Part shown: positions 1 through 64,000 of the stretch, piece by piece | How positions within the stretch are numbered: the stretch's first letter is position 1 | How the letters are laid out: each line of letters starts with the position of its first letter | Assembly: GCA_009829735.1 (NCBI GenBank) | Contig: CM020618.1 | Coordinates: forward strand, 31,100,894 to 31,164,893 | Length of the DNA stretch: 64,000 nt | DNA from: Pyropia yezoensis | Lineage: Eukaryota; Rhodophyta; Bangiophyceae; Bangiales; Bangiaceae | Direction: 5' to 3' | Notes under the pieces: model-generated | Seen by the model: only the letters and a program-made list of their open reading frames with translations | What the model was told of the DNA's origin: nothing | Databases searched by the model: none | Translations under genes and position numbers: made by a program

Positions 1-1632
1 GTAGGGTCGGGTTCCCTGCCGGCTTCAGGACGGACCAGTTTGCCTTCCTGGACGACGAGGAGGTCGAGGACGTGCAGCGGGCCAAGGCCATGGTGGACCG
101 CGGGGGAACTATCCCGGGTCCCGGCGACTTGCCGACCTTCACTTGGGACGCGGTGGCAACTCGCCCCCCGTACCTTCACGAGGCCGATCCGCACACTCAT
201 CACTTTGATGTGCGGATGGAGAAGGACTTCCGGCGAGGTCCCTACTTGGTGACCTCGGCTCAACTTGAGTTTTCCTCAGCAGTCTGCTGCCAGTAAGGAG
301 CAATACTACCCGAAGAAGCCCGAGTGGTGGCCTCAAGTTGAGGTCCCCTACGGGTTCCCGGCATTGTTGCCACGGTTGCTTGACCACTTCGGCTCCGTCA
401 TGTTGACGGCTGGCCCTGATCATCTGGTGTGGGCCATGTTGGCCACCCAGTGGCTCCTCGAGGTCATGTCGACCTGGGTGTCATGTGTTCAGCGGCGGGG
501 GATGCTCTGGCATCTCCCCCTCCGGCTCATCCAGGGTTTGGAACAGCTCACCCCTCAGCTAGTTGCTGAGGGGTGCTCGTCAGGACAACTCACTCTACTT
601 GAGGAGATGCTCCGCCTCCACAAGTTTATCGAGTGGGAGAGCATTGAGCACAAGTTGCGCCGCCCCACTCGGGGGCCCAAGGACGATGGCGCACTTCGCC
701 AGTTCGTGTGGGTCGCTCGTGAACTTCACGACGGCCGTGTGGTCCTACGAGAGGGGTTGGGCATCGGGGACTACCCGTATGCCCCGGGGGTGGATCGTCA
801 CACTGCGCCACCCCCGGACAAGCCCATAGTTATGGCTGTGCCCTCATATGATGACCATATGACTCAACCTACTGCGGGGGCCCCAAGTCGGGGTCGCAGT
901 TACACCCGGGTACCGCCACCTCGGCGTGCCCCTCCGCTTCCTCCTGTTCCTTTCCAGCCTCACGGGAACATCCCGATCAGCGTGGCCGTGGAGTCATCCA
1001 CACCGGTGTCTCCCAACTTGGGGGCCACCCTCCTGACGGTATACCCCAAGTTGGTGTTACCGCCCACGCCTCTAACCTCAGAGATGATGATCACCACGTT
1101 GGTGCGCACCATTTCCTGGTTGGCCGCGTCGACCGCAACCCTCCAAAGTTCCGAGGCTCCTCAACTTGAGGAGCGCGTTCGTACTGCAGTGGCGACCGCG
1201 AGTTGCGAGTCGGTGGCGGAGTTTATGACGGCCGAGTTGGCTCGCATTGGGGCTATTATGCCCCAGCCAACCCCACTTGGGCGTGGCAAGCGTCGGGCGA
1301 GCCGGGCATACTCGCCTCCTCGCCGTCGTCGCCGTCACTCGCGGCGCTCTCCCTCCGTGTCGGAAGACGAGTTGTCTTACTCCGTCTCGGAGTCCTCTAC
1401 CCCATCGGAGACGGAGTCTGTCCAGCGTCTGCGTCGCAAACTTGCGCGCAAGACCAGGCAGAAGAGTAGCCACGGTCGGCGCCACTTGCGCGACCGTGAG
1501 GGGCGCGACGGTTCCGACTTGGAGCCGCCGCCCCCTCCAACGGGTGGAGACCGTTATCGGCGTGGGTCTCGCCGCTCGCCTCCACGTGAGGGCGAGGGCC
1601 GTGGAGTGGGAGAGTCTAGCATGCGTGCCTAG
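1..1632 (+). pseudogene. Family II convergent accessory gene (E1 copy), RS-rich C-terminus
   Basis: Open from the left window edge, with one frameshift near 265-296, then open to a stop at 1632. It lies on the strand opposite E1's gag-pol and converges on the end of pol. The early part is acidic (LDDEEVEDV near the edge). The middle is globular with repeated Trp and Leu (for example WLAASTATL). The last ~120 residues are Arg/Ser-rich (SPPRRRRRHSRRSPS) with an acidic Ser stretch, resembling RS domains that bind RNA or splicing factors. I recognise no family. The E2 copy is about 90% alike over 930 bp, so the gene is a regular part of the element rather than a chance ORF. Function unknown. Confidence 0.6.
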
Positions 1633-1743
1633 TTGGCAGCTGCCTTTGTTGTGAGAGTGTGAGGGTTAGGGCTGTAGTTTAAAGCCACTCTGCGTACCAC
1701 TTCGACTTGAAGCACTCTCTTGGCACTGTTGCTCGGCCTTCCC

Positions 1744-2739
1744 TCACGTTGAGGGAGGGCTGTTAGGGTCTATCTCGTTCCGGGCACAGTACGCCCGGAC
1801 CTTCTCAGCAGGAAGGTCCTCCACATACTCCCACGTATCATCCTTGGCTTTGTAGCCAAACCAACGCACCCTCAACATGAGGCGGTTAGTATCCTCATCC
1901 CATCCGTGGTCGATGAACTTTTCGAACACGTACTCCTGCGGGCCCTGTTTGGCCGCAGGCAGTGAGGGGAGGCGCCACGCTTCCAAAGCACGCGCCCAAG
2001 CTGGGTCGCCTGCAGGCGGTGGTGCAACTTTGACCACGTCCTGTCCGTTCACTGTGCGGACCCCATCGTCACTTTCGATGGTGAAGCGCCGCCCATCAGT
2101 ACGAAGGACCTGGTACGGCCCCTTCGTCTGGAATACCAACTTACCCCCAGTTGGGGTGTGTGAGTGAACCAGCACCCAGTCACCCTGTTCGGGGACATGC
2201 TTAGCATTGCGCCCCTTTTTGTCAAAGGTACGCTTGTAGCGCTTTTGTGCTTTGTCCATCTCAGCCCTGACTTTAGGGATGAGGTGTTCAAGCCTAGCAG
2301 CGAACTCCGCCTTACTCTCAGTAGGAGTAGGCGTGCTGCCATCATCCTCCCTAGTTGGGAGCGACCGCCGCACAGCAATAGACCGCACGCGACGGGGGGT
2401 CACAAAAGCGAGGGGTACTTCCCCGGTAGATGAGTGAACCTGCGAATTGTAGGCAGTGGTAAGAATAAAAATGTATTGGTCCCACGTTTTCACATGCTCA
2501 CTCACATAGTGGCGCAGCTGCCTAACAATAGTTTTGTTGAAGCGCTCCTTGACGAGGGCCCTTGAACGGGGCCCTCCCCTATACGGTTGTTGGCGTATAG
2601 GGGGTACACCGGGTTTCAACTCGATCCGGTGTTGGGTGGCTCTCATGAGTCCCAATTGACCATCCCACAACTTGTGATATTGGTCCAAGAGGCGTTCAAC
2701 TTGAACCCTCAACCTGGGGGGAACACCCTCCATGTTCAC
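1744..2739 (-). pseudogene. E1 pol remnant: RT start fused to integrase C-terminus plus chromodomain
   Basis: An open frame of about 331 residues whose first ~60 residues match the region before RT in E2 (PPRLRVQVERLLDQYHKLW), then jump near 2546 directly to the end of the integrase core (KERFNKTIVRQLRHYVSEH). RT, RNase H, the integrase zinc finger and two of the three integrase acidic residues are deleted. The C-terminal DNA-binding part and a chromodomain (YKAKDDTWEYVEDL, ending NSPPST) remain. It cannot encode an active polymerase or integrase. E1 would depend on proteins supplied by another copy. Confidence 0.8.
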
Positions 2740-2877
2740 ATGGGGCCGAGGAGAGGTGGCCGACTTGGCTTGATGCTTCTCCTTTCCGGACTTCGGGTCG
2801 CTACTTGCGCCCGCGTTGAGGGTGGCCGCTACTACCGGTCCCTCATGTTGGTCGATATAGCCGAACTTGGCTCCCGA

Positions 2878-3409
2878 TCAAAGATACTTTCTTCGAGGGT
2901 GGCGGGGGTAGCAACTTGCTACGACCCCTGTCACAGGCTCGAGCCCATCACCGACGAGTGAAGGTCCGCCGTCTTCCACCCGCCTAGTTGGCGACGGCTC
3001 TATGCCGAAGTTGAATCCAACCCGAGTGGATCTCGCGGGGACAGTCCTCTCACCTTGGGACGTTCCCTTTGAGTGTACCACCCGGTGGCCGAAGTGCGAA
3101 CCACCGGTCCGAGAAAGACCCTCAGGGTGAACACCCGACTGGGTCGGGGTGGCATACCGCCCGCACCGATACCCACGGCCCTGCTGGCTGGAGTGCCTCT
3201 AGCACCTCCGCGACCCCAGGTACACCCTGTGTCTGGCCAGTATTCAAAGGCGCCGGGGTAAAGTCGTCACCGGAGAGTTTCCCGAACGTCGGGAGGTCCG
3301 ATCCAGCCGTGTTGGCTAACGATCCACACGACACAGTCCAAGACCACCGTTCCTCTGAGACAGAGGGCCCCCTACACCCGGGTGCACCCGGAGGTAAAGT
3401 TTACCTCTG
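2878..3409 (-). pseudogene. E1 gag N-terminal scrap and leader
   Basis: Sequence here matches the leader and first ~130 codons of E2 gag (10490-10966): a start near MAGSDLPTFGK and a Pro/Gly-rich stretch ending around LVGDGLEP. It is split between two frames. Near 2880 it jumps to the protease-RT linker, so the capsid, zinc knuckle and protease are gone. No protein of use can be predicted. Confidence 0.6.
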
Positions 3410-3427
3410 TCCCCTGCTGCTCCACCA
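3410..3427 (-). other. Primer-binding site of E1
   Basis: Read on the minus strand it is TGGTGGAGCAGCAGGGG, starting two bases inside the LTR. It begins with TGG, as expected for pairing with a tRNA 3' CCA end. The same 14-17 bases sit beside the LTRs of families I and III and of the 1.1-kb insertion. Confidence 0.75.
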
Positions 3428-3429
3428 AA

Positions 3430-3897
3430 TGTGGCAAAAACCACTCGCACACACAGTACCCAAGTTGGGGCGGTGTGCGAGGGCTGCCTCCCGTGTCGGG
3501 GGAACCGGAAGAAGTGCAAGTCGCACACACTCTATCCCTGTTGTGGGGCAATCCCCCCACGGACAAACAAGAAGATGGTGTGTGGTCCAACAGTTTCTTG
3601 GTCGGGACGGGGACGCAGGGCCAAGCCCCGCTGTCCCTCCCCTTATCCCCCCAGGGTCCACTCAGAATCTCGCCACTCAGAATCTCCCACCCCAGCACCT
3701 GCCCACCGGGCCACACGAAAATTCAAGACGATAAATGCAGAAAACCCTCAAATCCAAGTTGGATTTACTACTAAGCTAACTATCCCGAACTTAGGGAATA
3801 TGGACCCAAATGCAGGGGGAGGAACGGATCAGGCTAGTGGCCTGCCGCCCCTTGCATGGCACGTGTTGCCCCCTACCTGGGGGTCAATACTGCCACA
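3430..3897 (-). repeat. Family II LTR (5' LTR of E1)
   Basis: 468 bp, bounded by the inverted pair TGTGGCA...TGCCACA and matched along its length by 10987-11455. The primer-binding site is just inside on the left, which fixes the element orientation as minus and makes this the 5' LTR. Confidence 0.85.
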
Positions 3898-4832
3898 GCC
3901 AGTTCGTGTGGGTCGCTCGTGAACTTGACGACGGCCGTGTGGTACTACGAGAGGGGTTGGGCATCGGGGACAACCCGTATGTCCCGGGGGTGGATCGCCA
4001 CACTGCGCCGCCCCCGGACAAGGCCATAGTGATGGCCGTGCCCTCTCACGATAACCATATGACTCAACCCACTGCGGGGGCCCCGAGTAGGGGTCGCAGT
4101 TACACTCGGGCACCGCCACCTCGGCGTGCCCCTCCGCTTCCTCCTGTCCCGTACCAGCCGCACGGGGACATCCCGATAAGCGTATCCGTTGAGGCGTCCA
4201 CCCCGATGTCCCCCAACTTGGGGGCCACTCTTCTGACGGTTTACTCAAAGTTGGTGTTACCGGCCACGCCTCTGACCTCAGAGATAATGATCACCACGTT
4301 GGTGCGCACCATTTCCTGGTTGGCCGCGTCGACCGCAACCCTTCAAGTTTCCGAGACTCCTCAACTTGAGGAACGGGCTCGTACTGCGGTGGCGACCGCG
4401 AGTTGCGAGTCGGTGGCGGAGTTTATGACGGCCGAGTTGGCTTGCATCGGGGCTATTATGCCCCAGCCAGCCCCACTTGGGCGTGGCAAACGTCGCGCAA
4501 GCCGGGCAGACTCGCCTCCTCGCCGTCGTCGCCGACGCTCCCGGCGCTCTCCCTCCGAGTCGGAAGACGAGTTGTCTTACTCCGTCTCGGAGTCCTCTAC
4601 TCCGTCAGAGTCGGAGTCGGTCCGGCGTCTGCGTCGCCAACTTGCGCGCAAGACCAAGCAGAAGGGTAGCCGCGGTCGTCGCCACTTGCGCGACCGTGAG
4701 GGGCGCGACGGCTCCGACTTGGAGCCGCCGGCCCCGCGGACCGGTGGGGAACGTTATCGGCGTGGGTCTCGCCGCTCACCTCCACGTGAAGGCGAGGGCC
4801 GTGGGGTTGGAGAGTCTAGCATGCATGCCTAG
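3898..4832 (+). pseudogene. Family II convergent accessory gene (E2 copy), truncated by E1
   Basis: Matches 701-1632 of the E1 copy at roughly 90%. The left part of the gene is severed by the LTR at 3897, so there is no start. The remaining ~310 residues are open and keep the globular WLAASTATL region and the RS-rich tail (RRRRRRSRRSPSESE), ending in the same ESSM(H/R)A. Survival of a long frame with mostly in-frame differences between the two copies suggests past selection on the protein. Function unknown. Confidence 0.6.
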
Positions 4833-4943
4833 TTGGCAGCTGCTTTTGTTGTGAGAGTGTGAGGGTTAGGGCTGTAGTTAACAGCCACGCTGCGTACCAC
4901 TTCGACTTGAAGCACTCTCTTGGCACTGTTACTCGGCCTTCCC

Positions 4944-7880
4944 TCACGTTGAGGGGGGGCTGTTAGGGTCTATATCATTCCGGGCACAGTATTCCCGGAC
5001 CTTCTCAGCGGAAAGGTCCTCCACATATTCCCACGTATAATCCTTGGCCTTATAGCCGAACCAGCGCACCCTCAACATGAGCCGGTTAGTGTCCTCATCC
5101 CATCCGTGGTCGATGGACTTATCGAACACGTACTCCTGCGGGCCATGTTTGGCCGCAGGCAGCGAGGGCAGGCGACACGCTTCCAGCGCCCGCGCCCAAG
5201 CTGGGTCGCCTGCAGGCGGTGGTGCAACTTTGACCACGTCCTGTCCGTTTACGGTGCGGACCCCATCGTCACTTTGGATGGTGAAGCGCCGCCCATCAGT
5301 ACGAAGGACCTGGTACGGCCCCTTCGTCTGGAATACCAACTTACCCCCAGTTGGGGTACGGGAGTGAACCAGTACCCGGTGACCCTGCTCGGGGACATGC
5401 TTAGCAATGCGCACTTTTTTGTCAAAAGTACGCTTGTAGTGCTTTTGTGCTTTGTCCATCTCAGCCCTGACTTTAGGGATGAGTTCTTCAAGCCTAGCAG
5501 CGAACTCCTCCTTACACTCAGAAGGAGTAGGCGTACTGCCACCGTCTTCCCTAGTTGGGAGCGGCCACCGCACGGTGATGGACCGCACACGACGGGGGGT
5601 CACAAAAGCGAAGGGTACTTCCCCGGTAGATGAGTGAACCTGCGAATTGTAGGCAGTAGTAAGAATAGAAATGTATTGGACCCACGTTTTCACGTGCTCA
5701 CTCACATAGTGGCGCAGCTGCCGAACAATAGTTTTGTTGAAGCGCTCCACCTGCCCATTAGTTTGTGAGTGGTAGGGGGTGGCATGGTTTGCCTTAACCC
5801 CCAACATATCCCGCACTCCCTGGAACAGTACGGACGCAAATTGCGGTCCATTGTTCGATAGTGTACTGTCCGAGATGCCATACGCGGCAACCCAGTGATC
5901 TTGGAAGGCTGACATGACCGACATGGCCGTGCTCTCTGCCAGAGGGATCGCTCGCGAAAGTTTCGTGAAGCGATCGCAGATGACCAGGAGGTACTGGTTG
6001 CCCTCCTCGGTCACTGGCAGTGGCCCAAGAATGTCCATTGCCAACGCGGCAAAGGGCTCCTTGGCCGGGAACAATAGCATAGCCGTACTAGGCCGCCCTT
6101 CCATCAGACGGTTCTGCGCACAACTTGTGCAGGCAGCCACCCAACTATAGATGTCCACCACCATGGACGGCTAGCAGTACCTGGTCCTCAGGGTCTGGTA
6201 CAGTTTACTAGACCCCAGGTGTCCACCTGTGGGAGCGTTATGCTCCCTCTCAAGGATACTGTCCTTGAGGGATGCGGGGACGACGAGTTGTTTGGTCCCC
6301 TGGAAAACCCCCCTCCTCAAGAGGAGGCCATCGTCTTCGATAAAGAACCGCGTCTCCGCCACCGTATCCAGCGTACCCCTCTGCGACTTGCAGAAGGGGT
6401 CCTCGGCTTGGGCCTTCACCACCTCGTCCAGGAACAGGGGCAAGTACTTCTTGTTCCCTGGCGCCTCGGGGTCCAACGCCTGACCCGAGCACGTGACTAC
6501 CCCCACGATGGGGAAGTCCTCATCGACTGAGTTAGTGTCTAGCCCCTCGGTAGCTACCCGAGAAAGGCCGTCGGCAAGGGCATGTTGCCTGCCAGGTCGG
6601 TACTCAATATCAAAGTTGAAGGGTGCCAGTCGCACCCTCCACCTGTTGAGGCGTGTATTCGTGCAATCCGTCTTGGAGATGAACTGCAACGCGCGGTGGT
6701 CACAGCGGATAAGGAACTTCTCACCCTCCACGTAGCGACGAAGTGACGTCACCGCCCACACCACTGCGAGTCATTCCAACTCGGTGACTCCGTAGTTTTT
6801 CTCAGCCGAGTTCAGCCCCTTGCTGAACTACCCCACCGGCAAGTACTCCTTATCCGGCTGCTGCTGAAGCAGCACACATCCAACTTGGTCGTAGCTAGCG
6901 TCCACATCCAGAATGTAGTGGCCTCCCAACCTGGGAATAGCCAAGATGGGGGGCTTCAGCAGAAGGTCCCGAAGCGTCTCAAAGGATTCCTGCTCCGCCC
7001 AACTTGGGGGAGGCAGGTGCTTCGGTAGCGTTGAGCTAACTAGCTCATTCAAGGGCATCTCCACCTTGGCGAACCCCTTGGTGAAACGTCGGCACACGTT
7101 ACACGTCCCGAGGAAGCTCCTCATCTGGGTCTGGGTCCGGGGGTACTGAGCCTTACGGACGGCCCTCAAGTTCTTCTCGTTGACACTGAGGCGCCCCGGA
7201 CGGACAACATGTCCCAAGTATTCCACCTCCTGAGTGAAGAGGTGGTACTTACTTGCCTTCAGTGACACTCCGGCGTCAGCAAGTAGCGTGAACACCGGGC
7301 CAAGATGGCCAATGTGTTCCTCCGGACTTCGGGAGAAAACAATAATATCGTCTAGGTACACGAGAGAGATCTGCCACCGTACTACGGCCAGAATCATGTC
7401 CATAGCGCGCTGGAAAGATGCCGGCGCGTTGCACAGTCCAAACGGTAGTCGCTTGCACTGGTAGGTACCACAGTGACAGGTAAAGGTAGTTTTATGCCTG
7501 TCCTCCGGGGCAATGGGAATTTGCCAGTACCCCGCGTTACAGTCTAGGGTAGAGAACACGTTTGCCTCCCCCAGAGAGTCCAGACAGTCGTCCGTCCTCG
7601 GTAGGGGATAACTGTCCTTCACAGTGCTCTCGTTGAGCTTACGGTAGTCGATACAGAACCGGGGGGTCCCATTAACTTTGGGGACGATAACCACCGGGCT
7701 CGCCCACTCGGCGTTGCTGGCCTCGATCACATCGAGGGCCTCCATGCGGGCGACTTGCTCCTTACCGAGGGCCCTTGAACAAGGCCCTCCCCTATACGGT
7801 AGTTGGCGTACAGGGGGTGCACCGGGTTTCAACTCGATCCGGTGTGGGTGGCTCTCATGAGTCCCAATTGACCATTCCAC
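4944..7880 (-). pseudogene. E2 pol: RT, RNase H, integrase and chromodomain, with premature stops
   Basis: Three blocks read in order on the minus strand. 7880-6828 carries RT: FCIDYRKLN, the catalytic YLDD near 7350, LGHVV, and the RNase H start DVDASYDQVG. It stops at 6828 where a Tyr codon became TAG. 6764-6171 continues RNase H (CDHRALQF, ALADGLSR) into the integrase zinc finger and stops at a Trp-to-TAG change. 6164-4944 has CTSCAQN, DILGPLPVTEEGN, a DNG segment whose first residues read SNN, QTNGQVERFN, then a chromodomain (LRVRWFGYKAKDYTWEY). Replication enzymes of a chromodomain Ty3/gypsy element, now dead. A frameshift near 7860 also separates it from protease. Confidence 0.85.
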
Positions 7881-8285
7881 AACTTGTGATACTGGTCCAG
7901 GAGGCGTTCAACTTGAACCCTCAACCTCGGTGGAACACTCTCCATGTTGTCATGGGGCCGAGGAGAGGCGGCCGACTTGGCTTGGTGCTTCTCCTCTCCG
8001 GACTTCGGTTCGCTACTCGCGCCCGCATTGAGGGTGACCGCTACTACCGGTCCCTCATGTTGGTCGATATAGCCGAACTTGGCTCCCGACATGAAGTACT
8101 TGGGCGTCGAGCTCAGGTTCATCACCTGGATCCTCCACGGGACTCCGGCTTTGGAGTCCATCGTGCCAAGGGCAACGTGCACTTGGTGCTTGCGAGCAAG
8201 ACGAGGGTGAGGGTGCACCAACCCGTTCCCCGTATAATCAGTTACAACCTCAACGTGCGCCTTCGAGTTGGGAGGCAACGTGACT

Positions 8286-8926
8286 TCACGGGCTAAACGC
8301 AGGATAGCAGGAAACCGGTCTCTTACGGAGCGAACAGGCTTCGACTGTGAGACTGTCACAGGAGCCACAGACTTTTCCCTTACCAATGATGGGGATGATC
8401 TTCCCATTCATCAACTTGACCCAATACTGAGGGCCACAGATCAAAGGCACTTGTGATACAACATAAGGGGTACCCAGAAGCAGGGGTACCGATGTATTCT
8501 CGACTACTCCATAGGTCACGTCGACCTCATGGGTTCCCAACCTAGTTGGTAGGGTCACGGCACCAACGATGGGAAGTACCCCCCCATCGATGTCGATCAG
8601 ATGGTCAGCTTTAGACTTCCAGCGTTGGAGCTTCATCTCCTTTGGTAATAGCGACTTGCGTATCAAGGAGGCTCCTGACCCGGTATCAAGTACGATACGG
8701 GCACAGCAGGCACGGCCGGGGGCTAGTTGCACCCGTCCAGCCACCTGGAAGTCTCACCTGTCAGCACCGCGATGACCCCACGTGGGTTTACGTTCTTGGG
8801 GAGTCCTACCCGATGTAGGCGGACTCCCTTAGGTCCCCGCAGTATCCGGCAGGGTTGGTTCGTCCTCTTGACCCACTTGGCCGAAGCTGCCGTTGTGAGC
8901 TTAGGACGGCCAGCTCCATCGGTCAT
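8286..8926 (-). pseudogene. E2 aspartic protease region (start of pol)
   Basis: The pol frame opens right at the gag end (8926, MTDGAGRPK) in the -1 frame and runs to a stop near 8723. After a one-base shift it resumes at about 8744 with the protease core VLDTGSGASLIRK and a following LLLGTPYV segment. DTG is the catalytic motif of retropepsins, which cut Gag and Gag-Pol. The frameshift between the two parts would prevent a functional protease from this copy. A linker (8407-7829) leads to RT. Confidence 0.7.
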
Positions 8927-10891
8927 TCGTTTCCCGCCGACTTGACGTCTGAATCTGAGGGCGAAGGGGAAGACGACGAGTCCGAGGACGACGTGTCCGC
9001 CCCCTCCGCCGAGGGTGTGGTGAACGCCACTACCGGTCGGGGTCCACCCTCGCGGCGTGAACGTACTTCGTTCGTAGCCGACCTCTTACTCGCATTCTTA
9101 ACAAGTTGTTGAATGCGTTTACTCAACTTGGGGCAATCATATGCCCAGTGTCCATCGGAGTTGCAGTTCCAACACCGATTGTCAGTTCCAGGAGGGGTCT
9201 TCCCGACTGGGGAAGACGAACAGGTACCCTGGGAGGTTCCCACGGCAGCTACTACCCTTTCCTTGTGGATTTGGCGTGCCTCTCTCAGCTCTCTGGCCTG
9301 GTGCGCCTCCTCTCGTTCCTTGGCCAACTCGGCCTGACGCTCCTGGCGTTATTCCTCCCGCAATTTGCGGTAGGCCTCACCTCTGCGGTAGGCGAACCTA
9401 GCCAACTCGGCCAGTGTCACCCGGGCAGTGTTATGCTCCCGGGTCTCCATACGGACTGACCAATGGAGTCCCTCCACAAACCGATTCTTCACCACAGCTT
9501 GTGGATTAAGAAACCCACAAAGATTGTTAAGCTTACGAACTCACTCCGCAAAAGACAACTCGTCCTCAGACTCTTCTTTGTGTGCTTGGGTAAACTCCTC
9601 AACTTGAGAAGCCAACGCGGCTTCATCTACCATGGCTCTCAACAACCAGTTGACGAGCTCCAAAAAGGACGTCACCTCACCAGCGCCTCCACTTGAGGAA
9701 CTGAGCATGACGGACATAAGTTCGGTCCGCAGGTCGCCCTTCGTAAACTCCTGTAGCATATAGAAAGCCATGCCTTCACTTGTGGCATTGTCGTCACAGG
9801 CTTTTGCGAAACGACGTAGAAACTCAAAGACACGGAGGGGGGGAGTTCCATCCCACTCCGCTTTGTGCCCAAAAGAGTGAAGTGCATTCTTCTTGGCACG
9901 GCCCATGGCTCGGGCCTGGACAGGACCATACGCCACCGACTTGTTGTGGAGGGCGTAGGTCTCACAGTCAAAGATCCTCTGGTAGACCGGGTTCGCTACC
10001 TGGATCTTGGGCGGCACCTCACGTTGAGGGAAAAGCCGCTGAGGCATTGGGGTCAGTTGACCCGCAGTGCCTGCTGTCTGCCGCGGCGAGCTTGGTGTAG
10101 CCGCCGGCGTTTCCGAGGGAACTCCCCCGTGAGGGGCATAAGCCCCACCGAGAATGGTGTGGCTCCCTCGTTGGGAGTTACTGGGGTTGCTCCCTCTTCG
10201 GGGCGACCCGAGACAGGCGTGAGGAGGGATTCCCCCTGCGCCTGCGGGCTCGAGAGCCCCAATCCGGTCTGGACATTCAGGCCATCTGGCAAACTCGCCA
10301 CAATCTGATTCAGAATAGTATTCGTCATCGTGACCACCAGATCCGGCAAAGTCTGCCGCAACACATTGGTCGCCTCACGACGGACCTTTTCCGCTAGGAG
10401 TGGATTGTCGACTCCAGTTGAGGCTCGGTTCGCCTCCGAGAGTTCACCTGAGGGGTAACCACGATCCTCAGAGGTCTCAAACGGGGGCATGGGCGCGAGC
10501 CCATCGCCGACCAACGGAGGTCCGCCGTCCTCCGAAAGCCTAGTTGGAGACGGCTCCAAGCCAAAGTTGGCTCCAACCCGAGTGGAACCCGCGGGGACAG
10601 TCCTGTCACCTGGGGACGTTCCTGTTGAGTGTACCACACGGTGGCCGGACTTCGGCCCACCCACATCAGAAATGTCACCCGAGTGAACTCCCGACTGAGT
10701 CGGGGTGGCCAGTTGCCCGCCCGTACTTCCAAGTCCTGCTGGCATGAGGGACCTCTAGTCCCTCTGCGACCCCAGGCAAACCTACCTGTCTCACCAGTAT
10801 TCAAAGGCACTGGAGTACGTGCGTCACCCGTGTACTCCCCGGGCGACGGGGGGTCCAATCCAGCCATGTTCGCTAACGATCCGTATGACAC
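8923..10891 (-). pseudogene. E2 gag (leader domain, capsid-like region, CCHC knuckle), frameshifted
   Basis: Pieces in order: 10891-10745 (start MAGLDPPSPGEY), 10745-10053 (Pro/Gly/Ser-rich, then helical EKVRREATNVLRQTL), 10047-9541 (capsid-like, VFEFLRRFAKACDD...FTKGDLRTELMSVM), a gap, and 9327-8923 ending in a nucleocapsid knuckle CWNCNSDGHWAYDC with exact C-x2-C-x4-H-x4-C spacing. At least three frame breaks separate them. Gag packages the element RNA into particles. The end reads GNE-stop, as in family I, and holds the same slippery heptamer. Confidence 0.75.
8929..8935 (-). promoter_or_regulatory. Candidate -1 frameshift heptamer GGGAAAC, E2 gag-pol
   Basis: In the gag frame it reads G GGA AAC followed by GAA TGA. 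A -1 slip gives GGG AAA CGA ATG and enters the pol frame. It has the X XXY YYZ form used by retroviruses and is shared with family I. Confidence 0.55.
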
Positions 10892-10966
10892 GGACCAAGT
10901 CCACCGTTCCTCTGAGACAGGGGGCCCCCTACACCCGGGTGCACCCGGAGGTAAAGTTTACCTCTG

Positions 10967-10984
10967 TCCCCTGCCGCTCCACCA
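10967..10984 (-). other. Primer-binding site of E2
   Basis: Minus strand TGGTGGAGCGGCAGGGG, one base different from the E1 and family I sites, two bases inside the LTR at 10987. Confidence 0.7.
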
Positions 10985-10986
10985 AA

Positions 10987-11455
10987 TGTGGCAAAAACCT
11001 CTTCCACACGCGACACCCAAGTTGGGGCGGTGCACAAGGGCTGCCTCCCGTGTCGGGGGAACCGGAAGAAGTGCAAGTCGCACACACCCTATCCCTGTTG
11101 TGGGGCAATCCCCCCACTGACAGACAAGAAGATGGTGTGTGGTCCAACAGTTTCTTCGTCGGGACGGGGACGCAGGGCCAAGCCCCGCTGTCCCTCCCCT
11201 TATCCCCCCAGGGTCCCCTCAGAATCTCGCCACTCAGAATCTCCCACCCCAGCACCTGCCCACCGGGCCACACGAAAATTCAAGACGATAAATGCAGAAA
11301 ACCCTCAAATTCAAGTTAGATTTACTACTAAGCTAACTATCCCAAACTTAGGGAATATGGACCCAAACGCGGGGGGAGGAACGGGTCAGGCTCGTGGCCT
11401 GCCGCCCCTTGCATGGCACGTGTTGCCCCCCTACCTGGGGTTCAATACTACCACA
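10987..11455 (-). repeat. Family II LTR (5' LTR of E2)
   Basis: 469 bp, TGTGGCA at the left end and TACCACA at the right (one change from TGCCACA). It aligns end to end with 3430-3897. The next base rightward, 11456, is inside element A's gag. Confidence 0.85.
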
Positions 11456-11587
11456 GGGGAGTATTCCGCCAGAGGCCCGGCACCGCGTAGGCAGCAAGCT
11501 CCAGGAGGAGTACTGGCAGTCAAGGGGGCACCTCCTCTCCCGGACATGCCGGAAGATAGTACTCGGCCGAGTACGGGAAACGAGTAA
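11456..11587 (+). pseudogene. Element A gag C-terminal tail
   Basis: About 43 codons matching the end of gag in B and C (GYPARxPxP..PGGVLAVE...GNE-stop). Everything upstream was displaced by the E2 insertion. The slippery heptamer GGGAAAC at 11575-11581 and the stop TAA at 11585 are kept. Confidence 0.75.
11575..11581 (+). promoter_or_regulatory. Candidate -1 frameshift heptamer GGGAAAC, element A
   Basis: Gag frame ACG GGA AAC GAG TAA. A -1 slip reads GGG AAA CGA GTA and continues open into pol. Downstream, CGGGGT (near 11600) can pair with ACCCCG (near 11632) around a GGGGTAACCC hairpin, a possible stimulatory structure. Confidence 0.6.
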
Positions 11588-14500
11588 GAGGAAGGACCAC
11601 ACGGGGTCGCTGGGGTAACCCTAGCAAGCCACCCCGGACTGCCGCGGGGAAAGCCCCACGGAGAGCGCGGTTGAGCCGACGCCGCATCAACCCCCGGGTA
11701 CACCTTCTGGCCCCGACGACACGGCGCCAGGGGATTGATGACCAACCTCCAAGGTTGGGAGGAGAGGCCGGGAAGCCCCGTCACATGGAACCAGACAAGG
11801 GCCCTGTTCAGGATGCCCGAGCTGCACCGGATATCGGTGTAGGCCACGTACTGTTCACCTTGGAGAACTTCAAGGTATCAGCCACACTGGTGGTTGACCC
11901 CCAGTCGACCCGATCGTATTACCCTGTACTGGATACAGGGGCTGGACCTAACCTGATCCGGAAGGATACCCTCCCGAACAAGTGGCTCCCGCAAGTCAGA
12001 GTCACTCGGGGACCCACGATCAAGGATACGAATGGTCGTCTCGTTCGTACGACCGCAGCGATGTCGCTGCGGGTCACCATCGGGGAACTCACCACGAAAG
12101 TTGACTTCCTGGTGTGTGAGGCTCTATCTGTGCCCTGCATACCGGGGTGCACCTTCATCAACGTTCACGTTGATGCAATCCGGCCGGGCCGGAGGACCGT
12201 CGAGCTGCAAGAGGACGACGGGACGAAGAGAGAACATACAGCTATCGTCAGGGACTTGACGCTACAAGGGAGCCACGTTAACGGGGCTGAGGTATACGCA
12301 AGCGTAGAACCGAGGACACTCCGGCTGGCTAAGCGGACTCGCTTTGAGCCGTTATCGGAGACCGTCCTCCCGGTTAACTGTGACCTCCCAGGCATCTGCA
12401 GAATCCAGTTCAACCTACGAACCTACAAGCGCCATGGGTTGACCATAGCCAACGGTATCGTAGACCTCCCAGCGGGGAGGTCATCACTGCTCGTGATGGC
12501 GAACCATCGCCGTAAGGCAGTCACCCTTCCGAAAGGAACTATCCTCGGGATCGCTGAGCTCTACGAAGGAGACATCCTTACCCCTGACAAGGAAGGTCAA
12601 GTGGAACCAATTGAGGTACTGGCGGTCACCGAGACCACCGCGCTGCAGCAACCCGATGACGGGAAGCCTAACCCATCCACAGCTCCGGCGGACATTCCGC
12701 CAAAGGACCAAGAAGCTTTGAAGGCACAGGCCGAGGCTGACCTCGACCACCTTTCTCCTTCGGTAGCTGAAGGGGTACGACGGATGTTAAGAAAGCATGA
12801 CGTCATGTGGACCGCCGGGGCGCTGGGTACCATTGGGGCAACCCAACACCGTATAGACCTGGTACCAGGGGCACGACCAGCGCGGTCGCAACCGCATCGC
12901 GCGGGACCTATGCAACGAGAGATCGTTGATGGAGAAGTGAAGAGGATGAGCGAAGCTAAGGTGATCCGACCTTCGATGTCGGAGTGGGGCGCCCCAGTCG
13001 TTATTGTACCGAAGAAGGATCGAACCCCTCGGTTCTGCATCGATTATCGACGCCTCAACTTGGTTACCAATAAGGACTCCTACCCTTTACCAAGGATGGA
13101 TGAATGCATCGACTCCCTGGGGGAAGCTACGGTGTTTACCACCATCGAATGCAATGCCGGGTACTGGCAGATCCCAGTTGCGGAGGAGGATATCCCCAAG
13201 ACGGCGTTCGTCTGTCACAGTGGAGTGTACGAGTTCCTAAGGATGCCCTTCGGATTGTCCAACGCCCCCGCCACATTCCAGCGGGCCATCGACATTATAC
13301 TGTCGGGAGTGAAGTGGCGTAACTGCCTGGTGTACCTGGACGATGTCATCGTCTTCTCACGTAACATGGATGACCATGTGCAACATGTCGACGAGGTACT
13401 TACCCTCTTGCGGAACGCCGGGGTGACCCTGCGCCTCAAGAAGTGCGCCTTCTTTCAGCAGACTGTCGAGTATCTGGGTCACCAGATCACACCAGGTAAA
13501 CTGGGAGTGCTCGAAGCTAATACCCGGGCACTCCGGGATGCGCGATACCTAACCACCCAGACACAGCTGAAAAGCTTCCTGGGGATGTGCAACGTATACC
13601 GACATTTCGTCAAGTACTTTGCTCGTATAGCCAAACCGTTAACGGTTCTGACGAGCAGCGCCTTGCCAAAGGTACTCCAACCTCCCTCGCCCAGCGAGGG
13701 AGAGGCATTCGAGCTGCTCAAGCAAGCTCTGCTAGCCCCACCCGTGCTTGCGTTGCCGCATAGACGCGGGACCTTCGTCATCGACGTCGATGCCTGCTAT
13801 ACCCAAGTGGGATGCACCCTGTTACAGGGAGAGACAATCATCGGTACCGATAATGCTATCCCGGACCTACATCCGGTGGGGTACTTCAGCCGGACACTCA
13901 ACCCGGCTGAGCGTAACTATAGTGCCACCAAACGCGAATGCCTCGGAGTCATATTGGCAGTGCAACTGCTCCGGCCATACCTGGAAGGTTCCAGGTTCAT
14001 CGTGAGGTCCGACCACGAACCTTTACGATGGCTTCTCAACCTTGGTGACAAGGATTCCGACAGCCACGGTCGGCTAGCCCGGTGGAGGCTGAAGATGGCC
14101 GAGCACGACTACCGGACCATATATAAGGCCGGCTCTACGCATCATCTGGGAGACGCGCTGTCGCGACTCGATACACCGAGCGGGGATACCCGACAGGTGG
14201 ACGAGGACATCCCGGTTGTACCGGTTTGCATGGTGGGTAACGCCACCCACGGTATGGTCGACCATACCATGGCGCACCTTGCGTGCCCATTGACCCTCGC
14301 GGACTTCCGCGAGGCACAGGCCAATGACGATGACTGTAAACGCCATTGTGCTAACCTCCTGGCCGGCACGGCCGGCATCTTCTCCGAGAATGAGGACGGA
14401 CTCATATACCGGCGGGCACCCGCCGATGGTCGACATCAGGTCGTGGTTCCCGTGTCCTTACGACAAGCCGTCATGGAACGAAAACACGAGAACCCCACAG

Positions 14501-16091
14501 CCGGACACCCGGGGGGTTCGCGCATGTTCGCAGCAATGCGAAGGTTCTTCTACTGGCCAGCAATGGCCGTCGACGTAATCGACCACGTCCGGGGATGCCA
14601 CCCGTGTGCACGGAATCGTATGAGTCTTCATAGGCGGGCATCCGCTATGAATCTGTTCCCCCTGGATGGGCCCAACGAGCAAGTCGCTATCGACATACTC
14701 GGGCCGCTTCCGGTAACGGAAGAAGGGAACAGGTACATCCTGGTCATGTCGGACCGCTTTACTAAGCTGTCACGGGCAGTGGCAATCCCGAACGATACGG
14801 CCTACACAATCATGAACGCAGTGGTTGACCACTGGATCAGTGCTTACGGAGTAATGAAGCAACTACTTTCCGATAACGGAGCAAACCTTACGTCAGCATT
14901 CTGCACTAAGGTCCTGGGCATGTTCGGTATCGAGCCCCGTCGGGCATCCGACTACCACCCACAATCCAACGGGCAGGTGGAACGGTTCAACCGCACCGTC
15001 GTGAAGATGCTCCAATGCTATGTCGCGGAGCACACGAAGACGTGGGACAGGCTTCCGTGCGTCTCGACCCTGGCATACAATGCCATGTTCGGTATCGAAC
15101 CCCGTCCGGCATCCGACTACCACCCACAATCCAACGGGCAGGTGGAACGGTTCAACCGCACCGTCGTGAAGATGCTCCAATGCTATGTCGCGGAGCACAC
15201 GAAGACGTGGGACAGGCTTCCGTGCGTCTTGACCCTGGCATACAATGCCATGTTCGGTATCGAACCCGTCCGGCATCCGACTACCACCCACAATCCAACG
15301 GGCAGGTGGAACGGTTCAACCGCACCATCGTGAAGATGCTCCAATGCTATGTGGCGAAGCACACGAAGACGTGGGACAGGCTTCCGTCCGTCTTGACCCT
15401 GGCATACAATGCCAGGCTCCACCGGAGCACCAGCATTGCCCCACTGGAATGGGTCATGCCGATGGGCGTCGGTAACCTGACGCTGCCACCGGGCAGATGC
15501 ACTCGGTATGACATACCGAGGGGCCGACCGGCCGAACGGATTCACTTAGCTTGGTTAGCCAAGCTATCGTGGATGATACCAAAGCTCAAGGGTGCCCTTG
15601 ACCGTACACAACTTCGATACAAGAAGAACTTTGACGCCTGGCTACGGGTACGCAACGCTACCCTGGTAACAGGTGACTGGGTCTACATCAGACACCATAC
15701 GTTCCGAGGGAACAAGCTTATGCAACCGGTCAAGGGACCGTACCAGATCTTACACAGAGATGATCACTCTATCATCCTGCACTCCGATACGGAGATACAA
15801 CGCATCAATCTCAATGATGTGACACCTGCTCCGAAGCCGTAACAGCCTCAGCCGGTACCGGCTGGGTTGCTACATGAAGCTCTCACAACCCACCGGTCAG
15901 ATGACCCAGTGGGGCCGGATGGGATTCCATACCAAGTGGAGAGCGTGGTCGGACACACCGACCCGGACCTACCAGGACCCTGGTACGTCAAGGAGATATG
16001 GGTCGGATACGACTCACCCACCTGGGAACAGGCGACCAATATACCCCGCCAACTTCTCATGCCTTACATGAGGCGACGACGCCTACTGTAA
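11588..16091 (+). pseudogene. Element A pol: protease, RT, RNase H, integrase, chromodomain; broken integrase
   Basis: Open in the -1 frame relative to gag. Protease VLDTGAGPNLIRK near 11935; RT FCIDYRRLN near 13033 and catalytic YLDD near 13333; RNase H DVDACYTQVG near 13785 and LGDALSRLD; integrase zinc finger with CHPCARN; core DILGPLPVTEEGN, SDNG and HPQSNGQVERFN; C-terminal chromodomain (YVKEIWVGYDSPTWEQ). Defects: the 165-bp integrase segment starting at 14920 is present three times in tandem, the third copy lacks one C so the frame shifts, and a Glu codon near 15841 is TAA where B and C read GAA. Integrase is therefore dead. The start codon is not an ATG, which fits expression only as a Gag-Pol fusion. 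Confidence 0.9.
14920..15414 (+). repeat. 165-bp tandem triplication inside integrase
   Basis: Copies begin at 14920, 15085 and 15250, each starting ATGTTCGGTATCGA. 165 bp is 55 codons, so the first two joins are in frame and each repeats the last acidic residue of the catalytic triad (QVERF). The third copy has CCC where the others have CCCC after GAA. B and C have a single copy. Confidence 0.9.
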
Positions 16092-16538
16092 CAACCCAAC
16101 CGACACCGACTTTGGCTTTTGGGGAGTGAGGCTTATACCTACTAAGTAGGGTGTCACATGGATTCGGCAAAACTTAGGTTCACTAAGTTGGAGCGGACTT
16201 AGGCAGACTAAGTAAGCTACTGACTTTTACAAGTTTACTTGAAGATGAATAACTCCAGTAATTTCAAAGAGACTTGAGGCTTACACCAAGGTAAACCTTC
16301 TTCCATGGGGCCAGTGACGGACCAAGGAAGGTTGACCTTCATGAGTATTAACCAACCAGGATGGGTTGGGGGCGCGAGAAATAACCGAGGCAGGCCACTG
16401 CTAAGGCAGACGGGGTACTCCCCAAAGGCTAGCATTGGTATCATGCAAACGCCCCAGCGGGGGATGAGTTCATACTCACTACTACCCGGCTACCATAAGG
16501 TTTACGGGGTCCCTCTCCCTCACAAGCAATAGCACTTC
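16092..16538. other. Gap between the convergent 3' ends of pol and accessory gene (A)
   Basis: No coding signal. It holds palindromic 15-mers CTTAG-N5-CTAAG (near 16175 and 16199) that recur in B and C at the same place, and a sequence stretch from 16130 that is well conserved in the three copies. It may carry the polyadenylation or termination signals of the two facing transcripts. Confidence 0.5.
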
Positions 16539-18905
16539 TCAGAGGGTAGACCCACTGGCCGAGGGAGGCCACTCACGCGTAAACGCGTACACCTCCGTGC
16601 TCCACCGGTCGGCAATCTCGCGACGGTCAATCGCCCGAGTTACCTCGGTGCATAGCTGGACGAGGGTGCTGCGACCAGCCTCCACGTCCTCCAGAGCTGT
16701 CTGGAGGCGGTCCAGCACGCCACCGAAGCAACGCGCGGAACCATTCAGCGCAGCACCTCGGAGGATATCCCCCCAGCTAACAGAGAGACCCTCCCGCATC
16801 TCGCGGGCAATGAGGGCGTCAACGCCCTCATACCATAGACGGGGACCCCCGTCACGCATGACAGGGGCGGAAAGTGACACTGGCGCAGCCAGAGGAGCCA
16901 CAGGAGCCGACACGGCTACCACCGGAGCCGGAGGAGCCTGATACGAGGCCCGGTAGGACCCCACTGAAGGGGCTCCACCGTAAACCCGGCGGGGCTCCGC
17001 CCGACGACGGGACACCTCACGCTCCCCACCCGCAGAGTCCCACTCTCGGGGACGACGGCCAACCCCCACCGGTATCGGGTTACCGAACCACGGGGCGAGG
17101 ACCTGAAGAGGGTCATGGATAACCATGGGAATAACCAGGTCAGGAACAGCCTCGGTGGACGCCCTCCCACGGCAATTGGGCGCACCTGGCTGAGTACGCC
17201 GGATGCGCAACGAGTAACGAGGCAAGGGGGCAGCCCCAGCCTGCGGATCCCGGTACGGGGGAAGGGTCAACACCCCAGCCCAGTTCACGTCATCGTGAAC
17301 GGCCAGGAGGGCCTCGAACTCCCGGGCCAACCCGGTCTTGGCAGCGATCATGTCTACGCCCAGCTGCCCGATATGCCGACGGACACCCGTCGGAAGATGA
17401 AACAGCCGCCCCTGCCGACGGACGGACAGCAAGAACGAGGAAGCCTGACCGAGGGTAACCTCAAGGGTGAAGGTCCCCTGCAACGGGTGGACCGGCCGGG
17501 AGGCCAACACACTCCCGAAGTATCGGAGACAGGAGTCGGTGTCAAACCGGAAAGCAGAGGCGGGTTCCCACCCCTCCTGCCACAGAGGCGGGCGCACGGG
17601 AGTGTACACCGGCGCGCGACCGTTACCGGTCTGCAACGCACACGTTATATCGGTGCGGAACGCATCCGCCATGACACCATGGTTGCGTCGCCAGCTCGAC
17701 GCCGACTTCAACCCCGCCATGGGCGGGTACGGAGCCGTCAACGCCAGATGCGGGGATACCCCCGGGAAGTACTCAAAGCCGGGATACCGGCCTGTATCGC
17801 CCACCGTCTGCCCAAACTCCACAGGATCCACCGCAGACGCAACCCCCCGAGCACTAGCCGGGTAGTCAACCTCCCGCGGCAACGCGGGGGCAACCAAGTC
17901 GCATATTCCGAAGGCGGGGTCTAGGAAGACTTCACTCCGCCCCACCCGGGTGCGCCAGAGCTGCGCATGCCGGTCGTCCTGCTCAGTCAGGACCCAATGA
18001 TGTTCCACCCCGACCGCATTGGGCTGGTTGACCAGCCGCACCAACTCCCGCTCCCAACTCGGGTCCAACTTGACGCGCCGGGAGGACTCTCCACGGTGAC
18101 GCGGCTGGTGGAAGTCCACCCGCATCCGCCCAGCGGAGTCCATGGACTCCTGCACGGTGAGGCCTCGAACCCGAGCCACCAAGTCGGACATCGACATGGA
18201 GGGTTGACCCGCCACCAAGGCGACGCCGCCACCCAGCGGGGAAACCCGGGCGGGCCCAGGAAGAACCGGTGGCGCCGGGGGAAGCCCCACCGGCAGATGG
18301 GCCGGTGTCGTAGGCGCACGGGGCCGAGGAGGAAGAAGAAGGGCGGGAGCCCGCCCGGAGTAACTCCCGGAGTCCCCCGCCATCGGGGAAGACACGTCTT
18401 GACCACCTGTCGCCCGCGGCACCGCGGGCAGAGCGTCGCCGCCACCCGGGCCGGACGTAGACACAACGGGGACGGAGGAGGTAGACCCGTTACCCACCTC
18501 CGCGGACGCACCACCAACCGGGCGGGCACCCGCGCCGTCTTGAGCCGCCGTCCCGGCCGGGGTACCGCCACGACCGCCCGACACACCGGCTGCACCGTCT
18601 TGGGGTAGAGCCGCGCCGGAACCGACGACAGGAGCCATCCGGGCCGCCGGAGGAGCAGGGGTAGAGGCAGCCACACGCGGTTGACCGCCACCCGACGGAG
18701 CCGTCGTGCCGCTGCAAACGGACGACAACCCGCCCGGCGCGCCTTCCGTAGCCACACGGACGGTTACCCGATCGTCGTCGTCCGACAAGCTCACCAAAAA
18801 GCACTCGGCAGCGGTGGTGGAGACGGGAACGTCGTCCTGCAGCACCTCCACCTCCTCCTCGAGCAGGAGGTCGTCCTCGCCCCCGGGCACCTGGGGGTCC
18901 GACAT
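16539..18905 (-). CDS. Family I convergent accessory gene, intact in A (about 788 aa, unknown function)
   Basis: The only fully open copy of this gene. I choose the ATG at 18905 (MSDPQVPGGEDD) because it is kept in A, B and C, 112 nt after a TATA box; an open frame upstream to 19301 crosses that promoter and is probably not translated. Residues ~8-30 are acidic (EDDLLLEEEVEVLQDD); ~60-230 are Ala/Gly/Pro-rich and probably disordered; ~240-780 look globular, with conserved stretches such as VRLVNQPNAVGVEHHW, HPLQGTFTLEVTLGQ and WGDILRGAALNGSARCFGG. No zinc finger, membrane segment or known enzyme motif is visible. It lies on the strand opposite gag-pol, tail to tail with pol. Antisense extra genes are known in some plant Ty3/gypsy lineages, but I cannot link this protein to any. 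Possible roles: regulation, RNA binding or structural; unknown. Confidence 0.75.
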   Translation of the reverse strand: MSDPQVPGGEDDLLLEEEVEVLQDDVPVSTTAAECFLVSLSDDDDRVTVRVATEGAPGGLSSVCSGTTAPSGGGQPRVAASTPAPPAARMAPVVGSGAALPQDGAAGVSGGRGGTPAGTAAQDGAGARPVGGASAEVGNGSTSSVPVVSTSGPGGGDALPAVPRATGGQDVSSPMAGDSGSYSGRAPALLLPPRPRAPTTPAHLPVGLPPAPPVLPGPARVSPLGGGVALVAGQPSMSMSDLVARVRGLTVQESMDSAGRMRVDFHQPRHRGESSRRVKLDPSWERELVRLVNQPNAVGVEHHWVLTEQDDRHAQLWRTRVGRSEVFLDPAFGICDLVAPALPREVDYPASARGVASAVDPVEFGQTVGDTGRYPGFEYFPGVSPHLALTAPYPPMAGLKSASSWRRNHGVMADAFRTDITCALQTGNGRAPVYTPVRPPLWQEGWEPASAFRFDTDSCLRYFGSVLASRPVHPLQGTFTLEVTLGQASSFLLSVRRQGRLFHLPTGVRRHIGQLGVDMIAAKTGLAREFEALLAVHDDVNWAGVLTLPPYRDPQAGAAPLPRYSLRIRRTQPGAPNCRGRASTEAVPDLVIPMVIHDPLQVLAPWFGNPIPVGVGRRPREWDSAGGEREVSRRRAEPRRVYGGAPSVGSYRASYQAPPAPVVAVSAPVAPLAAPVSLSAPVMRDGGPRLWYEGVDALIAREMREGLSVSWGDILRGAALNGSARCFGGVLDRLQTALEDVEAGRSTLVQLCTEVTRAIDRREIADRWSTEVYAFTREWPPSASGSTL

Positions 18906-18993
18906 GGTGGAGCCGGGGTAGCAGGGGCGCCCCGTGCCAAAAAGCCGCAGCCGGCTCGACCCGGTGCAAGGAACGCTCGCGGACGAGACAGGG

Positions 18994-19017
18994 AAGCGCG
19001 GGCACCCGCGCTTATAA
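18994..19017 (-). promoter_or_regulatory. TATA box and overlapping palindrome of the A accessory gene
   Basis: Minus strand TTATAAGCGCGGG, TATA at 19017-19012, 112 nt before the ATG. The overlapping palindrome AAGCGCGGGTGCCCGCGCTT (19013-18994) is perfect in B and C and has one centre change here. Confidence 0.6.
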
Positions 19018-19479
19018 CCACACAGCTCAGCACAAGCAATGCGCCAGCGCGGGACGACCCGCGCCAGCCGAGCTACGAGGTCGTCCCACCCAGGCACCTG
19101 GATCGGGGCCACGCCCCCCCACACGGGGTAATCAAGGGGGGTCACCACCAACCGCCCCCACGCAACGCGGGCAGCCCCCGCCCCCCACTCAATCGTCCAC
19201 ACGAGAGGGGCCCCCCTCCCACCAGACGCCTGGTGGCGGATCCGCTTGCACCACCCCTCGGAAAGGGGGGTCGTGAACAAAAACCCGCATCGGGAATTCA
19301 ACGGTCCGGAAAACGGATCGTGTGTTTACCACACAAAGGGGGGCACCCCCCTCAGACAACCTCGAATAGGGGTGTCTGTCGCGACAGGGCGCAAAGCCCC
19401 ACCCGACTGGTAAACGGTCACGCGACCCACTTACATTCGGAAACCCGAATGCAACTCGACCCGAGGACGGGCCGAATCT
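19018..19479 (-). other. Hairpin-rich leader between A accessory promoter and polypurine tract
   Basis: No convincing coding sequence. It contains CCACCAGACGCCTGGTGG, a G-run/C-run hairpin, CTGTCGCGACAG and CATTCGGAAACCCGAATG, each a hairpin or palindrome also present in B and C. Confidence 0.5.
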
Positions 19480-19491
19480 AAGGGGGGGATA
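19480..19491 (+). other. Polypurine tract of A
   Basis: AAGGGGGGGATA immediately before the 3' LTR at 19492. Primes plus-strand synthesis in LTR elements. B and C have the same tract. Confidence 0.7.
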
Positions 19492-19588
19492 TGTAGCAAT
19501 ATGGATGACCGTATTGTGACCCTTATACAGGTGGACTACTTCTAACCCTTAACTTTCAATTTGGGAGTCCGTATTGGTCACGGTATCT

Positions 19589-20688
19589 TGTGGTATAAAA
19601 CTCGATCCTCTCAGACACGTGTCAATATCCCTCGGGGGAAAGGGACAGGTAACACAGAAAGGGGAACTACGAGAATGGTATGCCTGTTGCCTCACGTGCC
19701 TGCTCGCAGAGCAAACAGATACGCACGGTAGTGCACACGGGAAAGAGGAAAGCAAACGCGCAGTTGTCTTTTTCCTGAGGGCGCGGGCCAAGGGCGCCTC
19801 GCTGTCCCTCTTAATGTGCATCTGGGGGAGCCTCGGCACGTTGGCCAGGTAGCCCCCCCCCCCCATAACCCCGAGTGGCCCCGACCCCAGTCTAACCTCG
19901 TCAGGTCGGGGGCCACTATCACTACTAATTCTATTCCCACTCACTAATCTCACACTCAATTTCTCTCAAATCAAGTCCCTTACAAGTATGCAAAAACCCA
20001 TCAGAAATCCCTCTCTCACGTGTGGATAGCGTAGTCCACCGCATCCCAGTGCCGGGCACGGGCCACGGCCGCCAACCATCACCACACGGCGGGCATGTTC
20101 TGGCACCTGGTGCCCTCTGGTTGTAGTCCCGGGTCGGCGCCAAGTCGGGGCCAGGGATGCTACATGGCTCCCTCCCTAGTCCGGCACGTCCTCGGGCCGA
20201 ATCAGGTGCCACCGTGCACAGCTTCGAGCACGTCCGCACCGGTGCCAAGGTCGAGCGTCTTCACCCCAGTTACAATCACCTGCTCCGATTCTGTCCCCCC
20301 CCCCCTTCTCCTAAGTCCCCGGCTCTCTCGATCTGGAACTCCCCAGTTTCAGCAACGACACCTATTTCCTCGTCTTTTCCTACAGCCAGTTCCCGCCACG
20401 TGTATTTCGGCCCTGTTCGCACGTTGCATGATGCCACGTGTATTTCGGCCCTGTTCGCACGTGCGAGATCCCCTGCTGCTCCACCATTGTGGAATAACAA
20501 GAAAGTAGATATCGGAGAGTCAGAATCGAACCCGGGCCCTTGAGAAGTTAGCGGAATGGCGTGCTCAAACCACTAGGCAACCGGGTGAAATCCCTTACAT
20601 CTCGAGCCGGATTTGGGGTTTTGGCCCCATCTCATTACGAGTACCTACCTTTTAGGTAAGCCGATCGGTGATTATGTATTGTGCTACA
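19589..20688 (-). mobile_element. 1,100-bp insertion with TATCT target duplication (short non-coding LTR-type element)
   Basis: Bounded by TGTGGTA...TGCTACA and flanked by TATCT at 19584-19588 and 20689-20693; uninterrupted LTRs have a single TATCT here. The right end looks like a 201-bp 5' LTR (20488-20688) followed inward by the common primer-binding site (20470-20486), so the orientation is minus. I could not find the matching left LTR by eye. No gag or pol is present; the longest open frames look random. A 30-bp direct repeat sits at 20395-20424 and 20433-20462. It resembles a TRIM- or LARD-like non-autonomous element. Confidence 0.65.
20508..20583 (-). other. tRNA-like sequence with Pol III A and B boxes in the insertion's LTR
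   Basis: Minus strand TTGCCTAGTGG (A box, near 20580) and GGTTCGATTC (B box, near 20530) stand about 45 bases apart, as in tRNA genes. The acceptor, anticodon and T stems do not pair properly, so it is not a working tRNA. It may be a tRNA-derived promoter or a captured relic. Confidence 0.4.
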
Positions 20689-20958
20689 TATCTATAAGTT
20701 ACGTATGACCGGAGGGACTTGCATCTTGGGGTGGAGGGTAGTTAGTAGTGTCTCCGAGGGGTTATAACGAGGGGGCCGGCGGCGAATCCACCGCCGGCCA
20801 TGGTAGAACAACAAACCCCTCCCATTTGGGCTCCCATCTTGGTCCCGTGGCTTGCGCTCCAAGGACAGCAACCTTGGCCTCCCTGTGACGTTGGTGCCGA
20901 TCCCCCTTGGTGAGAGTTCCCTGAGAGTGGACGTGCAGCGGATACCTATTGTGCTACA

Positions 20959-21440
20959 TGCTGTCAACCTAGCGGCGTACGTGGCCACAGAGGGGACGAC
21001 GTCCATGAGCAATGAGCGTAGCATGGGTCGGTGCCTTCGTCAGTGGCAGGCAATGGGCTCGCCAGCGGTGACGCACGTCAGCAGAAGAACCCGCAAAACC
21101 GAGCCTGGCCGACAACGGCACTGCCTTGGAGCATGCGTGGCGTCAGCCACTACGTACCTGAAGTGTGCCGTGAGGTCCTCGTCCCGCCCCCCTCCTCCAT
21201 AGCTTTTCGGCAGCATGACTGCGGTGAAGACGCTTGTCGTCTCGCTGGTGCAGGCCGTTACGAGCTCGTGGCCAGCGTCGCGCGTTTCCCAGTCGACGCG
21301 CCCGACGGGCGGGGCGCCGCGTCCGGTGCCGGGCTGGGGCCGACCTAGGTGACTTTCGAACGCACATTCTTTGAACGGGGCTATCTCCGTTCGGCCCATC
21401 TCAATTAGAATGAGGATTATAAAGTAAGCCGCCACATGTT
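20959..21440. other. Unassigned sequence right of element A
   Basis: Between A's 3' LTR and a family II fragment. Open frames on both strands are short and mutually contradictory, and I see no motif. It may be the original host DNA in which A inserted. Confidence 0.4.
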
Positions 21441-22428
21441 CTCCGTCCGGGGCGCCTCAGTGTCAACGAGAAGAATCTGAAGTCTATTCATAAGGCCCAG
21501 TACCTCCGGACACAAAACCAGGTGAGGAGCTTCCTCGGGATGTGTAACGTGTATCGACGTTTCACGAAGGGCTTCGCCAAGGTGGAGAAGCCGCTGAACG
21601 AGCTAGTCAGCTCGACGCTTCCGAAGAATCTGCCTGCCCCAAGTCGGGTGGAGCAGGAGTCTTTTGAGACCCTTCGGGACCAGTTGCTGAACCCTCCCAT
21701 TTTGGCTATTCCCAGGTTGGGAGGCCACTACGTCCTCGACGTGGATGCTAGCTACGACCAAATTGGTTGTGTGCTGCTACAGCAACAGCCGGACAGGGAG
21801 TACTTGCCGGTGGGATACTTCAGCAAGGGGCTGAACTCGGCCGAGCGAAACTATGGAGTCACCGAGTTGGAGGGACTCGCAGTGGTGTGGGCGGTGACGT
21901 CACTTCGTCACTACGTGGAGGGTGAGAATTTCCTTATCCGTTGTGACCACCGCGCGTTGCAGTTCATCTTCAAGACGGATTGCACCAACACCCGCCTCAA
22001 CAGGTGGCGGGCGCGGCTGGCGCCCTTCAACTTCGACATTGAGTACCGCCCCGGCCGGCAACATGCCTTGGCCGACGGTCTGTCTCGGGTACCTACCGAG
22101 GGGCTGGACACTAACCCAAAAGATGAGGACATCCCCATCGTGGGGGTGGTCACGCGCTCGGGTCAAGCATTGAACCCCGAGGCACCAGGGAACAAGAAGT
22201 ACTTGCCCCTGTCAGTGGACACCGTGGTGAGGGCATAGGCCGAAGATCCCTTCTGAAGTCGCAGAGGGAGGTGCTGGATGCAGTGGCGGAGACTCGGTTA
22301 TTCGTCGGAGAGGATGGCCTCCTCTTGAGGAGGGGGGCAATCCAGGGGACTGAACAACTTGTTGTCCCCGCATCCCTCAAGGATGGTATCCTTGAGCGGG
22401 GGCATCATGCTCCCACAGGTGGACATCT
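21441..22428 (+). pseudogene. Family II pol fragment: RT end, RNase H, integrase zinc finger start
   Basis: Plus-strand sequence about 90% like E2 pol. It begins at the last part of RT (SVNEKN region), has MRSFLGMCNVYRRF, RNase H DVDASYDQIG, GVTELEGLAVVWA, CDHRALQFI and ALADGLSR, stops at 22238, shifts frame, and ends in the integrase zinc-finger region (HHAPTGGHL). Both ends are abrupt, with no LTR. The right join is a CTCG-repeat microsatellite, suggesting a recombination break. Here RNase H itself is uninterrupted. Confidence 0.8.
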
Positions 22429-22534
22429 CTCCCGACGGGGGTCGCTCTCCCTCTCGCTCGCTCGCTCGCCCCCTCCCTCCCCCGCTACCCCCGCTGACGC
22501 GCCGCGCACCGCGCCGCCCGCGGCCGGCCAGCGA
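22429..22534. repeat. CTCG-rich simple sequence at a transposon junction
   Basis: Short CTCG and CCCT iterations followed by GC-rich sequence, joining the family II fragment to family III gag. Confidence 0.5.
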
Positions 22535-23171
22535 ACGAGTGCTTCGTATTGCGGGCCATACGGCCCATCTGACGTGCTTCTCGGGTCCCATAACAGGCCT
22601 TCCTGTTCCGCAAACGGTACGTACGGTAGTCTAGGACCCGAGCGAACCGATCATCGGAACAAGTGATAACCTCTGGCCCACCGCTCGTGTCCCTAAGAAC
22701 AGAAATGTCTTCGCCGTCAAAGGCGGATGACATAGTGGCCCCGGGAGAGGTCGAGGAAGAAGAGGAGCCATGGGACCGGTGACGACGGGCCCGGCGACGA
22801 CGTGAACTCGAACGGCTGTGGCCACGGGACCCACTCTGGCCAGCAGGACTCTGACTCAGGGCCTTGGACACCGGGGCCAGAATCTCATTTCGGAACGTCT
22901 CCAGGGTCGAGCGAATCTCATCGGGTCCAGTCGACGTGGCCATCGGCTGGACCTGGGCCCCCTTCGTGGGACCCCGAACATGACGCAAATCCTGAACTGT
23001 AGGGGTCCGAATCCCGCCCGGGGGCGCCCTACCCCGGCGAGGAATACCACTGGCCCCGCCTCCGCCACGGCCACCGGGCAAGCTACTCCCGCGACCACGG
23101 CCAGCGGGGGTCACCATCGACGTGTCCGAGGGCGCACCACGGCCCCGCGCACCAGGAGGAAGGTCCGTCAT
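22535..23171 (-). pseudogene. Family III gag, N-terminal part
   Basis: Starts at the ATG at 23171 (MTDLPPGARGRG), 122 bases inside the primer-binding site. It has a Gly/Arg-rich N-terminus (RGG-like), an Arg/Ser stretch (SRSSSRRRRARRHRSH), then DDRFARVLDYRTYRLRNRK, which aligns with the E2 gag capsid start (YQRIFDCETYALHNKS). It is cut off at about 22540 by GC-rich sequence, so capsid and nucleocapsid are missing. It marks a third, related family whose pol is not in the window. Confidence 0.6.
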
Positions 23172-23293
23172 GTTGGCCCGCGGCAATCGACCTAGACCAA
23201 TCGGTATCCACAACAGAAGGGTCCGAAAGAGCCAAGCGCTACAGAGAAAAATAGAGAAGGGCTGTCCCGATACGGGAGAAGAATAAACGCCCT

Positions 23294-23310
23294 CCCTTGC
23301 TGCTCCACCA
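23294..23310 (-). other. Primer-binding site of family III
   Basis: Minus strand TGGTGGAGCAGCAAGGG, four bases inside the LTR start at 23315; the same tRNA match as families I and II. Confidence 0.65.
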
Positions 23311-23314
23311 TAAA

Positions 23315-24050
23315 TGTAGCGTTATTGGCCCCCGGGGACCCCGCAACCACACAACCACAGGAAACCACAGACTGGACAGGAAGGAACAGGTAAGAGCCCT
23401 TGCGTGGTCCACTCGCCCGCCCCGTCAGAGGCAAAGGTTACAAGGACAAAAGCCCGAGGGAGAAAGAACCCAAAGCACTATTGATTTTACAAGATGGCCC
23501 CGGGGAGACCCCGGAGCACCCCTCAAGAACTTCTCCCCTGGCCCCTCCAGGGGCCCTGAGCGGGGCCCCCAGAGGGCGCCCCCGGCGGGCCAGGTGCCAG
23601 CGAGGCACCGGCCACTCACCGGGCCAACGCCAGCGCATCCCCTATACCGGGATTCGCGCTGGGGCGCCGGGGGTCACCAATCAACCCCCGGTCGCCAAAA
23701 ACAAGCAAAAAGCAAGCGAAAATCCCCCCACACACAGATGCCAATCCCCCCAAAAAAAAACCCAGTGGGAAAAAAGGGGAAAAGCACGAAATCAAGCAAT
23801 GGAAAAGAAATACGAATACAAGTGACTGGCCCAAGCGGGTCAGTACGCCCACCACCCGGGCAATTCTCCCATCGGGGGGGACGAGGGATGGGCCAATCAG
23901 GGCTCCGGGCGTGTCGCCACGCATCCGGGCCTCCGAGCCAAGTATCCCCGGCCAGCGCAGGGCGCCACGTAGCCCGGCCGACCGGGACCCAGGTCACCTC
24001 CCCGCCGGCCCCCCTGTGTCCAAACGGCCAGAACGCCACAACACACTACA
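23315..24050 (-). repeat. Family III LTR (left end clear, right end uncertain)
   Basis: Begins TGTAGCGTTATTGG beside the primer-binding site. A possible right end is ...CACTACA at 24050, giving 736 bp, but with no second copy in the window this boundary is a guess. The interval has no coding signal; it contains an A-rich stretch near 23750. Confidence 0.4.
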
Positions 24051-24146
24051 CTCAACTAGCAACACACATACGCATGCAAGCAACCTTTCTACAGCGCGCG
24101 CAGCACACAAAACGGCACCCGCCGGCACCAGCATCCACACGCCCGC

Positions 24147-24905
24147 CTACCCTCCCAGCGCTCCCTTGCCGTATCCAACGCCACGGCCAGAGGGGCGCTC
24201 GGGACTGGCAGCAGCTCCTCCGTCATTAATCGGCGCGTCCCCGACACCTTGGCCCGCGGCGCTGCCCGTGACCTCCCGATCCCCACAGTCCCCGGTCCGC
24301 TCCAGCTCGCCCGGCGGCAATGGCCGACGGTTCAACATGCTGTCGCGCGATTGAGCGCCCTGAAGCCGCAGGCGGGCCTCCTTCTTGTCCTTGGCCTCCT
24401 CCGCCGCCTCCCTTGCGTCCATCCACTTTTCCTTGTCCTCCAGAGCATTCTTCAGCAATTGGTCAAGCTCGCTCAGCAGCAGCTGTTCTTCCTCCCCGCG
24501 CTTCCGCTCCCGATCCTTGTTCTCTCGCTCGAACTGGTCCATCAGCAACTTGCAGCGGTCAGAGATGTGCTTCACGTCCGTGATGAAGGGGGCGTCGGTC
24601 TCCTCGTTAAATGTGTTCACCGCAGTCTGCAGAAGAGCGACACGCTTACGACCCACAGCTACGTGTGCACCAGCGTTGCACACAACCTTGACGCACATGA
24701 TATCGTTTGCGTCACTACCACCGACAGGGGGCCACAGCCGCCGAGGCTTCCTGGCAGCTTGGTCTTTGCCGCCGGATGTCAGACGTTCATCAGGCACGGA
24801 CGCGGGTTGTGCCGCAAGAGGGGCGTCAGTTCTGGCCGTCCTCGCGGGCGCAGGCCCCGTGGGTGCGCGCTGTGCAACAGGGGACTCATCACTCGTGGCC
24901 GACAT
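24147..24905 (-). CDS. Myb/SANT-like DNA-binding protein (252 aa)
   Basis: Intact frame from an ATG at 24905. Residues 1-55 are Ala/Pro-rich. About 85-135 looks like a trihelix or Myb/SANT-like domain (KRVALLQTAVNTFNEE...ISDRCKLLMDQFERENK): three predicted helices with a hydrophobic core, although the usual first Trp is not obvious. About 125-185 is a highly charged helix (ERKRGEEEQLLLSELDQLL, EAAEEAKDKKEARLRL), probably a coiled coil for dimerisation. The tail is low complexity. Such proteins are common in protist genomes, both as transcription factors and as transposon-associated DNA binders. Composition is less GC-extreme than its right neighbour. Introns cannot be excluded. Confidence 0.55.
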   Translation of the reverse strand: MSATSDESPVAQRAPTGPAPARTARTDAPLAAQPASVPDERLTSGGKDQAARKPRRLWPPVGGSDANDIMCVKVVCNAGAHVAVGRKRVALLQTAVNTFNEETDAPFITDVKHISDRCKLLMDQFERENKDRERKRGEEEQLLLSELDQLLKNALEDKEKWMDAREAAEEAKDKKEARLRLQGAQSRDSMLNRRPLPPGELERTGDCGDREVTGSAAGQGVGDAPINDGGAAASPERPSGRGVGYGKGALGG

Positions 24906-25289
24906 GACAACCGCCGTTGCCGGAGAGCTGCGGGGAGCAGGGGCAAGTCCTGCCGGAGAGCGATGAGGAGCAGCCGCAGACCTTCAGTACCAAGCGCGCG
25001 ATGCAGCCGCGCAGGAACCGCCTGGTCATGTACCAATCATGTTCGGGACGCACTGCCGTTTGTAAGAGGCGCCCCTGTGAGGTCCCAGAGAGCGGAACGT
25101 GGGGCGAATGTACAGGATTTGTACAGACGAGGGGCTTCTCTGCCGCCTGTACAGTCGAGGAATACCGTCGGAAGCGGTGAGGCAATCCAGCATCTTAACT
25201 GTATCTCCCGCAACGTGGCATGACCGTCGAAAGACCGTCTGGGCCACCGTCGGATTACTTGCCAAAACTCCCTACTGTCGTCCCCCCAC
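24906..25289. other. Upstream region of the Myb/SANT-like gene
   Basis: No supported gene. It could hold that gene's promoter; no clear TATA box is seen near 24930-25000. Confidence 0.35.
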
Positions 25290-28010
25290 CATCCTCGCAA
25301 CCTCAACCTTCCCCCCCCCCGTGCGCTGCGCCTGCAGCGTGAGCGTTCGCGGTAGTGGCAGCGGCGGTGTCAGCGGCAGCGGTAGCGGGAGTGGCGGCGG
25401 CGTTGGCGGTGGCGCCGCGGCGATGGCGGCGGCGGCGGTGACGATGCCGAGGCGGCCACGGCCGCGTTGGCGCCCGCAACTGCCGTGGTGGGTGGGGGCG
25501 GTGGCGGCGGAAGCAGGTAGGGGGCGGGTGGGGGCGGGGGGGAAGACGGTCGTTGGCAGGCGGGTGGCGCAAGCACAGCCTCGGCGGTGCGGGGGAGGGT
25601 GGTGGCTGTATCGCGCTGGCTCCGTCGCCGCCGGGCCTTTACGGGGGGGGAAGGGATAGTGGCGGTGGGAGTGGGTGTGGCGATGATAGAGGATGGGGTG
25701 GGCGCGGCGGGGGTGGGGGTGGCAGCGGCGGGTTGAGCTTGAGTCATCCACCCCCGCCGTGGTGGCGTCCGCGGCCGAGCCGCGGCGGCCCATGGCCCGT
25801 CACCTGGCCGAGTCTCTCTTTGGCACCCCCCCCTATGTTTTCGTTGCCGTGTTGCTGGGGTGATTGCGTACGTTGGAGGGGAGGGGGGCGTGGGGGGGGG
25901 TGGGAGGGACGCGGGGGAGGTTAGCTGGTGCTGTGGAGGGGGCTATGGGTAGCATGTAGGGGTAACCGACTTGGGGTGGCGTTGCAACTGCCATCAGGCC
26001 CTCGCGAAGCGGATCGCATGCGTGTTTTTCTGAGTAGGCGTTGACAGGGAGAAAGAAAAAAGATATGAACCACTGTCACTGCCGCCCCTGCCACCGCCAC
26101 CGCTGCCTACCCTGGTGGGCCCCACCGGCGGCGATACCGCGAAGCTCCTCGGCGGGTGGCGGCCGGCGCGGCGCCGGATGCGGGGCGGGGGGGGCGGGTA
26201 GGGCGGCCTGGGGAGGCCCGCCGGCCGTTGGGCGGCCGTGCGCACGGCCGCCGCCGCCGTCGCGCATACACATCCTGGCCGCGCGGGGGGGGGGGCGGAC
26301 GGGCGGGAGGGACAGGGGCGCCGCCGCTGCCGCCGCGACCGCGTCCCTGCCGCCGCCGCCGCCGCCGCAGCCGCCGCAACAGCCACCACCCAACCGCCGC
26401 CGCCGCCACCGCCACCGCCACCGCCGCTGCCGCCGCCGCGGGCGCCCCCCGCGGCGGGGTCGCCCGCTCGAGCGGCGGCGCCCCCCCGCCGCGGCTGCCG
26501 CCCGGCCGGCGGGTGCGGTGGGGCGGGTTGAAGGCCGCCGCGCCCGCCGGCGGCAGCGCCGGTGCCGGCGCTGCCGCCAGCGTTGCCGCTGCCTTCGCTC
26601 CCGCGGGCGTGCTGGCGCCTCTGCCGCGGCCGCCACCGCGGCGGCCACGGGCGGGGCCCCCCGCGACTGGGTCAGCAGCCACCGCAGCCCCGCCGCCGCC
26701 CCCCTCCAAACACGTGCGGTGGGGGGAGGCGGCGGCGGCTGGCGCACCCCCCGGTGTCAGAGGGTCGGCGGCGGCGGCCGCGGCGGCGGCCGCGGCGGCG
26801 GCCGCGGCCGCGCCCGCTGCCGCCGCCGCGCCGAGCCTCTGCCACCGCCGCCGCCGCGGCGGCCACGAGCCGGGACCATGTCTGGCGGGTCGGTGGCCGC
26901 CACAACCCCGCCGCCACCGTCCGTTCCCCGACCAGGCTGGTGGAGGGAGGCGGCGGCCGCGGCCGCCGGCGCGGCTGCAGCCGCAGCCGCGGCTGCGCCG
27001 TTGCCGTTGCCGCTGCCGCCGCCGCCGCGGCGGCCACGGGCGGGCCCCGCGCGACGGGCTCGGCGGCGGGAAGCACCCCGCCGCCGCCCCGCGCCCGGCA
27101 AGTGCAGTGGGGGGAGGCGGTGGCGGCCGCCCCCGCCAGTGCCAGGCGGTCGACGGTGGCGCCTGCCGCGACTGCGCCCGCGTGCGCGTCCCCACTGCTG
27201 CCGCGGCCGCCGTCGCGGCAGCCACGTGCGCCGCCCTCCTCGCCACCCACGGGGTCCGCGGCAACACCACCGCCGCCCCCCACCCGGTAGGTACGATGGG
27301 GAGGGGGCGGCGGCGGCCGCGCCTGCTGCTGGTGCCGCCGGTGCCGCGGCCGCCGCGCCGAATGGCGCACCACCACTGTTGCGGCGGGGGCCGCCGCGGC
27401 GGCCGCACGCGGGTCCGCCAGACCGCACGAAGGCGGGCGCCGTGCCTCCGCCCCCCGTCCGGTGGGTGCAGTGCGGGGGGAAGGCCGCCGGCGCGCCCGC
27501 TGGCGCCAAGGCCGCGGCCTCGCTTCCGCCGCCGCGGCTGCCGCCCCCAGGTCGGCTGGGGAGTGGGGGCGAGGAGGCGGCGGCCGTCGTCGCTGAGGCA
27601 ACGGCGGCGGCTGCGGCGGTGGCGGCGGCACCCGCCCCGCGGGTGCGTTAGGGGGAGGTGGCCCTCACTCCGCCTGCGCTGGGGCCACCCCCGCCAGCCG
27701 CCCCCACCTCCCGCGCCGAGGTCGACTCACCGCCCACCCCTGCCGTAGCCACCGGCCCCGCCATCCTCGCCGCAGCCGCCGCGGCCGACACGCCCGCCGC
27801 CGCGGTCTCCCGTGGCCTGCGCAAGCGGCCGCCGCCGCCGCGGGCGGACGGCCCCGGGAGCGGGCGCCCGGTGGCGCCGACGGCTGCGCGCGCCGCGACA
27901 CCGCGGCCGCCAGTCGCGTCGCCGCGACCCCGCGCCGCCACCCAAGGGCGGCGCCCGGCAGAAGGGGGACGCCTCCCCGTCCCACGACGAGCCCACAGCT
28001 GCGGCGCCTC
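25290..28010. repeat. GCC/GGC-rich imperfect tandem repeat region
   Basis: About 2.7 kb of very high GC, with GCC/GGC trinucleotide runs giving long open frames of Ala, Pro, Arg or Gly in every frame on both strands; these are composition artefacts. Within 26440-27600 a longer unit recurs: anchors like GCGGCCACGGGCGGG occur near 26441, 26641, 26859, 27030, 27216 and 27399, each followed by a CCGCCGCC block and a GTGCRGTGGGGGGAGGC block, with spacing of about 170-220 bp. It separates two apparent host genes. It could be a GC minisatellite or a decayed repetitive protein gene. Confidence 0.6.
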
Positions 28011-28099
28011 CACAGCCGTTCTCCACTGTCATAAACAGTCACGAAGCGTACCTGTCACCCCCAACGCAACGAGAAAAAGAAGAAACTCAACAGTCGTGC

Positions 28100-29950
28100 C
28101 TAGGCAGAACGGAACGCGTCGTTGATGAACTGCAGCAGCTTCGGGAAGCGGTTGAACGCCGCTAAAACGCCGTCAAGATGATAAACATGCTGCTCGTTAT
28201 CCAGCACCTTGTGTATGTCTGCAACGGTATTGATGGAGCCGGGCTCGACCACCACCATGTCGTCGTAGTCAATGAGGTGCCAGCAACCGCCAGCGTCAAT
28301 CCGAATGTTTGGCTCGCGCAGGTCGTAGTAGATGAGCCCGCGGCGCGCTAGCCAGACCACCGCCGAGGCGATGGCACGAGCGCCCTTCTCGTCGTCCGGG
28401 GTAGACGCCGCCAGCTGCTCCTCCGTAGCTTCCTTGCCCTCGACAAACTCCATGGTCACAACGACTGCAAAAATGCCACACCAAAGACGGGCAGGACTCA
28501 ACGCTTGAGGCACTCCTCCCTCCTCCATGCTTGCGCTCTCCTCGGCCAACGCCGCACCGTATCTTTCGTACGTCTTGTAGAGGCGACGGAAGAACCCCGC
28601 GGGTTCGAGCAAATGGTCGTACGACGAGCAGGGAATCACCTTTAGGAATTGGTTGACAAGCTGCTGCCCGTTTGCTGCCGTGAGCACCGTCGGGAACGCA
28701 GTCCAGAGCACGGAGCGACCGGAGCGGGGATCCCACTTGATGTTCTTGACGTCGACGGTGATAAACTCCTCGAAGCAGATGTCCGGCAGCTCTGCGACCG
28801 TCGCCTTGTGCAGCTCCGAGCCGATGAAGAACGGCTGGCTGTACGGGGTGGCAAAAAGCTTCCCGATCCACTCGACTGCTACAACATAGCCACAATGAGG
28901 AAATGACACCACCCCATAGCCAACAGGAGGCTTGGCGTAGAACCGCAGCTCAGATGAGCAGCGGAACAGCGCGTCAACAATTGACATGGCCACGTACGTC
29001 AGCAGCTCGTTCCACATATGCCTGCCAGGGACCGACTTGACCTCTGCGTTAAACCCGGCATGGAGAGCAGTGGAGCGCGTGAGAAGCTCTGGAAGGCACG
29101 CCCAGGGCCACTGGACGGGTCGGAAGGAAGGGACTGACGCACTTGACCCGTACACGATGGCCGCCGACATGCCATCCGGTGTTCCGCTCCTCTTGTCCAG
29201 TAGCTTCACCCACGAGGGTCTTATTGACCCAATCAATTCGTAGAAGTTGCCTTCTTGCAGTAGCGCGTCGTGGGACATCCCAGTCGACCGCAGAGCACTC
29301 AGCTCGTCGGCATCGAGCCCATGCTTGAGGGAGACGGGCCCGTCGAGCGAGAAGGACGCCAGGGCAGCCCGCAAAAGAGATTTGCCTTCGGGTCGAGTAG
29401 GGGAGTCGACGCGGATGGGGGAGCTAAACTTCTTGACAACGTCGTCGAACGAAGACCACGCTGCCGCCATAGAACCGCCGCTCTGGTTCAGAACTGCAGG
29501 TCTCGGCTCCCCCTGAAAGGCCGTCTGCGACTTGCGGCGCTCCAGGATCCGTCCCACGTAGTGCGAGCACTTGGCAGCTGTCGCCCGCGCACGTCTCTGC
29601 TCGTGGGGAGACAGGATGGGTAGCTGGTCAAGTTCGTCACGATGGGCGTTCTCCACCTTCAGCGCGGCCTTGAGTTCGTGGATGGTCTGCTCAGTCGCCG
29701 TGTTTAACACCAGCCCCCTCCTGCTGGATACGAGCGCGCTTCGGAGACGCTCCAGCTCCTCCATCTCGGCGGAAGTCGACTCCCACCTAAACTTGGCGGT
29801 GTTGTAGCGGCGCGTCTCTTGATCGTCAAGCTCCCGCAGCAGTTCATTCAGGTTGTCCATGACGTTTTCCTCCTTCTTCTGCTGCTGCACTAAACCCGAA
29901 ATGAGTTGATCGACCACCGTCAAGCCGTCTTCGACGATGTGGATCTCCAT
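28100..29950 (-). CDS. Coiled-coil, nuclease-like and kinase-like fusion protein (616 aa), Crinkler-type architecture
   Basis: Intact. I start at the ATG at 29950 (MEIHIVEDGL) rather than at earlier in-frame codons, because the upstream frame is low-complexity repeat. Residues ~20-145 are helical and charged (coiled coil). Residues ~270-330 carry AEVKSV, where E303-x-K305 fits the end of a PD-(D/E)xK nuclease motif. Residues ~395-600 look like a small kinase: possible ATP-binding lysine K437 (FLKVIP), hinge MEFVEG (500-505), catalytic loop YYDLREPNI (D543, N548), metal site DYDD (561-564). This kinase variant and the pairing with a restriction-endonuclease fold are known from Crinkler-type effectors and their intracellular relatives. 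The usual Crinkler N-terminal header and LFLAK motif are absent, and no signal peptide is seen. Substrate unknown; a degenerate nuclease is possible. Confidence 0.6.
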   Translation of the reverse strand: MEIHIVEDGLTVVDQLISGLVQQQKKEENVMDNLNELLRELDDQETRRYNTAKFRWESTSAEMEELERLRSALVSSRRGLVLNTATEQTIHELKAALKVENAHRDELDQLPILSPHEQRRARATAAKCSHYVGRILERRKSQTAFQGEPRPAVLNQSGGSMAAAWSSFDDVVKKFSSPIRVDSPTRPEGKSLLRAALASFSLDGPVSLKHGLDADELSALRSTGMSHDALLQEGNFYELIGSIRPSWVKLLDKRSGTPDGMSAAIVYGSSASVPSFRPVQWPWACLPELLTRSTALHAGFNAEVKSVPGRHMWNELLTYVAMSIVDALFRCSSELRFYAKPPVGYGVVSFPHCGYVVAVEWIGKLFATPYSQPFFIGSELHKATVAELPDICFEEFITVDVKNIKWDPRSGRSVLWTAFPTVLTAANGQQLVNQFLKVIPCSSYDHLLEPAGFFRRLYKTYERYGAALAEESASMEEGGVPQALSPARLWCGIFAVVVTMEFVEGKEATEEQLAASTPDDEKGARAIASAVVWLARRGLIYYDLREPNIRIDAGGCWHLIDYDDMVVVEPGSINTVADIHKVLDNEQHVYHLDGVLAAFNRFPKLLQFINDAFRSA

Positions 29951-30660
29951 GGCGACGATGATGGGCGACAAGAAGCGGCCACCGCAGGAAGCAGCGACCG
30001 CGGGGATACACGGTCGCGGGACAAGCGCTAAGTAGACAGAGACGCAAGCCCCGGGCGTAGATAACAGCGTTCGCCACAACCAGGCACGATAACGGCAGCC
30101 GCACGAAGCAGCAGCAGCACGGCGCAGCAGGAGCTGGACGCAAAGGCGACGGAACGCGACAACGACAGCGGCGGCCGGCCAAGCCGACAACGGCACGATA
30201 CAAAGAAGACAGCGGCACCGGGACGAGGTGGCAGCCGCACGGGGGCAAAACGCGACCACAACGTCGGACGCAGCCCGACACGATGACGACAGCTGCACGC
30301 AGCAGCAGACGCACGGAGCAGCAGGAGATGGAAGCGTGCAGTAGCGGAACGCGAAAACGGCAGTGGGAGCCGGTCAAGGCTGCAGCGGCACCACGCAACG
30401 GCGGTAGTGGCCCCAGGCCGAGGAGGCAACGAAGAACAGGCAGAGACGACAGCGGCAGCACGCAGCAAGCCGAGGCGGCGGCGGTAGCACAGAGCAGGCC
30501 GATACGCAGCGGCTACAACACGCAGCAGCACGAGGCGCGGAGGCGACGAAGAGGGGAGCCGTGGCGTGCGACGCGGTGGCGGCGAGGAGAAAGAGGGCGG
30601 CGGCGGGAAAAGTGGCGGCTGAGGATAAGAATGGAAGGACAGCTGGGAGGAGGGGGGGAG
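29951..30660. repeat. Imperfect ~194-bp repeats upstream of the nuclease-kinase gene
   Basis: CAGCAG/GACGA-rich sequence. A unit beginning GGCACGATAACGGCAGCCGC (30083) recurs near 30277 as GACACGATGACGACAGCTGC, and a third weaker start is near 30440. No gene is supported; frames through it are low complexity. It occupies the promoter position of the 29950 gene. Confidence 0.45.
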
Positions 30661-31479
30661 CGGTGAGGAACAAGGAGGGCGGGGCGGGGGAGGAGGAGTG
30701 GAGCGCCATACATGACGGCCCGTGAGTTTTGCCCACGTGGACGACTCTGCGGCCTTTCTCTATTGCTGTCGACTCCGATAGCACCGATTGCAAAAAAAAA
30801 GGAGGCGGTCGAGAACGGAATATTGAGGCTAAAAGCCCCAGGTTCGCGACGCTTTTTACTTATAGGGCGTGTCGGGAGGCACTTCGGCCGAGTGCCCAAC
30901 CCGTCCAGCGCCACAGCGTGCGCAGGGAGAGGGTTCGCTACCGGAGCTACGATGACTTCCTCCTCCCAGTCTCCCCGTGACGGGGGGAGCGGGTGGGGCG
31001 GCCAAGGGCAGCCGTGGCGGCGGTGGACACGACGGGAGCGGGTCGCTGCGTCAAGCGGTGTGCGGGGGCAGACTGTCTCTGTGGCGGTGCCATGGACGTG
31101 ACGCTCGCATGGCAGGGCGAGGAGAACTCGCCCGTGGCGTCTGTGTCGGCGGAGCAGCGGCAGTTGCTGTCGCCTAGGCCGCGCCGCCCGCTCCCGGTCT
31201 GCCACGCTCGTCGGCGACGGCGGCCGCGGGCGCGGCAACGGCACCGCATCGCCGCCGGCGCTCCCCGACCGTGGGCGGAGCGTCGCCGCGGGCGTCCCTG
31301 ACAGCGCCGCCGGCGGGGGCGGCGTCCCCCACCCGCCCCGCGCCCGCCCGACCCCCTCCACCACCCTCCCCGCCGGCGGCGGACGGTCTCCCGCGGGCGG
31401 CCACCCCCGCTTGCCCTATCGCCACAGGAGCTGGACGCTTGACAGAAGTGCCCGACAGGAACGTGCTGCGGTGGCCGCG
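30661..31479. other. Unassigned GC-rich sequence
   Basis: Open frames on both strands are low complexity and contradict one another. A run of nine A occurs near 30790. I see no recognisable gene or RNA. Confidence 0.35.
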
Positions 31480-32228
31480 TGAAAACGTGGGACCAATATA
31501 TTTCTAATATGACTGCTGCCCACAATTCGCAGGTTCACTCTTCTACAGGGGAAGTACCCCTCGCTTTGTGACTCCGCGCCGTGTGCGGTCTATTGCGGTG
31601 CAGCGGCCGCTCCCAGGTAGGGAGACTGGTGGCGGGACACCTACTCCTGCTGAGAGTACCGTGGAGTTCGCTGCTAGGCTTGAGAAGCTCATCCCTGAAG
31701 TCAGGGCTGAGATGGACAAAGCGCAGAAGCGCTACAAGCGTACTTTGGACAAGAAGGTACGTAACGCCAAGCACGTCCCCAAGCAGGGTGACTGGGTGCT
31801 AGCACATTCGCGCGCTCCAACTGGGGGTAAGCTGGTGCTTCAAACGAAGGGACCATACCAAGTCCTTCGTACGGATGGGCGACGGTTCACCATCCAAAGT
31901 GACGATGGGATCCGTACCGTAAACGGACAGGACGTGGTGAAAGTTGCACCTCCTCCTTCAGGCGACCCGACTTGGGCGCGTGCGCTCAAGGCGTGGCGCC
32001 TGCCTTCGCTACCTGCGGCCAAACAGGGCCCGCAGGAGTACGTGTTCGATAAGTCCATCGACCACGGCTTGGATGAGGACACTAACCGCCTCATGCTGAG
32101 GGTGCGTTGGTTCGGCTATAAGGCTAAGGATGATACGTAGGAATACGTGGAGGATCTTCCCACTGAGAAGGTCCGGGCATACTGCGCCCGGAATGATATC
32201 GACCCTAATTGCCCCCCCCTCAACGTGA
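31480..32228 (+). pseudogene. Family II integrase C-terminus and chromodomain fragment
   Basis: Begins within the integrase core (VKTWxQYIS region), continues TGEVPLxFVTPRRVRSI, the GPYQVLRTDGRRFTIQSDDG DNA-binding part and the chromodomain LRVRWFGYKAKDDT, where TGG has become TAG (32138). One or two frame breaks lie near its start. Orientation is plus, opposite to E1 and E2. The left boundary is abrupt at about 31480. Confidence 0.75.
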
Positions 32229-32339
32229 GGGAAGGCCAAGTGACGGTGCCAAGAGAGTGCTTTATGTCGAAGTGGTACGCAGAGTGGCTTTTAACTACAG
32301 CCCTAACCCTTTCACTCTCACAACAAGTGCAGCTGCCAA

Positions 32340-32600
32340 CTAGGCACGCATGCTAGACTTTCCACCACCACGACCGTGGCTCTCATGCAGAGGCGAGCGG
32401 CGAGAGCCACGCCGGTAACGGTCACCACTAGTCGGTGGAGCAGGCGCCTCCAAGTCGGAGTCGTCATGAGTCTCGCGATCACGAGTGCGACGACGAGCGC
32501 GGGCACTTGCCTGGTTGGTCTTGCGCGCAAGTTGGCGGCGCAGACGACGGACCGCCTCGGTCTCGGACGGGGTGGATGACTCCGACTTGGAGTAAAACAG
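32340..32600 (-). pseudogene. Family II convergent accessory gene, RS-tail fragment
   Basis: Minus-strand SESSTPSETEAVRRLRRQLARK to a SSMRA end, matching the last ~85 residues of the accessory gene in E1/E2, tail to tail with the integrase fragment. Upstream of 32600 the open frame continues to 32789 into sequence without a match in E1 or E2, so it is either a chimera or part of a divergent copy. Confidence 0.6.
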
Positions 32601-33244
32601 TAAGACCGCAGACCTTGGATATTCAAGTCCATGAAGCCCCATCCACTGGGGAGAGTATGCGCGATCGCACGCAAAGAAGTCCTGATGGGCACCGATCAAT
32701 GCGACGTTCGTTAACTCGAATGTCCCACAAGCGGCCCTGGTCTCATATGGGCAAACGCAGGATCCGCTTGTGCTTAAGCCAAACCGCATCAGGCGTTCTC
32801 GCCAGTCAACGTAGCTCGTTCAGCGGCTCTTCCTCCGCGGTACCGCGGGCGAAGATCTGATACGCCTGCCGCTCTCGTACGACCATCGAATTGGGAGGTG
32901 ATGTGAGGCACCACATACACCCGGGCAGCCCTCAACGTACTGGTGAACGGTGTCAGCTGCCCGCGCAAGCCAATGAGGCTGCGGGGCGCCGGGAAGGTGA
33001 CGGGCGGGGTGACGATGATGGGGGTGGGGAAGAAGATGGGCGTGACGTCGGTGAGGGCCGAGGGGGTCGAGATGTTCGAGGGTAAAGGAGGTCGTTGTGT
33101 CTGTGTTTGTTCCCCCCGAGGTCTCCCCGAGTGGCGCCCGCACTCACGCACTATATACCCCCGGGGGGGCACCCAGGGTGCCCCAAAGCATGCGATTGCC
33201 CGTACCGCCGGGGGGGCGGCACCAATGGGCTCAAAACAAGGCAT
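32601..33244 (-). other. Unrecognised possible coding sequence with TATATA upstream
   Basis: Two overlapping minus-strand frames (33244-32789 and 32789-32600) contain non-repetitive protein-like sequence, for example RAARVYVVPHITSQFDGRT and NVALIGAHQDFFACDRAYSP, with stops between them. A TATATAG box at 33158-33152 precedes it. By analogy with family I it may be the N-terminal part of a family II-like accessory gene, but no homology supports this. Confidence 0.3.
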
Positions 33245-33735
33245 AGGCTCTCAGAACAAGTCAAGGTGGGTGTGCGCGCCCCAAGGCGCCCCACCAGACA
33301 GCCTTAAGCGGGGGCGGGGGCGGCGCGCGGCGCTCGTAGCGCCGCGCGGCTGGCCTCACACACCGGTCGGCCGGAAAGTCCGCAGAGGCGTGTAAGCCAG
33401 ACGCCAGTCTTCGGGTCAAAAATCTCCCGTGGGTCAGCAAATCTTGCCGTTCCCATTGGCTCGTGGAGAGATTGTTCCGGCTGGCCGATGAGTCAGAGAT
33501 GTGGCTTGTCCTGTGGTCCGTTAGTCCTCTGATCCGCGGAGAGAAAATATCCGTCCGGAGATGAGTCAGGGTACTAACGGGTAGCCGATCCGCGGCTTTC
33601 GTGCTGACCGTCCGCGACCCGTAGAATCTCGGCCGGACACCGCGGCATCTCCAGATTACCATGGAGTTGATGCGTCTTTGAAGGAGCTGGCTGAGAAGGA
33701 CAGGGAAGGAGAGGCCCCAGTCCTTATCCCCGAAG
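33245..33735. other. Unassigned region with a strong hairpin
   Basis: No supported gene. An 11-bp perfect stem with a 3-nt loop lies at 33324-33348 (CGCGCGGCGCT, loop CGT). The right part may be the decayed 3' end of the family IV element. Confidence 0.4.
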
Positions 33736-36653
33736 CTAGATTCTTGGGGATTTAGGGGGCATATCTAGCACCGCTTGGGGAAGATCCAGGCGGAAAGTCA
33801 CATCATTGATGCTTTCAGTGACGCGATAGTGTCCTGAGTACTTGGGCATCAGCTTCCGGGCGCCTTGGAAGGCGTCTGGCATAAGGTGTTGGGTACTTAG
33901 AAGCACCAGATCGTCGACGACAATCTTGCAAGGTCGGCGATGGCGATTTGCGTACGCCGAGCGCGCCTCATTTGCACTCTTGATGGCTGATATGGCAGTC
34001 TCCTGAGCACGTTGAAGACCGCTTAGCCAGTCAGACACTGCAGGTCTACTTGATTCTGACTTGTCGAGGATGTCCATTGGAACCGTTTTGGGTTCGAATC
34101 CGTAGTTCAGGAAGAAGGGTGAGTACGTCGGCATTTGGCGACTGGTTGTAGGCTACTTCAGCAGCAACCAAGAATAGGTCCCAATCGCCCTGGTGATGGT
34201 TGACAAAATTTCGCAGGACTTTCTCAATCTTCTTGTTCATAGTCTCAGTATGTCCGTCAGTTTGCGGGTGGTAGGCTGAAGATGCCTTGATCTTGACTGT
34301 TTCGCTGGCACAAATCACATGTTTGTACGTTTCTTTGGATGTCCTTCCACATTGTTTTCCAGGAGTACTTCGAAGAAATGGCCTTCGTTGTTTTCTTGAC
34401 TCCCATGTGCCCTTGGCACGGGACATCAAAGTAGTCGTGGAGTAGTCTTTGGCGTAGAGTACCGACAGGGATACACGTACGGTCACATCGCTTCAACAAC
34501 CTCATGTGCAGCCGGTAGGGAGATACCGGGTCTTTGACTAGGTCGGCAAACTCGGGGTCCGCGTCGTACTCTTCTTCTAAGGTGGCAAGGTCTTTATCAC
34601 TTTGGTTGATAGTCATGAGTTTGTTGATTTCAGTCTTCTTGGGGATGGCTTTGATGGTCTTGGCCAGCACGCGACTAAGGAGGTCTTGATTGGGGGCGTG
34701 CTTGTCGGGAGCATCTTGTGGCTGCCTGGAAAGGGCATCAGCGACGGGATTTGAAGTGCCCTTGATGGGGACAATCTTGAATTGGAACTGGTCCAGAAGC
34801 TCTAGCCATTTGACTTGACGATCGTTGAGCTTTTCTTGGGCTCTTAGGTATCTCAGGGACTCATGGTCGGTGTGGACCTCAAAGGGTCTTCCGTGGAGGT
34901 AGCAGCGCCAATGGCGGATGGCTTGTACGACTGCAAGAAGTTCTCGTTCGCAAATGCTGTAGCGCTGCTCGTGGATGTTGAGAGCTAACGAAAAGTATGC
35001 CACTGGACGCCGTCGGCGTCCGTCATCTTGCTTAAGGACTGCGCCAACAGCATATTCGCTGGCATCGGTAGACACGCAGATTAGATATCTCTTGTCGAAA
35101 GGCCTAAGTACTGGTGCGGTTGTTGTCAGATTCTGCAGCTGCTCGAAAGCTTTCTGGGCGTCTGGGGTCCACTCGAAGTCGACATTCCCAGTCAGCCTTG
35201 TCAAAGGCGTGGCTACGGCCGCCATTCCCTTGATAAATCTGCGGTAGAAGTTGACCATACCAAGGAAGTGCACGTCCTTTTTGCTTCTCGGTGTTGCCCA
35301 TGTACGAATAGCTTGGACCTTGTAGTCTTCCATGGAGAAGCCTTTCTCGGAGATGACGTGACCGAGGTAGTCCACAGTGGTCCGAGCGAATTGGCACTTG
35401 CTCAACTTGGCGTAGAGCTTGTGTTCTCGTAGTTTGTCGAGTGCTAATCTTAGGTGCGTGAGGTGATCGTCATAGGTTTTGCTGTAGACTAGGATGTCGT
35501 CGAGGTGGACGTAGATGAAGTCGTACAGGTAGGGTCTGAAGACATCGTTCATAAGGTTCATGAAGACCGCAGGTGCATCCGTAAGACCAAACGGTACGAC
35601 CGTGAACTCATAGAGTCCGTACTTGGTTCGAAACGCCGTCAGAGGTATTGTTTCCGGACCAAGGCGAATCTGGTGGTAGCCAGAACGGAGGTCGATCTTC
35701 GTAAAGTACTTGGCCTTTCGCAGTTGGTCGAAGATGTCGTCGATGCGTGGTAGTGGATACGCGTTCTTGGTGGTGGCCTTGTTTAGGGCCCTGTAGTCGA
35801 TGCACATTCGCCAGCTATCGTCCTTTTTTGCCGCAAAGAGGACGGAAGAGCCCCACGGTGAGGTGCTTGGTTGGATGAACCCCTTCCTTGTTAGGACGGC
35901 AAGTTGGGTCTTGAGTTCTTCGAGCTCCCATTCGGCTACTCGGAAAATTCCGCTGCGACGTGGTTGGGCATCGTTGGTAAGCTTGATGCTAAACTTGTGA
36001 CTGCGCTCAGGAGGAAGTCCGTCGGGGAGCTCGTCTGGAAAGACGTCGGCGTATTCTTTGAGAATCTCTTGAACTTCTCTCTTGTCGTCGGCGTGTCCCA
36101 TCGTAATGGCGTTAATGTCGAAGTTGGTAGAGGGATCCTCGGACTGCAGGTAGATGGCGAACACCGGGCACATTCGGACGAGGTCCTGGGCGAGACGTTG
36201 CCGACTGATCAGGGGTTCGGGCTTCTTGAGGGAGGCTGTGATAGAGATATTCTTGTGGTTCAACTTGAAGGAGATCTTGTTCTTCTTGTTGTTGATTTTG
36301 GCGTCTTTGTCATCGCACCAGTTCTCTTCCAGGATGAGGTCGTAGGCGTTTGAGTCACGTACAGCGAATCGTAGTCGTTCTTGATACGGTCCAATGTGAA
36401 TCTCAAGGGGTTCAACGGTTTCAGCGAGGACATGAGAGCGGCCATCGGGCATGCTTGCCGCAAAGTCCGTTTCCTTAGTGTTCACAAGCAGGGAGGTCAC
36501 GAGGCGCCTTAAGACGAAGTTGATGGGAGATCCGTCGTCAAACAGCACATTAATAACTTTGCCATTGACAGAAGCAGTAGAAAGCAGAAGCCCGAGTCGC
36601 GGGCCCTCAAACGGTGACGACATATTTTCAGGAACCGAAGAAGCGTCTTTCAC
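33736..36653 (-). pseudogene. Family IV Ty3/gypsy pol (protease, RT, RNase H, integrase), frameshifted
   Basis: 36653-34257 is open for ~798 residues: a degenerate protease (FDDGSPINFV, where D-S/T-G is expected), RT with MCIDYRALN and YVHLDDILVYS (the usual Tyr before LDD is His), LGHVIS, RNase H with STDASEYAVG and ADALSRQ, and an integrase zinc finger (HxxxH...CDLCQRN). It then shifts to 34486-34046 (HPQTDGHTETMNKKIEK) and to 34134-33736 (PFFLNYG, LDLPQAVLDM). No chromodomain is visible. Base composition is less GC-rich than families I and II, and RT sequence is far from theirs, so this is a different clade. Inactive. Confidence 0.85.
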
Positions 36654-36676
36654 AAGTGTTGATGACGGTTGCTGCT

Positions 36677-37551
36677 TCAGTTCCGCTGGCCTTTTGGGCA
36701 GTCCTTAGCCAAGTGCCCTTTGTCGCGACAGCGGAGGCACAGACCCTCGCGCATACAGCGCTGGCGGTCGTCTGGCGTCAGCTTGTCGACCTTGATGCTG
36801 GAACTGTCCATTGGGATAACACCCGTCGTCGGTGGCTTCCCAGAAGTACTGCTAACATTGCTGGTAATACGGGACGCTCCAGCCTTGGCCGCTTCGACGC
36901 GCAGGGCGTCAGTCATAAGGGACTCAAGATCCGTGTAGGTCTTTAGGCACAGTGCCTGCCAGATGTCTCGCTTAAGGCCTCGGCTATAGCGGTCTATTTT
37001 TTCCGCTTCGGTGATGTCGGGGATATCCAAGAGGACGCTTAGGAACGTCCTGTTGAACGTCCCGACGTCCTTGATTTGACGCCAGGAGTGCAACTTGTCC
37101 CGCGCCGCCTGCGTCTTGTTCAACGGGCTGAAGCGACGGATGAGCGCAGCCCACAGGGCACAGTCGGAGACCGCGATGGTACGACTGTAGATATGCCACC
37201 AAGTGAACGCCTCACCGTCCAGGTAGGTGCAGGCGATCCGGCACGCTTCGTCTGGGTCAGTCAGCCGCACATAAGAGTCCATGTGCGAGCACCACGCTTC
37301 AATTGTCCCGGGCTTGCCGAGAAAAGCGCGGGCTTGTGCGGCCTCGCAGTCGTTGTGCCTGCACCGGTGGTCTTGGCCTTGGCGTCCGACAGCTGTTTCT
37401 TGGCGTCCGCCAGTTCTACCTTGTGAGCCTCGAGTTCGGCGCTCATCTGCGAGACGAACGCAGTTAGTTGATTCCATGATTCCGCTGAGGGTGCGGTTGA
37501 GGCCGTGCCTGGATTAGTCGGGCTAATACCAGAAGGATTAGGGGGATCCAT
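36677..37551 (-). pseudogene. Family IV gag, frameshifted
   Basis: Starts at the ATG at 37551 (MDPPNPSG). A Ser/Thr/Pro-rich start with a helical MSAELEAHKVELADAKKQL shifts frame near 37300-37400 into a standard retrotransposon gag domain (YLDGEAFTWWHIYSRT, ARDKLHSWRQIKDVGTFNRTF, YSRGLKRDIWQAL). It ends with the nucleocapsid knuckle CLRCRDKGHLAKDC. Pol follows in another frame 23 bp downstream. No LTR was recognised on either side. Confidence 0.8.
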
Positions 37552-37907
37552 GGTAAAATTCGCAACGATCAAATCAACTAAGCAGATCTAAATCGACTTG
37601 CTTCGGTTGGGCGGCGGGCAGGTCCTTAAAGATGTGCAAGGTAATTTGATCCGTCAAAGTTGTAGTACACGAGCTTCTGGACGTGTGCGGCCGTAGTGGC
37701 TGCAACGATTCCAAAGATGTACAACACTATTTGATGGTTCACAAGTGATGCGATGAAACAGAATTCGAAGACTCAAGCATGCAATCGAATTTTGCCGCCG
37801 GCGTCCGCGCGCGGGCCCGAGTCGGGTCGCGCCGGATTTCCAAGCGGGGGGTAATCCACGTGGCATATCGCGCTTCTGGCACACATCCTGGGGGGTGTTG
37901 CGAAGTG
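37552..37907. other. Leader side of family IV, no gene seen
   Basis: Between family IV gag and the zinc-finger fragment. No primer-binding site of the common type and no LTR end could be recognised. Confidence 0.35.
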
Positions 37908-38154
37908 TCAACAGGTGTGGCGCGCCAGCGTGCGGTGGTGATCCTTGCCACGCTGGTGCCGTTCGAAGTGTTCCACCGTCTCGAATTCGCGATCGCAGAT
38001 GTCGCACCGCGGGCGCGTGGCTGGAAGGCTGACCGTATTGCGGTGGCGCCGCGACCCGCGATGATCGCGCACCACTGTCAGACTATTGCAACGCACGCCA
38101 TAGGGCTTGCACACGTACTTCTCCTTGGGAATGCTCTTGGCGATCCGGCGCTGC
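37908..38154 (-). pseudogene. C2H2 zinc-finger protein, C-terminal fragment cut by an LTR
   Basis: 81 codons running from the LTR edge at 38154 to a TGA at 37908. The second finger is a good C2H2 (CDICDREFETVEHFERHQRG then KDHH). The first reads YVCKPYGVRCNSL...HRGSRRH; the spacing suggests the second Cys of the C-x2-C pair is now Tyr. The finger type with HxxGxxH resembles U1/matrin-like nucleic-acid-binding fingers. The upstream part of the gene would lie beyond the family I array, right of the window, or is lost. Confidence 0.55.
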
Positions 38155-38517
38155 TGTAGCACAATAGGTAACCGCTGCACGTCCACTCTCAGGGAACACT
38201 TACCAAGGGGGATCGGCACCAACGTCACCGGGAGGCCAAGGTTGCTGTCCTTGGAGCACAAGCCACGGGACCAAGGTGGGAGCCCAAATGGGAGGGGTTT
38301 GTTGTTCTACCTTGGCCAGCGGTGGATTCGCCGCGGGCCCCCTCGTTATAACCCCTCGGAGACACTACTATCTACCCTCCACCCCAAGATGCAAGTCCCT
38401 TTGGTCATACGTAACTTATAGATACCGTGACCAGTACGGACTCCCAAATTGAAAGTTAAGGGTTAGAAGTAGCCCCCCCTGTACTGGGGTTACAACACGG
38501 TCAACCATATTGCTACA
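38155..38517 (-). repeat. Family I 3' LTR of element B
   Basis: 363 bp, TGTAGCA...TGCTACA in both senses. Polypurine tract on its right at 38518-38530 (minus strand TAAGGGGGGGATA). The adjoining left flank is GCTGC (38150-38154). It is about 5% different from the LTRs at 58019 onward. Confidence 0.9.
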
Positions 38518-38530
38518 TATCCCCCCCTTA

Positions 38531-38992
38531 GATTCGGCCCGTCCTCGGGTCGAGTTGCATTCGGGTTTCCGAATGTAAGTGGGTCGCGTGACCGTTTACC
38601 AGTCGGGTGGGGCTTTGCGCCCTGTCGCGACAGACACCCCATTTCGAGGTTGTCTGAGGGGGGTGCCCCCCGTTGCGTGGTACACACACGATCCGTTTTC
38701 CGGACCGTTAAATTCCCGATGCGGGTTTTTGTTCACGACCCCCCTTTCCGAGGGGTGGTGCAAGCGGATCCGCCACCAGGCGTCTGGTGGTAGGGGGGCC
38801 CCTCTCGTGTGGACGATTGAGTGGGGGGCGGGGGCTGCCCGCGTTGCGTGGGGGCGGTTGGGGGTGACCCCCCCTTGACTACCCCGTGTGGGGGGGCGTG
38901 GCCCCGATCCAGGTGCCTGGGTGGAGCGTCCTCGTCGCTCGGCTGGCGCGGGTCGTCCCGCGCTGCCGTATCGCTCGTGCTGAGCTGTGTGG
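38531..38992 (+). other. Hairpin-rich leader between B polypurine tract and accessory promoter
   Basis: Conserved palindromes: CATTCGGGTTTCCGAATG (38558), CTGTCGCGACAG (38622), GGGGGGTGCCCCCC (38658) and CCACCAGGCGTCTGGTGG (38773). Loops vary among A, B and C while stems are kept. Confidence 0.5.
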
Positions 38993-39016
38993 TTATAAGC
39001 GCGGGTACCCGCGCTT
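38993..39016 (+). promoter_or_regulatory. TATA box and 20-bp palindrome, B accessory gene
   Basis: TTATAAG at 38993 overlaps the perfect palindrome AAGCGCGGGTACCCGCGCTT (38997-39016). The ATG at 39105 is 112 nt from the TATA start. Confidence 0.65.
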
Positions 39017-39104
39017 TCCTGGCTCGTCCGCGAGCGTTCGTTGTACAGGGTCGAACCGGCTGCGGCTTTTTGGCACGGGGCGCCCCTGCTACCCCGGCTC
39101 CACC

Positions 39105-41442
39105 ATGTCGGACCCCCAGGTGCCCGGGGGCGAGGACGACCTCTTGCTTGAGGAGGAGGAGGTGATGCAGGACGACGTTCCCGTCTCCGCCACCGCTGCC
39201 GAGTGCTTCTTGGCGAGCTCGTCGGAGGACGAAGACCGGGCAACCGTCCGGGTGGCCCCGGAAAGCGCGCCGGGCGGGTTGTCGTCCGTGTGCAGCGGCA
39301 CGACGGCTCCGTCGGGTGGCGGTCAACCGCGTGTCGCGGCTGCCCCTACTTCTAATCCTATGGCGACCCAAATGGCTCCTGTCGCCGGTGCCGGCGCGGC
39401 TCTACCTCAAGACGGCGCAGCCGGTGTGTCGGACGGTCGTGGCGGCACCCCGGCCGGGGCGGCGGGTCAAGACGGTGCGGGTGCCCGACCGATTGGTGGT
39501 GTGTCTGTGGAGGCGGGTAACGGGTCTACCCCCTCCGTCCCCGTGGTGCCCACGTCGGACCCGGGTGGCGGCGATGCTCTGCCCGCGGTGCCGCGGGCGA
39601 CAGGTGGTCAAGACGTGTCTTCCCCGATGTCGGTGGACTCCGGGAGCTACTCCTGGCGGACGCCCGCCCTTCTCCTTCCTCCTTGTCCCCGTGTGCCTAC
39701 GGCACCGGCCCATCCGCCGGTGGGGCTTCCCCCGGCGCCCCCGATTCATTCGTGGGCCCGCCCGGGCTGCCCCGCTGGGTGGCGGTGTCGCCTTGGCGGC
39801 GGGTCAACCCGCCATGTCGATGCCCGACTTGGTGGCTCGGGTTCGAGTCCTAACTGTGCAGGAGTCCATGGACTCCGCTGGGCGGATGCGGGTGGACTTC
39901 CACCAGCCGCGTCACCGTGGGGGGTCCTCCCGGCGCGTCAAGTTGGACCCGAGTTGGGAGCGGGAGTTGGTGCGGCTGGTCAACCAGCCGAATGCGGTCG
40001 GGGTGGAACATCATTGGGTCCTGACTGAGCCGGACGACCGGCATGCGCAGCTCTGGCGCACCCGGGTGGGGCGGGGTGAAGTCTTCCTCGACCCCGCCTT
40101 TGGGATATGCGACTTGGTTGCCCCCGCGTTGCCGCGGGAGGTTGAATACCCGGCTAGTGCTCCGGGGGTTGCGTCGGCAGCGGCGCCTGTCGCGTTTGGG
40201 CAGACGGTGGGCGACACCGGTCGGTACCCCGACTTCGATTATTACCCGGGGGTTTCCCCGTATCTGTCGTTGACGGCTCCCTACCCGCCTATAGCGGGGT
40301 TGAAGTCGGCGTCGAGCTGGCGACGCAACCATGGTGTCATGGCGGATGCGTTCCGCACCGATATAACGTGTGCGTTGCAGACCGGTAACGGTCGCGCGCC
40401 GGTGTACACTCCCGTGCGCCCGCCTCTGTGGCAGGAGGGGTGGGCACCAGCCCCTGCTTTCCAGTTTGACACCGGCTCCTGCCTCCGATACTTCGGTAGT
40501 GTGCTGGCCTCCCGGCCGGTCCACCCGTTGCAGGGGACCTTCACCCTTGAGGTTACCCTCGGGCAGGCTTCCTCCTTCTTGCTGTCCGTCCGCCGGCAGG
40601 GGCGCCTGCTTCATCTTCCGACGGGTGCCCGTCGGCATATCGGGCAGCTGGGAGTAGACATGATAGGTGCCAAGACCGGGTTGGCCCGGGAGTTCGAGGC
40701 CCTGCTGGCCGTTCACGATGCCGTGAACTGGGCTGGGGTGTTGAATCTTCCCCCGTACCGGGACCCGCAGGCTGGGGCTGCCCCCTTGCCTCGTCACTCG
40801 TTGCGCATCCGGCGTACTCAGCCAGGTGAGCCCAATTGCCGTGGGTGGGCGTCCACCGAGGCTGTTCCTGACCTGGTTATTCCCATGGTTATCCATGACC
40901 CTCTTCAGGTCCTCGCCCCGTGGGTCGGTAACCGGATACCGGTGGCGGTTAGCCGTCGTTTCCGAAAGTGGGACTCTGCGGGTGGGGAGCGTGAGGTGTC
41001 CTGTCGTCGGGCGGAGCCCCGCCGGGTTTACGGTGGAGCCCCTTCAGTGGGGTCCTACCGGGCCTCGTATCAGGCTCCTCCGGCTCCGGTGGTAGCCGTG
41101 TCGGCTCCTGTGGCTCCTGTGGCTGCGCCAGTGTCACTTTCCGCCCCTGTCATGCGTGACGGGGGTCCCCGTCTATGGTATGAGGGCGTTGACGCCCTCA
41201 TTGCCCGCGAGATGCGGGAGGGTCTCTCTGTTAGCTGGGGGGATATCCTCCGAGGTGCTGCGCTGATTGGTTCCGCGCGTTGCTTCGGGGGCGTGCTGGA
41301 CCGCCTCCAGACAGCTCTGGAGGACGTGGAGGCTGGCCGCAGCACCCTTGTCGAGCTATGCACCGAGGTAACTCGGGCGATTGACCGTCGCGAGATTGCC
41401 GACCGGTGGAGCATGGAGGTGTACGCGTTTACGCGTGAGTGA
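39105..41442 (+). pseudogene. Family I convergent accessory gene, B copy with one frameshift
   Basis: ATG at 39105 (MSDPQVPGGEDD). Open to about 39750, where a single shift occurs at APPI; the other frame then runs to a TGA at 41440. About 90% like the intact A copy. The acidic start, Ala/Gly/Pro-rich linker and globular part (LVNQPNAVGVEHHW, VTLGQASSFLLSV, WGDILRGAALIGS) are all kept. It ends at TRE-stop, slightly earlier than A and C. Only one lesion in ~780 codons suggests recent inactivation. Confidence 0.75.
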
Positions 41443-41922
41443 CCTCCCTCGGGCAGCGGGTCTACCCACTGAGGAGTGCTATTGTTTGTGAGGGAGAGGG
41501 ACCCGGTGACCCTTATGATGGCCGGGTAGGAGTGAGTATAAACTCATCCCCCGCTGGGGCGTTTGCATGATCCCAATGCGAGCCTTTGGGGAGTACCCCG
41601 TCTGCCTTAGCCGTGGCCTGCCTCGGTTATTCCTCGCGCCCCCAACCCATCCTGGTTGGTTAATACTCATGAAGGTCAATCTTCCTTGGTCCGTCACTTG
41701 CCCCATGGATGAAGGTTTACATTGGTGTAGGCCTCAGGTTACTTTGAAATTATCGGAGTTAGTCATCTCCTTCAAGTAAACTTGTAAAAGTCAGTAGCTT
41801 ACTTAGTTTGCCTAAGTCCGCTCCAACTTAGTGAACCTAAGTCTTGCCGATTCTATGTGACACCCTACTTAGTAGGTATAAGCCTCACCCCCCAACCGCC
41901 GAAGTCGGTGTCGGTTGGGTTG
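41443..41922. other. Gap between convergent 3' ends in B
   Basis: Non-coding. Holds palindromes CTTAG-TTTGC-CTAAG (near 41802) and CTTAG-TGAAC-CTAAG (near 41826), as in A. Confidence 0.5.
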
Positions 41923-44900
41923 TTACAGTAGGCGTGGTCGCCTCATGTAAGGCATGAGGAGTTGGCGGGGTGTATTCGACGCCTGTTCCCAGGTGGGTGA
42001 GTCGTATCCGGCCCACATCACCTTGACGTACCAGGGTCCTGGTAGGTCCGGGTCGGTGTGTCCGACCACGCTCTCTAACTGGTATGGAATCCCATCCGGT
42101 CCCACCGGGTCATCCGACCGGTGGGTTGTGAGAGCTTCATGTAGCAACCCAGCCGGTACCGGCTGAGGCTGTTCCGGCTTCGGAGCAGCTGTCACATAAT
42201 TGAGATTGATTCGTTGTATCTCCGTATCAGAGTGCAGGATGATAGAGTGATCATCTCTGTGTAATATCTGGTACGGTCCCTTGACCGGTTGCATAAGCTT
42301 GTTCCCTCGGAACGAATGGTGTCTGATGGAGACCCAGTCACCTGTTACCAGGGTTGCGTTGCGTACCCGTAGCCGGGCGTCAAAGTTCTTCTTGTATCGA
42401 AGTTGTGTACGGTGAAGGGCACCCTTGAGCTTCGGTATCATCCACGATAGCTTGGCTAACCAAGCTAAGTGGATCCGTTCGGCCGGTCGGCCCTTCGGTA
42501 TGTCATACCGAGTGCATCTGCCCGGTGGCAGCGTCAGGTTACCGACGCCCATCGGCATGACCCATTCCAGTGGGGCAATGCTGGTACTCCGGTGGGGCCT
42601 GGCATTGTATGCCAGGGTGAGTACGGACAGAAGCCTGTCCCACGTCTTCGTGTGCTCCGCCACATAGCATTGGAGCATCTTCACGATGGTGCGGTTGAAC
42701 CGCTCCACCTGCCCGTTGGATTGTGGGTGGTAGTCGGATGCCCGACGGGGTTCGATACCGAACATGCCCAGGACCTTAGTGCGGAGTGCTGACGTAAGTT
42801 TTGCTCCGTTATCGGAGAGGAGATGCTTCTTTACTCCGTACGCACTGATCCAGTGGTCCACCACTGCGTTCATGATTGGGTAGGCCGTATCGTTCGGGAT
42901 TGCTACCGCACGTGACAGCTTAGTAAAGCGGTCCGACATGACCAGGATGTACCTGTTCCCTTCTTCCGCTACCGGGAGCGGCCCGAGTATGTCGACAGCG
43001 ACTTGCTCGTTGGGCCCATCCGGGGGGAACAGATTCATAGCGCATGCCCGCCTATGAAGACTCATACGATTCCGTGCACACGGGTGGCATCCCCGGACGT
43101 GGGCGACCACGTCGACGGCCATTGCTGGCCAGTAGAAGAACCTTCGCATTGCTGCGAACATGCGCGAACCCCCCGGGTGTCCGGCTGTGGGGTTCTCGTG
43201 TTTTCGTTCCATGACGGCTTGTCGTAAGGACACGGGAACCACGACCTGATGTCGACCATCGGCGGGTGCCCGCCGGTATATGAGTCCGTCCTCATTCTCG
43301 GAGAAGATGCCGGCCGTGCCGGCCAGGAGGTTAGCACGATGGCGTTTACAGTCATCGTCATTGGCCTGTGCCTCGCGGAAGTCCACGAGGGTCAATGGGC
43401 ATGCAAGGTGTGCCATGGTATGGTCAACAATACCTTGGGTGGCATTACCCACCATGCAAACCGGTACAACCGGGATGTCCTCGTCCACCGGTCGGGTATC
43501 CCCGCTCGGTGTATCGAGTCGCGACAGCGCGTCTCCCAGATGATGCGTAGAGCCGGCCTTATATATGGTCCGGTAGTCGTGCTCGGCCATCTTCAGCCTC
43601 CACCGGGCTAGCCGACCGTGGCTGTCGGAATCCTTGTCACCAAGGTTGAGAATCCATCGTAAAGGTTCGTAGTCGGACCTCACGATGAATCTGGAACCTT
43701 CCAGGTATGGCCGAAGCAGTTGCACTGCCCATATGACTCCGAGGCACTCGCGCTCGGTGGCACTATAGTTACGTTCAGCCGGGTTAAGTGTCCGGCTGAA
43801 GTACCCTACCGGATGTAGGTCCGGGATAGCATTATCGGTACCGATGATTGTCTCTCCCGGTAACAGGGTGCATCCCACTTGGGTATAGCAGGCATCGACG
43901 TCGATGACGAAGGTCCCGCGTCTATGCGGCAACGCAAGCACGGGTGGGGATAGTAGGGCTCGCTTCAGCGACTCGAATGCCTCCTCTTCGCTAGGCGAAG
44001 GGGGTTGGAGTACCTTGGGCAGGGTACTGCTCGTAAGAACCGTTAACGGCTTAGCTATCCGAGCGAAGTCCTTGACGAACCGTCGGTATACATTGCACAT
44101 TCCCAGGAAGCTATTGAGCTGCGTCTGGGTGTTAGGGAACCGGGCATCCCGGAGTGCCCGGGTATTGGCTTCGAGTACCCCTAGTTTACCAGGGGTTATC
44201 TGGTGGCCCAGATACTCGACCGTTTGTTGGAAGAAGGCGCACTTCTTCAGACGCAGGGTTACCCCGGCGTTCCTCAAGAGGGTGAGTACCTCGTCAACAT
44301 GTTGCACATGGTCATCCATGTTACGCGAGAAGACGATGACGTCATCGAGGTACACTAGGCAGTTACGCCACTTGACTCCCGACAGTATAATGTCGATGGC
44401 CCGCTGGAATGTGGCGGAGGCGTTGGACAATCCGAAGGGCATCCTTAGGAACTCGTACACTCCACTGTGACAGACGAACGCGGTCTTGGGGATATCCTCC
44501 TCCGCAACTGGGATCTGCCAGTACCCGGCATTGCAGTCGATAGTGGTGAACACTGTAGCTTCCCCCAGGGAGTCGATACACTCGTCCATCGTTGGTAAGG
44601 GGTATGAGTCTTTCTTGGTAACCAAGTTGAGGCGTCGATAATCGATGCAGAACCGAGGGGTTTGATCCTTCTTCGGTACGATGACGACTGGGGCGCCCCA
44701 CTCCGACATCGAAGGTCGGATCACCTTAGCTTCGCTCATCCTCTTCCCTTCTCCATCAACTATCTCTCTTTGCATAGGTCCCGCGCGATGCGGTTGCGAC
44801 CGCGCTGGTCGAGCACATGGTACCAGGTCTATACGGTGTTGGGTTGCCCCAATGGTACCCAGCGCTCCGCCGGTCCACATGACGTCATGCTTTCTTAACA

Positions 44901-46097
44901 TCCGTCGTACCCCTTCAGCTACCGAAGGGGGAAGGTTGTCGAGGTCAGCCTTGGCCAGTGCCTTCAAGGCTTCTTGGTCCTTTGCTGGAATGTCCGCCGG
45001 AGCTTTTGATGGGTTAGGCTTCCCTTCATCGGGTTGCTGCAGCTCGGTGGTCTCGGTGACCGCCAGCACCTCAAGTGGTTCCACTTGACCTTCCTTGTCA
45101 GGGGTAAGGATGTCTCTTACGTAGAGCTCGGCGATCTCGAGGATAGTCCCTTTCGGAAGGGTGACTGCCTCACGGCGATAGTTCGTCATCACGAGCAGTG
45201 ATATCCCCCCCGCTGGGAGGTCTACGATACCGTTGGCCATGGTCAACCCATGGCGCTCGTAGGTTCGTAGGTTGGACTGGACTCTGCAGATGCCTGCGAG
45301 GTCACAGTTAACCGGGAGGACGGTCTCCGATAACGGCTCAAAGTGAGTCCGCTTAGCCAGCCGGAGTGTCTTCGGTTCTACGCTTGCGTATACCTTAGCC
45401 ACGTTAACGTGGCTCCCTTGCAGCGTCAGGTCCCTGACGATAGCTGTCTGTCCTCTCTTCTTCCCGTCGGCCTCTTGCAGCTCGACGGTCCTCCGGCCCG
45501 GCCGGATCGCATCAACGTGAACGTTGATGAAGGTGCACCCCAGTATGCAGGGCACAGATAGAGTCTCACACACCAGGAAGTCAACTTCCGTAGTGAGCTC
45601 CCCGATGGTGACCCGCAGCGACATCGCTGCGGTCGTACGAATGAGACGACCATTGGCATCCTTGATCGTGGGTCCCCGAGCAACTCTGACTCGCGGGAGC
45701 CACTTGTCCGGGAGGGTTTCCTTCCGGATCAGGTTAGGTCCAGCCCCTGTATCCAGTACAGGGTAATACGATCGGGTCGACTGGGGGTCAACCCCCAGTG
45801 TGGCTGATACCTTGAAGTTCTCCAAGGTGAACAGTACGTGGCCTACACCGATATCCGGTGTAGCTCGGGTATCCTGACCAGGGCCCTTGTCTGGTTCCAT
45901 GTGACGGGGCTTCCCGTCCTCTTCTCCCAACCTTGGAGGTTGGTCATCAATCCCCTGGCGCCGTGTCGTCGGGGCCGGAAGGTGTACCCGGGGGTTGATG
46001 CGGCGTCGGCTCAACCGCGCTCTCCGTGGGGCTTTCCCCGCGGCATTCCGGGGTGGCTTGCTAGGGTTACCCCAGCGACCCCGTGTCGTCCTTTCTC
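41923..46097 (-). CDS. Element B pol, the intact copy (about 1,360 aa)
   Basis: A single open frame. No ATG lies at its start; it is reached by -1 frameshift from gag. Counting from 46014: protease D88-T-G; RT FCIDYRRLN near 445 and catalytic YLDD at 555-558; RNase H DVDACYTQVG near 700; integrase zinc finger ending CHPCARN near 980; core DILGPLPVAEEGN, D1068 of SDNG and the Glu of QSNGQVERFN; C-terminal chromodomain from about 1312 (WYVKVMWAGYDSPTWEQ). Enzymes for cDNA synthesis and integration, the chromodomain probably steering integration to chromatin. It could supply active enzymes only if gag, broken in B, were provided. Confidence 0.88.
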
Positions 46098-47633
46098 TTA
46101 CTCGTTTCCCGTGCTCGGCCAGGTACTATCTTCCGGGATATCCGGGAGAGGAGGTGCCTTCTCGACTGCCAGTACTCCTCCTGGAGCTTGCTGCCTACCC
46201 GGTGCCGGGCCTCTGGCGGGATACCCCCCAATGGATGCCTTGCGTTGCGCCGCTGGCCGTCGAGACTCCTCCGGGATGAGCGGGCATGCGGACACCCAGT
46301 GTTGGGGGTCTCCGCACAACATACATCCGGACGTGCCGGCCGTCCCGGGCGTCCGCGTCGGGTTGGCTCCATAGGTCCGGTTACCTGCCTCGGGTGCCCG
46401 AGTGCCTGCCCCTTGGTAGGCCTTGGGTCCCGGTGCCAACCGGAACAGGGACTACCCCAGCCGGTTGGTTCTACCAGCGATGTGCGGAGGTGCCTCCGTA
46501 CGCACTGCCCATGTCTGCAGGGGCTTGTGGGGGTTACCCGTAACCGGGGCATACCCCGTAGTCCGCACATACGGGACGCGCCGGCCCGCTCCCTAGTTGA
46601 CCTGGAACTGAGTCCCATCCGGGGCGATGTACGCTACCGTACCATGCTCATCGATCACCGGCGTCGCCGGTAGCATCAGGTGGCCCTGTTGGTCAACTAG
46701 AGGTTCATCCTCACCCGTAGGGGTATGTTCGGTCGCCACCAGTACTGGTGCGGCCTTACATTCTACCTTCTCTTGCCTCGGTACCGGGGTAAGACTGGGC
46801 TTGCCTCCCTCACCCTTGGGCTTCGGGGCCAAGGCACTTTCCGGGTGTAGCACCCGGTAGGCGTCCTCTAGGGACTTGCGCATATGCATCAGTCGACTGA
46901 GGTTCGTCCGAGCCGTATTGGCTCCTTGTGCAGATATCCGCACATAGTTGGGTACTCCTGCGAACAGGATGGCCCGTAGTTCCCCTTCGCCGAGAAGCTT
47001 CCCCAGCTCGTAGTCGAGCTCTTGGATCCGGCGTGCAAACATCTCCTCATCCTCCCAGGACTGGGCGGTGGCGGTGTGAAGGGCCCGATAGTGGTCTTCG
47101 CACTTGTCCTCACTGAGGTAGCTGCTAAGCAGCTCCTTCAGCATACCACGGTAATCCATGGGGGTGGCTGCGACCCTCATTCCCGGCATCGGGGATGCCT
47201 GGCGGAGGATGCCTCGGACCCGTTCATCAACAAAGAACGGGAGGATCTCCAGCGCCAGCCCCTCGTTGACGAGTGCCTTGTCCGCGGCTGCCTTGAAGCT
47301 AGTCAAGAAGCCAATGACTGCCAACGGGCGTCCGTTCGGGCTCCCGAACATAGGGACTCCCTTTATAAGGGTCTGCATAGAGCGGATCGCTCGATGCGAG
47401 GTCGTACGCATCGATTCCGACACGGTAGTGGATCGGTCCTCCAAACGATAACGCTCAGGAGTCAGTACCGACCTGAAGACTTCGTTGACAATCTCCGTGT
47501 CCGCGTCCTGGATATCCAGTCGCTTGGCCAGTTCATGAGTAAGCTCATCGGACTCCATCCGCTTCAGTAAGCTCGCAGAAACCTGCGCTGTCATCGCTTG
47601 CACCAGTGACGCTGGAACTTCCGGCGTCGGCGC
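46098..47633 (-). pseudogene. Element B gag, C-terminal two thirds, with a nonsense codon and a frameshift
   Basis: Runs from the CTCGG junction with C. Capsid-like region (MTAQVSASLLKRMESDEL, YLSEDKCEDHYRALHTATAQSWEDEEMF, LFAGVPNYVRIS) open to 46593, where GAG in C is TAG here. A shift near 46450 follows, then the knuckle CMLCGDPQHWVSAC and the GNE-stop end at 46098. The N-terminal third lies at 58387-59023. Confidence 0.8.
46104..46110 (-). promoter_or_regulatory. Candidate -1 frameshift heptamer GGGAAAC, element B
   Basis: Gag frame ACG GGA AAC GAG TAA; the -1 frame GGG AAA CGA GTA is open into pol. Confidence 0.6.
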
Positions 47634-47638
47634 CTCGG
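47634..47638 (+). other. Target-site duplication of element C, left copy (CTCGG)
   Basis: CTCGG abuts the LTR at 47639. The partner is 58382-58386, after the LTR ending at 58381. Confidence 0.85.
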
Positions 47639-48002
47639 TGTAGCACAATAGGAATCCGTCGCACGTCCACTCTCAGGGAGCACTCACCAAAGGGGATCGG
47701 CACCAACGTCACCGGGAGGCCAAGGTTGCTGTCCTTGGAGCACAAGCCACGGGACCAAGATGGGAGCCCAAATGGGAGGGGTTTGTTGTTCTACCTTGGC
47801 CGGCGGTGGATTCGCCGCCGGCCCCCACGTTATAGACCCTCGGAGACACTACTAACTACCCTCCACCCCAAGATGCAAGTCCCTCTGGTCATACGTAACT
47901 TATAGATACCGTGACCAGTACGGACTCCCAAATTGAAAGTTAAGGGTTAGAAGTAGCCCCCCTAATTATTAGGGTTACAATACCGCCAACCATATTGCTA
48001 CA
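47639..48002 (-). repeat. Family I 3' LTR of element C
   Basis: 364 bp, TGTAGCA...TGCTACA. The polypurine tract (minus strand TAAGGGGGGGATA) follows on its right at 48003-48015. Confidence 0.9.
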
Positions 48003-48015
48003 TATCCCCCCCTTA

Positions 48016-48475
48016 GATTCGGCCCGTCCTCGGGTCGAGTTGCATTCGGGTTTCCGAATGTAAGTGGGTCGCGTGACCGTTTACCAGTCGGGTGGGGCTT
48101 TGCGCCCCGTCGCGACAGACACCCCTTTTCGAGGTTGTCTGAGGGGGGTGCCCCCCTTTGTGTGGTACACACACGATCCGTTTTCCGGACCGTTAAATTC
48201 CCGATGCGGGTTCTGTTCACGACCCCCCTTTCCGAGGGGTGGTGCAAGCGGATCCGCCACCAGGTGTCTGGTGGTAGGGGAGCCCCTCTCGTGTTACCGA
48301 GTGAATGGGGGCGGCCGCTGCCCGCGTTGCGTGTGGGCGGTTGGGGGTGACCCCCCTTGCTTACCCCGTGTGGGGGGGGCGTGGCTCCGGTCCAGGTGCC
48401 TGGGTGGAGCGTCCTCGTCGCTCGGCTGGCGCGGGTCGTCCCGCGCTGCCGTATCGCTCGTGCTGAGCTGTGTGG
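48016..48475 (+). other. Hairpin-rich leader of the C accessory gene
   Basis: Same palindromes as in A and B, including CTGTCGCGACAG near 48108 and CCACCAGGTGTCTGGTGG near 48256. No coding evidence. Confidence 0.5.
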
Positions 48476-48499
48476 TTATAAGCGCGGGTACCCGCGCTT
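48476..48499 (+). promoter_or_regulatory. TATA box and 20-bp palindrome, C accessory gene
   Basis: TTATAAG at 48476 and the perfect palindrome at 48480-48499, identical to B. The ATG at 48588 is again 112 nt from the TATA start. Confidence 0.65.
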
Positions 48500-48587
48500 T
48501 CCTGGCTCGTCCGTGCGAGCGTTCTCTGTACCGGGTCGAGCCGGCCTCGGCTTTTCTGCACGGGGCGCCCCTGCTACCCCGGTCATC

Positions 48588-51013
48588 ATGTCGGACCCCC
48601 AGGTACCCGGGGGCGAGGACGACCTCCTGCCTGAAGAGGGGGAAGAGGTGATGGTGGACGACGTTCCCGTCTCCGCCACCGCCGCCGAGTGATTCCTAGC
48701 GAGCTCGTCGGAGGACGAGGACGACCGGGTGACCGTTCGTGTGGCCCCGGACGGCGCGCCGGGCGGGTTGTCGTCCGTGTGTAGCGGCACGACGGCTCCG
48801 TCGGGTGGCGGGCAACCGCGGGTAGCTGCTGCGTCTACCCCTACTCCTCCGGCGGCCCGAATGGCTCCTGTCGCCGGTGCCGGCGCGGCTCAACCTCAAG
48901 ACGGCGTTGCCGGCGTGTCGGGCGGTTATGGTGGCACCCCGACCGGGACGGCGGGTCAAGACGGCGCGGGTGCCCGCCCGGGTGGTTCATCCGCGGCTGC
49001 GGGTGACGGGTCTACCCCTGCTGCCCCCGAGGTGCCCCCGTCGGGCTCGGGTGGCGGCGTTGCTGTGCCCGCGGTGCCGCGGGCGTCTGGTGGTCAAGGT
49101 GGGTCTACACCGATGGCAGTGGACTCCGGTAGTTACTCCGGGCGGGCGCCCGCCCTTCTTCTTCCTCCTCGGCCGCGTGATCCTCCGGCACCGGTCCATC
49201 TGCCGGTGGGGCTTCCCCCGGCGCCCCCGATTCTTCCTGGTCCTGCCCGGGTTGCCCCGTTGGGTGGCGGCGTCGCCGTGGCGGCGGGTCAACCCGCCAT
49301 GTCGATGTCCGACTTGGTGGCTCGGGTTCGCGGCCTGACTGTGCAAGAGTCAATGGAGTCCGATGGGCGGATGCGGGTGGACTTCCACCTGCCCCATCCC
49401 CGTGGAGAGTCCTCCCGGCGTGTCAAGATGGACCCGAGTTGGGAGCGAGAGTTGGTGCGGCTGGTCAACCAGCCGAACGCGGTGCGGGTGGAACACCATT
49501 GGATCCTGAGTCAGCCGGACGACCGGCATGCGCAGCTCTGGCGCACCCGGGTGGGGCGGGGTGAAGTCTACCTCGACCCCGCCTTCGGGGTATGCGACCT
49601 GATTGCTCCCGCGTTGCCGCGGGAGGTTGACTACCCGGCTAGTGCACGGGGGATTGCGGCGGCGGCGGAGCCGGTTGCGTTTGGGCAGACGGTGGGCGAC
49701 ACCGGTCGGTACCCCGACTTCGATTATTACCCGGGGGTTTCCCCGTATCTGTCGTTGACGGCTCCCTACCCGCCTATAGCGGGGTTGAAGTCGGCGTCGA
49801 GCTACGACGCAACCATGGTGTCATGGCGGATGCGTTCCGCACCGATATAACGTGTGCGTTGCAGACCGGCAACGGTCGTGCGCCGGTATACACTCCCGTG
49901 CGCCCGCCTCTGTGGCAGGAGGGGTGGGAACCCGCCCCTGCTTTCCGGTTTGACACCGGCTCCTGTCTCCGATACTTCGGGAGTGTGTTGGCCTCCCGGC
50001 CGGTCCACCCGTTGCAGGGTACCTTCACCCCTGAGGTTACCCTCGGGCAGGCGTCCTCCTTCTTGCTGTCCGTCCGCCGGCAGGGGCGCCTGTTTCATCT
50101 TCCGACGGGTGTCCGTCGGCACATCGCGCAGTTGGGCGTGGACCTGATAGCTGCCAAGACCGGGTTGGCCCGGGAGTTCGAGGCCCTGCTGGCTGTTCAC
50201 GATGCCGTGAACTGGGCTGGGGTGTTGGCCCTTCCCCCGTACCGGGACCCGCAGGCTGGGGCTACCCCCTTGCCTCGTCACTCGTTGCGTATCCGGCGTA
50301 CTCAGCCGGGTGAGCCTAGTTGCCATGGGTGGGCGTCCACCGAGGCCGTTCCTGACCTGGTTATTCCCATGGTTATCCATGACCCTCTTCAGGTCCTTGC
50401 CCCGTGGTTCGGTAACCCGATACCCGCGGCGGTTGGCCGTCGTCCCCGAGAGTGGGGCTCTGCGGGTGGGGAGCGTGAGGTTTCCCGTCGTCGGGCGGAG
50501 CCCCGCCGGGGTTACGGTGGAGCCCCTTCAGTGGGGTCCTACCGGGCCTCATATCAGGCGCCACCGGCTCCGGTGGTGGCCGTGTCGGCTCCTCTGGCTC
50601 CTCTGGCTGCGCCAGTGTCCGCTCCCGCCCCTGTCATACAAGACGGGGGTCCCCGTCTCTGGTATGAGGGCGTTGACGCCCTTGTTGCCCGCGAGATGCG
50701 GGAGGGTCACTCTGTTAGCTGGGGGGATATCCCCCCAGGTGCTGCGCTAGTTGCGTCAGCGCGTTGCTTCGGTGGCGTGCTGGACCGCCTCCAGAAAGCT
50801 CTGGAGGACTTGGAGGCTGGCCGCAGCACCCTCGTCCAGCTATGCACCGAGGTAACTCGGGTGATTGACCGTCGTGAGATTGCCGACCGGTGGAGCACGG
50901 AGGTATACGCGCTTACGCGTGAGTGGCCTCCCTCGGGCAGTGGGTCTACCCACTGCGGAGTGTTATTGTTTGTACGGGAGAGGGACCCGGTGGCCCTTAT
51001 GGTAGCCGGGTAG
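48588..51013 (+). pseudogene. Family I convergent accessory gene, C copy (nonsense and frameshift)
   Basis: ATG at 48588 (MSDPQVPGGEDD). Codon 35 is TGA at 48690 where A and B have TGC. It is then open to ~49803, where one base is missing (AGCTACGAC for AGCTGGCGAC), and open again to 51013. The C-terminus is ~25 residues longer than in A because its stop is lost. The globular region aligns with A throughout. Not translatable as one protein. Confidence 0.75.
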
Positions 51014-51434
51014 TAGTGAGTATAAACTCATCCCCTTTGGGGGCATTGCTTGCTTCTGTTTGCTGCCCTGGGGAGTACCCCTTCTGGCTCAGTGGGGCCT
51101 TGCGTCCTGTCCAACTTCATCCGGTTGGTTCATGCTTGGGGAGGTCATCCTCCCTCACTTTGTGTCTTGGCTTGGGGAGGTCATCCTCCCGTGTAAGCCC
51201 CCTAGTTACTTCGATATTATCGAAGTTAGCCTTTACCTTTAAGTTAACTTATTAAGGTTCAGGTTTTACTTAGTTACCTAAGCTTGACTCTACTTAGTTA
51301 CCTAAGCTTGGTTTGACTTAGAAACCTAAGTCTGATTTGACTTAGAAACCTAAGTCTGCCGTAACCATGTCACACCCTACTTAGTAGGTATAAGCCTCAC
51401 CCCCCAACCGCCGAAGTCGGTGTCGGTTGGGTTG
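51014..51434. other. Gap between convergent 3' ends in C, with 24-bp palindromic repeats
   Basis: Non-coding. Four 24-bp tandem units at 51268-51363, each with CTTAG-N4-CTAAG. The segment from 51364 matches the pol-side flank in A and B. A direct repeat of GGGGAGGTCATCCTCCC lies near 51140 and 51175. Confidence 0.6.
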
Positions 51435-54400
51435 TTACAGTAGGCGTCGTCGCCTCATGTAAGGCATGAGGAGTTGGCGGGGTATATTTGCCGCCTGTTC
51501 CCAGGTGGGTGAGTCGTATCCGACCCACATAACCTTGACGTACCAGGGTCCTGGTAGGTCCGGGTCGGTGTGTCCGACCACGCTCTCTACTTGGTATGGA
51601 ATCCCATCCGGTCCCACCGGGTCATCTGACCGGTGGGTTGTAAGAGCTTCATGTAGCAACCCAGCCGGTACCGGCTGAGGCTGTTCCGGCTTCGGAGCAG
51701 GTGTGACATCATTCACACTGATGCGTTGGATCTCCGTATCGGAGTGTAAAATAACAGAGTGGTCATCTCTGTGGAGAATCTGGTACGGTCCCTTGACCGG
51801 TTGCATGAGCTTGTTCCCTCGGAACTTCTGGTGTCTGATGTAGACCCAGCCACCTGTTACCAGGGTTGCGTTGCGCACTCGTAGCCGGGTGTCAAAGTTC
51901 TTCTGGTATCGAAGTTGTGTTCTGTCAAGGGCACCCTTGAGCTTCGGTGTCATCCATGATAGCTTGGCCAACCAAGCTAGGTGTATACGTTCGGCCGGTC
52001 GGCCCTTCGGTGTATCATACCGAGTGCACCTGCCTGATGGCAGCGTCAGGTTACCGACGCCTAGTGGCATGACCCACTCCAGCGGAGCGATGTTCGTGCT
52101 CCGATGTGGCCTGGCATTGTATGCCAGGGTGAGTACGGACAGAAGCCTGTCCCAAGTGTTCGTGTGCTCTGCCACGTAGCACTGTAGCATCTTGACGATG
52201 ATGCGGTTGAACCGCTCCACCTGCCCGTTGGTTTGCGGGTGGTAGTCGGATGCCCGACGTGGTTCGATACCGAACATGCCCAGGACCTTAGTGCAGAATG
52301 CTGACGTAAGGTTTGCTCCGTTGTCGGAGAGGAGTTGCTTCATGACTCCGTATGCACTGATGCAGTGGTCAACCACTGCGTTCATAATCGTGTATGCCGT
52401 ATCATTCGGGATGGCTGCCGCTCGTGACAGCTTGGTGAATCGGTCAGACATGACCAGTATGTACCTGTTCCCTTCTTCCGTTACCGGAAGTGGCCCGAGT
52501 ATGTCGATAGCGACTTGCTCGTTGGGCCCATCGGGTGGGAATAGTTTCATGGCAGATGCCTGCCTATGTAGACTCATGCGGTTACGTGCACAGGGGTGGC
52601 ATCCCCTTACGTGGTCGACCACGTCGACGGCCATTGCTGGCCAGTAGAAGAACCTTCGCATTGCTGCGAACATGCGCGAACCCCCCGGGTGTCTGGCTGT
52701 AGGGTTCTCGTGTTCTCGTTCCATGACGGCTTGCCGTAAGGACACGGGAACCACGACTTGATGTCGTCCATCGGCGGGTGCCCGCCGGTATATGAGTCCG
52801 TCTTCGTTCTCGGAGAAGATGCCGGCCGTACCGGCCAGGAGGTTAGCGCGATGGCGTCTACAGTCATCGTCGTTGGCTTGTGCCTCGCGGAAGTCCGCGA
52901 GGGTCAGTGGGCATGCTCGGTGTGCCATGGTATGGTCAACAATACCTTGGGTAGCGTTACCCACCATGCAGACCGGTACCACCGGGATGTCCTCGTCCAC
53001 CGGGCGGGTATGTCCGCTCGGGGTGTCGCGGCGAGACAATGCGTCTCCGAGATGGTGGGTTGACCCAGCCTTATACACGGTACGGTAGTCGTGCTCGGCC
53101 ATCTTCAGCCTCCATCGGGCTAGCCTCCCATGGCTATCGGAATCCTTGTCACCAAGGTTGAGGAGCCATCGTAGGGGTTCGTGGACGGACCTCACGATGA
53201 ATCTGGAACCTTCCAGGTATGGCCGAAGCAGTTGCACTGCCCATATAACTCCGAGGCATTCACGCTCGGTGGCACTATAGTTACGCTCAGCCGGGTTGAG
53301 TGTCCGGCTGAAGTATCCTACCGGACGTAGGTCCGGGATAACGTTATCGGTACCGATCAACGTCTCCCCCTGTAGCAGGGTGCATCCCACTTGGGTGTCG
53401 CACGCATCGACATCGATGACGAAGGTACCCCGTCGGTGCGGTAACGCAAGGACGGGTGGGGATAGTAGGGCTCGCTTCAGCGACTCGAATGCCTCCTCTT
53501 CGCTACGCGAAGGGGGTTGGAGTACCTTGGGCAGGGTACTGCTCGTAAGAACCGTTAACGGCTTAGCTATCCGAGCGAAGTCCTTGACGAACCGTCGGTA
53601 TACATTGCACATTCCCAGGAAGCTATTGAGCTGCGTCTGGGTGTTAGGGAACCGGGCATCCCGGAGTGCCCGGGTATTGGCTTCGAGTACCCCTAGTTTA
53701 CCAGGGGTTATCTGGTGGCCCAGATACTCGACCGTTTGTTGGAAGAAGGCGCACTTCTTCAGACGCAGGGTTACCCCGGCGTTCCTCAAGAGGGTGAGTA
53801 CCTCGTCAACATGTTGCACATGGTCATCCATGTTACGCGAGAAGACGATGACGTCATCGAGGTACACTAGGCAGTTACGCCACTTCACCCCCGACAGTAT
53901 AATGTCGATAGCCCGCTGGAATGTAGCGGGGGCGTTGGACAATCCGAAGGGCATCCTTAGGAACTCGTACACTCCACTGTGACAGACGAATGCCGTCTTG
54001 GGGATATCCTCGTCCGCCACCGGGATCTGCCAGTATCCGGCATTGCAGTCGATGGTGGTAAACACCGTAGCTTCCCCAAGGGAGTCGATGCATTCATCCA
54101 TCCTTGGTAAAGGGTATGAGTCCTTCTTGGTAACCAAGTTGAGGCGTCGATAATCGATGCAAAACCGAGGGGTTTAATCCTTCTTCGGTACGATAACGAC
54201 TGGGGCACCCCACTCCGACATCGAAGGTCGTATCACCTTCGCTTCACTCATCCCATTCACTTCTCCATCAACGATCTCTCGTTGCATAGGTCCCGCTCGG
54301 TGCGGTTGTGACCGGGCGGGGCGTGCGCCTGGTACCAGGTCAATACGATGTTGGGTTGCCCCAATGGTACCCAAGGCCCCGCCTGTCCACATGACGTCAT

Positions 54401-55609
54401 GCTTTCTTAGCATTCGTCGTACCCCTTCAGCTACCGAAGGGGGAAGGTGGTCGAGGTCAGCCTCGGCCAGGGCCTTCAGTGCTTCTTGGTCCTTTGGCGG
54501 CATATCCGCCGGAGCCGCCTGTGGGTTAGGCTTCCCGCCATCGGGTTGCTGTCGCTCGGTGGGCTCGGCGACCGCCAGCACCTCAAGTGGTTCCACTTGA
54601 CCCTCCTTGTCAGGGGTAAGGATATCTCCTTCGTAGAGCTCGGCAATCCCGAGGATAGTTCCCTTCGGGAGGGTGACTGTTTTACGGCGATAGTTCGCCA
54701 TCACTAGGAGGGACGACCCTCCTGCTGGGAGGTCTATGAGACCGTTGGCCATGGTCAACCCATGGCGCTTGTACGTCCGCAGGTTGGACTTGACTCTGCA
54801 GATGCCTGCGAGGTCACAGTTAACCGGGAGGACTGTCTCCGACAACGGCTCAAAGCGAGTTCGCTTGGCCAACCGAAGTGTCTTCGGCTCGACGCTTGCG
54901 TACACCTCAGCCACGTTAACGTGGCTCCCATGTAGCGTCAGGTCCCTGACGATAGCCGTATGTCCTCGCTTCGTTCCGTCGGCTTCTTGAAGCTCGACGG
55001 TCCTCCGGCCTGGCCGGATTGCATCGACGTGAACGTTGATGAAGGTGCACCCCAGTATGCAGGGCACCGATAGGGTCTCACACACCAGGAAGTCGACTTC
55101 CGTAGTGAGTTCCCCGATGGTAACCCGCAGCGACATCGCTGCGGTCGTACGAATGAGGCGACCATTCGCGTCCTTGATGGTGGGTCCCCGAGTCACTCTG
55201 ACTCGCGGAAGCCACTTGTCCGGGAGGGTTTCCTTCCGGATAAGGTTGGGTCCAGCCCCTGTATCCAGTACAGGGTAGTACGATCGTGTCGACTGGGGGT
55301 CAACCCCCAGTGTGGCTGATACCTTGAAGTTCTCCAAGGTAAACAGCACGTGGCCTACACCGATATCCGGTGTAGCTCGGGCATCCTGAACAGGGCCCTT
55401 GTCTGGTTCCATGTGACGGGGCTTCCCGTCCTCTCCTCCCAACCTTGGTGGTTGGTCATCAATCCCCTGACGCCGTGTCGTCGGGGCCGGAAGGTGTACC
55501 CGGGGGATGATGCGGCGTCGGCTCAACCGCGCTCTCCGTGGGGCTTTCCCCGCGGTACTCCCGGGTGGCTTGCTTGGGTTACCCCAGCTCCCCCCGGTCA
55601 TCCTTCCTA
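51435..55609 (-). pseudogene. Element C pol with a single nonsense codon in RT
   Basis: Open from the gag junction to 54174, where CAA (Gln in B) is TAA just before the RT motif FCIDYRRLN; open again in the same frame to 51435. All domains match B: DTG protease near 55260, YLDD near 53865, RNase H, integrase zinc finger and core with SDNG and HPQTNGQVERFN, chromodomain WYVKVMWVGYDSPTWEQ. An ATG at 55601, absent in A and B, starts the frame 9 bp after gag. A single substitution is the only lesion, so inactivation is recent. Confidence 0.88.
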
Positions 55610-57793
55610 TTACTCGTTTCCCGCCCTTGGTAGGGTGCTGTCCGCCGGGACATCCGGTTGAGGAGGTGCCTCCTCGACGGCCAGTACTCCCCCTGGAGCT
55701 GGCTGCCTACCCGGTGCGGGTACGGGTGCTCTGGCGGGATACCCCCCGGTAGATGCCTTGCGTTGCGCCGCTGCCCGCTGAGACTCCTCGGGGATGAGTG
55801 GGCAGGACGACACCCAGTGCTGGGGATCCCCACACAACATACATCCGGACGTGCCGGTCCCTCCTTGAGTTCGCATCGGGGTAGCCCCGTAGCTGCGGTT
55901 GCCTCCCTCGGGCGCCCGAGTGCCTGCTCCCTGGTAGGCCTTGGGTCCTTGGGTCAACCGGAACATGGACTCCCCCAACCGGTTGGGTCGGCCCGCAATC
56001 TGCGGAGGTGCCTCCGTACGTACTGCCCATGTAGGCAGGGGCTGGTGGGGGTTACCCGTAACTGGGGCATACCCCGTAGTCCGCACATACGGGACGCGCC
56101 GGCCCGCTCCCTCGTTCACCTGGAACTGGGTCCCAGCCGGGGCGATGTACGCTACTGTACCGTGCTCATCAATCACCGGCGTAGCCGGTAGCAGCAGGTG
56201 GCCCTGTTGGTCAACTAGAGGTTCATCCTCGCCCGTAGGGGTATGTTCGGTCGCCACCAGTACTGGTGCGGCCTTCCGTTCCACCTTCTCTTGCCTCGGT
56301 ACCGGGGTAAGACTGGGCTTGCCTCCCTCACCCTTGGGCTTCGGGGCCAAGGAACATTCCGGGTGTAGAACCCGGTAGGCGTCCCCTAGGGACTTGCACA
56401 TATGCATCAGTCGACTGAAGTTCGTCCGTGCCGTGTTGGCGCCCCGTGCGGATATCCGCACGTAGTTAGGTACTCCTGCGAACAGGATGGCCCGTAGTTC
56501 CCCTTCACCGAGGAGCTTCCCCAGCTCGTAGTCGAGCTCTTGGATCCGGCGTCCAAACATCTCCTCATCCTCCCAGGACTGGGCGGTGGCAGTGCGCAGG
56601 GCCCGGTAGTGGTCCTCGCACTTGTCCTCACTGAGGTAACTGCTCAGCAGCTCCTTGAGGATCCCACGGTAATCCATGGGGGTGGCCGCGACCCTCATTC
56701 CCGGCATCGGGGATGCCTGGCGAAGGATGCCTCGCACCCGTTCATCAACAAAGAACGGGAGGATCTCCAGGGCCAGCCCCTCGTTAACGAGGGCCTTGTC
56801 CGCGGCTGCCTTGAAGCTAGTCAAGAAGCCGATGACTGCCAACGGGCGTCCGTTCGGCCCTCCGAACATAGGAACTCCCTTCATAAGGGTCTGCATAGAG
56901 CGGATCGCCCGATGCGACGTATTACGCATCGATTCCGATATGGTGGTACATCGGTCTTCCAAACGATAACGATCGGGAGTCAGTACCGACCTGAAGACTT
57001 CGTTGACGATCTCCGTGTCAGCGTCCTGGATATCCAGTCGCTTAGCCAGTTGATGAGCAAACTCATCGGACTCCATCCGCTTCAGTAGGCTCGCAGTTAC
57101 CTGCGCGGTCATAGCTTCCACCACTGAAGATGGTACTTCAGGCGTCGGCACTTCGGGAACCCGAGTTTCCTGGCCTCCTTCGTCGTGGGGGTACTGTGAG
57201 AGGGTACCCCCTCCGCCAATAACCGACTCTCCACCGGCGTAAGTATCCGCCGGGTCGTGTCCGCGGAGTCCGCTTCGGGTGCTACGAGCGTATCGCTCCG
57301 TGTGACTCCGTTCCAACTCTGCCGACGAGTCGGATCCATACACCACTGTGTCCGGGGGTTGTCCAGGAGTAGCCACACCGGGGTTGACCCTGGTGGACTC
57401 CGAAAGTAGTCCGGCCGGTTCGAACCGTACTGGTGTGGGAGGAACACGACGGGGTCCCGTCGTGTGGCGTGTTGACATCAACACTGCCATCGCGTCCTCC
57501 GTCCGCTCCTGGCCAGCGTCGAGTCCAGAAAACCGGGCCTCGATGCGGGCCATTGATGCCATCAGGCAATCCCCTGGTGAAGGAGGCGGCGGAGTGAGGT
57601 CGGTCGACGACAGTTGAGGCGGGCCCCCGCCTCCTGCCGTCCGAGCCGTGCCAAACGTCGATCCGGCACCGGAAAGCATTGGCGTCTCAATGTTGTCGAT
57701 CGGGTTCCCGATCTCGGTTCCCGTAGTCACCTCCGGGGTCAGCGTCGACGCAGATCCGTCATCTTGAACGTTCCCCGTCTCTTGGGTAGACAT
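55610..57793 (-). CDS. Element C gag, intact (727 aa)
   Basis: Starts at the ATG at 57793 (MSTQETGNVQDD), 225 bases from the LTR. Residues 1-220 are Ser/Thr/Pro-rich; ~225-480 are helical and capsid-like (LLKRMESDEFAHQLAKRLDI, FLTSFKAAADKALVNEG, LFAGVPNYVRISA); the knuckle CMLCGDPQHWVSSC (exact C-x2-C-x4-H-x4-C) is at about 655. It ends GNE-stop. Forms the particle and packages RNA. The only complete family I gag in the window. Pol follows in the -1 frame through GGGAAAC. Confidence 0.88.
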   Translation of the reverse strand: MSTQETGNVQDDGSASTLTPEVTTGTEIGNPIDNIETPMLSGAGSTFGTARTAGGGGPPQLSSTDLTPPPPSPGDCLMASMARIEARFSGLDAGQERTEDAMAVLMSTRHTTGPRRVPPTPVRFEPAGLLSESTRVNPGVATPGQPPDTVVYGSDSSAELERSHTERYARSTRSGLRGHDPADTYAGGESVIGGGGTLSQYPHDEGGQETRVPEVPTPEVPSSVVEAMTAQVTASLLKRMESDEFAHQLAKRLDIQDADTEIVNEVFRSVLTPDRYRLEDRCTTISESMRNTSHRAIRSMQTLMKGVPMFGGPNGRPLAVIGFLTSFKAAADKALVNEGLALEILPFFVDERVRGILRQASPMPGMRVAATPMDYRGILKELLSSYLSEDKCEDHYRALRTATAQSWEDEEMFGRRIQELDYELGKLLGEGELRAILFAGVPNYVRISARGANTARTNFSRLMHMCKSLGDAYRVLHPECSLAPKPKGEGGKPSLTPVPRQEKVERKAAPVLVATEHTPTGEDEPLVDQQGHLLLPATPVIDEHGTVAYIAPAGTQFQVNEGAGRRVPYVRTTGYAPVTGNPHQPLPTWAVRTEAPPQIAGRPNRLGESMFRLTQGPKAYQGAGTRAPEGGNRSYGATPMRTQGGTGTSGCMLCGDPQHWVSSCPLIPEESQRAAAQRKASTGGYPARAPVPAPGRQPAPGGVLAVEEAPPQPDVPADSTLPRAGNE
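55616..55622 (-). promoter_or_regulatory. Candidate -1 frameshift heptamer GGGAAAC, element C
   Basis: Gag frame GCG GGA AAC GAG TAA TAG; -1 frame GGG AAA CGA GTA ATA GGA AGG ATG. G-rich sequence with CCGGG/CCCGG and GGGGTAACCC pairing follows. Confidence 0.6.
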
Positions 57794-58018
57794 AGTCACA
57801 ATCAGTCAACCGACGTAACAATCACCACGAATAATAGAGCGAGGGGGTAGATTGGGGGGAGTAACAGTAGATCACAGTCAAAGGTAAAAACTCAACACAA
57901 TCGATCAGGTCGCAACACCACGAGTACAAGAAAAGGACCGGATCCCTATCCGTGTGCCAGGGCCGAAGACGGCGTCACCACAAGGGTGACGGAAACCCGT
58001 CCCCTGCTGCTCCACCAA
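57794..58018 (-). other. 5' leader of element C with primer-binding site
   Basis: Leader from LTR to gag ATG. The primer-binding site TGGTGGAGCAGCAGGGG is at 58017-58001, one base inside the LTR. Only about one base in 225 differs from the leaders in the 1,230-bp array. Confidence 0.8.
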
Positions 58019-58381
58019 TGTAGCACAATAGGTATCCGCTGCACGTCCACTCTCAGGGAACACTCACCAAGGGGGATCGGCACCAACGTCACCGGGAGGC
58101 CAAGGTTGCTGTCCTTGGAGCACAAGCCACGGGATCAAGATGGGAGCCCAAATGGGAGGGGTTTGTTGTTCTACCTTGGCCGGCGGTAGATTCGCCGCCG
58201 GCTCCCTCGTTATAAGCCCTCGGAGACACTACTAACTACCCTCCACCCCAAGATGCAAGTCCCTCTGGTCATACGTAACTTATAGATACCGTGACCAGTA
58301 CGAACTATCAAATTGAAAGTTAAGGGTTAGAAGTAGCCCCCCTAATATTAGGGTTACAATACGGCCAACCATATTGCTACA
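58019..58381 (-). repeat. Family I 5' LTR of element C
   Basis: 363 bp, TGTAGCA...TGCTACA. I see no difference from the LTR at 59249-59611, while the 3' LTR of the same element differs at about 16 places. Confidence 0.9.
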
Positions 58382-58386
58382 CTCGG
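58382..58386 (+). other. Target-site duplication of element C, right copy (CTCGG)
   Basis: Matches 47634-47638. On its right B's gag resumes toward its N-terminus. Confidence 0.85.
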
Positions 58387-59023
58387 GTACCCGAGTTGCT
58401 TGGCTTCCGTCGTCGATGGGACACTGCGAGACGGTACCGCCTCCCCCCCTCGCCGACTCGGTTCCGGCGTAAGTATCCGCCGGATCATGTCCGCGGAGCC
58501 CGCTCTGGGTGCTCCGAGCGTAGCGCTCCGTATGGCTACGTTCCAAATCAGCCGGCGAGTCGGATCCATAACCCGCCGTGTCCGGGGGTTGTCCAGGAGT
58601 AGCAACACCGGGGTCGACCCTGGTGGACTCCGAAAGTAGTCCGGCCGGTTCGAACCGTACCGGTGTGGGAGGAACACGACGGGGTACTGTCGTGTGGCTT
58701 GTTGACATCAGCACAGCCATTGCGTCCTCCGTACGCTCTTCACGGGCGTCGAGTCCGGTGAACCGGGCTTTGATGCGAGCCAATGATGCCATCAGGGAGT
58801 CCCCTGGTGAAGGTGGCGGCGGAGTGCGGTCGGCAGAGGACGGTTCTGGAAATCCGCCGCCCCCGGCCGTCCGTGCCGTACCAAACGTCGATCCGGCACC
58901 GGAGAGCATCGGCGTCTCAATGTTGTCGATCGGGTTACCGATCCCGATTCCCGGGTTCAGCTCCAGGGTCGGCGTCGACGCCGATCCGTCATCTTGAACG
59001 TTCCCCGTCTCTTGGGTAGACAT
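58387..59023 (-). pseudogene. Family I gag N-terminal fragment (element B), array unit 1
   Basis: ATG at 59023 (MSTQETGNVQDD), open for ~210 codons to TRVPE, then runs into the neighbouring LTR and stops at 58280 after ~35 LTR-encoded residues. Ser/Thr/Pro-rich N-terminal gag, about 90% like C gag. The reading frame at TRVPE resumes in B gag at 47633. Each array unit could encode this ~247-residue truncated Gag. Confidence 0.8.
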
Positions 59024-59248
59024 AGTCACAATCAGTCAACCGACGTAACAATCACCACGAATAATAGAGCGAGGGGGTAGATTGGGGGGAGTAACAGTAG
59101 ATCACAGTCAAAGGTAAAAACTCAACACAATCGATCAGGTTGCAACACCACGAGTACAAGAAAAGGACCGGATCCCTATCCGTGTGCCAGGGCCGAAGAC
59201 GGCGTCACCACAAGGGTGACGGAAACCCGTCCCCTGCTGCTCCACCAA

Positions 59249-59611
59249 TGTAGCACAATAGGTATCCGCTGCACGTCCACTCTCAGGGAACACTCACCAA
59301 GGGGGATCGGCACCAACGTCACCGGGAGGCCAAGGTTGCTGTCCTTGGAGCACAAGCCACGGGATCAAGATGGGAGCCCAAATGGGAGGGGTTTGTTGTT
59401 CTACCTTGGCCGGCGGTAGATTCGCCGCCGGCTCCCTCGTTATAAGCCCTCGGAGACACTACTAACTACCCTCCACCCCAAGATGCAAGTCCCTCTGGTC
59501 ATACGTAACTTATAGATACCGTGACCAGTACGAACTATCAAATTGAAAGTTAAGGGTTAGAAGTAGCCCCCCTAATATTAGGGTTACAATACGGCCAACC
59601 ATATTGCTACA
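59249..59611 (-). repeat. Family I LTR, array copy 2
   Basis: 363 bp, identical to 58019-58381 as far as I can see; primer-binding site at 59231-59247. Confidence 0.9.
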
Positions 59612-60253
59612 CTCGGGTACCCGAGTTGCTTGGCTTCCGTCGTCGATGGGACACTGCGAGACGGTACCGCCTCCCCCCCTCGCCGACTCGGTTCCGGCGT
59701 AAGTATCCGCCGGATCATGTCCGCGGAGCCCGCTCTGGGTGCTCCGAGCGTAGCGCTCCGTATGGCTACGTTCCAAATCAGCCGGCGAGTCGGATCCATA
59801 ACCCGCCGTGTCCGGGGGTTGTCCAGGAGTAGCAACACCGGGGTCGACCCTGGTGGACTCCGAAAGTAGTCCGGCCGGTTCGAACCGTACCGGTGTGGGA
59901 GGAACACGACGGGGTACTGTCGTGTGGCTTGTTGACATCAGCACAGCCATTGCGTCCTCCGTACGCTCTTCACGGGCGTCGAGTCCGGTGAACCGGGCTT
60001 TGATGCGAGCCAATGATGCCATCAGGGAGTCCCCTGGTGAAGGTGGCGGCGGAGTGCGGTCGGCAGAGGACGGTTCTGGAAATCCGCCGCCCCCGGCCGT
60101 CCGTGCCGTACCAAACGTCGATCCGGCACCGGAGAGCATCGGCGTCTCAATGTTGTCGATCGGGTTACCGATCCCGATTCCCGGGTTCAGCTCCAGGGTC
60201 GGCGTCGACGCCGATCCGTCATCTTGAACGTTCCCCGTCTCTTGGGTAGACAT
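59612..60253 (-). pseudogene. Gag N-terminal fragment, array unit 2
   Basis: ATG at 60253; same sequence and fate as unit 1. Confidence 0.8.
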
Positions 60254-60478
60254 AGTCACAATCAGTCAACCGACGTAACAATCACCACGAATAATAGAGC
60301 GAGGGGGTAGATTGGGGGGAGTAACAGTAGATCACAGTCAAAGGTAAAAACTCAACACAATCGATCAGGTTGCAACACCACGAGTACAAGAAAAGGACCG
60401 GATCCCTATCCGTGTGCCAGGGCCGAAGACGGCGTCACCACAAGGGTGACGGAAACCCGTCCCCTGCTGCTCCACCAA

Positions 60479-60841
60479 TGTAGCACAATAGGTATCCGCT
60501 GCACGTCCACTCTCAGGGAACACTCACCAAGGGGGATCGGCACCAACGTCACCGGGAGGCCAAGGTTGCTGTCCTTGGAGCACAAGCCACGGGATCAAGA
60601 TGGGAGCCCAAATGGGAGGGGTTTGTTGTTCTACCTTGGCCGGCGGTAGATTCGCCGCCGGCTCCCTCGTTATAAGCCCTCGGAGACACTACTAACTACC
60701 CTCCACCCCAAGATGCAAGTCCCTCTGGTCATACGTAACTTATAGATACCGTGACCAGTACGAACTATCAAATTGAAAGTTAAGGGTTAGAAGTAGCCCC
60801 CCTAATATTAGGGTTACAATACGGCCAACCATATTGCTACA
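60479..60841 (-). repeat. Family I LTR, array copy 3
   Basis: Identical to copy 2. Confidence 0.9.
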
Positions 60842-61483
60842 CTCGGGTACCCGAGTTGCTTGGCTTCCGTCGTCGATGGGACACTGCGAGACGGTACCGC
60901 CTCCCCCCCTCGCCGACTCGGTTCCGGCGTAAGTATCCGCCGGATCATGTCCGCGGAGCCCGCTCTGGGTGCTCCGAGCGTAGCGCTCCGTATGGCTACG
61001 TTCCAAATCAGCCGGCGAGTCGGATCCATAACCCGCCGTGTCCGGGGGTTGTCCAGGAGTAGCAACACCGGGGTCGACCCTGGTGGACTCCGAAAGTAGT
61101 CCGGCCGGTTCGAACCGTACCGGTGTGGGAGGAACACGACGGGGTACTGTCGTGTGGCTTGTTGACATCAGCACAGCCATTGCGTCCTCCGTACGCTCTT
61201 CACGGGCGTCGAGTCCGGTGAACCGGGCTTTGATGCGAGCCAATGATGCCATCAGGGAGTCCCCTGGTGAAGGTGGCGGCGGAGTGCGGTCGGCAGAGGA
61301 CGGTTCTGGAAATCCGCCGCCCCCGGCCGTCCGTGCCGTACCAAACGTCGATCCGGCACCGGAGAGCATCGGCGTCTCAATGTTGTCGATCGGGTTACCG
61401 ATCCCGATTCCCGGGTTCAGCTCCAGGGTCGGCGTCGACGCCGATCCGTCATCTTGAACGTTCCCCGTCTCTTGGGTAGACAT
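60842..61483 (-). pseudogene. Gag N-terminal fragment, array unit 3
   Basis: ATG at 61483; same as unit 1. Confidence 0.8.
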
Positions 61484-61708
61484 AGTCACAATCAGTCAAC
61501 CGACGTAACAATCACCACGAATAATAGAGCGAGGGGGTAGATTGGGGGGAGTAACAGTAGATCACAGTCAAAGGTAAAAACTCAACACAATCGATCAGGT
61601 TGCAACACCACGAGTACAAGAAAAGGACCGGATCCCTATCCGTGTGCCAGGGCCGAAGACGGCGTCACCACAAGGGTGACGGAAACCCGTCCCCTGCTGC
61701 TCCACCAA

Positions 61709-62071
61709 TGTAGCACAATAGGTATCCGCTGCACGTCCACTCTCAGGGAACACTCACCAAGGGGGATCGGCACCAACGTCACCGGGAGGCCAAGGTTGCT
61801 GTCCTTGGAGCACAAGCCACGGGATCAGGATGGGAGCCCAAATGGGAGGGGTTTGTTGTTCTACCTTGGCCGGCGGTAGATTCGCCGCCGGCTCCCTCGT
61901 TATAAGCCCTCGGAGACACTACTAACTACCCTCCACCCCAAGATGCAAGTCCCTCTGGTCATACGTAACTTATAGATACCGTGACCAGTACGAACTATCA
62001 AATTGAAAGTTAAGGGTTAGAAGTAGCCCCCCTAATATTAGGGTTACAATACGGCCAACCATATTGCTACA
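61709..62071 (-). repeat. Family I LTR, array copy 4
   Basis: One difference from the others: G for A at 61828 (plus strand). Confidence 0.9.
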
Positions 62072-62713
62072 CTCGGGTACCCGAGTTGCTTGGCTTCCGT
62101 CGTCGATGGGACACTGCGAGACGGTACCGCCTCCCCCCCTCGCCGACTCGGTTCCGGCGTAAGTATCCGCCGGATCATGTCCGCGGAGCCCGCTCTGGGT
62201 GCTCCGAGCGTAGCGCTCCGTATGGCTACGTTCCAAATCAGCCGGCGAGTCGGATCCATAACCCGCCGTGTCCGGGGGTTGTCCAGGAGTAGCAACACCG
62301 GGGTCGACCCTGGTGGACTCCGAAAGTAGTCCGGCCGGTTCGAACCGTACCGGTGTGGGAGGAACACGACGGGGTACTGTCGTGTGGCTTGTTGACATCA
62401 GCACAGCCATTGCGTCCTCCGTACGCTCTTCACGGGCGTCGAGTCCGGTGAACCGGGCTTTGATGCGAGCCAATGATGCCATCAGGGAGTCCCCTGGTGA
62501 AGGTGGCGGCGGAGTGCGGTCGGCAGAGGACGGTTCTGGAAATCCGCCGCCCCCGGCCGTCCGTGCCGTACCAAACGTCGATCCGGCACCGGAGAGCATC
62601 GGCGTCTCAATGTTGTCGATCGGGTTACCGATCCCGATTCCCGGGTTCAGCTCCAGGGTCGGCGTCGACGCCGATCCGTCATCTTGAACGTTCCCCGTCT
62701 CTTGGGTAGACAT
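62072..62713 (-). pseudogene. Gag N-terminal fragment, array unit 4
   Basis: ATG at 62713; same as unit 1. Confidence 0.8.
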
Positions 62714-62938
62714 AGTCACAATCAGTCAACCGACGTAACAATCACCACGAATAATAGAGCGAGGGGGTAGATTGGGGGGAGTAACAGTAGATCACAGTCA
62801 AAGGTAAAAACTCAACACAATCGATCAGGTTGCAACACCACGAGTACAAGAAAAGGACCGGATCCCTATCCGTGTGCCAGGGCCGAAGACGGCGTCACCA
62901 CAAGGGTGACGGAAACCCGTCCCCTGCTGCTCCACCAA

Positions 62939-63301
62939 TGTAGCACAATAGGTATCCGCTGCACGTCCACTCTCAGGGAACACTCACCAAGGGGGATCGG
63001 CACCAACGTCACCGGGAGGCCAAGGTTGCTGTCCTTGGAGCACAAGCCACGGGATCAAGATGGGAGCCCAAATGGGAGGGGTTTGTTGTTCTACCTTGGC
63101 CGGCGGTAGATTCGCCGCCGGCTCCCTCGTTATAAGCCCTCGGAGACACTACTAACTACCCTCCACCCCAAGATGCAAGTCCCTCTGGTCATACGTAACT
63201 TATAGATACCGTGACCAGTACGAACTATCAAATTGAAAGTTAAGGGTTAGAAGTAGCCCCCCTAATATTAGGGTTACAATACGGCCAACCATATTGCTAC
63301 A
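62939..63301 (-). repeat. Family I LTR, array copy 5
   Basis: Identical to copy 2. Confidence 0.9.
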
Positions 63302-63942
63302 CTCGGGTACCCGAGTTGCTTGGCTTCCGTCGTCGATGGGACACTGCGAGACGGTACCGCCTCCCCCCCTCGCCGACTCGGTTCCGGCGTAAGTATCCGC
63401 CGGATCATGTCCGCGGAGCCCGCTCTGGGTGCTCCGAGCGTAGCGCTCCGTATGGCTACGTTCCAAATCAGCCGGCGAGTCGGATCCATAACCCGCCGTG
63501 TCCGGGGGTTGTCCAGGAGTAGCAACACCGGGGTCGACCCTGGTGGACTCCGAAAGTAGTCCGGCCGGTTCGAACCGTACCGGTGTGGGAGGAACACGAC
63601 GGGGTACTGTCGTGTGGCTTGTTGACATCAGCACAGCCATTGCGTCCTCCGTACGCTCTTCACGGGCGTCGAGTCCGGTGAACCGGGCTTTGATGCGAGC
63701 CAATGATGCCATCAGGGAGTCCCTGGTGAAGGTGGCGGCGGAGTGCGGTCGGCAGAGGACGGTTCTGGAAATCCGCCGCCCCCGGCCGTCCGTGCCGTAC
63801 CAAACGTCGATCCGGCACCGGAGAGCATCGGCGTCTCAATGTTGTCGATCGGGTTACCGATCCCGATTCCCGGGTTCAGCTCCAGGGTCGGCGTCGACGC
63901 CGATCCGTCATCTTGAACGTTCCCCGTCTCTTGGGTAGACAT
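63302..63942 (-). pseudogene. Gag N-terminal fragment, array unit 5 (one-base deletion)
   Basis: ATG at 63942. One C is missing at 63721, so the frame breaks after ~75 codons. The leader continues to the window edge. Confidence 0.8.
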
Positions 63943-64000
63943 AGTCACAATCAGTCAACCGACGTAACAATCACCACGAATAATAGAGCGAGGGGGTAGA

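What the first reader, a model, noticed from the sequence alone, without database searches (positions are those of the whole stretch)
16539..19017. A large gene of unknown function runs antisense to gag-pol in family I, with its own promoter
Seen: A, B and C each carry a ~780-codon gene between pol and the 3' LTR on the opposite strand, open in A and with only one or two lesions in B and C. In all three a TATA box stands exactly 112 nt before the same ATG. Known: antisense extra genes occur in some plant Ty3/gypsy lineages. Inference: this is a real second transcription unit whose product, acidic start plus a ~500-residue globular part, matches nothing I know. It could regulate the element, since its transcript is also antisense to the 3' LTR leader side.
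Basis: partly seen in the sequence, partly recalled or inferred. Interest (0 to 1): 0.78.

Follow-up and report, generated by a model that had tools for sequence, protein, structure and literature searches.

The report
Antisense gene in seaweed jumping genes
A family of virus-like jumping genes in the edible red seaweed nori carries an extra, backwards-facing gene for a protein of unknown type that natural selection keeps working, the same arrangement already known from some plant and fungal jumping genes but with no detectable kinship between the proteins.

Summary
Window 16539-18905 (minus strand) is a 788-codon ORF between pol and the 3' LTR of a Ty3/gypsy element of the red alga Pyropia yezoensis; B and C carry it, each with one frameshift and one premature stop. 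It is protein-coding: 23 open copies give dN/dS 0.37 (dN<dS in 253 of 253 pairs) and context-corrected N/S 0.42; of the five wrong frames only the mirror frame is also low. A young subfamily keeps it (50 of 55 scored copies without stops, all at least 99% identical). The only named relatives found are P. vietnamensis 'hypothetical proteins'. No Pfam, PHROG or credible solved-structure match; both AlphaFold models failed. The promoter claim is weak: TATAA precedes the ATG by 111 nt in A, B and C, but genome-wide the motif reads TCATAAG at 388 places and TTATAAG at 236, and is no better conserved than its surroundings. A transcript would run away from the 3' LTR. Position and orientation match known antisense extra ORFs (Grande, RIRE2, Retand, Boty). 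Verdict: a real, selected accessory gene; a new protein family of a known kind, most likely a regulator (inference).

The parts
16539..18905 (-). antisense accessory gene (aORF) of copy A, 788 aa: acidic N-terminus 1-60, P/G/A/S-rich linker 61-240, conserved part about 260-600, basic/low-complexity 600-700, predicted helices about 715-777
39105..41472 (+). same gene in copy B, broken (one frameshift, one premature stop)
48588..50955 (+). same gene in copy C, broken (one frameshift, one premature stop)
19012..19016 (-). TATAA beginning 111 nt before the ATG of A; TCATAAG at most matched places in the genome
18906..19491 (-). non-coding leader between the ATG and the 3' LTR; its LTR-proximal half (19205-19485) is the more conserved half and strongly structured
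19492..20958 (+). 3' LTR of A (begins TGTAGCA), interrupted by about 1.1 kb at 19589-20688; purine run AAGGGGGGG just before it
11453..15842 (+). pol part of A (RT, RNase H, integrase), convergent with the aORF, with a roughly 165-nt tandem duplication; no gag or 5' LTR found upstream in the window
41923..46014 (-). pol of B, open, best solved relative Ty3-G Gag-Pol; convergent with B's antisense gene

Best explanation
The ORF is a genuine protein-coding accessory gene of a Ty3/gypsy LTR retrotransposon family of bangialean red algae, convergent with gag-pol. Shown: a conserved reading frame, purifying selection, linkage to LTR and pol in independent insertions, persistence in a young subfamily and in another species. 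Inferred: it is expressed from the leader next to the 3' LTR, and its product is a trans-acting regulator of the element, with an acidic DDLLxEEE-type N-terminus that looks like an activation or interaction tail, a flexible linker and a conserved part that contacts nucleic acid or a protein, as has been proposed for GENE23 of Grande and the Retand proteins.
For: Selection: 23 open copies, dN 0.049, dS 0.132, w 0.37, 253 of 253 pairs dN<dS; four of the five wrong frames give 1.21-1.38. Context-corrected N/S 0.42. Shared changes are more constrained than singletons (pN/pS 0.335 versus 0.60), as expected if selection acts on replicating copies. Residues 421-520: w 0.21 within the set and 0.08 against the young subfamily. 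pol of A versus B, first 1138 codons: 0.28. Linkage: at least 340 of 363 nt of LTR upstream in 49 of 52 held copies, 48 outer flanks with no similar pair; 7 pol-aORF pairs 485-509 nt apart in two capped lists of 34 and 55 hits. Young subfamily: 50 of 55 scored copies without stops. Four P. vietnamensis proteins keep EDDLLMEEE near their start (P0007, P0011, P0012, P0013). Regulatory reading: net charge -14 in residues 1-60, no clear membrane segment, and reviewed parallels.
Against: No transcript or protein evidence. No recognised domain; AlphaFold mean pLDDT 33.7 and 28.1, so nothing structural supports a nucleic-acid-binding or activator role. The leader differs less among copies (0.060) than synonymous sites do (0.132), so dS is not a clean neutral yardstick. 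Copies came from a capped list ranked by protein score, which favours low dN. The mirror frame on the other strand also gives 0.46-0.49, though no copy is stop-free in it. The acidic start is tight within the set (residues 1-60, 0.16) but not against the young subfamily (0.43). The TATA is not fixed.
Confidence: 0.55

Rival explanations
1. The product is a structural or assembly factor (an RNA chaperone, a particle component, or a nuclear import adaptor) rather than a regulator.
For: Conserved part with many invariant Arg, Trp, Phe and Gly positions, basic stretches at 617-640, retention in many copies.
Against: No gag, zinc-knuckle or capsid match. A particle protein made from a separate antisense message would be unusual (general knowledge, no call).
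Confidence: 0.25
2. The antisense transcript itself is the active part (dsRNA, silencing or interference with gag-pol) and the protein matters little.
For: Convergent overlap with the genomic RNA; the review PMC7264820 names dsRNA as a possibility for such ORFs (passages); strong predicted structure on both strands of the leader.
Against: Codon-level constraint in this frame and, weaker, its mirror only; frame kept in 50 of 55 scored young copies; protein conserved between species. An added RNA role is not excluded.
Confidence: 0.08
3. The ORF is a by-product: GC-rich sequence or constraint on the other strand keeps it open.
For: 67.8% GC; many overlapping ORFs in the region; low w in the mirror frame.
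Against: 0 of 1000 shuffles reach 788 codons; none of the three sense frames is stop-free across the compared codons in any of 23 copies; P. vietnamensis proteins align at 41-51% identity.
Confidence: 0.03
4. An envelope-like gene in reverse.
For: Position after pol.
Against: Opposite strand to gag-pol; the most hydrophobic 19-residue window averages only 1.69 and starts at residue 662 in an Ala/Pro/Val-rich stretch.
Confidence: 0.02
5. A captured host gene whose parent is still in the host or a relative.
For: No family match, so a host origin cannot be excluded.
Against: 49 of 52 held copies sit beside the LTR; the protein searches gave no relative named as a host gene, but they scored at most about 8000 candidates each and need shared 5-residue words.
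Confidence: 0.07

Closest known systems
Grande (maize) gene23 and the RIRE2/Gran3 relatives, Ty3/gypsy
   Same: [quoted passage not shown] for gene23 a promoter upstream of the gene, transcription antisense to gag-pol and a nuclear product (review PMC7264820: passages; one section).
   Different: Host is a red alga; no promoter or localisation shown here; the proteins were not compared directly, and this one matches no Pfam family.
Retand lineage with TRP28 (PF04195) antisense ORFs
   Same: Same position and orientation, kept across copies (PMC11963269, passages).
   Different: No PF04195 or any other Pfam match here at E<=1; Retand is reported from eudicots and Liliopsida only.
REM1 of Chlamydomonas, Ty3/gypsy
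   Same: Algal Ty3/gypsy element with a coding part in reverse frame (PMC2774666, passages; the original paper is not held).
   Different: REM1's reversed part keeps a GPY/F module and a chromodomain; no chromodomain match here.
Boty of Botrytis and Sclerotinia
   Same: Named in the review as a non-plant element with an antisense ORF between pol and 3' LTR.
   Different: Proteins not compared.
HBZ of HTLV-1
   Same: Antisense gene of a retroelement with a nuclear product (mentioned in PMC11963269).
   Different: No sequence comparison made; the HTLV antisense promoter lies inside the 3' LTR (PMC7264820), here the ATG is 587 nt away from the LTR.

Membership tests
Ty3/gypsy LTR retrotransposon (carrier) | pol order RT-RNase H-integrase, closest solved relative Ty3 | tested here: met
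   (Ty3-G Gag-Pol, E 1.3e-106)
Ty3/gypsy LTR retrotransposon (carrier) | LTRs flanking the internal region and a purine tract before the 3' LTR | tested here: met
   B and C: 363-364-nt LTRs beginning TGTAGCA and ending TGCTACA, G-rich purine run before the 3' LTR
antisense aORF-3R (Grande, Retand, RIRE2, Boty kind) | ORF between pol and 3' LTR, antisense to gag-pol | tested here: met
antisense aORF-3R (Grande, Retand, RIRE2, Boty kind) | present in most copies of the family, conserved like other element proteins | tested here: inconclusive
   Conservation near that of pol (0.37 versus 0.28). Presence: of 9 listed pol hits on C1 below 26.7 Mb, 8 have the leader motif about 3.0 kb away on the other strand (compared by eye), but all lists are capped and ranked.
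antisense aORF-3R (Grande, Retand, RIRE2, Boty kind) | own promoter and antisense transcript (shown for gene23) | not testable with these tools
   no RNA data; the TATA is not fixed
Retand lineage | TRP28 domain PF04195 in the antisense ORF | tested here: not met
   no Pfam family in the aORF proteins tested
REM1-like | reversed ORF with GPY/F and chromodomain | tested here: not met
   no chromodomain in the aORF
envelope-like gene | sense orientation and a membrane segment | tested here: not met

The most novel reading that the evidence does not exclude
Red-algal Ty3/gypsy elements independently acquired an antisense regulatory protein, an HBZ- or Tat-like trans-acting factor with an acidic interaction tail, that acts on the conserved, highly structured 280-nt leader lying between its own start and the 3' LTR, so that one short module controls both strands.
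Probability: 0.15. Interest if true: 0.65.

Novelty: new member of a known kind. Interest (0 to 1): 0.42.

Why it matters
The antisense extra genes I found in print are from flowering-plant and fungal elements. A selected one in a red alga, with no detected kinship to those, kept in near-identical young copies and with its leader motif at 624 places in the genome, suggests that this gene position has been filled by unrelated proteins more than once. It also gives a 107-Mb genome in which its transcription and role can be tested. The protein family is unannotated: its named members are 'hypothetical proteins' of P. vietnamensis.

Tried and rejected
Promoter by TATA: rejected as proof. Domain identity: Pfam, PHROGs and the PDB sequence search gave nothing credible (two PDB hits at E 0.13 and 0.14 not taken). 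Structure: two AlphaFold runs, mean pLDDT 33.7 and 28.1. In the first, block means reached 60-87 only at about residues 715-774 (helices) and 50-64 at 235-264; in the second nothing reached 70. No fold search was run on such models. Covariation in the structured leader: 0 of 81 pairs changed on both sides, the copies are too alike. Rfam: no match in the window.

Literature, seen as listings unless said otherwise: 'Pyropia' with 'LTR retrotransposon' and 'antisense', 0 papers; red algae/gypsy/antisense/retrotransposon/ORF, 4 papers, one of them looked at in passages and not reporting this; searches listed no paper whose title or shown abstract reports it. The library holds open-licence papers only, so this is no proof that it is unpublished.

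Failed computations: one search stopped with an error after its first result and was redone; one search used a wrong start for L051, its numbers were discarded and redone; one search did not serve its purpose.

Full report
What is there. The window lies in a 107.5-Mb genome whose three large contigs (43.6, 34.3 and 29.4 Mb) match the three scaffolds reported for Pyropia yezoensis (PMC7423979: passages; genome assembly section: 43.6, 34.3, 29.4 Mbp; 48.0% repeats, LTR elements predominant). On the minus strand an ORF of 788 codons runs from 18905 to 16539. It lies between pol and the 3' LTR of a Ty3/gypsy element: pol carries RT, RNase H and integrase, and the best solved relative of B's pol is Ty3-G Gag-Pol. 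In 1000 dinucleotide shuffles the longest stop-free run was 623 codons.

The three copies. A's gene is open, but A is not a whole element in this window: nothing left of 11453 matches the gag side of B or C at the thresholds used, and its LTR is interrupted by about 1.1 kb. B and C stand head to tail and share an LTR; their antisense genes each have one frameshift and one premature stop in A's register. A is also not typical: the other 56 listed copies are 86-91% identical to its protein.

Is it a gene? One search lists 57 full-length matches (a capped, score-ranked list), 29 of 57 with no internal stop. Of 52 held sequences (50 loci, one of which is A, plus B and C), 49 have at least 340 of 363 nt of the LTR upstream; A itself (interrupted LTR), L004 and L005 do not. 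None of the 48 outer flanks that could be compared resemble each other, so these are independent insertions. Among 23 open copies dN is 0.049 and dS 0.132, w 0.37, dN<dS in 253 of 253 pairs. Reading the same columns in the five other frames gives 1.21-1.38, except the mirror frame on the opposite strand (0.46), whose third positions coincide with those of the gene and which is stop-free in none of the 23 copies. Correcting for trinucleotide context gives 0.42, with the mirror frame at 0.49 and the other four at 1.27-1.94. Changes shared by several copies are more constrained than singletons (0.335 versus 0.60). Residues 1-60 (0.16) and 421-520 (0.21) are tightest; the linker 61-240 is loose (0.65). 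The first 1138 codons of pol, A against B, give 0.28.

Against a simple reading: the leader upstream of the ATG differs by only 0.060 per site among the same copies, less than dS, while an LTR piece differs by 0.187. Either the leader is constrained too, which its structure suggests, or dS is inflated by mutable sites; the context correction meets the second point only in part. The copies were also chosen by protein score, which favours low dN.

Young copies and relatives. The 34 listed pol hits of B (32 of 34 without internal stops) are, apart from B itself, 94% identical to B with nearly equal scores. One was followed downstream (L051): its antisense gene is open, 815 aa, 75% identical to A over the aligned length. 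Against it the 23 copies give w 0.39 overall, 0.08 in residues 421-520, but 0.43 in residues 1-60 and 0.61 in 641-700. All 55 scored copies of that version are at least 99% identical and 50 of 55 have no stop; seven pol-aORF pairs in the two capped lists lie 485-509 nt apart. Outside this genome the named relatives are ten P. vietnamensis 'hypothetical proteins' (P0003-P0007, P0009-P0013; 41-51% identity to A for the first three found); three more come from unnamed contigs (P0001, P0002, P0008). These searches scored only about 8000 candidates each. Four P. vietnamensis proteins keep EDDLLMEEE near the start (P0007, P0011-P0013); L051 keeps the weaker form EEEDLLIGEE.

The promoter claim. TATAA begins 111 nt before the ATG in A, B and C and lies at 105-125 nt in 43 of 52 held copies, but it is not better conserved than its surroundings: 46% of all 7-nt windows upstream are at least as conserved. 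Genome-wide, the exact surrounding 18-mer occurs at 236 places with TTATAAG and at 388 with TCATAAG; the sampled young copy has the latter. A promoter somewhere in the leader is likely on general grounds, but this TATA is not its proof. The transcript would leave the LTR behind and run towards pol, so it would be antisense to the 3' internal part of the genomic RNA, not to the 3' LTR.

An unexpected neighbour. The 281 bases next to the LTR (19205-19485) have full-length matches in 46 of 51 held loci and in B and C (L004, L005, L033, L037 and L040 have none); apart from A itself they are 94.7-98.6% identical, 95.7% in L051. They fold far better than shuffles (z -6.2 sense, -5.7 antisense; -5.3, -5.7 and -5.4 in A, B and C, sense, 40 shuffles each). 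In a coarse scan of 27 windows this stretch scored -4.6 and the window 15845-16124 scored -5.5, so it is not unique. Covariation cannot be shown, the copies vary too little (0 of 81 pairs). It may be a signal of the genomic RNA, a regulatory region for the antisense gene, or both.

What it does. Nothing identifies the protein: no Pfam or PHROG family, no credible solved relative, failed models. The layout, an acidic tail, a flexible linker, a conserved part and a helical end, and the parallels reviewed in PMC7264820 and PMC11963269 make a trans-acting regulator the best guess; this step is inference. Selection, linkage and frame conservation are shown.

Known kind. [quoted passage not shown] This gene fits the positional class but has no TRP28 or chromodomain match. 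It is a new member, with a protein family unlike those in the libraries searched, in a lineage for which the listings of my searches show no report.

Noticed in passing
19205-19485 (and 38524-38804, 48009-48288): Strongly structured, highly conserved non-coding stretch beside the 3' LTR; z -6.2 and -5.7 on the two strands of A, about -5.3 to -5.7 (sense) in A, B and C.
   Followed up: partly
15845-16124: A second strongly structured window at the end of pol and start of the pol-aORF gap of A (z -5.5).
   Followed up: no
57153-64000: Tandem array of 1230-nt units, each one LTR (about 364 nt) plus about 866 nt of the start of the internal region; units after the first nearly identical, the array runs to the window end. 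Real amplification or an assembly effect.
   Followed up: partly
38155-58381: B and C are head to tail and share one LTR; B lacks about 866 nt after its 5' LTR that C has.
   Followed up: partly
19589-20688: About 1.1 kb inserted in the 3' LTR of A; the LTR halves overlap by about 5 nt, as from a target-site duplication.
   Followed up: no
14919-15414: Tandem duplication of about 165 nt in pol of A.
   Followed up: no
G000 C3:17222908, C3:26821943, C3:22129878, C1:29434013: Four other copies match B's antisense gene end to end in one frame despite B's frameshift (73-81% identity), which suggests that they share the shift and that a lesioned lineage multiplied, perhaps helped in trans. Their sequences were not inspected.
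   Followed up: no
L022: Antisense ORF of 952 codons with the start motif twice, 162 residues apart.
   Followed up: no
P0013 (P. vietnamensis): Predicted protein joins the aORF N-terminus to a stretch that looks gag-like by eye; perhaps a nested insertion or gene-model error.
   Followed up: no
1744-2739 and 4944-6164: Other elements in the window with weak chromodomain matches, the second behind an integrase core; B's pol shows none.
   Followed up: no
26041-27651: Long overlapping ORFs with internal repeats about 67% alike; no convincing family.
   Followed up: no
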